Both the position numbers and the translations under genes were made by a program. A model generated the notes under the pieces. The model searched no databases, was not told the origin of the DNA, and worked only from the letters and a program-made list of their open reading frames with translations. A stretch of DNA of 64,000 nucleotides from Glandiceps talaboti (Eukaryota; Hemichordata; Enteropneusta; Spengelidae). The stretch is taken from positions 15,493,709 through 15,557,708 of the forward strand of contig NC_135565.1 of the NCBI RefSeq assembly GCF_964340395.1, in the 5' to 3' direction. The stretch's first letter is position 1. Every line of letters starts with the position of its first letter. Of the stretch, positions 1-64,000 are shown one piece after another.

Positions 1-3000
1 TGGTGAGTTCCTGGAATCTGTGGTCCAGTCAGAGTTGGTGCACCCGGGTCCGATTTATTTTCTCCATTGTTCTTTGCAGTATCTCTGTCATTACTTTCAT
101 TACCATTACCATCATCATCATTGTCTCCGTTGGTAGTCGTGGTAACTTGTCTTGTCTTGGTAGTAGATGTTGATTTTAGATTAACAGTCACCTGCAATAC
201 AATGTACAAGTGAACATTTAACAGCCATTCTTAGCAATTTCTTTTCCAATGTCTCAACAGAACTCCAACCAGCCCCCACCCATCCACCCTCTAAGGTTTA
301 TACAGCCACTCTCTACTGAATTAATTTCTTTCTCCGTCTCATTACAACCCCCCCTCCCCCCTACCCACCTCAAGTCTACTGGTCTTATGCCCCTCTTACC
401 AATTTCTTTCCCTCTGTTTCACTAGACTTCAGGTTGACAACACGTTGCTCCTCGCTCAACGCCTTAGCAACAGGTGCAAGTAACTCCAGACTATCTTCAA
501 TCTCATCCTCCAGATCTTGCAACTCTGCTTCGTCTATCTCAATAATTTCTACGGCGTCTACTTTACATTGCTGAGATGGGGGCCCGGAATGACACTGAAA
601 TGACTTGTTTTCTTCCGAGTTGCCACAAGATGAACACTTCTTCCCACAAGTCTTTGCATGTTGTTCCATAGATCCACATATATCCCTAGCTGGTGGGGAA
701 CTACATGTAGTTGTACAAACGCTAGCGCAGTTACCCTCTTCTGCTGAGTTCACCTTCCGTTGTCTTGTCTCCACCTGACACTGCTCGACTCCCTGTAGGT
801 GGTGACAGACGATACGTTTCTCTGTCTGGCTACTGCTACTGCTTCTAGACGCTCTGTCTGGTTTAGAGCACATGGCTGTATCACTGGTATCATCGTTGCT
901 GGTCTTAGCAGCACAGTGATACTTCTCATGACATTTCAGAGTTTGTAGAGTTTTCAACGCCTGCTTGTAGTCTGGGTTGATATCTAATGCTACCATGTAT
1001 TCATGGGCTGCACCACTGTAGTTACCAAGGGAGGCTAATGCATTGCCAAACGTGAAATGAGTAACTGCCTGGAAACAAAAAACATACCAGTTGTAAACTG
1101 AATGCCTATTACTACTGACTGGGCACTATCCATTCACAATTCAATACTCTGTCACTGATTGGATAATAGCCTAATGCTGTTTAATACAGTGATGCTAATA
1201 GGTAACTTGCAATCCAGACTGAGCATGCTCAGATGCAAAGGACTATAGGATTATCTGTAGTTATTGTAATACCGAATCTGGAGCTACCGATGAAATTAAC
1301 CTCCCACAATGGTCAGGGTAACTATGAATTGATTATTTGTGGTTACAAACAATGTTACAATATTGCTTACAATACTAATTAATTAGCATTTATTATCCAA
1401 TTTCCCATGATGCAACATTCAACACGGCGGGTTTGCAAGTTCCCTATTGGACAGTATTCATCTGTAATTTGATACCCTGTCACTCATTGGACAATAACTT
1501 ACAGTGGAATACTTAATTTTTCAAGTGATTTGGTTTTCACTAGAAAGCATAATTACAGATTCTACTTTGATTTACTGTCACTATGATACTGTAAATATCC
1601 TATATATCACCATAGATGGCGCTATTTACTGGTACAACAATACTGTACAAATCTACCCACCTCCTTATTGTTCACTCTCAGTGCTTTCTTCAATAACAGA
1701 CTTGCATCTTTATGGTTTCCCACTCTCTGCATGATGTTGGCCATGTTTACATAGATGATATCTAAGTAGTCATCAGGTGTGAAGTGTACGGCTCTACGCA
1801 GACACTCTATACCATGGTAATTATTACCAATCACTCTCCAGTATAAACCAGCCAAGTTATACAATATCCACTTAGATTTGTTGTTCTATAACGTAAGATA
1901 TAAGACAGCCAATTAGATTTGTTGTTCTACAAAAAGTTACAGATAAGACAGCCAATTAAATTTGTTGTTATATAAAGTTAAAGATAAGACAGCCAATTAG
2001 ATTTGTGGTTCTACAAAGTAATAGATTACACAGCCAATTAGATTTGTTGTTCTATCAAGTCACAGACAAGATAGCCACTTAGATTTGTTGTTCTACAAAG
2101 TTAGACATGCCAGCCAATTACATTAAATTTTTTTGTTCTACAATTTGGGTCTATAGATATAACCAGTCTAAACATGTTCACAATTTGATAGACTCATATT
2201 AGAGTTACTATGGTAACTAAGTGAGAATTCGCAACAAAACGGTGCTAACCTGTTTGAGTGCCGTCAATATACGCTGTCCTACTTCCTCTTCTGTGACATC
2301 ACCATTGTTGACAAGGTTTAACAGAATCTATATAGACAGAAGTATAGACAACAGCTTTAACAAATAGACATCCAGTATAGACAATACATGTAACAATAGA
2401 CTAGTATAGACAATAGATGTAAAAATAGACCAGTATAGACAATAGATGTAAAAATAGACCAGTATAGACAATAGATGTAATAATAGACCAGTATAGACAA
2501 CAGATGTAAAAATAGACCAGTATAGACAACAGATGTAGAAAACAGACCAGTACAGAAAACTTTGTTATTCTCAATATTTTCTTTCATTCATCCAAGTAAA
2601 ATATGAGTAACCTAAGGGGTATTTGCCACTATGAGTCGCTTTGCAACAACAATAAAATTTAAAAAGATCAAATTACAAGAAGTTTTCATATTCCTACCAG
2701 GAATACATGACCAGAAAGACAAGGTATCGAAAAATGTGAAAAACACTGAAGTGAGACTCACCTGTTTAACATTGTGATCTGGCATTTTGATGGGTATCTT
2801 CTCTCTATTGCGTATACCCTCTACTCTATCAATGGAGGTTTTCACATTGGTGAAAGCATCAATATGGACACACACAGGTGGGTACCATGGCAACGGATGC
2901 TCCTCTCCTGCGCCAGTGACCAATCCAAGGTCTTCAGTAAGCAATGGCTTTACACTGAAATAATAATAATAAATGATTTATTTATCGAAATATGTATCAT

Positions 3001-5013
3001 AAGTAAATATATCATTGATTTAATTACTATTATTATAAAAACTATGTGATGCAGCAGACCTGGCTTTGGACTATTAATAGTATTATCCACAATATTATTA
3101 TCCCGTAAAATGCAACGTCTCCATGTGCAGACAATCCCTACCAGGTTCCCAGGCCATATCTGTATATATGCAGACAAGTTTACTCATTTGCATAAGCCCA
3201 ATTTCCACCTCATATCTGGATATTAAAATTAATATTCATTTGACAACATATAATTATGTAATGTGTGGATAAGGCAAAAATAGGATTGATTGTATGGTTT
3301 ATTTATAGTTGATAATTGTAGAGTCGGTAAGATCCTAATCTGTGTGGAAAAAGTCATTGGCCTAGGGAGTCTTTTACATGAAAAGTCCTTGGCCTAGGGA
3401 GTCTTTTGCTTGAAAAGTTTATGGCATCTTAAGGGGTAAAATGAAATATTATATTTTCACTTTAAAAGATTAGACTTACTGAAATCCTTTGTTCTCAGGA
3501 GGTAGATATGTAGATTCATATTCCTTCCATATTGGTAAACCTTTATAGTTCATATCACAGTCTGTCTTCTGTGGCCAATCTTTACTACGATATTCAGCAT
3601 TTGGGTCGGGTTCTCGTACAGACGACTTGACAGTGGATGTCTCTATTTCAGGGTCAGTCGTCTGTTCTGTACTATCGACATCAGCCTGTAAAACACCCAT
3701 GACACAACGGTTATTAAAAGCCCACTTTGGAGAGGGATTGAAATTTAAGGTGTGAAGACCAGTTATCTGGCAGAGCTGTTGAAACGAGGGTCTGAATGTA
3801 GGTAATATGTATATACGCAGCAAGGCACAGTTCAATGACTTTTGTTGATAAAAGCAAAAAAGACAGAAATAACATTTTTTTGAAAACTTACCTCGACTGA
3901 CTCTTCAGTCTCTTGGTAATCAACACTCCAAACATCTACATCTAATGCTAATAGTTCCTGTCAACCAATCAAATCATGACAATATTGTTACAATGTCTAC
4001 ATCTAATGCTAATGATTCCTGTCAACCAATCAAATCATGACAATATTGTTACAATGTCTACATCTAATGCTAACAGTTCCTGTCAACCAATCAAATCATG
4101 ACAACATTGTTACAATGTCTACATCTAATGCTAATAGTTCCTGTCAACCAATCAAATCATGACAACATTGTTACAATGTCTACATCTAATGCTAATAATT
4201 CCTGTCAACCAATCAAATCATGACAACATTGTTACAATGTCTACATCTAATGCTAATAGTTCCTGTCAACCAATCAAATCATGACAACATTGTTATAATG
4301 TCTACATCTAATGCTAATAGTTCCTGTCAACCAATCAAATCATGACAACATTGTTACAATGTCTATGATATTTGTCTTGCCACACACCATGACACTTACC
4401 TTCTCAGACACCATGACACCAAATGCTTCAGACTCCATCTGGATCTCCTTCTTACAAACCAATACCTGTCTTCCTGTTTCATCATTGATATGGCATTTCT
4501 GAGTCTCACCTAGATAACAGATAACATGAATACATCATGTTCTTTGAAGGTAATAAACACATAGGCATCAGGAATTTCTTCTCCTATGCATGCATGTCTC
4601 TCAGACATACACTGAACAATGAGTGAGATACAAGTTTCAACTCGGTATTTTTCAACAATTACTTGTCATGTATTTGATTTAAAATCATGAAATTACTCGC
4701 AAGAATTCGAAATTTATGAAAGTGCCTTTATTTCCTGCTGTGGTGTTCCTCTTTAAGTGTAGTTTGTTGATATGTCAAAAAACTTACCGACGCCATCTTT
4801 CAGTCGTTGTTGTTGATACTTGATATTATACTCAAACTGTGTTTCTGTCAATTGTTGGTGATCCATCAATATCTTCCTCTGTTCCTGAAAGTACTCATGC
4901 TTCTTCTGATATTCCTTCAATTCGGAAAGAGTCTTCTGTAGATGACTGAAAAATAAAAAGAATAACTGAGATATGTAAATAATGTATACCATATTTATAA
5001 TAAATGTAATTGG

Positions 5014-5069
<56 letters not shown>

Positions 5070-5155
5070 TACATACAAATGCATCCATCCATCCACCCAC
5101 CCACCCACCCACCCATTCATACATACATACATACATACATACATACATACATACA

Positions 5156-5189
<34 letters not shown>

Positions 5190-8100
5190 CATACAATGTA
5201 CATACATACATACATACATACATACATACATACATACATACACACGTACGGTACATACATACATACATACACATGCATGCATGCACACATGAGTGAGCAC
5301 ATGCAGGCATGCACACACACACATAAGCATGCACACACACGTACAAATGTAAACATATAATACATATTACATGCATACATTTTGAGAGACATTAAGACCG
5401 ACCTGAAGGAGACAGATTATTTAAATTCATAAACTTACTCATGTTGGTCTTCTAGTGCTATCTCTAACTTCTCTTGACACTTGACTGCATGTTTACGTTT
5501 ATGTGCAGCCTCAAAGTCAGGTTGATGTTCTGTGGTCTGCTCAAAGCATAGCACTGACTTATTGTACTCTCCTAGTACCTGTGATGACAGAGAAATATTA
5601 CAGTGTCAGTCTACATGTAACTGAGGTCTCATCATGTATAAAATACCCATACATGCTCTCTCAGTCTCAGACACACATCCAAACAAAAACACACACACAC
5701 ACACACATTCATCTAACATCTACACAAACTATCATCCACCCTATTCATAAGCCCCCATACACATACAAATACAGTGACTTGTATCAACCCCATCCCCACA
5801 CATCAACACTTACAGCACCTGTCCACCCCCTCACACACACTTACAGCAACTGACCACCCCTCTAAACACACACAATACGGTTACCCAATCACCCCTCCCA
5901 CATAAATATATACCCACACTAACACCCATCCAACCTAACTCATGCATACACATGCATACACACATGCACACACACACACATGCACGCACACACATGCACA
6001 TATGCATGCACGCACGCACACACACATGCACACACACTACTTACAGCATATATATTTCCCAAAGTAAAGTGATTGACATTGAGGTCAGTGGATACATCTA
6101 GTGATGCATGTATTAAGATGGCTGCTTCAGCTGAGTGTCTTGCACGGTGTAAAATGTTGGCCATGTTGACTAGGGCTACATCTTTGTGTTCTCTGTAGCA
6201 ATATATATGACATATGATAAAGTTAACTGATTACAGACAATCATGAAGTCTGGAAGATAAGCTGTGTTAGGGCGCCCTCGCTGGTCTTACCCCACCCATG
6301 TAAAGTGAAAGCCAATAAGAGCTGAACAACACAAGTCATGTATCAATCATGTAGTCTGTAAGATACACTATGTTAGGGCGCCCTCGCTGGTCTTAACCCA
6401 CCCATGTAAAGTGAAAGCCAATAAGAGTTGAACAACACAAGTCATGTATCAATCATGTCGTCTGTAAGATACACTATGTTAGGGCGCCCTCGCTGGTCTT
6501 AACCCACCCATGTAAAGTGAAAGCCAATAAGCGCTGAACAACACAACAGTCATGTATCAACCTGTTAATCATAATGTTTTAATCTCGTAGTATTTGTTTT
6601 GTTGATACCAGATGATCACTTGAGTATTTTACTTGTCATTTTGTCCTGGTTTGTGTCAATTTCACATCCATTTGTTTCAATTCATCACTTTGTATGTTTG
6701 TATATTCTCTTCTATGTATATATTTATATATTTTCATATCTCAACACTGTGTGTGTGAACAGTCATTGACTCAACAGTCTACCAAGCTTGAATAAAGTAA
6801 AATAATATTGAAATGACAATTTTAGAAATAATAGTATATTGTAAAATATAGTGATAGATTTGTTTAGAAACCACCCTGGCTGTGGTAATAATTATAATAA
6901 TAATAATAATAATTCAACAAAAAAGAGGTTAGAAATATTTGCATGTGACATGAAGTACAAAGACATGGTCAGTAAACTTTACAATTAATTTCATATGGTT
7001 ATTGTAAAAATTTATCTGGCTACAGCTATGGTCAGAGATTCACATTTTGATCTTCCTACATCCAGGGGCATAAAATCACCATCTGACAAGTTGTCACAAC
7101 TATTAAATGAAAGCCCTGAAAAAAACATTGTATAGACATGACCTTTAAGGTCAGAGGTCAGAGTTCACAGTTATCACTAACCTAGGTGAGAAATGGAGAG
7201 CTCTTCTACAGCACTCTATCACCTGATAAGAATGGCCTTTGATTCTCCAATAGAATGCTGCCAAGTTGTGTAACACCCATGATGTCTTGTTCTATAAAAC
7301 AAGAAACATCATTCTCCATTATGGTACACAAAATTACGATCATTCAAAACATATGAACAGAAACAGAATTGTTGATTCTAACTTGTCTCTGAGTAAATAC
7401 ATGAATAATACATAATACATAAATACATTCTTTCTCTAACTGGGTGTGGGGGCGGGGTATTTGTTTGTATAAAAATAACTTCTCGTTGAACAAAACTGAC
7501 TGGATTAACAATGACAAGATTCAAGCGTCTAGTACTGAGTACTGTGACTTAAAATGCTTTCACTAGCCTAGGTATAAGATACAGCCTACAGGAGTTAGTA
7601 AATCCATTTCAAATCTAGTGGTACCCCAAACAGTGATTAATCTGGTGGTCCTGAAGTCAAATCTACATGTGGTGGTCCTGATTTTTTTTTCATGAATTTT
7701 TCAATATTGGAACTTTCGCTAAGGTCTCTGTTTTTCAATTGCCGTGGCTCATAATTCCTATCAATGGTGTCAGACAAGGGGGATTCTCAAAAAGCCTGGA
7801 TTGCATTTTTCAAGTCGTCTACTTTTACAGGACTCTGGGCAGATTTATGTGTCGCCCATTTACTAGGTATTGTCACTAACTTTACACTGTTCCAATATTA
7901 CCTACTGATTTGAAAATTAGCTACATCCCTGACTAACTACTCATCCATCAACTCACCTTCTGTAAACTCTTATACACAAGATGACCAAACTCATCAGGAT
8001 CAGCTTTGTAGGATATAGCACTCCTTAATCCAGGCTCTGCATTATTGGTCAGATTAACTCTCTCCTGTACACCCTGTTGAATCATACATCAATGGATTAT

Positions 8101-11100
8101 GGGATTAAATTCTATACTTAATCTCTATAAATATGAAATAATACACATCATACCATGCATGAACCAAGTTGAACAAAAAAAAATGGAATTAATACCCTGG
8201 CCATTGTACGTCATGACAATGTGCATCTAATTAAGACGATGCACATCTACGTCATTGGTTCTGCTGTGTTTGAAATATGAGTCAAAATGTTCAAAATTGC
8301 CATTACCTTCCCTTGCTTTCCTTTGATATTACTGGCATTGGTATATTTATGTTATTCTCCAATATTTGTATCATTAAGCCAGAAAATACTCATGATCTAA
8401 GGGTTGACACTACTAATCTAGCGACTCATACGTACAAAGACCCTTTAGGTCACTCGTACTTAGTTTGTACCATCAATCTAGTCAGGGAAGACACTGACCT
8501 TCAGTATACATAACTAGGTTGTGACGACACAATGAGTGAGACACTGTTTTTGTTAAGGCCAGTAAGCAGATAAAATCTACCTGAGTTTCCCACTGAAATA
8601 TCTATCTGAGTTCCCAAGTCTATTTTTACCAGGGTTCAATACAAAATAATGGTGCAGTATATAGGGGAAGCTCAATGCCAATTTTATCAAATTTTCCCTC
8701 TCTGTTTAATGGGTTTCAAAAATCATGAAAGAAAATACACTGTAAGATCTTTACAATAGGATATCAGTTATTTGAGGTACATTGTCTTTTTGTGAAATCA
8801 TAAAGACTGGGATCCAAAAAATGCGACGGTGCATCAAATTAAATCTGTGACGACCTTACATGTATTAGCAGTGTGCCCTCTAAGCCAATTTGACATGCCA
8901 TTGATGCACACAATTTCTAGTGACCCACTAAAATTTGGTGTTCCCCTATCTCTTACTATGTGGTGAGCGTGCCCTCTAAGTAAATTTGACACACCACTGG
9001 TGCACACAATTTCTAGTGACAGCACCAAAATTTAGGGTTCCCTTATCTCTTACTATGTGGTGTGACTCACAAGAAATCCCTGTTTTTTCTCATTTTGACT
9101 CACAACAACAAAATTTGTCGATAAGTGAGATCCCCACAACACAATGGCCTACCAATTATACTATGTACATTGTGTGTGTAAGGACATAATGAGCCATATC
9201 GATACAATACACTGTCCCATCAATCATTCTACACTCATTGTAATGCCGCATTAATGTCATATATGACAAAGTAACGATTGATGTGTTGCGAAGTCTATTC
9301 CTTCCATTTCAATGAAAGCTATACAGTGTAAAGTACTTGAACATCTCTCGGGAAATTTTTATCAACAGGGCTGATTTGCCGTTTGCTTTAATGCCCCTAT
9401 AAACAAAGAAACTATACACGTTTCAATGGATATGTGGTCAGCCTCAAAGACAGAGTCATCAGGAATGAAATGACCCTTTTTGAAGTCTGGCCTTAAATGT
9501 ATGTACAGGTAGATTTCATCTGAATCGCTCACACGTCATTAGCATTATGATGGTAAGTGTCATTACAATGAAGATATCTGAGATATTCAGATGGAAGCTA
9601 CATAGTTGTTTAATACCAGACATTGAAAAAGTCACTTTATTTCCAATTGAACTATACTTAAGGGAGTCCGTACCAATTTCTATTTTTATATCAAAGTCAT
9701 GATAATAGGTTGTTTTCTACAATTAAAAATTATCATTTACCAAGGGCGATTTCTTTGTTTATGAGGATATAAAAGTTGCCTCCATATTAGCTCTGGAAAT
9801 CATACGCTATGGGGTTTTGGCACATCTTCTCCCCTCCACTTTAGTTTTTCCTTATTTAAAACCCGAAATTTCATACACACTGATTTGGGTCTAAAACTTT
9901 TAAAACGATCCATATCATTGTCAATGACTACAGAAATAAACTTTTTAAAGCACCAAATGCAACCTATGTCTTGTCTGTTCTGTCATTTCTTGTCTAACGT
10001 TCACTCAAGCCGCAAAACAGACAATGATACTAAAGTCATGTAAACAGATTAGCTATATATTGCACATGGGCACAATTTGTCATGTCATATATTTTGTGGC
10101 TCGAGCGAACGTTAGACAAGAATTGACAGAAATGACAAGACGTAGGTTGAATTTAGTGATTTAAAGTTCATTTTTGTACTTTATATACTCATTAGCAAGG
10201 GTATGGGTGATTTTTTATTTAAAAATCCATCCACATGAAATCTATACGCAATCTCAGAGTTATTAATAGGGAAGAACCAAAGTGGAAAGGGTGGAGATGT
10301 GTTGAAACCCCATAGTGTATATTTCCAGAGCTAACTCTGCAGAGGAAACGCTATATTTAGTTTGCCACTTCTGTAAAAAAAACTACCTCTGTTTTAACAA
10401 AATAAAATAGTGGACTGTAAAAAATTGCAAAACACATGCAAATAATCATCTTCAGAAAAACCTAACTTACCAGAATAAACTCCTTTTTTTAAATTTTACA
10501 GTAACTCTAAATAACTAAATCATTGCATGATCAATGTTAGTGGTAAACACTTAAAATATCGCTATCCTTTCTAATCTACCATTTCAAAGTACTACATTTT
10601 ACTTTCTAACTTTTTTTCTATTATACTGTAATTCATGTTAATGTTCTTTAATTCGGTTTGGTCATTTTAAAGCTATTAAGGTGTTAGAGAATTCACTTCT
10701 TTGTTCAATGGAAATTGAGACCACTGATAATTCCAAGGTCACTGCGTCATAGACATTTACATTGTCTGTATACAGTACCTGAACAGGGGTCAAAGGTCAG
10801 ACACTAGACTAGCAATACACAACGTGATTGTATTGTACCAAAGATTACTAGACTGGCACTGAAAACAATGTCATTCCTTGGTTCTATAGAAAACATAAAG
10901 GAATTCAGACACTGCAGTGCAAACCCTTAGTGTACTCAATACTAGCGCTATAATATTTCAATTTTGTTCTCTGTCATCAATGCCCAATGCCCATATTTTT
11001 ACAACTCAAGGAATTTATGAAACCTATACATGTATTTGTATGCATGTATGCTGAAATGTTCTATTTTCTGTAATGATTAAGTTTGCTGGTATAAAAAAAA

Positions 11101-14100
11101 TACTTCAATGAAGGTTATGTTATATGACCTTTGCATTTTGACCCCACATAATATACTTTAAAACTGTTGTTTTATATCCCCGACCAAATTATTGGGATAA
11201 AATTCTTTGTCAATGTTCAAAGCAAGTAAATGTCCTTAACATTCACTTCGGAACAAATCTCATATAATTTCTGATCATTCCAGTTTGCAATCAAAGTTGC
11301 GGACACCTCAAATAAAACATTATAAAAATGTGATAACTGTGAAGAAATAACGACACCTGCAATGGTGAAAATCAAACGATTTCAACAATTTTGAAACTGT
11401 ATATCACAAAAGTTATTTAATTTAATTTTGAATCTGTTTCTCTTTCATTACACAATACAGCAGGAGGTGCAATACACAGGTACGTATAGAACACATGAAA
11501 TCTCCATAGCAACACTTAGAAAGTGAATACAGGTGGATCATAATACATTTTACCCTTCAGACATACACAGATGTTAATTTCATCAAACACATTATATTTA
11601 ACACTCAGTGACATATGCTAAACATATGTCACTATAATTCATGACAATTAAGGACAAACTAATTCCAACCAAACATTTCCAGTTCAAATTTACACAGACA
11701 CAATTTCATAATTGCGGGTAATTTCTAACTTCCTTTTCAATAAAGAAAAAAAAAATATTGCTTGGTTCAGGTAACCCACCCCAACCTACTTTCTTTAATG
11801 CCAACCCTAACATTTTTTAGGCAATTTGAAAAAAATTATCACACTTTTACACATTTTTTTTTTTTTACGAGGTCTTGAGTTACAAACACAGACTTGGTAT
11901 ATAGGTTATTTCACATTCATTTCTCAAGCAGAAAGCCATGATAGAATTGTTTTATAAGTTAAATAATCCAAAAATAAATACCAAATCTTCATCCATATGG
12001 CCACTTTAAAATAGTTTAATTGACATTATTAGGAAAGCATTTTCACTTGAATAACAAGCATATAAACTCAGCTTGTGCCACCTTTAAACGTGGCAATAGG
12101 GAACTTGCAATCCAAACTGAGCATGCTCAGATGCAAAGGACTATGGGATTATCTGTGGTTATCATAATACCTAATCTGGAGCTACTGATAAAATAAACCT
12201 CCCACAAAGATCAGGGTGACTATGAATTGATCATTCCTGGTTATAAACAATGTAACAATATTGTTTACAATGCTAATTGATTAGTATCAATGTATGTATT
12301 ATCCAATTTCCCATGATGCAACATTCAATATGGCGGGTTTGCAAGTTCCCTATTCTGTAGGTGTTTCTGCCGTCCATTGATTAATTAGCTATAAATAAAG
12401 TAGTCTACATTACCTTGAGATGGTCAAATGCATGAATACTGTACGGTAAATCTACCAAATTGGTACAGCTGGGTTGTTTTAGTTTCTTACATTGTGGCAG
12501 TTTACTATTCAAATCTATATGGTCTTGAACTCTGTCAAAGCAAAAAACAAACACGAACAATGTTACCTGCATTGCTTTAATTCTTTGGGGACCCAGATAA
12601 GTCATTTTAATCAATTCTGCATTGTGCAACCTGTATAAAATAAATTTTATAAAAATTGGCAAATCTGGCCTAGAAGATAAGGGGCTATATGTACCTTTAA
12701 TATGCACCTTTTTCTCCTGAGAGCTCAAGGGGGACTCACAACTATTACCCCTTGGCACAGATCAATGGAAACACAATGACCCTTTATACTTCAACTCCCT
12801 GGTGTGCATACAATCCATTGCAGCCTTTATTAGTGCATAGGATTAAAGCATTCACATTGCAACCTCTATCCTATACAGTTCCCCAATTATACAGCTGGGT
12901 TGACTGAGGCAGAATTATGGTTCAAATCTTGCCCAAGGACTTTAGCCAATTCAGAAACAAATTGCAGCGATGGGGCTCAAATACTGCAACCAGCAGATTC
13001 CAAGCCAGCCACTCGAAGCATATACCAATCATGACTCCACAATAACTTATGCAAACTGTGTTCACTGTACGTAGTATATAGTGCTGGTATATGACTTACT
13101 TAATTCCTTTATTCTCTAGTGGAAGTACAGTACTGGTGTACAAATCATATTCCGGTAGAGACTTCTCTGCTACCATACAGTCCGGATCACTTTCATAAAA
13201 CTTGGCTTCGATATTAGTGTCAGACTTGTCATCATTTTCATCAATTTGTATTTTTTGGTTGAGTAGTTCTTGTTGAAGGGATTGTACTGTGTCTGAACGT
13301 TCTGCTTGGCGTATAAACTCAACTAAATCATATGGCTTTTTAAGGTTGTATACGGAGTCCAACTGTAAGGAAAAAGTAATTCAAACATGTGTTAAAATCA
13401 ATATGGTTAAAAGCACAGCCGTTATCCGCTTCACACACATATATACATGTATGCTTTGGGAGCCACCAGTACAGCTTTATATGTAAACATAATATTACTT
13501 TGGTAATTGGGGTTTCAGTTTACTATGATACAGAGTAGATACAAACTACTACTAATTGTCATAACATGTTGATACAACCTTGATAAGATACATGTATTGA
13601 ATGGATGTTGGTTTAATTATAGTCTCAGTAGGGCAGCTCTCTGAAAGCTACAACTGTAGTTCATAGACCCTGGTGGCGGGTCTATTTATAGTTCTATCAA
13701 CTTTAATATAATACAATATACTATTTTGGGACCTCCAATGTTTACACTATCTTGATCACAGAGTGATTAGATTTCCACAACAGAGGAACTGCTATCACCC
13801 ACTTGTTACTTGTGTAATCTACCACATCAAACAACAATAGGTTTAATTTGTGTCTATCTTAGTAAACTGAAGCCTCAATTACCAGAATGACTTTTATATA
13901 CATTAGTAATTGTTATGTGACATTGTTTGTCAAGTTACAACAAAGCACTTCATCCAGACATACATAGAGACAACAATTAACGTTAAAATGTCACTTTGTA
14001 TTCTATAAGTTTTTGAAAGCATATATCAAATACATGTATGTACATGAAACGTTCGACTATAAATACATCAAGTCATTCAACCCTCATCGATGTGTAAGGG

Positions 14101-17100
14101 TGCCCTGTTAAGGCGTACCTTACAGAGTAATGAAACGTAGGCGATATATTTGTCAAATCAAGGTAAAATAAAATATCATCTGGCGTTATCACCAGGTGAT
14201 TTGACTGTAGCACACCACTCCAATGCTACTGAACCCTACTCCCACGCTCATTTGAAATGCCTCACTAAAACCTTTATATGTTTGACCATAGACAATGGCG
14301 AAGACGTCTCCCTTTGTCAATGATTTGAATCACTGGCATTGATCATTATCTGTATCAAGTAACCAACAACAATGTAAGGATGAGTTCTCACATGTTCATT
14401 CATGATGGAAGTGCAATTCTGGTGTTGAATAAGTGACAATCTATTGACTTGTTTACATCCAAAGGTGCTAAATAGAGAGGGTTATGACGCCAAGCTCTTT
14501 TTGACGTCATAAGATAGTTGAGTTTAACATATTGTTGGTTTCAACAATCTACATTGACAGATCCAGTGGGCGGTTTAATTCACTGATGTGCATTAACTGA
14601 AAAGATGAGTTGCACAGAAATTAACAACTAAGAGGTGTAACATCTGAGAAACTATCATATCAGACTTGCAGTGTGCCCTCTAAGCCAATTTGAAATGCCA
14701 CTGATGTGCACAATATCTAGTGAGGCACCAATATTTGGTGTGACACTAGACTGAATAGTAGTCAAACATTTGAAGATTTAAACAGAGAGCATACATAACT
14801 TGATGTTGACAAAGGTGGAAGTTCATTAACTTATGTGAAGGGAAAGGAAGGAATACAACAAATAACTAGATTGCCCAATATATTTCTTCATAATACAAGT
14901 GACCTAAGGGGCCTTTGACGGTCACTACCAGTTGCTAGACGAGTATTGACAACCCTTAGGTTGCGAGTATTTTCTGGCTGAATGAAGAAAAATATTGGCA
15001 AATAAAATAATTATTCCAGCTGCTGTAATATCAAAGAAATATCAGGGAAAGAAATGACAATTTTGAACGTTTTGACTCAAATTTTGACTACAGCAGAACG
15101 TGTGAAGGAGACATGTGCTGTGGTGACATTTTGCATTTTTTTTTTGCATTTTTTAAAAAGTTTTTCTAAATTCTAGTCATTTTTTATTTGTGAGGTTTTT
15201 CTTTGTCATTTTTTCTAAGTTATATAATGAACTGTGTCTAGATAATGGTATCATTTGAAATCTAAGGAGATTTTGTTAGATTAAAGTGTGAATTACATAA
15301 TTGCATTAACACCTCATATCAAATAGGATACAGTCAGATTACAAATGTACAATGTAATTTACATAATCTCTTGTAGTATAACAGTCACTAAACCACATTG
15401 ACAGTAGAAGTTTCCACTCATTTTCTATACACAAGGCAAGCTTTTACACAGATGTTAAATGTCAATTATTTTGGTTTGTATTTCTGAACACTCTCTGCTA
15501 TGCATGGGGGTGAGGGGTATGTCTTAAGAAAACTAAACATTAATTGGTATCCGTCCGTCCATCCATATGTATATTTATTTATATGGTATATAGATCTATC
15601 TAATATGATCTATCTAATTTAAGTTAATTCATATATATAATATATATATACATATATCTTTATCTATCTACATGTATCTACTATCTATGTATCTATCAGT
15701 CTGTCTGTCTGTCTGTCTACCTGTCTGTCTGTATATATCAACCCATCCATCATGATCCATCCTGGCATCCATCCAACCATCCACCCACCTGATCTAACCT
15801 AACCTAACCTAGCCTAACCTAACCTACCTACCTACCTACCTATCTACCTACCTTCATGTACCTTAACCTAGTAATACTACAGTAGTATGTACAGGAGTAT
15901 TATCACAAACTATCTACCTACAAATGTATCTTCCTACCAACACCTACCTACATATGACACTTGTATGCCTGTCTGACTGCCTGTATGTATGTATGTGTGT
16001 ATGTATGTATGTATGTATGTATGTATGTATGTATGTATGTATGTATGTATGTATGTATGTCTGTCTGTCCGTCTGTCTCTCTGTCTGTATCTCTGCCTGT
16101 CTGTCTGTCTGTCTGTCTGTGAGTCTATTCCTATGTATCTATAGATCTATCACCATGTACACTGTATCTTATACACCAATTTACATGTACCCATTCATCC
16201 ATCCATCCATCCATCAAATTCATCATCATCAATTCATCTATACTCAATACACCACACTTACCAAGCATAATAATTTAATACACACCACTACACATCATGC
16301 ACATATTATAAATACATCATCAGTTCTGATCAACCTCTGATATTTCAAATAATTCAAAAAGTGTTGAGTAATACTCTGACACCAATACCCCATTATGGTA
16401 ATATTTCATGATAGGTATGGTTGCTAAGCAACACAATCCTAATTACCAGATGAGTTCCATTGTAACACTTCAGTAGCAATGACAGTCATCATTTCTACTA
16501 GCAAGTCATTAAAATGATTAAAATGTAAATTAAAACCAATCCTACATTTCAGTTATTTGCAATTAATCAACTCAAACTTGTTTTGAACATTAATTCTGTG
16601 AACAGAATATTGGGTTACTATCGATCATATTTTTTACATGTGTCAATACATGGACAAAGTAACAACGATGTGAACGCACTGATGAGGCCGTTATTTCTAC
16701 CTCCAACGGAAGAAATTTAGGGCGGATACGTGAACAGTGACACCGTTGTAGGTGATAACTACAAATGTAGTAGTAAGTACGCTCCGGAAATCTAGCAAAG
16801 AAACGGGTAGTGTTTTTGCATAAAATGAAACACATTGTTCTAGTTTCTCTGTATGCCTCCCCTTTCGATAACTTCGACATTTAGATACGAATCGTGGCAA
16901 GTATTAGTAAACACATTAACTACGACACTTAATGCAAAAGTCACTTGTGTACAACATAGCCACAGGTTTACAATGACATTATTTCGTCAGTTCCCCTTTG
17001 TTTACATGGGTCATTCACGGTTGTATCATGTACGATCGTTCCTTCTTCCGACAACTGATGAAAACTATGTCGTGATATTGACGACCAAGAAATAATTTGG

Positions 17101-17418
17101 TATGGCCATTACGATAAACATGACACATTGTAGAGTTCACTCGACGTTGATTTGACCCAAGATGTTACTAGTGTTCAAAGTACACTCGAAGTAAGGACAC
17201 GTCACTGTAAGAGTGTAAGAGATGGAACCCCAGATAAATATACTAATGGTGTTTTGGGCGATCAAGACCTCCAAATGATACCAAAATTATACAGCACGTA
17301 CCTGTTGTGTTAACATGCCATCTTCAGTCACTACCCAATGTGTACTGGCACACGATGGCGGCAAAATCGCCGCATGAACGACCAGTACCAGTATCACACT
17401 GGCCGATAGGTCGGCCAT
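1..17418 (-). CDS. TTC17: TTC17, tetratricopeptide repeat protein 17 (3' end outside window)
   Basis: Coding exons in transcript order: 17302-17418, 13100-13362, 12414-12531, 7957-8073, 7182-7291, 6045-6192, 5439-5578, 4788-4945, 4400-4509, 3892-3957, 3480-3685, 2762-2954, 2250-2327, 1661-1885, 400-1068, 1-191 (open at the window edge). All junctions are GT-AG and the phases join into about 969 residues; the vertebrate protein is about 1140, so the C-terminus lies beyond base 1. The start at 17418 opens a hydrophobic signal peptide followed by STHWVVTEDG, the conserved TTC17 N-terminus. TPR blocks lie in exons 5-7 (WVLHNLAAFYWR, VNMANILHRA, HFTLGNIYA) and 14-15 (WILYNLAGLYWR, VNMANIMQR, HFTFGNALA), with a charged helical stretch between (LSELKEYQKKHEYF). 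The family is linked to actin organisation and ciliogenesis. Exon 15 carries a Cys-rich, low-complexity stretch (14 Cys, about residues 729-850) that I do not recognise from vertebrate TTC17. The exon 15 donor (at 399) is the least certain boundary. Confidence 0.93.
1195..1446. mobile_element. ~250-bp MITE, family with AATAGGGAACTTGCA ends, copy 1
   Basis: Begins AATAGGTAACTTGCAATCC and ends GGGTTTGCAAGTTCCCTATT, which are inverted repeats. The inner sequence (GCATGCTCAGATGCAAAGGA and others) matches two other copies. No coding capacity; a nonautonomous DNA element. Confidence 0.8.
1868..2145 (-). repeat. About 7-unit, ~41-bp array across the exon 14 acceptor of TTC17
   Basis: Each unit carries on the minus strand an acceptor (T-rich, TAG) followed by AACAACAAATCTAA, the first bases of exon 14. 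The true unit is next to the exon (acceptor at 1886-1887). The last unit is strongly diverged. Confidence 0.9.
2328..2555. repeat. ~29-bp minisatellite abutting the exon 13 acceptor of TTC17
   Basis: Units of AGTATAGACAATAGATGTAA with AATAGACC variants begin directly at the intron edge. The acceptor (TCTATATAG on the minus strand) itself looks like repeat unit sequence. No exon bases are copied. Confidence 0.85.
3935..4368 (-). repeat. 7-unit, 61-bp array across the exon 10 acceptor of TTC17
   Basis: Units recur exactly every 61 bp (TCAACC at 3961, 4022, 4083, 4144, 4205, 4266, 4327). On the minus strand each has GGTTGACAG and then GAACTATTAGCATTAGATGT, the acceptor plus about 22 bases of exon 10. 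The true junction is the unit ending at 3957. Confidence 0.95.
5020..5345. repeat. CATA/CA/CACC microsatellite block
   Basis: Long runs of CATA, CA and CCAC units in TTC17 intron 7. Several long overlapping open frames on both strands arise from these units and are not genes. Confidence 0.95.
6238..6570. repeat. Three-copy 106-bp tandem repeat in TTC17 intron 5
   Basis: TGTTAGGGCGCCCTCGCTGG starts at 6265, 6371 and 6477, with the rest of each unit nearly identical. No exon sequence is involved. Confidence 0.92.
8866..9065. repeat. Two tandem copies of a GTGCCCTCTAAG dispersed repeat
   Basis: GTGCCCTCTAAG..AATTTGACA, CACACAATTTCTAGTGAC and CTTACTATGTGGTG recur about 98 bp apart. A third, partial copy lies at 14671-14750. 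Confidence 0.75.
9789..10332. mobile_element. ~545-bp foldback (long inverted-repeat) element
   Basis: The left arm starts AGCTCTGGAAATCATACGCT; the right arm ends in its near complement (ATTTCCAGAGCT at 10321-10332). The arms pair imperfectly nearly to the centre (TTGTCTAACGTTC on the left, GAACGTTAGACAAG on the right), leaving a loop near 10030-10080. No open frame. Confidence 0.75.
12095..12356. mobile_element. Same MITE family, copy 2
   Basis: AATAGGGAACTTGCAATCC to TTTGCAAGTTCCCTATT, same orientation as copy 1 and close to it along the full length. Confidence 0.83.
12745..13045 (-). mobile_element. tRNA-derived SINE-like element
   Basis: Read on the minus strand, the head resembles a tRNA promoter (CGAGTGGCTGGCTTGGAATC, then GGTTGCAGTATTTGAGCCCC as a B-box-like segment). 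The tail is shared with 45700-45915 (CAACCCAGCTGTATAATTGG, GAGGTTGCAATGTGAATGCT). Two dispersed copies of the same length support a SINE family. Confidence 0.6.
13498..13886. mobile_element. ~390-bp element with ~32-bp terminal inverted repeats
   Basis: The left end TTGGTAATTGGGGTTTCAGT and the right end (ACTGAAGCCTCAATTACCAG) are inverted repeats extending through TTTACTA(T/A)GATA. A related half copy lies at 52690-52840. No coding capacity. Confidence 0.75.
14671..14750. repeat. Partial copy of the GTGCCCTCTAAG repeat
   Basis: GTGTGCCCTCTAAGCCAATT, then CACAATATCTAGTGA, matching the pair at 8866-9065. Confidence 0.7.
14871..15002. mobile_element. ~130-bp MITE with TTGCCAATATTTTTCTTCAT ends, copy 1
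   Basis: Left TTGCCCAATATATTTCTTCA and right TGAATGAAGAAAAATATTGG form inverted repeats. A second copy is at 49371-49509. Confidence 0.72.
15545..16110. repeat. Compound simple-repeat block in TTC17 intron 1
   Basis: Successive ATCT, TGTC, CCAT, CCTAA, CTAC, GTAT and TGTC runs. Confidence 0.93.
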
Positions 17419-17764
17419 TTTCTTCCTACAGTTGTACGCACAAGTCGATGGTCATTAATTATTAATAAGCCCGCTTTACTCTAAAATATATTTACAACGG
17501 AGTATTTTTGATAATCGAATTATAACAACTTGAAATCAAGTTTTAAGATATGTTACTGTGATAACTTTTGCAGTTTTCTCAAATGGTAAAATGTTTTGAT
17601 ATATTTCTGTACCGACCCAGGCCGAATAGTAAGAGGAATTCGACGGAAGAGACACGCGTCGATAGAGGGCGCCCTATATAGAGTAAATAGTTTGGTTTCT
17701 TGAAAAAAAAAAAGATGGCAGCGTTCGTGCAGTAACACCGCTAGTTGATATTTTTTTTGCAGAT
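17419..17764. promoter_or_regulatory. Divergent promoter region between TTC17 and the kinesin gene
   Basis: TTC17 starts leftward at 17418 and the kinesin's probable first exon lies rightward near 17765-17824, so both promoters must sit within a few hundred bases. No TATA box is evident near either side. An AAGATGGC motif at about 17711-17719, preceded by an A-run, resembles a YY1-type element common near start sites of housekeeping and ciliary genes. The assignment rests on gene arrangement; no transcript evidence is available. Confidence 0.45.
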
Positions 17765-17824
17765 ATTATATATTCCGTCCACAGAGGTGATGATAGAGCC
17801 GAGGATGCAACGTAACTAATAAAG
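17765..17824 (+). other. Probable noncoding first exon of the kinesin gene
   Basis: A short stretch ends in AATAAAG followed by a consensus donor GTATGT at 17825. The next strong acceptor in the correct direction is CTCTACAG, ending at 19518 just upstream of the kinesin start codon. Joining the two gives a 5' UTR. The 5' limit is arbitrary because the transcription start cannot be seen. Confidence 0.35.
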
Positions 17825-19518
17825 GTATGTTTGGTTGTCGATAGACGATTTTAATCAAAGGTGTCTCACACATAATTGACTGTTTGCTCAGTGTTGTGTC
17901 CCGTTGATTCACAGTTTACAAAAACAATAAGTTTACAACTGTTTTATTGATTTGATCTCTTGCACATGTAACGTTATCCTATAATTGTCTCCAGCTATTT
18001 GCATACACATACTGCCAAATGTAGTATAGTCTACAATATTCATAAAATCACTGTACTATACGTTTGTATTATTCAGTATTGGTATGCTCTAACGAAAGAA
18101 CTGATTTACAATGTAGCTTGCAAGTTGTGACAACACTGCATGGACATTCATGTACATGGAACAACACAGATTAGCATTGTACATGTTAACAATGTACTGC
18201 TTGGGTGTCAGTCATCCCGTTTATTTTACAAAACCTTCTTAAACACGTGTAGAGTACAACTTGGAAAACAATTACAGGTACTTAATTTGTATACATGTAT
18301 GCTGTAGCAGAACTCAAACCGGAGTTTTCATGAAGTTGTGATGTCATTATATACAGAAATGTGTAATTATAAACTTTTATTCTAGAACAGAACTTGTTAT
18401 AAATATTACAAAATCAACGTTAACAATAACATTATTTCACAATCTGGAAAACATTGTAAGAGGAAGGGACATACATATCCTTTAAAGTCTACCAAACACT
18501 AGTTGTCATGGTAACAAGTGAAATGCGTGACCCCAGATGATAATTTCATAAATTTTAAAATGTTAAAAATAGGAAGTTTATACAGACCATAATGGTATCA
18601 TTTCAAATGTTATTTCAATTATTAATAAAATGCAGGCCATATTTGCTAACAAATATGGGATGTCTGTTGAAGTATTTATAGTACCGTCTGTACCTAAAGA
18701 AACTGAAGCAATTAATGCCGGATGTGGGATAGTTACTGGCATATTACTTATTTATGTACAATGTACCTATATGTTATTTATTTATACTGGTGATTTCATT
18801 CTCAGTACCTGTAATAGCATTTTACCTCATGCTTGAGAGTCAAAATAGAACAAGAAGGTTGACTTACTCCCATCATACACACCGATAGTAATGCATGTGT
18901 GGCACTCGATCATAGCAGAAGTGATACTGACAACCAAGAAATGAAATAGGAGTTATTTTTATGGCAAACCTCGGTGATAGAATTATATTGCAGGTACCGA
19001 GAATTGTCGTGAATGCATTATTTTAATATTAATCATTTAAAATGTCAATGTATCCTATATGTTCAGAATCACTGTCCAGTTATGTATTGAAAGCTTTTAT
19101 GAATAAGTAATAGTGTGTTGGTTCTTCATGAAGGCATAAGGCATAATACTTGTCTGATGACAGAAGTGTACGACAATTAGGATTCCCCTGTCTGACAAGT
19201 AAGACAGCATCATCGTAAACCACAGCCTCTTTTACAGCACCGTCCAAGACGTACCTACCGCCAAGATTCATTATTTTACTGTGTCGCAGAAGAAATAACA
19301 GCTCTAGATCTGGTTTGCAAGAATGGTAAGACAGTAAAAGGCCATGTAGTACTTTATAGGTCTATGAATACAACTTTGATTTGAAAGCAATACTGTATTT
19401 GCACTAGCAGTGGGGCAGTTCCTTGAGAAGGTACTTCTCCTACATGGTTCATAAAAAAAGTTCATAATGTACTTTTATAAAAGTTACCATCTTGTACATT
19501 TCTGTGTGTTCTCTACAG
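17825..19518 (+). other. Probable 5' UTR intron of the kinesin gene; no gene seen
   Basis: About 1.7 kb between the probable noncoding exon and the acceptor at 19518. I find no coding exon, RNA gene or repeat family here. Short open frames on both strands lack splice context or recognisable similarity. Confidence 0.4.
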
Positions 19519-19613
19519 GTCAAGTTCAGGATGATTGGAGCAGAGAAAGGAGTGATTGTTTGGTGACTGTTTCAACATTACATCCAGCATAGACAGTTTG
19601 AGATAACCACACA
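19519..19613 (+). promoter_or_regulatory. Kinesin 5' leader with an 11-codon upstream ORF
   Basis: The leader begins after the acceptor at 19518. An upstream ATG at 19531 opens an 11-codon frame that stops at 19566, 47 bases before the main ATG at 19614. Such short leader frames often lower initiation at the main start; here this is inference only. Confidence 0.45.
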
Positions 19614-22600
19614 ATGGCCCAAATTAAAACCTACTGTCGTATGCGGCCTTCAGACACCTTGTCTCAGTGTTTTGATTGGGATGGCAGTAAGGTGTTTGTG
19701 AGGACACCAGAATCAGCATCAACTGGTAGAGTTCAAGGTCGTACTATCGATCAGGAGTTTAACTTTGGAACAGTGTTTGGACCCCACAGCACTCAGGATG
19801 ATGTGTTTGATACAGTTGCTAAAAGTATCGTTGATGGTATGTAATTAAAATTCACATGTACAAGCTGAATCTATATGTTTTCGGGATGTAATTTTTTCTG
19901 CATATTAAAAGGTACTCATAGTATTCTACTTACTGATGTACACTTAACTACCACTTACAGTGGACTGAACTCAAACCTGGTAATGTGGTAACACATGTGT
20001 AACTTATAGACGGTCTGTAATTTATTATTCATATAACAAATCTCAAGGAGATCCCTACTATGTAATCAACTGTTCTAACCGTGCAAGTAGCCTCGGACAA
20101 TGGGGAACTTGCGAACCTGCCATGTTGAATGTTGCATCATGGGAAATGTGATAATAAATAGTGATGAAAAAATATTGTAAACAATACTGTTACATTGTTT
20201 TTAACCACAAATAATCAATTCATAGTCACCCTGACCATTGTGGGAGGTTTTTTCACTGGTAGCTCCAGATTAGGTATTACGATAACCATGTATAATCCCA
20301 TAGTCCTTTGCGTCTGAGCATGTTCAGTCTGGATTGCAAGTTCCCTATTGTAATGTCATATAAGGCAGGCATCAACATTACAGTATATACTAGAATAGTG
20401 TAAGCAAGCTTTTATGTACTAAATATTTCCATGTGAGTACACTTTTATAAACTCATTGTGTACCAAAGTGTAGCCCTGGAAATCCACTGATTTGGTTCAT
20501 ATCGACATATACTTAACAAAGTAATGGAATGTCTCAAGAACATATCCTGGCTGCTATGGTAGAGGCATACTCTGTTATTTAGATTGTTTTTGTTTACTTT
20601 ATGAAAATCCAATGTTTTAATAATTTAGTGGAAGTAAAAGAAACATAGTGATATATATTGGTAGGTTAGTATACTCTGAAGGTGAAATTGCACATATCCG
20701 ACAAATAATAATGATGATGATGACACAAGACTCATTTGGTAATAGTGAAGTTACCATTATTGTAATCTACTTTTTGTAGCTAGATTCCAATAAGGTAACT
20801 TCACTATAAAAAAAAATGGTGTCAAGTATCAATTTCTATTCTGATACTATACTGTTCTAATACAGTAATAGGACTTTCACCTTTATGTTGCTTTGGTAGT
20901 TTTTCTGAGGTGTTTGTTTTGTCAAAATACATGTAATTTAGTCAGTGTTCCCCTTAACTGCAACAGTTAGTATGAAAACACACTGTATTCAACCTATATG
21001 TATTCATGCCTGGTCACATGACTGTTTATATGAATATTTAATGAGGTTTGTTTGAGCTATTGATTGGTTGAGTTCACAACAATAGAGATTGCACAGTATG
21101 ATAGGTGACAATACACAGTTAACAACTAACACCTTGCTTTGGTCAGTGTTTGGACATTTGTAAATCGTGCAAGTACCTGTACACAGAGCTTTAGAGGTAG
21201 AGTTACTGTTTTTATGAGTAGACATGTATATGTATATGGTCAGTTGTTTGTAGTTAGTGGTATAATGTCATCATAATTCCATGCAGTCCACCACCACAAA
21301 GGTACGGGTTGTCATATTAACAGTACAATTGTGGTTTATAAAACTTCCTGTAATGTTTTACCAGCAGTATTCAACTTGAATCAAGATAGTTATTTAGTAC
21401 TTGTATATTGCTGATATGCATTGTAACATGGTAAAATGTTTTGTAGTTGTTGGTAACTTGTTAGACTACCAGTGTATAGGGTGTTAAACTTACATGTTAC
21501 TTGTACACTGTACAGAACAATTTGTGAAACTTCTTGTACTGTTTGCTTTGATATTCCTCATGGTTATTATCATAGAAATTGTTCAGTTATTTTTCATGTG
21601 TATATATCATACGATATGTATGTTTCAATTCCAAAATAACAGAAAATTATAAGCAGTGAGTGAATCGTCTTTCTGTACGTGACACTGCAACTGTAAAATG
21701 TTTGTCATTTATTTCAATTATTTATACATGTAGCAACATTACAGGAAGGTATACATTGTGTCTTTTACCAACGTTAGCAATTGTAGAAATTATTAAAAAT
21801 TAGCACTCAAATTAATCAGTTATTAGCACAGTTTTATAATGTGAGGTTAATGATGGGAAATTATGCTATCAGACACAACTGTGTTGTTAACTGTTCCAAA
21901 CTCCTGGTTTATTAATTAATAAGTATAGATTTAATAATGCTATCTTTTCATTCTCCTCTGCATTTCAGGATTTCTCTCTGGATATAATGGTACAATCTTT
22001 GCCTATGGACAGACAGGTTCTGGTAAAACATTCACTGTAGAGGGTGGAGCTAGGAAATATTCAGATAGAGGACTGGCACCAAGGTATGGTGATATAGACA
22101 ATAGACACACAGACATGCATAATATATATAAACCCATATGCACCGACATATATACATATATACACTGAATATATGACATTTTTTTTTATGACAAAAACCA
22201 TATTTTCTTATTCACTGACACATACTTTGCCTTTTCTAATTTCCAACTACAGAGCCCTGTCCTTCATCTATAGAGCACTGGAAAGTCGTCAGGATGAAGA
22301 CATAAGTGTTCATGTGTCTTATTTAGAAATTTACCAAGAAAGTGGTTTTGATTTACTAAGTCCTAGTTCTAGACCTGGTAACATAGTCAATCATTTACCA
22401 AAGGTAAGTTACTAGTATGTTATGATTTTCACTAAGTCCTAGTTCTAGACCTGTTATCTATTTACCAGAGATAGGTTATGTTATGATGTACTAAGTCCTA
22501 GTACCAGACCTGGTTACATACTGCGGTAGTCAGCCATTTACCAAAGGCAAGTTATGTTATGATTTCCTAAGTCCAATAACTTTAGCCCTTGGAATGTGGT

Positions 22601-25600
22601 ACCTCAGGGTAGCCAATGAAAATGAAACTTCACATTTCTCACAGCGGTACAACTGTGTTGTCTGTAACTTGTGCACCTCACAGCCATTGAAAGTCTTCAG
22701 TTCACTTCGAACATTTGAGAGTCCCCAGGTTGCCAGTAACAGGTGTACATGTACCTCCCAGCATTCATTGGATGTATGTAATTTCTGTTAACTACTCACT
22801 CAGGTACATGTGGTAAAAGATCTTCAGAACATCTGTGTTGTTCATAACAGATGTACCTCCTGGCAACCAATGAGAATGTTTTATGTTCACTCGTTACACA
22901 GGTACATGTAGTAGAGGGCCCTCAGAACACCTGTATTGTTCGTAACTTATCTATGCACCTGGCAGCTGATGAACATGTTGCCCAGGAATTACTGCTGCAA
23001 GGACAAGCTAATAGGAAAGTTGCAGAAACTCCCATGAATCAACGGTCTTCCAGATCTCATGCAGTATTTACAATACACTTAACATCAAGATCACCAGGGT
23101 CAGAGGTCATCACAAGGTAGGTTGAAGATCATACAGTGGTAAACTCTTTATCAACAAAGTCATCAGGTGATATTTCTTACATGTAGATTTGTGTAACATC
23201 TCCATGGATAAAAAATATATGCATGGGAAGAGACAAACTTGCTAAAGACCTAAAAAGTAAGATAATGGTATTAGATTCAACAGATTTCAATTTGAGGTAA
23301 TGTCTTCTGATCACATTACTGGGACAAGCCATTAGCCAAGCAAGTGGACTTGTTATCAAAGAGTACCAATATTTACACATGTGATGATGGGCTCTTACAT
23401 AACACAAGTAAACAGCTGTAAAACCTCTATTCGGCCGGCTGCATGGACTGCAATTGAGGCAAACCTTATCTCCGTCTTATATCAGTTGTTATCAATTTAT
23501 TAGGCTATCATAAGTAACGCTACACACAGCTTTAGAGATGCAAACAACTTTTATGACACCCGTTTTCGCCAGGCAAGCCCGCAGGTTTGTTGCACTTGGA
23601 CCGCTAATGGTTTGTGACTGTCATGATAATTGAAACTCAAGTTTACAACATACTTGAAAGATGCTACAAGGTAGGCTGTCAACCGGTATATAAAAAGAAA
23701 CAGAAAATATATTATAGTATATTAGGGGTGTGGATACATGTAATGTGACATTGATATGAAGTGACATAATGACATAATGAACTCTTGACTCTGACCAGCA
23801 CTACATTGTGTATTGTTCACCATACATGCACATGTATATTAAATGTCAAGGGGAAAGCCACTCTAGGATATAAAGGTAAACAATGTATATTCATGACTCC
23901 TAAGTGCTTACATGTATGAATACGCATTGTGCATCTAACAAATATTCACGTTTGATCAGACCCATGCAGCAATAATGCAATACAGAAAGAACAGTAGAGG
24001 AGAAAAAGCATTTCAAATTCGTAATTTGAGTGAAATGTATGTAATGTGAAATCATGAAATGACTCTCCAGAACCCAAAGTTTATGAAAATACATCATTCT
24101 ATTTCCTGGAGTGGCATTACCCTTTGATATGACTGACTGGGGTTTTTTCCATATCAAAGATATAAATTCATATCATGACGTGTATTTTTATTTCAGGTCC
24201 AAGTTACATCTGGTAGATTTAGCTGGATCAGAAAGAGCTGCTAAAACTGGTATCACAGGTCAACAACTTGATGAAGCTAAATTTATTAATTTATCACTAC
24301 ATCACTTGGAGAGAGTTATCATTGCATTACATGACAGTGTTAAACAAAGTGAATCAAGACATCGAAGTAGCAGTGCTGGGTATGTGTAACATAGTCAAAC
24401 ATAACCAATCAATCAACCAAACATATTTAAAAGGGTAGCCCAGTTGGCCAAAGCCAATCTCCTCCAAGGCCCTCCTTGTAAAATAGTCCAAAGTCAGAAG
24501 ATACGAGATGTAAATTGAATGCTTCCATATAGGGGTAGAGAACATTTTAACGGAATGTAAATTGAAAATACATAGAGAAATAGTTATTCAGGTTATGTGT
24601 AACATAGTGAATCAAGACATCTGAAGTAGTTTTAATTTTACTATGATTTTTTATAGCATCAGTATCCACAATGATGTACATGTATATAGTGACCAAATAT
24701 ATAAATGTCTTAGATAAGTTAGAATGTAATAAAATTAGCACTGAAAGCGCTGATGCCTGAGTAAATAATATTTTGTTTGTGGTGTACATTATGCTGTCCA
24801 TTCTTTTCTTTCCTTGATTTCCTGTCAGATTGGTGGTATTTTGAGTGCACCATCTATTATTTTCTCTCCTTGATTTCCAGGCGGATAGGCAGTGCTTCCA
24901 GTACACGGTCCATTAGACCGCGATCTAGCAGTTTCCATGGCAGCAGTAGAGGTTACATTCCATACAGGAATTCGTTACTAACTATGGTTTTAAGGGACAG
25001 TCTTGGTGGTAACTGTCTAACAGCCATGATAGCTACAATATCCATACATGAATCAAATATGGGAGAATCTATCTCTACTTGTAGATTTGCACAAAGAGTG
25101 GCTTGTATTCGTAACCATGCAAGGTGAGTAGTTAGCTGGTGTTATAACACATCATTTTCATATTGCCTTCAGTGATTGGCTTAGATCATGTCATGTGATA
25201 TGGACTAGTGACCCATAGTGACCTCAATTTGCATAGAGCTTGCACTAGTCACATTCTACTTTCCCTAGGACACTATTCATGTACCACAGGATGTTTGTAA
25301 TAAGCTTTGACTAATGAAACAAATATGTGCCTGAGAATATATATAATTATTTAAATGTATGTCTTAATGTTAATATACAGTCGAAATGAAGAACTAGATG
25401 ACAGAATGGTTATAAAAAGATTGAGAAGGAGAATTGCAGAGTTAGAGGCTGAAATAGCATGTCTTAAAGCTGGTAACATAGAAGATGGTGATAATATACA
25501 GGTATATACAATATAAACAATGTTCTCCCAAGTTATCCCAAGTCAGTGGCTAGCCTAGAATAGACCAGAAATATTACATAGTATGTATACCTGGGATTAC

Positions 25601-28600
25601 ATGCGCATTGTACTTTATTAGTAGTATTTCTACTGCAGTGCAATACTGACAACATTATTGATTGCCTATATGCATTGAGCACTCAATTGTTCCTTGCACA
25701 CAAATTGCATGATTCTCTAGTATGATTTTGTAGAAATCTACTGTTTCAGATAAACGTATATATAACAGCACCCCATGATGTATGTTCTCTGAATTTATAC
25801 ATTTATATTTTACCCCTGAGTGGTATTGCGCTCATGCTTGCAGTGTTTTCTGCTGTACGAATGCAGAGAACACAGCATTTGCAAACACTCTTGCAAAAAC
25901 TCCAAGTATGCCACTCTTGCACTCATGCATTGGGTTCTATCATCTTATTTACTGGCAACATCAATCCATGCCAGGGGGATGTTTACTCTCCCATCTCATT
26001 TAATTGTCCAACATCCTCATATTCCAAAATACTAAATATATTCATTTTGTGTTTCATCTCCCCATCAGACTACTACCAACAAAGAAATTGAAGATTCTGA
26101 CTTGCCTGACAGAATTCCCAGACCTGTTGGTTTATCAGATGATGATAAAAAGCTATGTGTCAAAGTTATGCATGGATTTATTGGAGGAAAGATACGGGAT
26201 CCAGTCGCTGCAGGTTAGTGGTTGTCAACATCAACAAAAGATGGCCCAATATAAAGTCTTTACACAGATTTTAATTGTATGCTTATACCAGGAATGATGT
26301 GATTTTTCTTGCAATAAGGATGTTTATTGGTGGGGCACCATGGCAACGCACATACATATTGAAAACCCACCCGTGCAGTCATTCCAATGGGTTTTGTCTA
26401 CAAATCAAACCAAACCATTTCTTTTTGAATGGACATATTATTATCATGAAAAGAGACAAAACATGAGAAAGAATAATGTTTATAATATTTATTTTTGATG
26501 AATATTCCAAAACTGTGTTCAACATTGGGGTAGTAAAAATCAAAGAAGATTAAGTCCACTAACTATATAAAAATTTCAGAATAATATCTTGGTGGGTTTT
26601 ATAGATGCAATTTTTTTCTTTTGATGTATGCACAAGCCAACCCACATACTACCGGGAAGTACCTTAAATGTAGCCATTGTTTTGTTCATGTATGTATGTA
26701 TGTATACATAGATCATTAGATGTCAGTGTGACAAGAAGTTGTAGGATCTAATTTCCATGCTAATCAATTGACCATCATGATTTCACAATAGAGGGCACAA
26801 ATCATTATTTAACAATTGTTCATACAGGTGTGAGAGATCCGTACAAGTTTAGAGAGTGCATGCATCTACTACGTGAGATGTTGATGAGATCATATGCAGT
26901 GGAAGAAAAAGCAGCACAGAATGAAGACGAAATATTGTATAGAAAAGACAGAGGTCGTCGTGACAACAGGAAACGAACTAGAAGTCATGACAACACACAA
27001 ACCTCACAGGATGGTCCAGGAGAGGAGAAGAATGTTAACGAAGAAACACCAGAGATGCCAAAAAGGTAGTGACAGTACTTTCATATTTTACTAAGAGTCT
27101 GTCTTTAATATCACCATGAAACCATCCACTTCTCTGCAGGTAGAAACATGAAATGACTATGTATAAGCCATAATCTGTTACCTAGATGCATATCTATTAT
27201 CAATTATATTGTAGTTGAGTCTGACTTTAACCTGCGATGCTAAAACCTATTCTGATCTTTTCCAGAGTCCACAGTGCCCCTGCATCTGAAAGCAGGAGAT
27301 CCCGTAGAGACAGAGAAATGGATCACAGAAGAGGAATAGAAGAAGCTCATCAAATTCTTAGTCCAAGAAGTTCAGGTAACTTTAAGATTTCCTACATGTA
27401 CAATGTAGTGTAACAATTTTAAATTGACAATAAAAGTCACATTACCACGACCTCATAGTTTGCCATGAAAGTTTTTTTTAAAAATGTAACAGTTATTACA
27501 AGTGCATGGTTCAAACTTCCTTATTATTTGGTTCAATTTGCATAAACTTGTTTTCAACAAACCATTGTAGAAGCCCCTTCCATTAGTTCATTGTACCAAG
27601 TATATTTGGGTACTGGTGAGGGACATTAGCTAAAACCCCTCCAAGAACATGTCCAATGAGGGGGATACACATGGCAGAGAGCATTACCGTCAGCCCTTCC
27701 AATGATATGCCCAGTTGCACACAACTGAAAAATACAGAGTTATACCATTGGTCGATTCCCTCCAAGATATCTGCTTATACCCACATAAGCAGACAGACCA
27801 CCCAGTAACAAACTGAATAGTTATTGATGTATTCTATATCTACAGGCAGTGGCCAAGCTAACACAAGATATAACTTTAAGACTCCATTTGAAGAGAAAAG
27901 AGAGAAAGATATCAAAAGAATTGGTGATAAAGTAGATAAATACTTTGATACACAGCCTAGCGATCAGCGAGAATTGATGGCATTCCAAGTCACTGTCAAA
28001 GAAGAAAAACTAGAACTTATGGAAAGTCAAATACTGTAAGTTATGATCCTTCTAATAACAGTTCTCTCTTTGTCGGTAACACCCATATCAAGTTACTGAT
28101 TAGGCTTTGGCAAGATTTAGCACAATCTCATTAAAATCCGATGTAGTGTACACTTGCTATTTCTTTTTGGCTGTTACGTTTACTATCATTTGTTCTTTTG
28201 TGTGCACTCATTAGATACATCTGACACAATACAATATGTTTTCCTGAATGCAGTCTCGTACTTACGAGTAGCCAATCAGAATCTGTCTTACAATATAACA
28301 CTCAACGTTTGAAATTGAAAGAAAGAGAACAACCAAACAATAATGATGACGTCATTGTCTGTATTCTGTGCTCATGCTCTTTTCCAACAGAATACTCTGA
28401 AGTACTGTACCTGTATGTTTTGGCATATTATGCATTTTTATTGGTTGAGTGAATTCACTTGGCACTCTTGTGTGGCTTGGGAAAACCTATGGTATTGTAT
28501 CAGATGTATGTAACGAGCACTCACAAAAGAACAAACAACAGTAAATGTAACAACTAAAAAGAAATAGCGAGTGTACACTACATCGGATTTTAATCAGATT

Positions 28601-31600
28601 GAATTTAGCATAGAAGTAGCACAGAAGAAAAAAAAGGCCCTGTTTGGAGTAGGGTTAAAATTTAGTTGTGAGAAACAGTTGTCTTGCAGAGCTATATAGA
28701 AAAACATTGTTCTTGAATGAAAGCATTGTCCTGTGTAACCCTTATGGCTCCACTGATAAGATAACACTAATAATGAGAACCTGGACTTGAAACTCTGGCA
28801 TCATGAGTAATACCCTGGTATGTAGATTTTGACCTATGACCTCCATAATTTATTATTTTGTTTACAGCCATAAGCTGACTACTCTGAAGGAAAGTATTGG
28901 ACAGCAACACGATTATATCCTACATCTAAAGAAGAACAGAGCCGATACTGAAACTATCAACAATCAAAAACTTGTTGAACATCAACTCAGGACTAGACAG
29001 GTTGGTGTGTTTTGTAAACTGAATGTGTGATTTTGATTATATAAATTTAACCAATACACAAAGCATAATTTGAAAAGTTGAGAGCCTTTGACTGCAAACT
29101 ATTAGCCTTGTTCACACAGTATGGTAGATGGTACTGTTTATTATGACTTACAAAGTGACGTGATCTCAGAGGATGCTCCCATAGATTTTAAGGATGAAGT
29201 GCCATTCTTCATCTCTGTCCAAGTTATTTGGGCAACTCTTGATTCATGTAATTTGTTAAAAAATGTGATTTTGATGTTAGATCATTCTGAGGTACATTGT
29301 ACATATAAGTCTAGATGTATGATAACTTTAGAACCTTATTTTAGGCACCAATAAATGGAATATTGGTGTTGGGGGCTTTGTCTCAAAATGTAGAAAACTT
29401 GTTTACAGATAATGTAGACATGTTCAGAGATAGAGACATCAGGCAATTCCCACTGTTATTTTAATAACAGTAATATTCAGCCCTGGCTGACTGCTCATGA
29501 GAAGTCAATGAAATTTGGTATTCATTTCCCAAAAATTGTTTGTCTCTATGGGGAGAAATTTGTATTCATAGACAATTCATCCAATAAGGAGCAAAAGGGG
29601 TGAGAGTTTAATGTAGGATAAACTATATTGTTTAAGTTAGCCATCCCATTGTAAGTTAATTGGCTAATTTTGATAATTGTTCCAGACAGCAAAATCAGTA
29701 TGAAGTAGTGTGTTATGCTATGAATACAGAGTCATTATGTAGTGAGAAAAAAATAGCTGTTTTATTGGCACATTGATGTATTTTAGTGCCATGCATTGAC
29801 TATGGCAAACACATTTCCATTTCTGAATTTGATGCTTTTTAGAAATATTTGTATTTAGGGGTACAAAAAAGATTCCATTAAAAGTAAAATTACTTTTGTT
29901 GGATGAGAGAGAACTAATATGGTTCAACCCCACCCCCTAACTAAAAGAATTATGCATTTTATCTTACATTGAACTATTGATCTCACTCCTTGATTTCAGG
30001 GTAAATATGAAAGACGGCTGAGATTTGTACAAGAACAATTACAGTTTCTACAAGACCATGAATTAGTACAGAATGAAAGAGAACATAAACCAAGAAATAG
30101 AGGAGATGATGCTGTATCCATGCAGTCGGCTAGTTATAAGGAATACCTCATGGATAGATATCAACACAGAGATGGGAGAATGAATTCAAGGAAAGTTCTG
30201 GAATTACTGAAAAAGGAAGAAAAGAAACAAGACAAGGTTAGAAATATTGCAGTGGAAAATGTGCTATTGACAAATTAAGATAGACACAAACTAACACTAT
30301 TCGCATGTAGGTTTTACAAGTGAATGCGTGATAGCAGTACCTCTAATAATTCTGTGGATAAAATCAACCTTGTAATCAAGATAGTGTAAACACTGAATGA
30401 GGTTGAATGTATGGTCACTTGAGGAAAACTTAAAATATAACTTATGATAGATGCAAACTAAAACGTTGTTGTTACATATGGTAGATTGCACAAGTGGATT
30501 GTAGCAATGCCTTGATTATGTGGATATAATCACCTTATTATCAAGATAGTGTTAACACTGGATGCTGTAGAATGTGCTGCCACTTGAGGAAAACTTAAAA
30601 TATAAATATAACATATGACAGACGCAGACTAAAAATGTTTTTTGTTACGTGTGGTAGATTACACAGGTATGTGATAGTTATTGCCTTGATTATGTAGATA
30701 TAATCACCCTGTAATCAAGATCATAGTGTAAACACTGAATGAGATTAAATGTGTCGCCACATGAGATAAAACTTAGGATAAAAAATGCCACCTTACTGTG
30801 AGTGTACTTCAATGTCTGTTGATAAATTATATCAACATTTTGCAATAATAGTTTTAGTTTGTGTCTGTACAACAGTCCCAATTACTTGTCTGCATTTGTC
30901 AATTCTCATTAAAAGTTTCACTTAGGGTACTTAAAAATGGCAGCAAAGAAAGTGTGGTGTTTGTTCTATAGCTACAAATAAATTTAGCAGCGACATATAA
31001 ATATCACATCTAGTGATCAGGGAGAGTATTTATCATGTTGGAGTTCAGGGGAGGCATATGTAGGATAAGGTATATGTAGTTTGGATATAATCAACTTTAA
31101 GTTTTATCAGTATATTTGACATTGTGCTAAATCATTTTCTTTTACTTCAGCTCCAAATGAGAATTGAACAACAGAGAGTACAGGCAGTAAGTGATCACCT
31201 GGCTGTCAAAGAAGCTCAAACCAGACAAAAACTTTCAGAATTCAAAGAGAAACTGAAACTAGCTAAAGAAGAACGAAAATTCAATACAAGCAGTCAGTCA
31301 TCAACAGCTAACAGTTCAGGAAACTCTGCTAATAACTCATGGTGGAATTCATCACCAAATAAGGACAATGCAAATACATCACCAAATAAGGACAACTTGA
31401 TGTCACCATATATGGATAGTACTAACACATCACCAAATAAGGACATGAAGTCGCCATATATGGACAATGCAAATTCAGACACCAATGATAACTCAGGGAA
31501 TGCTAATACAACAACATTTACGAATTCTGGATTATTTGAGAGTTCACCTGTAAATGGATGGATGAATTCAACACCAAAGTCACACCAGAAGAACAAACAG

Positions 31601-33878
31601 AGGTCATTTAGATCCCCACAAACAGACACTCACAATAACAGTGATGATGATACAAACGATAGTCATTTACCGAACTCAGGATTCAGTACCAGGGGTGTAT
31701 TCACACAGAGCCAAAATGAAAGGAAAGATAAAGTACCTCTAAAATCTGGACTGCATTCAGAAATAACATATACCAATGGAGACATGGCAGTAGAAGATAT
31801 AGAGGAAAGTGTACATGTACAACAAACTTCCAAATCTTCACAGGAAGATGATTTCTTTTCATCCAAAAAATCAGACGTTTCCCAAAGAACATCAAAATCA
31901 CCGTTCGATAATAAATTTGTGTATACTCCAGCCACAAACCCTATGGTAAGAATGTCAGCCAAATCCAAAAACAAGAAAGATAATAATGAACTCTCCCAGG
32001 CAACAGACACACACAGAGAACGGACTACTGAATCTGAAATAACATACAGTCCAACTGAATATTTACAAAATGAAGACAAATATCCATTTGATCCAAAGAA
32101 ATTTTCTTTGAGCTCAAAGACTTTTGACTCCTCCATGGCATCCATGTTGGAGGACAGTCCTTCATTATCTCAACCAAATAAGGATCCGCCTGATTGGTTC
32201 AGCAGTTCTAAATGGTCCAATTACAGTTCAGGTTATGGAGATTCAGCCAGTCAGAGTGGAGTATCTTCACCCATTGGTGGTAGGGCAAGAAGTCCATTAG
32301 TGCAAACAAGATCTGCGTTGTCACCGGAAAAGGTAGATATCAAATTATGAAAACTTTTTTTTTCATTTTTCTAGCGAAAGACAGATAATCATCTAGTTAA
32401 AAATTGTCCATTTGATATATTTTGATTTGAGAAAGTCAGGGAAAGTCTGAAAACTCAAAAAAATGTTACTTGAGTAGCTGAATTAGGTCAGAGAAGAATA
32501 TCTACATGTATACAGATAAATTATTTAAGAAGACCCCTACATCCATTTAAAAGGCCAATTCTTTACAGTCACAGGTACCTACTGGGTAAAGCTCAGTGTC
32601 AACTTTTCAGCTTAGAAAACCTTACCTCAAACTGGGCACCAAATCCCAAAAGAGGGTTTTTTATTAAAAAAGAAAAAAAACATACAAGGGGAAAATCAAC
32701 TGTGACAAGTTCTAAGAAAGTTTAAAAGGTACATCTTCAACCCTCTTTTATTACTTTTTAGATTTAATCCCTTCAAGTTTGTTATTTCATGAGTAGATTT
32801 TAACTGTCAAAAGTTATCAATTTAACATTTCACATTTTTAGGTAGCTGATGGCAACAGTTATTTCTTAATTTACCATTTCAGGTTTCTGATAGCAATCCT
32901 CTGTCAATGAAAGAGAAGTTGGCGAGGTATTTAGACAAAGCTGCTACTTCAGGATTTAATAAAAGAGCACCACCTAGAATGATGATGACAAGACGAGGTA
33001 CATAATATATAATGTATATATTAGACGTTGATATTGTCTCGATTTTAATTTCTGAAGAAAAGTGATGTATCTTCTTGCTGCAATATTCAGTGATTATATT
33101 TTCAGAGAAGGAGAAATACTTCACTATATACAGAAACTTAAAACATACAGTTGAAATTTTGAACTTCAACACTGCTTAGCAGATCAGGTCAAAATTCAAT
33201 GGTGATGTTTCTAGGGATGTGTAGATGAAGAATTATTCATGACATGATGAATGAGCACCATAGTTTATATGCAAAAGAGGAATGCAGATATCATTTTTGA
33301 GAGGAAAAAATGTTTGAATTCCAAAACTGCAGGACGTAGAGATCTGAAATGTGATGGAGATGTTTGTTGGGATATGTAGATGAAAAAGTGTGAAACTCAA
33401 GATGACTTTATTTTTTATATGCAAATCAAACAGCCAGTAAATAGTTGATTGTATTCTGTTTACAGGTACCCCAAGTATGGATTACAGTGTTGGTGATGAT
33501 ATCAGTACAGTTGCCTCAACAACTCTAAAACTGACTAGTCCATCTATGGATTCATTTGGTACAGATCCACTATCTATGTATACTACAGGTACTTACTATA
33601 CATCGGATGGTAGACAAACACCAGACAGTAAATCAGATTTGGAGAATGAACAAGAACATAGTAAGGAAAGTAACAAAGAAAGTAAGGAAGCCTCAAAGGA
33701 ACATACAACAAAAAATAAACCCAAAATCAAAGCCATGGATGATGCTGAGAGAGAACAAACTTACGTGAATACTGTGAAACAACAAAGAGACAGGGTTGCT
33801 AAGATACGAAGGGCTGTGAAAGCTGCTGATACAATCCAGAGAGCTTGGAGGAGATACCAAACTAAAAAACGAAGATAA
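19614..33878 (+). CDS. Kinesin-9 family motor protein, KIF6-type
   Basis: Coding exons: 19614-19836, 21969-22083, 22253-22403, 22902-23116, 24197-24379, 24881-25123, 25381-25501, 26069-26213, 26828-27065, 27266-27375, 27846-28035, 28868-29000, 30000-30236, 31151-32332, 32883-32997, 33466-33878; in frame, 1337 aa. The N-terminal motor has the P-loop GQTGSGKT (residues 88-95), switch I NQRSSRSH (209-216) and switch II DLAGSE (242-247), so ATP-driven microtubule movement is expected. Phrases such as [19 protein letters not shown] and RDSLGGN with [13 protein letters not shown] match KIF6 better than KIF9. Kinesin-9 motors act mainly in cilia and flagella. Loop L12 carries a Ser/Arg-rich insert of about 35 residues. 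The tail has coiled-coil-like charged helices, a long Ser/Asn/Lys-rich exon (31151-32332) with NKD and SPYMD repeats, and a C-terminal IQ motif ([13 protein letters not shown]) that may bind calmodulin. The tail differs from human KIF6, so no symbol is given. Confidence 0.92.
20097..20350. mobile_element. Same MITE family, copy 3, inverted
   Basis: Opposite orientation to copies 1 and 2: AATGGGGAACTTGCGAACC to GATTGCAAGTTCCCTATT, with the shared core reverse-complemented. Lies in kinesin intron 1. Confidence 0.83.
22345..22580 (+). repeat. Tandem copies of kinesin exon 4 end plus donor
   Basis: The exon end (TACTAAGTCCTAGTTCTAGA ... CATTTACCAAAG, then GTAAGTTA) recurs at about 22430-22477 with a broken donor and about 22480-22565 with a GC donor (AAAGGCAAGTTA). 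A stub (CCTAAGTCCAATAAC) ends the array. Confidence 0.88.
22600..22950 (+). repeat. Tandem copies of kinesin exon 5 acceptor plus exon start
   Basis: The true junction at 22901/22902 (CACAG, then GTACATGTAGTAGAGGGC) has a clear copy at 22801 (ACTCAG, then GTACATGTGGTAAAAGAT) that continues with CAGAACA.CTGT.TTGTTC. More decayed copies lie near 22640 and 22735. Confidence 0.82.
24345..24630 (+). repeat. Duplicated kinesin exon 6 end plus donor, split by inserted sequence
   Basis: GTGAATCAAGACATCGAAGT at the exon end (24347-24368) recurs at 24607-24629 as GTGAATCAAGACATCTGAAG. The intron start GTATGTGTAACATAGT (24380) recurs at 24592 as TTATGTGTAACATAGT. About 190 bp of unrelated sequence lies between. 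Confidence 0.75.
25580..25965. mobile_element. ~385-bp dispersed element, copy 1
   Basis: Shares ACTGCAGTGCAATACTGA, AACATTATTG, TTTCAGATAAAC, GCAGT.TTTTCTGCTG and CACTCTTGCACTC with 49745-50120. Internal palindromic parts suggest a nonautonomous DNA element. Lies in kinesin intron 7. Confidence 0.65.
28121..28604. mobile_element. ~480-bp MITE with ~110-bp terminal inverted repeats
   Basis: ATTAAAATCCGATGTAGTGT near 28130 and its reverse complement near 28593 begin two arms that match for about 110 bp (TACACT(T/C)GCTATTTCTTTTT, TTTGTTCTTTTGTG). No open frame. Lies in the kinesin intron before exon 28868-29000. Confidence 0.85.
30285..30880. repeat. Three imperfect ~170-bp tandem units in a kinesin intron
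   Basis: ATAGTGTAAACACTG(A/G)AT, CACTTGAGGAAAACTTA and GTGGTAGATT(G/A)CACA recur at roughly 165-180 bp spacing. No exon sequence is involved. Confidence 0.8.
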
Positions 33879-35181
33879 TGAGCTCTGTAGCAGGGACTGA
33901 GTTTGGTACATTAATCTCAGTCTGCTAGGACTTAATCTCAGCCTGCCAGGATTTGATCTCAGCCTGCCAGGGTTGGAAACACAATAATCTCAGTTTGTCA
34001 GGATTTAAAATACAGTACAGCAGAAATGAAGATACCTTGGTGTTTCATTCATGAGACACAATTTATTTTTGCACAGAGAGAGACAACTTCAAATGCAAAA
34101 CAAACAATGATAGATGTACTGTGCACAGTGGGGATGTATAGAAGTAGACAAATTACCATCATGTTGATTATCAATTGGAAAGTAAACAGTTGAAGCTATT
34201 AAAATCATCAAGTCCATGTGTAATTATTTCAGCAGAAGTCTAGTTTCTACTACATTGATAACAAATAGGAATGCTTATTACTTTTCAATGTGATTAGGTA
34301 AAGAATAATGCCATGTTGATTGTGTCTCTGTTATTGTTATAGTTGAATTGTGTGTGTCTTTGTGATAGAAACATCAGTGGGTGAAACACCAAGGCAACTT
34401 GATTTCTCCTGTAATCTCAGCATGCCTGGGTTTGAATTGTAATAATCTTGGCTTCCCAAAGTTAAGTTTCAGGTGTTTATGTTTGTGAACAGAAGCAGAA
34501 TGTTAAGACTGTAGCTGTACATGTATATATAGAAAAAGTCATGAAAATAGTCTCAGGAAAAAATATTCTTGCCAAAAAAATGTATTTTGTCACAAATTAA
34601 AATATGTAGTGTGTTATTTTCTGTATAACAAGTGAAAATGTTATTGTGAATAATCTATACAAGCTTTGTTTGTGTCTTGATGAAACTCACACATTGAAGG
34701 TCAAAGGTTACATTGTAGTACATCCATTCCAAGAAGGGAACGTACTCCATGTAAAGTTTAGTTTTAACATTAAAAGAGAAAGCTCTGAATCATATGGACC
34801 GCATTTGATTTTTTAGATAAAATATTTAATAACTTACATTGTGATTTGTAGTGTATATTCATTCATTTTATCAAAAGAGTTGTTCGTTTACCAAGTGTTT
34901 CAAGTTTGTCTTTCACCTCTTTGTTTATTGTTATTTCTCTCTCCTATACCACCAACAGAAACTTTCAGAATTGTAAATATTTGTTTGATATTATATTTTG
35001 TATTTAAAGTTACTTGACCAGTACTAAGAATAACTTTATTTTTTTTAAAGTATGATGCTATTCGGGTATGTAATACTTAGTCTCTGCAGCAGGCAACTTA
35101 TGCAGTAGTCACTCAGCAGAAGGCTATATAGTTGTATCTGCAGCAGGTAATGCAGTAGTAGTCTCAGAAGACTATGTAGCA

Positions 35182-35257
<76 letters not shown>

Positions 35258-35763
35258 TATACTTTTAAGTCTTATGACTGAGTTGATGTTATTCTCTACA
35301 AAGCTTTGAAATAACAAAACAAATGTCCATATCAATTGTCCCTGGTGGTGTAATGTGCAAGTGATGTAATACTTTTACCTTACATGTCAGAAGAACTGTC
35401 TTCCTGGCTACATGCATAGTGACATTTAAAGTACTTCAAAAACAAACAAAATGGCCGCCGCAATTATGATATTGGTACCCACGATATCACATTAGTCCCT
35501 CTTACACTTGTAAAATCAAACTTTACAGTTGCAATATGCAAGACAAAAATTGATTTTATTGCCGATTACAAGAAAAAGAAACGACACCTCCCTTGGTCAG
35601 ATTTATCATATTATCATAATCATTTTTAAAAAAAAAATGTATAATAAGTAGTTATTATGTTAATAAATCATTACAAGGCAATGTACTATAGATATCTTGA
35701 CCCCAATAACATCTGAACCAATATACTGTTTTGTGTATTTTTTGTTTACACGGCATAGACAGT
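33879..35763 (+). other. Kinesin 3' UTR and intergenic region
   Basis: Noncoding sequence after the kinesin stop. A short repeated phrase (ATCTCAGCCTGCCAGG and variants) recurs about four times at 33912-34002. No clear AATAAA signal was found close to the stop. Homology to the sulfotransferase duplication begins near 35500. No gene is seen. Confidence 0.5.
35186..35254. repeat. (TA)n microsatellite
   Basis: An uninterrupted run of alternating T and A about 69 bases long. Confidence 0.95.
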
Positions 35764-36918
35764 CTAGGACATCCACGAAAATGTTTGATTTGTAAGTTTG
35801 GAGAATTCTGTGTTATATGGTCTGTAATACTCTCTAAGGAGATTTACAACAATTGGATCAACATCCGGGTGGGTTCGACCTTTCCTCTGATTCATGCAAA
35901 ATTCAGGAGTTTTAATACAATAAAAGCCCTTAGTTTCGTTAAAGTAAAATATGTTGTCAGTGAAATAGGGTTGAAGATTTAGAAATGATTCCACCTGTTG
36001 GATTGCTGACACTGGGTTTACTTTGAATTCACTACCGTCCACAATTAGCATTCTTTCAAGGCCGAAATACTCCAGCCAGTGTTTAATATAATCAGAATAA
36101 CGCCCTCTATATATTGTACCATGGGACGTCACTAGTTTCCTGTTATTGTCAAGAATTGTTGATTCAAATGTAGTATTTACTGTGTTGTTAAATTTGACTA
36201 TATTTTCCAGAAATATTTGTGCCTTTTCGTATTGGCTAGATTTCGGTTTAGATTTTAAAATGTCTTCGTACACCCCTTTAGTGGTAACTGTATGGATGTA
36301 GTCGGAGATGGCTCGTTCTACAGGATCACAAGCAACTAAGATAATCTTGGTGTCTACTGGAAGCTCGTAATATATCTCCTTTGCTGCTTGACCTCCGAAA
36401 TAACCTGGTGATCTTTCAATGGTCAGCTGCCCAGGTGTTGAAACTGGCATACGGTTAATATACCAATCTATTCCCTTCTTGTGATCGGGACTACCAAAGT
36501 AATGTACTTCTTCTTCCGCAACAACAATATTGGGATGAAAGTCAAGAAAAGTACCCAAGGTAGCTGTGCCGCATTTTTTGATTCCGGCAATAATCGCTCC
36601 TGGAAGTCTTTTCCGACTTACAGACACTTTCTTGTGTCTTTCTTGAATCTTTCTTTGGTCGACCTTTCCACTTATATCACCCAAGTCTGAGAGCCCTTTA
36701 GGTAAAGTTGGACTGGCGTACTCAGCGTCTGGTTTGCGTACAGTATTTTCCTTTTTTTGCCAGTCTTCATTGTTGTCATGGCAAGGTGTTGGACGGGCTT
36801 GGATTTCGCCGATACCCTTGATAGATATTATATGAATCTTTCCTATTTTTAAATAGCAGATAATGGAAATCACAGAAACCAGGAAAGCCAACAACACAAT
36901 CCTTGTTCTTGACTTCAT
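35764..36918 (-). CDS. Heparan sulfate 3-O-sulfotransferase-like protein, copy A
   Basis: One open frame of 384 aa with no intron in the coding part. It is a type II membrane protein: short basic N-terminus, hydrophobic anchor at residues 8-25, stem, then a sulfotransferase domain from about 105. Seen: PAPS-binding P-loop region GIKKCGT (112-118), the EVHYFG segment (137-142) matching the catalytic Glu/His region of HS3ST enzymes (EVHFF), ERSPGYF, a 3'-phosphate motif ending ERAISDY, KGFYC and KGRTHPDVD. The family transfers sulfate from PAPS to glucosamine in heparan sulfate in the Golgi. Two features are odd: the usual Arg of RDP is Cys197 (ACDPVER), and the family's GTR is GTA. Copy B shares both, so acceptor or cofactor use may differ. 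Members usually have an intron in the coding region. Confidence 0.87.
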   Translation of the reverse strand: MKSRTRIVLLAFLVSVISIICYLKIGKIHIISIKGIGEIQARPTPCHDNNEDWQKKENTVRKPDAEYASPTLPKGLSDLGDISGKVDQRKIQERHKKVSVSRKRLPGAIIAGIKKCGTATLGTFLDFHPNIVVAEEEVHYFGSPDHKKGIDWYINRMPVSTPGQLTIERSPGYFGGQAAKEIYYELPVDTKIILVACDPVERAISDYIHTVTTKGVYEDILKSKPKSSQYEKAQIFLENIVKFNNTVNTTFESTILDNNRKLVTSHGTIYRGRYSDYIKHWLEYFGLERMLIVDGSEFKVNPVSAIQQVESFLNLQPYFTDNIFYFNETKGFYCIKTPEFCMNQRKGRTHPDVDPIVVNLLREYYRPYNTEFSKLTNQTFSWMS

Positions 36919-36965
36919 CGTGTATTATTGTCAATGAATAATGTCACGTGACGAAAAATAGATGC

Positions 36966-36968
<3 letters not shown>

Positions 36969-37003
<35 letters not shown>
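36969..37003. repeat. (TA)n microsatellite in sulfotransferase A leader
   Basis: A TA run of about 35 bases between the predicted acceptor and the start codon. Copy B has only a few TA units at the same place. Confidence 0.9.
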
Positions 37004-37008
<5 letters not shown>

Positions 37009-37045
37009 CTCTCTCTCGGAAGGCAAATAACACGGTCACTGTATT

Positions 37046-37670
37046 CCTGTACAAGAGAACCACACAATATGTATTAAAATACACTTCACAGACTATATAA
37101 GTTAGAGAATATAACAAAAGTAATATCTATTTTAAGTTCGAATATTAAAAGGTACTTTGAAGATCTAGAATATATTCTTGGGAAGTTTCAAGTTTTCGGT
37201 ACTGGCATCACTGTATACAGCGTTACTTCTTACTATGAAATAATTTTAAAAGTTATTAAGACTTTTTGCGCCTGAAATCAGTTGTAATGGAGTCGCTACA
37301 CTTGTTCCCCTTTGCATTCTATAATACCTTTTAAGCTATTGTTAGTTTTTATATTCTTAGCAAATGTGATAAATGTTACATCATAATCTTCAAGGTATGG
37401 TTATCTTTCTCAAAAATTGCACTTTACAATTGAAAATACTGCAAAACAGTAATTTATGCCTAACTCAAAAACTGTCATACATGGAGATTAAATTCAAGTG
37501 TCTACCCCCATATTTTCAGAGAACTAAACCCATACCTTTGTATACGGTATTAAATAAAATGTTAGCCTTTGGCGAAATGTTAATTACAAGTAAAATCAGA
37601 ACAACGTGATCGAAGAGAAATGTGAAGCCTTTAATATGGACGTCTAAAATATGACGGATATATACTTACG
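37046..37670 (-). other. Predicted 5' UTR intron of sulfotransferase copy A
   Basis: On the minus strand a consensus donor (GTGAC then GTAAGTATA) follows base 37670, and a good acceptor (TTCTCTTGTACAG) lies just before 37046, upstream of the ATG at 36918. Both sites recur in copy B (donor at 42735, acceptor at 41590), which supports a noncoding first exon spliced to the coding exon. Confidence 0.5.
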
Positions 37671-38329
37671 TCACCCCCTCTCGGCTTCGCTGCTCGGATC
37701 ACAATGTTCACGTCACCTCACAGTTTAGAAGTTGTACTGTCTCTAGATAGTCTGGCAAGCGACACCAGCTTATATCCTGTCATGCACAAACTGTATATTG
37801 GGTCAAACATGACATCTAAACAATAGGAAACATTCCGAGTCTGAAAACTTGACATGTTGTCAATATTGTCATTATACAGAAATGTATAATAATATTACCC
37901 AATATGTTATTCAATAGCGAAGAGTCCCTCTTCAGGTTCTCAATTGCCAATTAATCAAATGATCATAGTGCAAATCTCCATAGTAATGTTCTGTTTAGTC
38001 TTTAGAGCACTTTGTAGTGATGTTGTCAACAACCATATCACCAGTTGTGTTTGATTAGTCCACCAATGAATTATATCATATCACGAGAACGTGACATTGC
38101 AACAAACAAAGTTAGTCATTTGTTGTAAAAGCCACAATAATTCATATATTTTTACAGGCACCTCGCTATCTGAAGATTACTAAATTACCGGCTGTCTATC
38201 GTAAGTTTTGCGGGTAGTGAATAAGCTTATATGTTACAAATTAAATGTCCCCTAGTGGGCTTCGTCACAGTAAAACCACCCTTATTACGTTGCACCGAGG
38301 ACGAGGTTTACACTCCTCATTGTAATTAA

Positions 38330-38560
38330 TGTTGAAAAGCCATCATCTCCAGGATGTTTTGCTCTCAAAGTCCATCCCCGGAATGGAAATGCTGATGTTC
38401 TCCGCAGTGTTGGAAAGCCTATCCCGGATTGGAGTGCTCTCCGCAATGTTAAAAAAGTCCATCCCCAGACTTGAGTGCCCTCCGCATCTATGTAATGTTC
38501 TGCTCCCAACAATGTTGAAAAGTCCATCCCAGGAATGGAGTGCTCGCCGTACACTGTAAC
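38330..38560. repeat. Degenerate minisatellite of about 40-50 bp units
   Basis: Four to five imperfect units built around AAAGTCCATCCC, GGAATGGAGTGCTC and CCGCAATGTT. Open frames on both strands here follow from the repeat and are not treated as genes. Confidence 0.75.
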
Positions 38561-39343
38561 TTTGCAAGTTTATTGCAGTTATAAATCTCCATACACCTAA
38601 CGATAATATTAGCAATTTGCTTATGACGATCTTGGCATTTATAGGGTAATGTATACCTTTTCAGTTATTCAGTGTTTGACCATAACGATGTACTGGTAGT
38701 CAGGACTGTCACCACACGACATGTGTAGAGCATTACATTAACATTGTAAATATCTGAGGGATCTTTTGAAGGCTACGAGGGATTCATGAACAGCCCAACA
38801 TGAATAATTTCGGATTGTTTCATCTTTTAATGTTATTCCACTCTCCATCAATCGAAACATTCTACGAACATATATAATTTCTTAGGTTTAGTTTTAGCTG
38901 CATTATGTCCTGTTATATAACCCTCACATTTCCTCGTGTCTAGCGCCTCTAGTGATACTTTTGAAAATGACTACTTGGTATGAATCGAAGCTGCTGTAGC
39001 TATTCAATACGGTGGCCTACAAGTGCGACAGGACAAAACAAAAATTAATGCACAAAATTTTTAATTTTCAACACAAAAACTTACATTTCATAAAAACTTT
39101 ATAGTTGCAATATGCAAGATAACAATTGATTTTATTGCCCATTACAAGAAGAAGAAACTACACGTCCCTTGGCCAGATTTATCGTAATATTATAATCATT
39201 GGAAAAAATTAAAGATGTCTATAAAGTAGTTATTATGTTAATAAATCATAAAAAGGCAATGTACCATCGATATCTTGACCCCAATAACAGCTGAACCAAC
39301 ATACTCTTTTGTGTATTTTTTGTGTCCATGGCATAGACAGTCT

Positions 39344-40292
39344 GGATCTGGATAAGTACTGCATAACACTCCACTGAGGTGGAGTCAAACATGCAGGAAA
39401 TGGTGTGTGCATGAGTAATTAGCTATTCTTGCTGATTGATGTGCTCAATGATGGCTGACTTGAATTCTTTCGGATCTTCTATGGTAGTTGTTAAATATGG
39501 TATGGTGTTCCAGTCTTTAACAGTTTGTGGCAAAAAGCTGACTTTGAAACAGTCCTTGTTGGCTGGTATAATTTGATCTGCTGAAGGATTTCATTCACCG
39601 ACAGGGTTAGGAGGCCTTGTCTAGCTTTGTGTAGAATGCACAGTCTGTTTACAGTTCTTCTGTCTTTGAGTGTGCTCTAGTGTAAGTCCTTGATGATTTC
39701 GGATACACTACTTGATCTGGATGGAGTAATCATTTACAACAAATGTCGCCGCTCTGTGTTGGATGTACCATGTGCTCCACTTTATTAATAAGATCTTTGG
39801 TATAAGGGTTCTAGACAGCAGATGAATACTCTAATAATGGGCGAACTAAAGACATGTAAGCAGTTTTTTTTCCTTGATGAGTTTGTTACATGAATAGGGA
39901 TTCCTCTTGATAAAGTTGAGAGATCTATTTGCAGATGATGTAATATGACTGATATGTTTGTCCCAGGTTAGATTGCTTGTAATATCAACTCTACGATAAG
40001 TATGACACGATGTAAATTCCAGTGTATGAGTCCCAAGTGTGTAGTTGAAAAGCTTAGGATTGCGAGCATGTGTGACCCGCATGACAAAGCACTTCTTTAC
40101 ATTGAAATGCATTTGGCCAATCTTCCTGCCACATGGGCCAGTGTGTTTAAGTCATCTTGGAGTTGAGCCTGGTCTAGCTGATTTTGTATATGTCTAAAAA
40201 CGACACAGTCATTGACAAATAGTCTTACTTCCGACGAGATGTTATGGGGAAGGTCATTAATGTATGCAAGGAAGAGCAAAGGTCCCAGCACC
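39344..40292 (-). mobile_element. 5'-truncated LINE (CR1/L2/Jockey-like) fragment
   Basis: On the minus strand two overlapping frames encode the C-terminal half of a non-LTR reverse transcriptase: VLGPLLFLAYINDLP, a palm motif read as FVND in place of FADD, then KCFVMRVTHAR and SANRSLNFIKRN, and a C-terminal tail VKDWNTIPYL. The palm change and frame breaks show it is dead. The 7-bp target-site duplication ACAGTCT lies at 39337-39343 and 40293-40299. Sulfotransferase unit A keeps the empty site at about 35758-35764, which proves the insertion and its ends. Confidence 0.9.
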
Positions 40293-40297
40293 ACAGT

Positions 40298-41500
40298 CTA
40301 GGACATCCACGAAAACTTTTGATTTGTAAGTTTGGAGAATTCTGTGTTATATGGTCTGTAATACTCTCTAAGGAGATTTACAACATTTGTATCAACATCC
40401 GGGTGGGTTCGACCTTTCCTCTCATCCATGCAAAATTCAGGAGTTTTAATACAATAAAAGCCCTTAGTTTCGTTGAAGTAAAATATGTTGTCTGTGAAAT
40501 AGGGTTGTAGATTTAGAAATGATTCCACCTGTTGGATTGCTGACACTGGGTTTACTTTGAATTCACTACCGTCCACAATTAGCATTCTTTCAGGGCTAAA
40601 ATACTTCAACCAGAGCTGAATGTAATCTGAATAACGCCCTCTATATATCGTACCATGGGACGTCACTATTTTCCTGTTATCGTCAAGAATTGTTGATTCA
40701 AATGTAGCATTTACTGTGTCGTTATATTTGACTATATTTTCCAGAAATGTTTGTGCCTTTTCGTATTTGCTAGATGTCGGGTTTGATTTCAAAATGTCTT
40801 CGTACAGCCCTTTACTGGTAACTGTATGGACGTAGTCGGAGATGGCTCGTTCTACAGGATCACAAGCAACTATGATAATATTGGTGTCCGCTGGCAGCTC
40901 GTCGTATATCTGCTTTGCTGCTGTGCTATCTCTGAAATAATCTGGTGATCTTTCAATGGTCAGCTGCCCTGGTGTTGAAAGTGGCATACGGTTAATATAC
41001 CAATCTATTCCCTTCTTATGATTGGGACTACCAAAGTAATGTACTTCATCTTCCGCTGCAACAATATTGGGATGAAAGTCAAGAAAAGTACCCAAGGTAG
41101 CTGTGCCACATTTCTTGATTCCGGCAATAATAGCTCCTGGAAGCCTTTTTCGACTTTCATATACTTTATTGTTTCCTCCTTGAACCATTCTTCGGGCCTT
41201 TCCGAGATCGTTTATAGCACCCAAGTCTGTGGACCCTTTGAGTATAGTCGGACTGGTGTACTCGGTGTCTGGTTTGTGTATGGATGTATTAGGTGGGATC
41301 AATGGTTTGTGTAAAGTATTTTCCTTTTCTCTCAAGTCTTCATGATTTTCATGGCAGGGTGTAGGACGGTCTTGGATTTCGCCGATACCCTTTATAGACA
41401 AGATGTACATCTTTCCATTTTTTGAATAGCAGATGATGAGAATCACTAACGAAATCAGGAAGCCCAACAATATAATCTTAGTTCTCGTTCTCAGCTTCAT
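40298..41500 (-). CDS. Heparan sulfate 3-O-sulfotransferase-like protein, copy B
   Basis: One open frame of 400 aa, paralogous to copy A along its whole length and 16 residues longer in the stem. It has the same type II anchor (about residues 9-25), P-loop region GIKKCGT (127-133), EVHYFG segment, ERSPDYF and ERAISDY. Cys213 replaces the usual Arg of the RDP motif, as in copy A, so this change predates the duplication. The stop codon (40298-40300) overlaps the target-site duplication of a LINE fragment; the insertion re-created the same stop, so the protein end is unchanged. The preserved frame and domain argue for a working gene, although the 3' UTR is now LINE sequence. Confidence 0.86.
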   Translation of the reverse strand: MKLRTRTKIILLGFLISLVILIICYSKNGKMYILSIKGIGEIQDRPTPCHENHEDLREKENTLHKPLIPPNTSIHKPDTEYTSPTILKGSTDLGAINDLGKARRMVQGGNNKVYESRKRLPGAIIAGIKKCGTATLGTFLDFHPNIVAAEDEVHYFGSPNHKKGIDWYINRMPLSTPGQLTIERSPDYFRDSTAAKQIYDELPADTNIIIVACDPVERAISDYVHTVTSKGLYEDILKSNPTSSKYEKAQTFLENIVKYNDTVNATFESTILDDNRKIVTSHGTIYRGRYSDYIQLWLKYFSPERMLIVDGSEFKVNPVSAIQQVESFLNLQPYFTDNIFYFNETKGFYCIKTPEFCMDERKGRTHPDVDTNVVNLLREYYRPYNTEFSKLTNQKFSWMS

Positions 41501-41589
41501 GATATACTGTTGTCAATGAATAATGTCACGTGACGAAAAATAGATGCAATATATATCTCTCGGAAGGCAAATAGCACGGTCACTGTATT

Positions 41590-42735
41590 CCTGTACAAGA
41601 GAACCGTACAATATGAAGGTAGGTATCTTGTTATGTAAAATTTGAACGTGAATAGAGTGTTTTATTGACTTCTACATGATCCGTTCCGTGTGTGCTAACT
41701 AAATTTTCGGTAAATTGACATTCGATCTGTACGAATTACAGAATCATGGCCACTATATTTCAAAAGTAGACTGTTTTGAACTTTTACATTATATATGTCT
41801 TGTTTTTGTTTGATTTTGGTCGTTTCAAGGCATAATTCCATAAAATACGGCAGATAGAAATCACTCTAGTTCACACTTGTAATAAATTAATCAATATGGC
41901 AACCAACCTCGCGTATATTACACTGTGTTACTGACATACTTTCCGGAGGAAAAAAAAGAGCTAGATTGTAGCGCAGAATCTCATGTAATCAACATCTTAT
42001 TTTTTGTAAATTTACTAGCAATACCAATGACCAAGAATTATATTTAAAAACACCCAAACAAACCATGAATGCATGTGTTTGTGAAGTTTCCTATTTGGCA
42101 GGAAAATACGATGTGACCGTCGTTTTCTGAATCAGGGCAAAATGACATCGAAGTTCTCGATCATGTATTACATACTGTTACATTATTATCTAGTTCTAGA
42201 GTTAAATACAACATCATCACTTTACACACTCGTTTGGCAGTTATGGTATAATTTTTGCTCTTGCTTTTTTTCAGGAATGGATACAGTGGGAGGCTGTGAT
42301 CCCGTTGTTGACTTACTCAAAACACAAAAACAGAAATTACTAAAAGGAAGAAAAACACACACCCATACACACATTCTCCACAGAAATACAAAACACTGTG
42401 TTGGGCTTCGATGGCCTTGAATATATTTGTACAGTGTGAGAAAACATCAATAAGGGGTCGTAAAATACTGTATTAGACTCAGCAATCTAATTTTTATTGA
42501 TTTAATTTTTTTCATATGACTACTCATACAATATACACTCGCTGATCTATTTTTTATATGGTAATGCTACCGTGTTAATTTTTACAGAGAACTAAATGCA
42601 TACCTTTTGTTATCGGGATTTATTAAAATATAGTCTTTGGCGGATTACTAATAATTGCAGAAAAAATCATTAAAAAACATGAAATAAAATCTAAAGCTTT
42701 ATAAATGTCTAAAATATGACGGAAACATACTTACG
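41590..42735 (-). other. Predicted 5' UTR intron of sulfotransferase copy B
   Basis: Minus-strand donor GATGAC then GTAAGTATG after 42735, and acceptor CTTGTACAG before 41590. Both are at positions homologous to copy A. The intron is larger than in A, partly from unmatched sequence at 41610-42590. Confidence 0.48.
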
Positions 42736-43299
42736 TCATCCGCTCGCGGCTTCGATGCTCGGATCACTATGTTCACCTCACAATTGAGAAGTTGTAGCCT
42801 CTAGTCTGACACTGAAGCGAGACTAGCTTATAGCCTGCCATGCACAAACTGTACAATGTATGCATTGCTTATTCAACTAATTAGCAAAGCATATATACTG
42901 AGTCTGTTTGTACTGTCTGAACCGACATCTGTCTTTATCCAGCTAGAAGCGTGTGATAATATTAGTACATGTTGTACTTGTAAAACAGTCCCTCTTTTGG
43001 CATTTCAAATTACTATAGCGCCAATTTTCTGTTCAGAGTATTACTAAATAGTTATAACACTCTGTAATACCCTTAAGGTATAAGGGGGGACTTATACATC
43101 CATTATATATTTCCCCTTATACTGCCATTCGATCTATGGTAATATATATGTTGTGAACAAATAAACCACCAGTTTTGTTTGACTGGTACACTAATACCAT
43201 ATTATGTAGACACGCACGACATTGCAACAAACAAAAGTTTGTTAGTTGTCATTGAAACTCATTGAAGCGCTAATAATTCACCACTTTGGGTATATATTG

Positions 43300-45418
43300 A
43301 CTGGTTTTAACTACAGACAGAACTTGTTATTTGTGAATCCATCAATTTGTCAAATGAAATAGTACAGGCATTATGATATATTGGCTACATCTGAATGCGT
43401 ACAAAGAAAAAGCCTTAAAAACATTGGAAATTATGTACAATTGATATTAATACATAGTCTGTATTCGGACGTGCATCATATTTTGTCGTATTTTTGAAGA
43501 AAAAAAAACTTGTGAAATATATTTTTTTTATTCCTAATTATGCACACATATATAACCCATAACATGCTATATAATAATCAGCATGTACAGTGTACATTCT
43601 CTGGTCTATACACATACTACAGAACATGCGCTACTCTCTGAGGAGTCGAACATATATGGCTTTAAATTTGGTCATCGGAGCTGGGGAAACCCATGTTCAC
43701 TAACCCCCCCCCCCCCCCCCCCCCTTAATTTTTCCACTTCACAGCTGCAGTGCCAGGTAGAGTTTAACCCTCGGCCCTCCCTCCACTAGTTTATGATGGT
43801 TTATAACTCGAGCTCGAGCGATCGCCCTATTTTCAACTCGTCTCATTACCTTTCAAAATGATGTACGGTAAAATTAATTTGCAGATCTTTGCAATATGAT
43901 TTACATGTGCATCTGTGGAAATCGGGAATGCACTAATAGAATTAGAAGCTTACATGCAATTGCAACATCTTAAAACGATCGAGGTAAAGGCCTATAAGCC
44001 TAAATGGGACGAGCTGAAATTGTGGTTAAATGATCCGTCACATAATTTTGGTGACTGCGTTATTGATGTACTGGCATGTACCTCACGCTCCATGGTGATT
44101 TTCAGAAATCCTTAAATTTCTCGACGTCCATATGCCCACTGACTTACAAAAATACAATGTAGTGGTCGCGGCTAGTTGGCCAGTTCGGTCATCGCGAAAC
44201 AATTTCAGATTTTGCCGATGGTGGCGCTGTTTATTTTGTAGTGAGAGGTCAACTTGGGTCAACTTACAATTGGACTTCTGCTGCTGATTGTCACATGATG
44301 GTTTGGTGTTTGTCCGGTGACGGTGTTCGTACACACTTTAGCTGACACTCGAAGGGGTCGCCCACTCACTTGTTGATTTTACTTTCTTTATATATTTGTC
44401 ATTAGTTCTGAATTCCAGTAATACTGGTAAGTTTCACCGTTCTGTAACACTTCCGTTCCGTCAGTTGTCTTTAGCCTTGGCTTTGATTTGAAAACATGAT
44501 CAGGTAGTCATGCATGGGAGTAATGGGTTATACCTCCACTCCAGCTGTTTCTATTTGTGATTCTGCCTCCTACTCCTGTTTGCAAACGGTGCACGGGACG
44601 CTATTCTGACAATGTCCCAAAACAAGGCGGGGAAGAGGGACATTGCCAAAATCTAGTCCTGACCATACATGTATAGTTCATAGACACTGTGTGTGTGTGT
44701 GTGTGTCGAGAGGGACTAAGCTGTGTCCTGATTTAATTACCCCGTCTCCTAGTCCTGCTTGCATACGGAGTAATCCGGGACTCGATTCTGACAATTGTCC
44801 CTCCTGTTTCTGTGTTTAGAGTCAAGTCAGTAATATAGACTCGTGCACCGACGTCTGTAAGCAGGACTACCCGTCTCCAAGCAGGACTACATGTATCTAC
44901 CTCCATGGTCAAATCATTTCAAAATCACAACCAAAGAGTGTAATTCAGAGTTGATACAGACTTTAACGTCAAATTATTAGAGGAGATGTAATCCAATACA
45001 GCCCTTTAATTATCATTTCACAATAGTCCTGTTTGCAGATGAATGCGACACTTGATGCTGACAATGTCCCTTTGGCTCATGGGCAGTGTCAGAATCTAGT
45101 TCCTTATTACATCTGCAAGCAGGACTAATGTCATTTCAGAAAACACATTTTATATTGGTTATCTGAGATGTCATGTTTATAAAACGTCATTTATGTGAAC
45201 AACAAATAGATATTGCCATGACAACCAGCAATCATGGCCACAATTTTCATCAAAGTCAAGGTCAACCATTGGCAAGTGAAAGTTTCCCCTTCATTGTCTG
45301 TAGATCAACCCAGCCAAGCTGGTTCTTTTGATGCACTCTGATTATGTAAATAATTGTATATCTATGTTTGTAAAATTAGTGAGTTCGTCTTTTTTCTATC
45401 TCTTTCTTTCTTTGTTAG
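43300..45418. other. Intergenic region upstream of the first arylsulfatase
   Basis: No recognised gene. It holds a poly-C run at about 43706-43724, a GT run near 44690, and a cluster of inverted-repeat elements at 44572-45127. A 66-codon open frame at 43915-44115 has unremarkable composition but no recognised similarity. A 5' UTR exon of the arylsulfatase is expected somewhere here because its coding exon begins with an acceptor. Confidence 0.45.
44572..45127. mobile_element. Cluster of small inverted-repeat elements with AGTCCTGCTTGCA ends
   Basis: The end motif AGTCCTG(C/T)TTGCA and its reverse complement TGCAAGCAGGACTA recur several times, with shared inner phrases (CTGACAATGTCCC and its complement). 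The clearest unit is 45028-45127, with both ends intact. At least two other partial or nested units lie at 44572-44883. No transposase is seen, so these look like nonautonomous elements. Confidence 0.6.
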
Positions 45419-45430
45419 TAACAACTGGTA
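45391..45430 (+). other. Splice acceptor and 5' UTR end before arylsulfatase 1 start
   Basis: A pyrimidine-rich tract ends in TTTGTTAG at 45418, twelve bases before the ATG. The second arylsulfatase has the same arrangement (CTTTGTTAG ending at 55871), so both genes probably have an upstream noncoding exon. Confidence 0.6.
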
Positions 45431-48400
45431 ATGATGGGCAAGTACAGTGTATCTTCCTTGCTGATAGTTTTATTCCTCATTACTACATCATTACTTCTAA
45501 AGACAACTTTGTCACAGCAGACACGCCCACCACATGTTGTGTTAATAGTCGTAGATGATTGGGTAAGTGGAAAGTCATTTATCATAATAAGAGTGAAAAT
45601 GTAGTAATGTAAGTTTTTGTATAGCAATCTCCCAAACTATGGCCAAAGTGCTTTTTTTTGTTACAGCTGGCATGGCGCTGTCATAGCGCAATGTCCTTTA
45701 TGCTCCCTCAACTCTCTCGAAAGCATACAATCCATTGCTACCATTGCATATAGAATTAAAGCACTCACATTGCAACCTCTATCCAACCAAGTCCTAAATT
45801 ATACAGCTTGGTTGACTAGTTTAGATCTTGGCTAAAGACTGCAGCCATTCAGAAATAAATGGCAGCACCATACAGAGGCTCAAACCTGCAACCTACAGAT
45901 TTCAAGCTGGCTGAGGTCACATCCAGGGCAAAGAATCAAATATAATGGAGATTCACTTATATAGGGGTTGTTAGGGTTTGTAATTTGAATACTACATTTG
46001 AGTTATCATGTTACCTAATTATTGATGTATGTTATGTACATATGAAGATCTATAGAACAAGTGATCTCTGTAAGTATACAATTGTACATATGTCTATCAC
46101 TGTATCAGTTGTCATGTACAACTATAAACTCTAATCCACCACTTTAATGAATATACAGTGAACAAGTATACATAATGACTTACCATTAGAGGGCAGTCTT
46201 TACTGGAATTATACTGTATTGCTGAGGTATCGTACATGATATTAAAGTGTCTGTTTTTGTTTCCCAACAAACACCTAGGGCTGGGACGATGTCAGTTTCC
46301 ATGGATCTGATCAGATACCTACACCAAACATTGATCAGTTAGCACATAGTGGCGTTATACTAAACAACTATTATGTACAACCAATCTGTACTCCAACCAG
46401 AGCTGCCTTGATGACTGGACGACATCCAATACATCTAGGTAAGTGAACTACTATCTCCAACCAATCTGTACTCCAACCAGAGCTGCCTTGATGACTGGAC
46501 GATATCCAATACATCTAGGTAAGTGAACTACTATCTCCAACTAATCTGTACTCCAACCAGAGCTGCCTTGATGCATACCAAAATTTGCCAACATTTTGTG
46601 ATGGAATGGTGTCCAAAAAGACAATTGATGTCACTTACCAAACAACTTGGATATCTTGTCATATTGTTTTCTGCTAGGTTTACAACATGATGTTATCTAC
46701 GGTGCCCAACCATACGGACTGCGACTTAATGAAACTACAATGGCACAATACCTACAGCAATTAGGATATACAACTCATATGGTAGGAAAGGTAAGTTAAT
46801 GGAATTCATTGTCACTTTTAGAGAGAATATGTGAGATAAGTGTATAAGGGTATATTATCTTTGATCTCAATTAACACTCTAACAAAAGTTCAGACAGTCT
46901 ATACCACCACTATCAATAGATTTACTTCACCTACATGTATTGCCATATTTCTTTGTAATATTTCTTTTAATTTTTAATATATGACTATAACTCTAATATT
47001 TCATTTCATTTCGTATATAAATTATTTTCATAAGTAAGTAAGTCTTAATTATCAGAGAGAAATTTTAAGCAGTTGTGTAAAATGTGTATAGCAAGTGGTC
47101 AATTGTGTAAAATGCATGTAAAGAATAACGTACTTAAGTAACCTAATAACTATTGATTACATGTAGTGATAAAATTACCTTTATGGAATGTGGTTTCAAG
47201 CAACTATGTAACTTTTGTCCAAATCATTCTGACGTCATCCACATAATTTACATGCAGGTATGCAATAATTTTTTCGGTATTGCACTGCAGTGAAAATACC
47301 ACTAGTATGCGGTGCACCAGTGCAAGTAATCTCTGGTACATATGTTATAATAGTTTGAAATTGTGTCTATTGCAGTGAGCTGAAACATTGCTTGCCACTG
47401 CAGTATTTTCAAATCAGTATCTGAATTTATTCTTGGATTTAATCACATTGTATTATTTTTTGTTCACCAGTGGCATTTAGGTTTTTTTACTAAAGAACAC
47501 ACTCCAACATACCGAGGCTTTGAAAGTCATTTTGGTTACTACTGTGGACATGAGGACTACTATGATAGACTATCAGGGGAAGTAAGTTTTATATTCTGTT
47601 ATACTAAATTATGAATTACCATTCACGTCCTGAACATACCAATTTGGGTCTGTACAATATTAATATTGTACTAGCTGCAATGGAGACATTTTTATTTGTC
47701 AAGCAGCAAACGATACCAAGTATGTATGTTCAACTATCCTAGGATCAACTGAGACGGGGCATCAAACTACCTAACATCTACAATTGGCTGATTATATCGC
47801 CACCTAGTGGTCAGTTGTAACTACAGAATTTGTCATTCTGATGAGGATCATTGACTGAGACAGATAAAAAGCTCAATGCTGAAAGACTTTGAACTATTTG
47901 TGTGGTATAACCTTTGTAAATCATATGTTGAATTACTTGTAAAAATCTGTAGTGCCTATAATAAGTGATCACTTTTATCCATAGTTAGTGCAGCGACAAG
48001 TTTAGATCTTGAGCTTGCACTAGGTTTTGAATCTGACACCACATTAGTTTGATAACTTGCTGCAATGGCAGTGTTCATTGATGCAGTAGTAGTGTTCATT
48101 GATGTAATGGCAGTGTTCATTAATGTAATGGCAGTATTCATTGATGTAATGGCAGTGTTCATTGATGTAATGGCAGTGTTCATTGATGTAATGGCAGTGT
48201 TCATTGATGCAACAGTAGTGTTCATTGATGTAATGGCAGTGTTCATTGATGCAATGGCAGTGTTCATTGATGTAATGGCAGTGTTCATTGATGCAATGGC
48301 AGTGTTCATTGATGTAATGGCAGTGTTCATTGATGCAGTGGCAGTGTTCATTGATGCAGTGGCAGTGTTCATTGATGCAATGGCAGTGTTCATTGATGTA

Positions 48401-51400
48401 ATGGCAGTGTTCATTGATGCAATGGCAGTGTTCATTGATGTAATGGCAGTGTTCATTAATTATACAATATCACAAGCTGGATCATACATGTTGTGTACTG
48501 TTACAATTGCCATACACTAATTCATGGCATGGTTTGGGAATGATTATATTTTGTGTGACACTATGTGTTGTATTTGATTTATGACAGGGTAAATACTGGG
48601 GATATGATCTCAGAAGAAATGGTGTGTTAGATTACTCTACATATGGTCAATATTCAACTGATTTGTACACTTTTGAAGCACTGAATGTTATCGGAACCTA
48701 TGCCAACTCTTCAAAGGTATGTTGTTTTTACTTTTTTTTTTCCAAATGCTATCATTACAGCCTAATACCAGATAATAACATACAGACAGCTAAATATCGT
48801 ACTATTCTCTCAGATTTGTAATGTTTTGTTATTGGCTCCTTTAGTTCAGCTTAATCTCAGCAGTATATGTAGGATTTTCTGAAAGCACTTTGATATTTTA
48901 AAACCATAGAATTGCCACTAACGAGTTTCTGAATACCCATTTTCATTGATTTAGATCTGTCATATTTGATGAAAGGAGAATGGGAGGGGGGGGGGGAGAG
49001 GGGGTGTTATCAAACACCTTGACATAGATATAAAAACAGTCTGATTCTTGCACAATAAACAAACAATGACATGTTTTTGTCAGTCAAGGGCAATCTTTTA
49101 AACAGAAACATTATATTTCCCATCAGCCTTTGTTCCTGTACTTGGCTCATCAAGGAGTGCATGCTGGGAATTCAATTTATCCACTTCAAGCTCCTGCTAC
49201 TTACACTAAAAGATTTCCTAATATACAGAGTGAGAAGAGAAAACTTCTAGCAGGTATGTCATGTGTATTGACAATAAATGAAAAATAAATTAGCAATTAG
49301 TTTGTCAAAAAAAGTTAACCTGTCAACATTAAGACTAGAATATTGTCATGAGAGATTTATTTAGATACCATTGCCAAATATATTCCTTCGTTCAGCCAAG
49401 GACAATTCGAGTGATCTCAGGGTCTTATCACTATGAGTCACCAGACTGGTACTGACAAAAACTTAGGTCACAAGATTTTTCTGGCTGAATGAAGAAAAAT
49501 ATTGGGGAATATACCTCCTCAAGCATATTTTTATGAAAATTTGGATAGTGGCATTCTAGAACATTTCTCAGTTATATTTTGAGCACCACAGAACTAGTGA
49601 TATAGACAGGTTGTTGTGACATAGAATGACCAGGGTATATAATCCATATTTTCTGTTCAAAGACAATAACTTGGCTTGGGAATGGTACTGTAATACATTA
49701 TATACCAACAGGAATTTCAATGTCAAATAATTACAATCATTATATATGTACCAGAGATTACTTGCACTGGTGCACACGCATACTAGGGGTGTTTTCACTG
49801 CAGTGCAATACTGAGAACATTATTGTGTACCTGCATGTAAATGATATGCAAATGAGATGTGATCATTCGAAATCACGTGATTGCTCTATGATTCTTGTGA
49901 TTTTTTAATGGGGAATTTGCCATTTCAGATAAACATGTGTAATAATAACAGAACGCCATGCAATGTGAGTTCCAGTGTGGGTACATGGGAGTATCTGCAC
50001 TTGTGTTTGCAGTTTTTTCTGCTGCACTGTAACTCGCTACATATGTGAAAGTACGGGCACAGAAAAAACTGCAAGTACACCACACTTGCACTCGCATGTC
50101 AGTGGGTTCTGTCATAGCTTGTATCATATGTCTAATAATATTTCTATTATTTCAGGAATGATAGCAGCTGTTGATGATTCTATAGGTCTTATTGTCCAGG
50201 CTTTAAACGCATCTGGCATGTACAACAATTCTGTTATTATCGTAACCACTGACAACGGTGGCCCTACTCATGGGTATGATGGAAACGCTGCATCAAATTG
50301 GCCATTAAGAGGATGTAAACATACACTATGGGAAGGTGGTGTCCATGGTAACGGTTTTATTCATAGTCCACTATTAAGCAAACCAGGACGTGTATCATCA
50401 GAAATGATGCATGTCAGTGATTGGCTGCCTACAATATATCATGTTGCCGGTGGCAACATCAAGGATCTCCCTGGCAACCTAGATGGGTTTAATTTATGGG
50501 ATACACTCTCTCAGTAAGTAGTTCACAAGGAATCACAAAAACTGACATTCTTTTGAAAAACAGTCATCACCAGAATTAGGTGATTTTAAAACAACAATTG
50601 TGTTTTAAGATAGAATGTTTGTCAGGGTATTCTACCATAAAACAATATTTCTGAAACTCGAAATTATTGAAGTCTGGCCAAACCTTGCCACATAAAGGCT
50701 TGTTTCACATTTCTCTTACATTCTCATTTTCAAGAAATTTGACTATATTTTATTTCTCATATAATTTAGACAGTATTCAGTAGCCATTTTAGATTTACAG
50801 ATGGTTTGATTTGATATGATTTTGATCCCTATTTCGAATCTGAATTTTTTAAACTTGATTTTATCTCCTAATGGGTTTGAGTGTTCTAGTACAAAGTAAC
50901 AGCAAAAGTTTGAGATTTTAATATCCGAGACACATAAATACATCACCAACTACCTGGGATCTATGATCATCTGTTATGGCCTACCCAACGACATCACATC
51001 CAGTCCCAATCTGCTACTATGCCCTCTAGTGGCAGCGAGTAAATGCAAGAGGTTCTAATCGAATGCTTTTGTAAACACTTTTGTATTTGTGGTGGTGTGA
51101 AATTGGCTAAAAACAATTTTCAGAATACATTTGTTGTTTTGATTTGTATTTACAGAGGTATCCCATCTCCAAGAACTGAAATTCTTCATAACATAGACCC
51201 TATATCCAACACTGCAGCACTAAGGGTTGGTGGTTATAAGATTGTGATTGGAGAAGATGCTGGGGGACATTATGATGGTTGGTATAAACCTGATGAAATA
51301 TATGAAGGTAAGAAACCCCCCTCCACCAAACCCTTCTTTTCCCCACACCCAACCACCTCCACCTTTGCACATTCACTGACAAAAAAAGAATATATACATG

Positions 51401-52438
51401 TTCATGATATGCCATTGTGAATAATGTCACTGACTGATGCTGCACCTGATCTCCTTTTTCTAACTTTGTCTTTCTCAAACTTCCTTACCTGTAGTTGCAA
51501 TCATTGTCATCAGACTATTCATTGTATCCTTATCTGTAATCGCTTCGAGCAGGATCCCTCTGGATAAGTCCTTCTTGAATCCTTCTATGATAGACTACAC
51601 GGCTGCCACCAGTATAACACTAGGTATCCCAATCAAACGCACACACCTTAATCTTTGATTCTTTCATTTTCTAATCTGCCTACTGATATCTGATATACTG
51701 GGATTTGTCTGTCTTTTCATGGTTGTTTGAAAATGTGACTAAGTATTTTGGTTTGAAATGACATAGTCTTACTTGCTCAGATACAATCATGACATCAAAT
51801 TTTACAGACGGAAGCCATTTATTCACGACATCTAATTATACAGATGTACTCCAGACATTCATGTAATCAAACTGAAAATAACCCTACCGGTAATTTTTTT
51901 CACAACTTATTTTTAGAGAAATTCCGGAGTAAGAGGAATGCTAGTATGAAATCTAAGCTGACGATAGACTGTGGACCTAAACCTGTAAATGCCTCAGAGA
52001 ATTGTAAACCGGCAGAGAAGCCTTGTTTATTTGACATTGAAAGAGATCCATGTGAATATGTAAATTTAGCAGATAAGTATCCAGGTAAGAAAGTGTTGTT
52101 CATATGCAAATTTAACTGATATGTATCCAGGAGAAGTGATTTTGATATGCAAATTTTAAGTTAATGGTACAATATGAGAAAATATTGTTAAACTGAGTCA
52201 AAGGTAATTATGTCAATTATTACATATAATTTTTTCATATTTTTTTGTTTTCCTTTACTGTGTAGATGTACTGCAGATGTTACTCTCCAAACTACAGTCT
52301 TATAATAGCACAGCTGTCCCACCAATGCATCCAGGTCTTGATCCGGCAGCAAATCCGGCAATTCACAATGGAGCATGGGTTCCATGGGTTAACTCAACAT
52401 CAATGGAAGACATTAGAAAATATGGAAGATATTTCTAA
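45431..52438 (+). CDS. Arylsulfatase B-like sulfatase, copy 1
   Basis: Coding exons 45431-45562, 46279-46438, 46678-46790, 47471-47581, 48588-48716, 49127-49253, 50156-50513, 51156-51307, 51917-52084, 52266-52438; GT-AG throughout, 540 aa, close to the 533 of human ARSB. The N-terminus is a signal peptide. Metal-binding DD is at 42-43; the formylglycine signature CTPTR starts at Cys81, with RAALMTGR after it. Also seen: [42 protein letters not shown] and LFDIERDP. Sulfatases of this group remove sulfate from sugars, typically N-acetylgalactosamine 4-sulfate in dermatan/chondroitin sulfate, in lysosomes or outside the cell. ARSI/ARSJ-type specificity cannot be excluded. An acceptor (TTTGTTAG, ending 45418) upstream of the ATG implies a noncoding first exon. 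ATG at 45434 is an alternative start. Confidence 0.94.
45700..45915 (-). mobile_element. Second copy of the same SINE-like element
   Basis: Shares ATACAATCCATTGC, CTCACATTGCAACCTCTATC, ATTATACAGCTTGGTTGACT and the B-box-like GGCTCAAACCTGCAACC with 12745-13045. Lies in intron 1 of arylsulfatase 1. Confidence 0.6.
46379..46575 (+). repeat. Two-and-a-half unit 80-bp version of the same array in arylsulfatase 1
   Basis: Units start at 46381, 46461 and 46541, an 80-bp period. The first is the real exon 2 end with donor at 46439. The second is near-identical with a perfect GTAAGT donor. The third breaks off after the ALM codons. Confidence 0.95.
48062..48457. repeat. 21-bp minisatellite, about 19 units
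   Basis: Unit GTTCATTGATG(T/C)AATGGCA with few changes, inside intron 4 of arylsulfatase 1. Because 21 is a multiple of three and the unit lacks stops in some frames, long seven-residue-repeat open frames appear on both strands; these are not genes. Confidence 0.95.
49371..49509. mobile_element. Same ~130-bp MITE, copy 2
   Basis: TTGCCAAATATATTCCTTCG to GGCTGAATGAAGAAAAATAT, with a similar core (CACTATGAGTCACCAG, ACTTAGGTCACAAG). Lies in intron 6 of arylsulfatase 1. Confidence 0.72.
49745..50120. mobile_element. ~385-bp dispersed element, copy 2
   Basis: Counterpart of 25580-25965. A separate fragment of its left part appears inverted near 47280-47345. Lies directly upstream of exon 7 of arylsulfatase 1. 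Confidence 0.65.
52070..52160 (+). repeat. Decayed duplication across the exon 9 donor of arylsulfatase 1
   Basis: GATAAGTATCCAGGTAAGAA at the true junction recurs about 52 bp later as GATATGTATCCAGGAGAAG, each followed by an ATATGCAAATTT phrase. The copied donor is destroyed. Confidence 0.7.
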
Positions 52439-52578
52439 AAAAGTTTTTTTTCTGCAAAGTTGCCAAATGTGTGTACAGTGCAATGATGACTTCATTGTCT
52501 TACCATATCTTGTGTTTAAGAAGTAAGACTAGCTATAACAGTGGCACTCAAGGTCTCGGCTTACTAAGAAAGACACAA

Positions 52579-52584
52579 AATAAA
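52579..52584 (+). terminator. AATAAA polyadenylation signal of arylsulfatase 1
   Basis: The canonical hexamer lies about 140 bases after the stop codon at 52438, a normal 3' UTR length. Confidence 0.6.
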
Positions 52585-52689
52585 ATTAGTCTTCCGACTT
52601 GCCTATATAAGCTATTGAATGGTCTTTGGTTTAAATTAATTATACTCAAGTATGGTGGCATTTCTGTCAGGTAATTGTTCTCAAGTGAC

Positions 52690-52840
52690 CACACACTATT
52701 TTAATTATGGGGGGGGGGGGACTACATCTACACAACAGAGGCGCCATTGTCATAAATGTGTGTAATCTGCCATATCAAATAACAAGTTTTAGTTTTCGTT
52801 CATCATAGTAAGCGGAAACCTTGATTGCCACTGTAATATC
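52690..52840. mobile_element. Partial relative of the 13498-13886 element
   Basis: Shares GTGTAATCTGCCATATCAAA, TAACAAG, then ATCATAGTAAGCGGAAACCT near its end, matching the right half of that element. Confidence 0.55.
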
Positions 52841-53592
52841 AAATTTATAATTGACTTTATAAAAGAAATAGGCTGTAAATGAGATACAAATAATTTAAAA
52901 TCTTTAATTACTTTCAATAATTTTGTGGGTACATGATATGTGCTATTGTATCTACAGACCATTACTCAGGAAGATTGCAAGACCATAATATTTACAGCGT
53001 CTTTCCATTTTAATACCATGTTACTCCTGACAACCGACCAATTTGACCTGACTTGAATATGAATATGAGTGTATATGAGAGGTGGTAAAATGACCAATGT
53101 GACCTGATTTGAAAGTGAATACGGGTATATATGAAAAATTAAGAGATGGTGATGCAGTTATATATTGAACGCTGTCAAGGTATTACCACAAATGAACGGA
53201 GATGTGGTATTAGTAGGATATACAACTCAGTGCTAATGTACCTCAGTGTATTTCTTTTACTTACAGTGCAGAGATATGTGTACATAATTAATATGAGGAA
53301 AAGGTAATGGAATTTTAGAAATGCAGATATATAGCTAATAGCCAGAGAAAATGATGGAAATACAAATAATTGAAAATAATTGAAAATGTAGAAATGCATA
53401 ATATTAAGAAAAAATAGTGGAAATGAAATGAGACATATATGATTGATAGCTGATAGAGGACATACTGGGATTTTTATAATGCAGATAGATAAATACCTAG
53501 CAGTAGGAGACATGCAAATCTAAATGCAAACATTCCTAATTACTAATAGCAGAGAAAATAAGAGAATTTGGCTATGTAAGGGTACATAAACA

Positions 53593-53815
53593 AACCAGCT
53601 CCCTGTTGCTATAGTGGTTCAATCTGACGACCAACAGTCAGAAGGTCATGGGTTCGAATCCCTGTGGCGAGCAGGAGACGAAGGGAACTTTCTGCAACCA
53701 ACCCAAACTACAGACTTGATGTCTATGCTGTAATGCAGAGCCATGTCTCACTTATAATATGAGTGTAAATTTTGGGAGACTCGTAGAGTAATGCCTCCAG
53801 CAGTCAGGGAAGATT
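53593..53815 (+). mobile_element. tRNA-derived SINE
   Basis: A tRNA-like head has an A-box-like GCTATAGTGGTTC at about 53608-53620 and a perfect B box GGTTCGAATCC at 53651-53661. The body continues about 150 bp and ends in a short ATTACTATTAT tail. This is the layout of a Pol III-transcribed SINE; target-site duplications were not resolved. Confidence 0.7.
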
Positions 53816-54716
53816 ACTATTATAGAGAATACAGATACATGCACAGTGTCAATAGTAGAAGAAAATAAGTGAAATGTCACATGTTGTCAGTGTTCAATGT
53901 ATTGTCAAAATCAAAAGAACTTTCAAGTGTATTTTTACATGGGCATCTGTTTTTATATCATTTATATGATGTAACTAATCAAATATTTTTGCTAATATGC
54001 CCGAATTTTATGTTGTTATATTGTACTATATTTTTGTAAATTTGACATCAGAATCAAAATGATCAGTTACTTTTACATATACTGATGGAGACACAGGTAT
54101 CACAAAAGTGTGCAATCTACAAACAATGTTTTCTTCAAAATTCTTAAAGCTGCTCTAACTTGAACTTGAATATTATTTTTTTCGATCAGACAACAAACAC
54201 CAGATTTTCTGGAAATTGTTAAAATAACATAATTTGATAAGTAATACAGAAACAAGTTGAAATTGCTATCTGAGTCGTGTTTTGGTGCTGATTTTAAGGT
54301 GCAGACTTAAAAATCAATCAGATTGGATATATTGTATAACATACTATGTGCACAGCTACACAAGTATATTTACCAACCCAGATGATTCAACACTGTCCAG
54401 GATGTACAATATAATCGGATAGTTAATTATTATATCTTACAAAACAGTTTGAAAAGTTGCAACTATTGCAACTTTTATGAGTTGATAAATTTGAGCGGAA
54501 ATAACTCAATTTCATGTATTGATATATAAGCAACATATGTTTAGAATAATAGGGTTGTTTACATGCAATTATTGTTTTATTGCCAAAATCACCATGTACA
54601 TGATATGTATGTTGTCAGTTAAAGTGTTGTTCGATGAATTGAATAAACTTTGTATCTCAAATCAAAATTCTCAAAACACGAATGAATATTATATGCATAC
54701 AGAAGGTAAAGGATAT

Positions 54717-54839
54717 AGTTGTGGGTTTTGGGCCCAGTTCACTTCTATTTACCCACGTGACTAAATGGCAATATCACAGTTGTGGGTTTTGGGCCCAACT
54801 CACTTCTATTTAATCACGTGACTAAATGGCAATATCACA
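54717..54839. repeat. Two-copy 61-bp tandem duplication containing CACGTGAC
   Basis: Two nearly identical units (TTGTGGGTTTTGGGCCCA through AATGGCAATATCACA) follow each other. Each carries a CACGTG E-box about 1.1 kb upstream of arylsulfatase 2. Confidence 0.85.
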
Positions 54840-55798
54840 TGACTGTTGTTGTCCAATGGCATGGTACCATGTTGGTATATGTTGTCTGTGCTGTCGAGAG
54901 TGATTGAAGAGTCCATAGGGACACTGATACCTGGCCTTCGTCCATTGGTACAGATCATCGACCACGAGCTCTTGTTTTTGGGTTGATTTGGTTGTGAAGT
55001 GTGGCATTGAACATGCTGGGTGAAATCACAACAATATCCAATTTATGATAAATAGGTTGTCAGTGGTTAAGTATGCCTCATACCACTATTGTCAGAGCCT
55101 AGAGCTTAGTGACATCAGAAGCATATTTCTTCAATGTGGACTTTATGTAATCGTCAATGTAACTTTGTAACAGGACCATAGTATCAGCTGGTACAGTAGG
55201 GTAAAAAACATCAAAAACAGGAATTCATTGTTAAGACAGCAACATGCAGTACAACAAATTACAAACAACTTTTCAAAAAGCTACTGTGCGGGAGATATTG
55301 TCATAATCTTGATAAAAGTGGTACCCACGTTGATCTCTCCCGTAGTGGTACTGCGTCTCGTGCTACCTCTATACAGAGATGGTGGTTAGGTGGGTCACAT
55401 GTAGGGTACAGGTTGGGCAATGGTGGGTAAATGTGACTTTTCGTGTAGTGTGACTGCATATTTGACAGTTATTTTACAGGTGAAAAGTTGGTGTTAGGGC
55501 CCCTCATTTTTGACAGCCACTTGACAGCCACTTGTACTTTGGAACAACATAACAGTATTAAAATAGTTTTCCTGTTATTTCGGTGATTGTATTCAGCGGA
55601 TACAGATCACACGGTGAGTAATACCAACCTTAAATATCTTGCATTATCATCTCTGGGCCGCATCAAGAAATTCCCAACTATCCGTTAACTTGAGTTTTAC
55701 ACCTCTGTCGTCTTGGTCTCCCTAACATTAATAGCCACGTGTCATGTCAGTAAAGTACAAATGGCATGTCTTTAACATCTTATTCCATAGAAGCATTT

Positions 55799-55802
<4 letters not shown>

Positions 55803-55834
<32 letters not shown>
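55803..55834. repeat. (GT)n microsatellite
   Basis: An uninterrupted GT run about 57 bases upstream of the arylsulfatase 2 start codon, inside the probable 5' UTR intron. Confidence 0.95.
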
Positions 55835-55836
<2 letters not shown>

Positions 55837-55890
55837 TGGGCCGCCTTACTTACCTGTCTCTCCTTTGTTAGATAACAGTCAATCATCGGT

Positions 55891-58360
55891 ATGGGCAGAA
55901 TGAACAAATACCAAGCAGCACTACTTGTAGTAGTTTTAATTCACGTTACAAGATTGATATCATCGTCTCCCTCACAACAGAAAACACAACCACATATTAT
56001 ACTAATAATTGTAGATGACTGGGTAAGTTTTTAGATTTATTGATAACACCATTAAAGGCATGGATACTGAGGACTGATTAACATACCGGGATTGTGGCTG
56101 TTTATTGACTGACTGACTGACTTACTTACCCGATAGTATTACTTGCCTACTATAGCTATTTTGTGTTGACCGACTGGCTGACTGGCTGCCTCCCACACTG
56201 ACATCTCTTAATACTTTACTCTTACTATCAAGGGTTGGGGTGACGTCAGTTTCCATGGTTCTAGTCAGATACCAACACCAAACATTGATCAGTTGGCATA
56301 CAGTGGTGTCATACTAAACAACTATTATGTACAACCGTTGTGTTCACCGACTAGAGCAGCCTTGATGACTGGACGATATCCAATACATCTAGGTAAGTGA
56401 ACTACGTATGTACAACCAATCTGTACTCCAACCAGAGCTGCCTTGATGACTGGACGACATCCAATACATCTAGGTAAGTGAACTACGTATGTACAACCAA
56501 TCTGTACTCCAACCAGAGCTGCCTTGATGACTGGACGATATCCAATACATATAGGTAAGTGAATTACTATGTTCAACCAATCTGTACTCCCACCAGAGCT
56601 GCCTTGATGACTGGACGACATCCAATACATCTAGGTAAGTGAATTACTATGTTCAACCAATCTGTACTCCCACCAGAGCTGCATTGATGACTGGACGATA
56701 TCCAATACATCTAGGTAAGTGAACTACGTATGTGCAACGAATCTGTACTCCTACCAGAGCTGCCTTGATGACTGGACGACATCCAATACATCTAGGTAAG
56801 TGAACTACGTATGTACAACCAATCTGTACTCCCACCAGAGCTGCATTGATGACTGGACGATATCCAATACATCTAGGTAAGTGAACTACGTATGTGCAAC
56901 GAATCTGTACTCCTACCAGAGCTGCCTTGATGACTGGACGACATCCAATACATCTAGGTAAGTGAATTACTATGTTCAACCTATCTGTACTCCCACCAGA
57001 GCTGCCTTGATGACTGGACGACATCCAATACATCTAGGTAAGTGAATTACTATGTTCAACCAATTTGTACTCCCACCAGAGCTGCCTTGATGACTGGACG
57101 ACATCCAATACATCTAGGTAAGTGAATTACTATGTTCAACCAATTTGTACTCCCACCAGAGCTGCCTTGATGACTGGACGACATCCAATACATCTAGGTA
57201 AGTGAATTACTATGTTCAACCAATTTGTACTCCCACCAGAGCTGCCTTGATGACTGGACGACATCCAATACATCTAGGTAAGTGAATTACTATGTTCAAC
57301 CAATCTGTACTCCCACCAGAGCTGCCTTGATGACTGGACGACATCCAATACATCTAGGTAAGTGAATTACTATGTTCAACCAATCTGTACTCCCACCAGA
57401 GCTGCCTTGATGACTGGACGACATCCAATACATCTAGGTAAGTGAATTACTATGTTCAACCAATCTGTACTCCCACCAGAGCTGCCTTGATGACTGGACG
57501 ACATCCAATACATCTAGGTAAGTGAAATACGTATGTACAACCAATCTGTACTCCAATCAGAGCTGCCTTAAGCTTGATAACTGGACTGGACAGTGTTCAT
57601 AGTGTAGTTATGACAGAACCTTTGTTTCAGTAGACATGTCAGTAATGGTAATGACTCACATATACAGAAATTTTTTGATGTCTCTGCTGCTTATTGTGTG
57701 AAAATGTTATATTGTCTAACCGGCCCACCCCAATGCCCACGACTCCCCCATTATTCAGTTTGATATTGTTGACATAAGGTTTACAGCACGATGTGATAAA
57801 TCCGGCGGCTCCATATGGTTTACCCTTGAATGAAACGACACTGGCTGAATATCTACAACGCTTAGGTTATACCACTCACTTAATAGGGAAGGTTAGTATC
57901 TCCAGGTAATGGGTTATACCACTCACTTGATAGGGAAGGTTAGTATCTCAAGTATCTGAGTTATACCACTCTCTTGATAGTTGGGTCCAGAGGTATCTAC
58001 AAAATGCGGATATTATGGTAAATCAGACAGACATGTCGACAGCGTTCTGTTTGAAGAATATGACACCACGTTGGCATTTATTTATAACCACGCGCTTCTA
58101 CATTTTCACTGATATGTACCCATGTATGATTTTGTGATGTAACTTTATGATTAGTGCTCGCGTGATGGAATTATCCTTAATGTGGTGTAACATTACGATG
58201 TGCTGCAGTAAGCGTGATATCATATTTCTTCTTTTCGTATTGTTGTGATATGTTGTAACATAATGTCAGTTAAATTCCATGTCAATGTAGTTGACCTAAC
58301 ATGTTCTCCCGGTGTATGTATGTATGTATGTATGTATGTATGTATGTATGTATGTATGTA

Positions 58361-58393
<33 letters not shown>

Positions 58394-61300
58394 TGTGTTT
58401 GTTGTGTTGTGTTGTGTTGTGTTGTGTTGTGTTGTGTTGTGTTGTGTTGTGTTGCGTTGCGTTGTGTTGCGTTGCGTTGCGTTGCGTTGTGTCGTGTTGT
58501 CTTATTTTATGTTGTTATGTTATGTTATATTTCGTCATATTTTGTTATGTTATAATGATTATATATACATGTCTTCTCGTCACAGTGGCATTTAGGTTTT
58601 TATACCAAGGAGTATACACCGACACGTCGTGGTTTTGATTCACACTTTGGTTATTACACTGGAGGCGAAGATTATTATTTCAGAGTATCACAGGTAGTTG
58701 TACCACAATAACAATAAAATAACACAGTGAATATATGATCATGTGATGTGGCCATCATATATAGAAAAAATGGCGATAGGCAAGTTAAGAAGCTGTCACC
58801 ATAGCAAATGTACAAGTTCTATTTAAACACATTTGTTTACTTCTTTCTTTTCATGATTTTTCGGGATTTACAAAACTCAAACCCAGTCCAGTTTTCTCTG
58901 GTTGAAAGAAGAATATGGCAAAAGAGCACATAATCTCAAAAATGGTCAAAATAACGATTTTTTTGTGCATCTCCACCTTAATATATATTTTTCTAAAACC
59001 TAGCATGGCATGGCGACGCTATATACCGATTTCCAGTATAGTAATCATATTTTGAAAAACAAAATGATGTTCAGACAACTTTGCTTGCAATCATGTGGAT
59101 TTCATCGTTTTGTCGACTTGTCAAAATTTCGGGTATAACATATATATTCGGGTTTATTGCTTAATTACAGTAATATTTAGATCGTACGATACATAATAAA
59201 CTTGTTTTATTTCTTGTAGAACGTGGACAATTATTTTGGTTATGATATGAGAAGGAATGGTGAATTGGACTACTCTACGTATGGACATTATGCAACTGAT
59301 TTGTTCACTACTGAAGCAGTGAAAGTGATAGAACAATATTCCAACTCAAATGAGGTTTGTAGTGTTTCTATTCATCTGTATGTTGCAGATTAATAATATA
59401 TTCACTGGGTTTTTTTAATTCAAAACCTACTATACACTGTCTACAGTATACAATAGGATTATAAAGCATAGACCTTAGTAATAACACGTCGTAGTACCAC
59501 ATAACAATTTAATATCACATGATAAAATGCCATATCAGCATGGCGTGACGTCGTGCTGTATGATATACCTATTACCAAATTAACACAAAATGACTGATAA
59601 AAGTATGATATCTAGATGCTATGATAGAATAGTATACTGTATGTCGTCTGATCATGATGATATCACATCCATGTATTATGACGTGATCATTCAAAATAGT
59701 ATAAAGAAATAGTGACAAATCTTTGTTCATTCTTTGATAGCCACTGTTCTTAGACATATCACACCTTGGTGTTCACATTGGTACCACCCTGGCGCCACTA
59801 CAAGCACCTGACAAATACACCAAAAAATTTCCCAATATTCAGAGTGAGGAGAGAAAGATATTTGCAGGTAAGAATAACGTCATTAACTCTGACACTGACC
59901 TTGACCCTAACCCTAACCCAAAGGGGTTCCTGTTTCATAAATGCTTCCTGTGACTTTGATAGGTTGGAAAATGCAATAACACCATAACACATAAGGAATT
60001 ACGTTGTATCATGAATGACTTATCAAAATATACACGGCTGGATAACAGAGCTAGACAATTAATTTTAATCGCAATATGTTGTTTCAAACTGCTCTAGCTG
60101 TAACCATGGTAACTGGAGTATTATTTATTCAACCAGACAACCACAATGCATTCACAGAAATTTGTTAAAATACCGATGATGTGTAAGAAGTACAACCAAC
60201 ACTATATTTACTGAAAATTGTTAAAATACCTATAATCATACATTCTATTATCACATAAATACGTGCATATCTTCTACTGTGTGACGTCAAACAGGGGGTG
60301 ATTTCAGACCATATCACCCCTGTTCTACCGAACTATTTTTTCTCCGTACTGTTCGAGTGTTCGTGCAATCCCTTGCTACGATCAAGTTTATCGTAATAAT
60401 TATGTGCTTTCAAAATGTAAATGCATACATTACGTTACATATATCCTTGGATGGCATGAGTTTGATACGTAGAAGTACTTTTATTTTTATTTGGTACATT
60501 TTATTCTATTTAAAAATCACGTAGATTATCGATGTAGCAGCCTGCAAGCTTACTTCCGGTTTTCCGTCGAGCTCAGATCTCTGAACTTACACAACCCGAG
60601 AAAATATGATTAAAATGACGGCACAAAAGTCGTATTTAGACAATTCTACTTACGTTTTAAACTAAATTCGATATTACATGTACATCGCAAGATTATAACC
60701 GATCATTTTGGTTGAGAAACCACAGAACAGTATGACCGGTACCGTGTTTGTAGTAAGCTTGACCTCGCGACAGGTCACGCGATTATGTAATTTGCATAGC
60801 CGTCGGGCGCCATTTTTTAATACCCGATGAAGAATATAGTGCGATGAAATGATGCAGTATTCGTAAAATACGAATGAAAATTTTAGAAAAATACGGGGGA
60901 ATACTTAGTTATGTGATAAATATATAATTCCATGAAATCGTAAAACTAACATTGATTTCATGGGATTATATATAAATATCAACTAGCGGTAGACTAGATT
61001 GTATCCTTCGGTAGTGCAATAACAAGTTGACACCATGACTGCGCTGGGGTGCTGATTTTAGGGTGCTTATTCAAAACTCTATTTTAGTGGATTTACTGTA
61101 CCATAATATGTTACAAAAATATGTTTACTCAAAGGTGATTTAATACTACTTGGGTGTAGTATATTACGAGTAAATCATCTTACAAATATTTCAACACACG
61201 TTTCAGTTGCAGCTTTCAATAAATGGTGACTAATTTAAAATTTCAGCGATTACTATGAGCTGGAAAGTCAGAAATAATAAATGTATTTCTTTTCAGGGAT

Positions 61301-63522
61301 GATGGCAGCCGTGGATGAATCAGTAGGTCACGTGGTACAAGCATTGAAAGCTAACAAAATGTACAGCAATTCCATTATAATTGTTACCAGTGACAACGGG
61401 GGATTGACCAATAACCGCCCCGATGGTGCTGCCTCGAATTGGCCATTACGAGGAAGTAAGAATACCTTATGGGAAGGTGGAATACGTGGAAATGCCTTCA
61501 TTCACAGTCCGCTATTGAAACGACCAAAACGAGTGACGTCAGAAATGATGCACGTGTCTGATTGGATGCCAACATTATACCATGCGGCTGGTGGTGACGT
61601 CACCAATCTGCCAGATAGCTTAGATAGCTATAATCTATGGGACACTCTGTCTGAGTGAGTATTGGTTTACCCCATGAAATAATTTTTGTTTAGTTTCTTA
61701 ACCCTTGCAGTTGATATATGTATTAGCTTATATTCAGAATTAAGCCCATTATAATTTTGGGTGAGTGATATGATAGGTTATAGTATTTATTTCAACTACA
61801 TCGGCAACTATGATCAAGTGATCAAGTCTGTCTGACACTAATTTATGATAATTTTATTTACGATAAGTAATTTATGATAAGTAATTTATGAGAATCTTGT
61901 GCACAATAGCAAATGTGTTAATGTAATTTTACCGCATTCCTAATTATATATCATGATCATTGTACACTAAATTACAATATTCAGTGTATCTATTGTGTCC
62001 ATAGAGGGACGTCCTCACCAAGAATAGAAATTCTTCATAACATTGACCCAATAAATCAGAACGCAGCGTTACGAGTTGGTAGTTATAAGATTGTTGTTGG
62101 CAACATTGATTATAATGGGTGGTACAGACCAGATCACTTGGCAGGTAATTAGTTTTATGATTTGTTCCTATAGTTTAAGATAAGTGTAACCTTATCACAT
62201 GGCAAGTGGATATTATGGTTTTGGAAATCAATACAATGATGATTGGTGTAACTTGCTCACGTGACATGAATATTGTAGGGTGGACATGATTAGGGCATCC
62301 TGGGAAGGCAATGACAATAATGAATGATTGGTGTAGGTTGTTTTTGGCAATGAAGTGATGACAATATTAGTATTGCTATGGTAATAACGATTCTGACAAA
62401 CGTTATCATATCCTATCGTTCTCCCAATAATATATTTTACTTCAGAGGACTTTCAGAGTAAATGGAATTCGACCGCTGGTTCCCCAGTGATAGTAGATTG
62501 TGGGAAAAAACCAGGCCATGCAATGGAAAACTGTAAACCTGAAGAGAAGCCATGTTTGTTTGACATTGATAACGACCCTTGCGAATACAATAATTTAGCC
62601 AACAAGTATCCAGGTGAGAAGTTTGGTTATTAAGCAAATTTAGATTAATATTATCTTGGTAGGAAACTTAGCTAATGTGTAAATTTACATGATTAAGTAG
62701 CCCTGGCTTTAAGGACCTTCAAGTTGGTTAATATCTTAAGCATCCAGGTGAGAAGTTGGTTGTTTTTTAAATAGATGATTGTTAAACTTGGTTTATGTAT
62801 AATTTCATGATTAAGTAGCCATGGAGCTAGTTAAAACCCTTGATTAATATCTGAGGTGTCCAGGTGAGAAGCTTGGATATTATTTTACAAAAAGATTATT
62901 AAGTATCCAGGTGTGAAGCTTTGTTAATATGTAAATGTTGATGAAAAGTATCCCGTAAGCTTAGAAGCTTGGTTAATATACAAATTTGGATGACAAATAT
63001 TTAGATAAGTAGCTTGGTTAATATGTCCGTCGAGATGTCATCTAATATTGTTCACATGTATCAAATAGAAGCAGCTTAATTTCCATAATCTTTAAGATGA
63101 TATGTTAATATATAAAGACCCACTGTGTTGAATGACGTCACCATTGTGAACCGTTGGAAAGTTTTTTGTAGATGACGTCACCTTTATGAACGATTGGAAA
63201 ATAATTGTAGACTGCCTATGCTTAGATTCACATATTAAAGCAATTCGTAGATTTTTATTTGCTTTCTCTTTTTGACAACCGAATTACAATTTTATTAACA
63301 TAACTAAGAGAGAGTGAATCTGAGAAAACAGTTATTGATAATGAATGATAATTCACCTATATTTGTTTTCACCCTTTCCTTACAGATATTGTAGAGGGAC
63401 TGTTATCCCGACTACAAGCCTACAATGCCACGGCTGTTCCACCACTGAACACTGATATTGACCCGGAAGCAAATCCAGCAAAACATAATGGTGCATGGGT
63501 ACCATGGAAGAAACCTACATAA
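55891..63522 (+). CDS. Arylsulfatase B-like sulfatase, copy 2
   Basis: Coding exons 55891-56022, 56233-56392, 57779-57891, 58586-58693, 59220-59354, 59741-59867, 61297-61654, 62005-62144, 62446-62613, 63386-63522; 525 aa. Every intron phase matches copy 1, and exons 1-3, 6, 7 and 9 have identical lengths, so this is a tandem gene duplicate. It has a signal peptide, metal-binding DD (42-43), the formylglycine signature CSPTR at Cys81, LIGKWHLG, TSDNGG, NWPLRG, LWEGG, SDWMP and LFDIDNDP, so it should be active. The role is as for copy 1: hydrolysis of sugar sulfate esters on glycosaminoglycans or similar polymers. The intron after the active-site exon contains about 15 extra copies of that exon's end and donor. 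The true donor must be the first one (56392), because every longer version meets TGA within two codons. Confidence 0.94.
56336..57575 (+). repeat. About 16-unit, ~80-bp tandem array of the sulfatase active-site exon end plus 5' splice site
   Basis: The first unit is the real exon 2 end (to 56392). Units follow every 80-81 bp, each containing codons for (Q-P-I-)[12 protein letters not shown]-(H/Y)-P-I-H-L and then GTAAGTGA plus about 20 intron bases. All but the last, decayed unit (about 57540-57575) keep a perfect GTAAGT donor. Confidence 0.95.
57867..57981 (+). repeat. 47-bp triplication across the exon 3 donor of arylsulfatase 2
   Basis: TTATACCACTC(A/T)CTT(A/G)ATAG starts at 57867 (true exon), 57914 and 57961. 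The second unit keeps GGGAAG and the GTTAGTATCT donor; the third has lost the donor. Confidence 0.9.
58316..58510. repeat. Compound microsatellite (GTAT)n-(GT)n-(GTGTT)n
   Basis: Successive GTAT, GT and GTGTT/GCGTT runs in intron 3 of arylsulfatase 2. Open frames here are repeat artefacts. Confidence 0.95.
62601..62975 (+). repeat. Degenerate repeats of the exon 9 donor of arylsulfatase 2
   Basis: AAG(T/C)ATCCAGGTGAGAAG(C)TTGG-like phrases recur near 62605 (true), 62738, 62853, 62901 and 62946 with decreasing fidelity. The intervening sequence also repeats (GGTTAATAT, ATGATTAAGTAGCC). Confidence 0.75.
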
Positions 63523-64000
63523 ACGACAAATGTCGATTTTCACACTACGTGCAGGCAGATGCAATGTAGAAACTCGGGACTATGTTGTTGTTTTTTCGAT
63601 TTGAAATTACTGCTAACTCTGTTGACTCCAAGTGGATCTTATGTAAACCTACATATATGATGTGAGGCCACACATGACTACATTGCAGCTGTGGCCAATT
63701 AATACAATCAGTGTTTAAGTCAATACGAGATCCAATTAGATTTTAGCAGTGGTTTTGGTGGTAATGTCAAATTCAAAATAATCGGAAGATAAAGGGTATC
63801 TGCCTGGTTTTGGTGTGGAAAGCTACTTGACAGTCACTGACCTACGTCTATTGGAATTTCTAGTCAGTCTTCCGCTCTTATTCTATCGTATACAACCAGA
63901 AAGAATATTATGGTAATACTTCTAAAATGAACAAAACCAATAATGACAGTGTCAATGTTGTCCTAACAAATTAAGCAAAACATTATATGAGCTTGGTGTG
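63523..64000 (+). other. 3' UTR of arylsulfatase 2 and downstream sequence
   Basis: Follows the stop at 63520-63522. No canonical AATAAA was found in this stretch and no further gene is seen before the window ends. Confidence 0.5.

Follow-up and report, generated by a model that had tools for sequence, protein, structure and literature searches.

Copies of an exon end and its splice donor in a sulfatase gene family of Glandiceps talaboti: a probably tolerated minisatellite

What is an intron doing with fourteen extra copies of the end of the preceding exon, each carrying its own strong 5' splice site, and how could such an array be tolerated? The question is raised by a sulfatase gene, called gene B here, in a 64,000-nucleotide stretch of the enteropneust hemichordate Glandiceps talaboti (the window), which our search of the species' own genome placed at C18:15493709-15557708 of the 590-Mb assembly. 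Gene B is an ARSB-type sulfatase by its full-length similarity together with a C-x-P-x-R signature, which reads C-S-P-T-R in exon 2. Its best match in the PDB is 1fsu (E 7.6e-115, residues 33-521), PF00884 was matched on the frame of exon 7, and the NCBI protein P0004 is identical to our model from residue 4 on. Gene A is its tandem neighbour and paralog; the two genes have ten exons apiece in matching structures, and the gene A product is 99% identical to an NCBI protein of G. talaboti. The features of both genes are collected in Table 1.

Some observations concern the locus more generally. The donor of gene A exon 4 is ambiguous (47471-47590), as protein P0001 has W-S-V and our model stops three codons sooner. 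Intron 4 of gene A holds a 21-bp minisatellite of 19 copies (48057-48457) in which several frames are open. Beside the sulfatases lie two long open frames on the minus strand (35764-36924 and 40298-41512) that look alike by eye, the former carrying a Pfam sulfotransferase domain.

Table 1. Coordinates of the two sulfatase genes and of exon-end copies (positions in the window unless a contig or another stretch is named)
Feature	Position	Strand	Remarks
Sulfatase gene A, tandem paralog of B	45431..52438 (3' end approximate)	+	exon model
Gene A, extra units after exon 2 donor	46439..46598	+	one complete with donor, one partial
Gene A, exon 9 end duplication	52056..52156	+	46-bp x 2.3, copy without intact GT
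Sulfatase gene B	55891..63522	+	10 exons, 525-aa model; NCBI protein P0004
Gene B, exon 2	56233..56392	+	C-S-P-T-R active-site signature; true donor 56392/56393
Gene B, 14 complete 80/81-bp units	56393..57517	+	GTAAGTGA, then about 72 nt copied from the end of an exon 2
Gene B, degenerate last unit	57518..57570 (right edge approximate)	+	no donor of its own; starts at donor of 14th unit
Gene B, exon 3	57779..57891	+	weak acceptor 57778/57779
Gene B, exon 3 end duplication	57865..57980	+	47-bp x 2.5, donor included
Gene B, exon 9 end and downstream copy	62604..62757	+	copy with donor (62738-62757)
P0007, 29-bp array	C13:4184158-4189641		L013 5659-8001, continuing in L017

Anatomy and coding consequence of the array

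The original prediction described sixteen units. The array is real, and it consists of 14 complete units; sixteen is reached only if the count includes the exon proper and the broken unit at the end. TRF places it at 56353-57569 (period 80, 15.1 copies, 96% matches), and an 18-mer probe allowing up to 3 mismatches found 17 matches in the window where 0.12 were expected, 15 of them in the array and two in gene A. With 14 complete tandem units of 80/81 bp, the array lies within the 10-100-bp unit range of minisatellites; it opens the 1386-nt intron 2 and spans the exon-intron boundary with one donor per complete unit, as does the 6-16/IFI6 type. All 14 complete units are bounded by CTAG/GTAAGTG (ATAG in one). 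The strong donors beyond the true one, predicted to number about 15, are indeed identical but number 14, the degenerate unit having none, which brings the GTAAGTG donors at the array to 15 with the true one. Each of the 15 reads TAG/GTAAGTGA, GTAAGTGA being the 8 nt with which the intron begins, and the next donor follows 80/81 nt downstream in 13 of the 14 complete units, with none after the last. Reverse-strand open frames overlie the array.

Among the 14 units, 10 of 87 alignment columns vary and none of these falls within the 8 donor columns. Given this overall variation, invariant donor columns are expected by chance with P=0.36, and their invariance is no evidence of selection on the unit donors, the variation being too low to decide the point. 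Units 9-14 are mutually 99-100% identical, units 5 and 7 do not differ, and two rare variants occur in both unit 4 and unit 6; together with the degenerate unit at the edge, this pattern points to unequal exchange.

Splice-site strength was scored with matrices built from the 18 introns of genes A and B only. All 15 array donors score 11.6 with a matrix from the other introns of the locus, where leave-one-out scores of the 18 authentic donors range from 4.8 to 12.6. The claim that no unit has a good internal acceptor was borne out: ranked among the 2485 AGs that the window holds in its first 45 kb, the CTCCNACCAG/AG candidates of the complete units lie at about the 51st-84th percentile, a range that in mid-array covers the higher-ranking AGs. 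The TAG/GT acceptors that end the units lie at the 64th-67th percentile (scores -0.3 to 0.1) and have no clear pyrimidine tract. The weak acceptor CTCCCACCAG that each unit was said to hold is found in ten of the 14 complete units, the others reading CTCCAACCAG (two units) or CTCCTACCAG (two units). The predicted 38-nt segment ahead of the donor is defined in all 14, and as a microexon it would have no special support, since the internal acceptors rank like ordinary AGs. The authentic acceptor of gene B intron 2 is itself weak (-2.7, leave-one-out), and true acceptors of the locus score down to -2.9 (leave-one-out), so that acceptor scores exclude little.

Use of a later donor was expected to add G-K-stop after the exon. 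Translation from three of the 14 (56473, 56554 and 57517) gives exactly this, with the stop at codon 100 of the gene B model, and the same would follow for the remaining 11 because each retains the first unit's GTAAGTGA. The NCBI product P0004 equals the model with the plain 56392-to-57779 junction. Judged from the sequence, use of the later donors as decoys appears unsupported. Protection from poly(A) sites by bound U1 was also considered and was rejected, AATAAA and ATTAAA being absent from intron 2 of genes B and A.

Exon-end copies and probable exchange among the paralogs

Two units used as query against the species' own genome gave 23 matches, some of them beyond the window. The stretches at these matches, with neighbouring stretches, contain eight further sulfatase paralogs, ten in total with A and B; in the C22 stretch no sulfatase paralog was found. 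The exon chains of P0007 and of others are incomplete. Besides genes A and B, exon-2 copies are present in P0003 (one), P0013 (two, the second without an intact donor) and P0011 (one, without donor), P0041 has a separate copy that resembles its own exon alone, and remnants of 16 and 19 nt are seen in P0006 and P0007, respectively. No exon-2 copies were found in P0009 and P0012, which have the intron at the same place, and we conclude that the sulfatase intron 2 pre-existed the array. The junction GTAAGTG/AACTAYTATGTAC, partly decayed, is legible by eye in seven of the ten paralogs (A, B, P0003, P0006, P0007, P0011 and P0013), and this shared sequence suggests that the seven genes arose after the first duplication.

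Other exon ends have been copied in the same family, a point that the original prediction did not contain. The end of exon 3 is copied in gene B (47 bp) and in P0007 on contig C13, where an array of a 29-bp unit, TAAGGTAAGTT, begins with the final 4 bases of the exon and extends over 5.5 kb in about 190 copies. In the joined L013 and L017 stretches of P0007, 85 AAGGTAAGT words occur at 5660-11348, the last of them beyond the end of the array at 11142. The same region (17084-17129 of the joined stretches) also has a short 12-bp repeat, TAGGTAAGTAAG, with donor-like words. Copies of the exon 8 end were found in P0003 and of the exon 9 end in A, B, P0003, P0011 and P0041, the last as a 65-bp x 2.6 repeat with ACAAATATCCAG (L012 524-693) that is one of the 14 donor matches counted below. 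In all five genes the exon-9 copy is closest to its own gene's exon, so these duplications are probably separate events.

The units of gene B were predicted to repeat the end of their own active-site exon. They do repeat the signature segment, and all 14 encode an open active-site peptide (ending I-H-I in one unit), but they are closer to the exon of the neighbouring paralog, a resemblance not foreseen in that prediction. They encode I-C-T-P-T-R, as do gene A and P0011, whereas gene B exon 2 encodes L-C-S-P-T-R, and the unit DNA is 85-90% like the exon 2 end of A and 77-79% like that of B, the compared stretch opening with 8 nt that are intronic in one sequence but exonic in its counterpart. 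The arrays of A and B are mostly 91-96% identical to each other, and the copies of exon 2 that lie in introns of B, P0003 and P0013 resemble the exon of gene A most closely.

Exons 2 of A and B are unusually similar: their identity is 86%, against 62-73% for all other exons, and where both genes encode the same residue, synonymous differences are seen in 11 of 47 codons of exon 2 and in 147 of 305 codons of the other exons (Fisher p=0.0015). Of the 22 differences between the two exons 2, eight cluster at exon positions 105-126, between near-identical flanks, and exon 2 of P0003 combines an A-like first part with a B-like second part. The similarity, the low synonymous difference, the cluster and the P0003 mosaic all point to gene conversion among paralogs as the likely cause, and this conversion would have been focused on the array-bearing stretch.

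Donor and acceptor edges compared

To compare the two kinds of exon edge, a query of 50 nt of exon and 14 nt of intron was used for each donor, copies being looked for in the 600 bp lying towards the intron, and acceptors were treated as the mirror image. The 78 introns of the ten paralogs comprise 18 whose models were made by hand, 36 whose edges were adjusted to GT/AG or GC/AG, 16 that are approximate and eight paired across a missed exon; no edge was removed for low complexity. Nearby copies were found at 14 of 78 donor ends and at none of 78 acceptor ends (Fisher p=6.4e-5). Arbitrary 64-mers of the same stretches have a base rate of 163/3408 (4.8%), which the donors exceed (binomial 1.8e-5). 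Across thresholds 28-40 and distances 300-1200 the donor count stays at 12-14 and the acceptor count at 0; the result is unchanged at score thresholds 28-35 and at three distances, and is 12 versus 0 at a threshold of 40 (p=3.1e-4). Eleven of the 14 donor alignments cross the exon edge, and three end at or before it (P0003 exons 8 and 9, P0011 exon 2). On the donor side, queries offset by -50 and -20 give a rate of 18%, those at -80 give 7.7% and those at -110, in the exon, 2.6%; in the intron the rate is mostly 4-9%, with a maximum of 11%. On the acceptor side it is 0-1.4% near the edge and rises to 14% about 220 nt into the intron, and the imbalance therefore concerns the edge only.

The imbalance is a property of the sulfatase paralogs. 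The 14 matches sit in seven of the ten genes (sign test p=0.016), which as paralogs are not independent, and rank tests over all edge scores give p=0.02-0.09. The sole non-sulfatase controls, a KIF6-like gene and a TTC17-like gene on the minus strand whose exon ends are inexact tblastn ends, show no bias (donors 2/25, acceptors 2/25), and in the whole window the difference is not significant (7/43 versus 2/43, p=0.16). For these reasons, namely the relatedness of the genes, the unbiased controls, the value for the window and the weak rank tests, we do not claim a donor-only rule genome-wide. Local duplication is common in the window (26 clusters), and a clear acceptor-side copy at 22787 in the KIF6-like gene speaks against any rule that would strictly confine copies to donors. 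Introns 3 and 5 of that gene hold degenerate copies of the exon 3 end, the exon 4 start and the exon 5 end (22492-22554, 22787-22848 and 24597-24629).

Probable origin and tolerance of the array

Our preferred reading, which we consider probable, is that the array is a tolerated minisatellite, produced by recurrent duplication across 5' splice sites and spread among paralogs by gene conversion, with the first donor giving the right mRNA. A tandem duplication reaching from within exon 2 to about 8 nt past its donor would have taken place before several of the paralogs split, the copies would later have been homogenised and passed among paralogs through gene conversion or unequal exchange, and unequal crossing-over in gene B would have expanded them to 14 complete units. 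Such an array would leave the exon and its first donor intact, and the normal mRNA would join 56392 to 57779. We expect the first donor to be used because it is made and committed first, adjoins the real exon and matches the NCBI product. Occasional transcripts from later donors would end in G-K-stop and be removed through nonsense-mediated decay, and the array could thus be close to neutral. The donor bias may reflect a selective filter, in which a copied donor keeps the correct site first while a copied acceptor would place a wrong site first; this fits the recurrence of duplications at exon ends, none having been found at exon starts in the family. Exon definition alone would treat both ends alike, so that the imbalance, if confirmed, would argue that it matters which site is synthesised first. 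The same imbalance would, however, also result from a mutational bias at donors, and in vitro work reportedly favours the intron-proximal of two equal donors, opposite to what tolerance requires. A more far-reaching reading, which we hold to be rather unlikely, joins recurrent donor-specific duplication, success of the first-made donor and purging of acceptor-side copies with a traceless re-splicing of errors, each unit being a potential RS-exon bounded by AG/GT, and an exchange of exon ends among paralogs by way of the copies.

The likelihoods that we attach to the different readings overlap and do not sum to one. That an ordinary minisatellite of a repeat-prone genome came to overlap a donor by chance is unlikely, if far from negligible: TRF gives 42 rows (some overlapping) in the 64 kb, the base rate of nearby copies is 4.8-6.2%, the two other genes of the window are unbiased, and the genome-wide excess of three AGGTAAGT at 20-49-bp spacing (2290 against 873 for the reversed control, counted as matches and not as arrays) is near that of the single AGGTAAGT word close to these genes (25 against 13 for the control word). 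Chance alone accounts poorly, however, for donors of the family that are copied well above the base rate next to 78 acceptors with no nearby copy, although the paralogs share ancestry, and for a copy rate whose peak is centred on the donor. The proposal that the array regulates output has the 14 extra donors divert transcripts to G-K-stop isoforms sensitive to nonsense-mediated decay, so that array length would tune the amount of enzyme. The 15 identical donors are among the strongest of the locus, the later ones lead to the stop at codon 100, and the weak true acceptor could favour slow commitment; yet the invariance of the donors is no greater than expected, the number of complete units varies from 0 to 14 among paralogs in no visible order, and P0004, as a weak hint, has an NCBI name without isoform tag and the sequence of the plain junction. 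We find this regulatory role improbable.

Each CTAG/GTAAGT is formally also a recursive splice site, another point absent from the original prediction, and each TAG/GTAAGTG could act as a ratchet point in a stepwise removal of the array, or in the repair of a wrong donor choice, that would be traceless in the mRNA. AG and GT are juxtaposed in 14 of 14 units with a donor 80/81 nt downstream in 13, and Drosophila ratchet points are likewise juxtaposed AG/GT, a cryptic RS-exon being required (PMC8605326). The acceptor context of the unit TAGs nevertheless looks poor, at the 64th-67th percentile of AGs, although some true acceptors of the locus score lower still. The same study assigns the exon junction complex a role in suppressing regenerated sites (PMC8605326), and intron 2 measures only 1.4 kb where ratchet points have been described from long introns, though a broader range of intron sizes is reported as well (PMC10156609). 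Recursive removal is on balance very unlikely. Hardly more credible, and to us slightly less so, is a role of the intronic copies as templates for the active-site end of exon 2 (C-T-P-T-R/C-S-P-T-R, H/Y), within and between paralogs. The clustered A/B differences, the two halves of P0003 exon 2 and the open peptide of every unit would suit such a reservoir, but the gene B exon has kept its own sequence beside 14 templates, and conversion may be a mere by-product.

The nearest precedent for the tolerated minisatellite that we favour, going by its title, is the human 6-16/IFI6 minisatellite, which Turri, Cuin and Porter (1995, NAR 23:1854) reportedly described as providing multiple splice donor sites across an exon-intron boundary. 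It reportedly has 12-bp units, with more than one donor used in mRNA. The gene B array resembles it in spanning the boundary and in carrying donors in its units, and differs from it by units of 80/81 bp that include active-site coding sequence and by a product that uses the first donor. The donor-only bias of exon-end duplication is the testable part here.

Tandem duplication of AGGT-containing segments has been described as a source of new introns (Rogers 1989; Hellsten 2011), along with 24-bp arrays in fission yeast, all as cited in PMC4974935. The likeness to gene B lies in a duplication bounded by AG/GT whose removal as whole units is silent, but AGGT duplication creates an intron and that of gene B was already present. 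In earthworm metallothionein genes, the passages available describe intronic minisatellites and exon-4 duplications that are absent from transcripts (PMC12783039); exon copies and minisatellites lie in introns there as in gene B, where they would likewise be silent in the mRNA, and donor arrays such as that of gene B are not described in these passages. Among the open-licence papers listed by our searches, none was seen to describe a gene family in which duplication of exon ends is confined to donors.

If first-made donors do win while acceptor-side copies are purged, the 14-unit array of gene B and the 190-copy array on C13 would be extreme cases of it and would offer a natural test of whether donors are chosen on a first-come, first-served basis. 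Should the donor-only pattern hold genome-wide, it would provide a natural experiment on how the spliceosome chooses among identical donors, present in 2 to about 190 copies, and would reveal how far the survival of a duplication depends on the order in which its parts are transcribed. The sulfatase family also carries a warning for annotation, since exon-like intron segments that are open and encode an active site may be silent copies.
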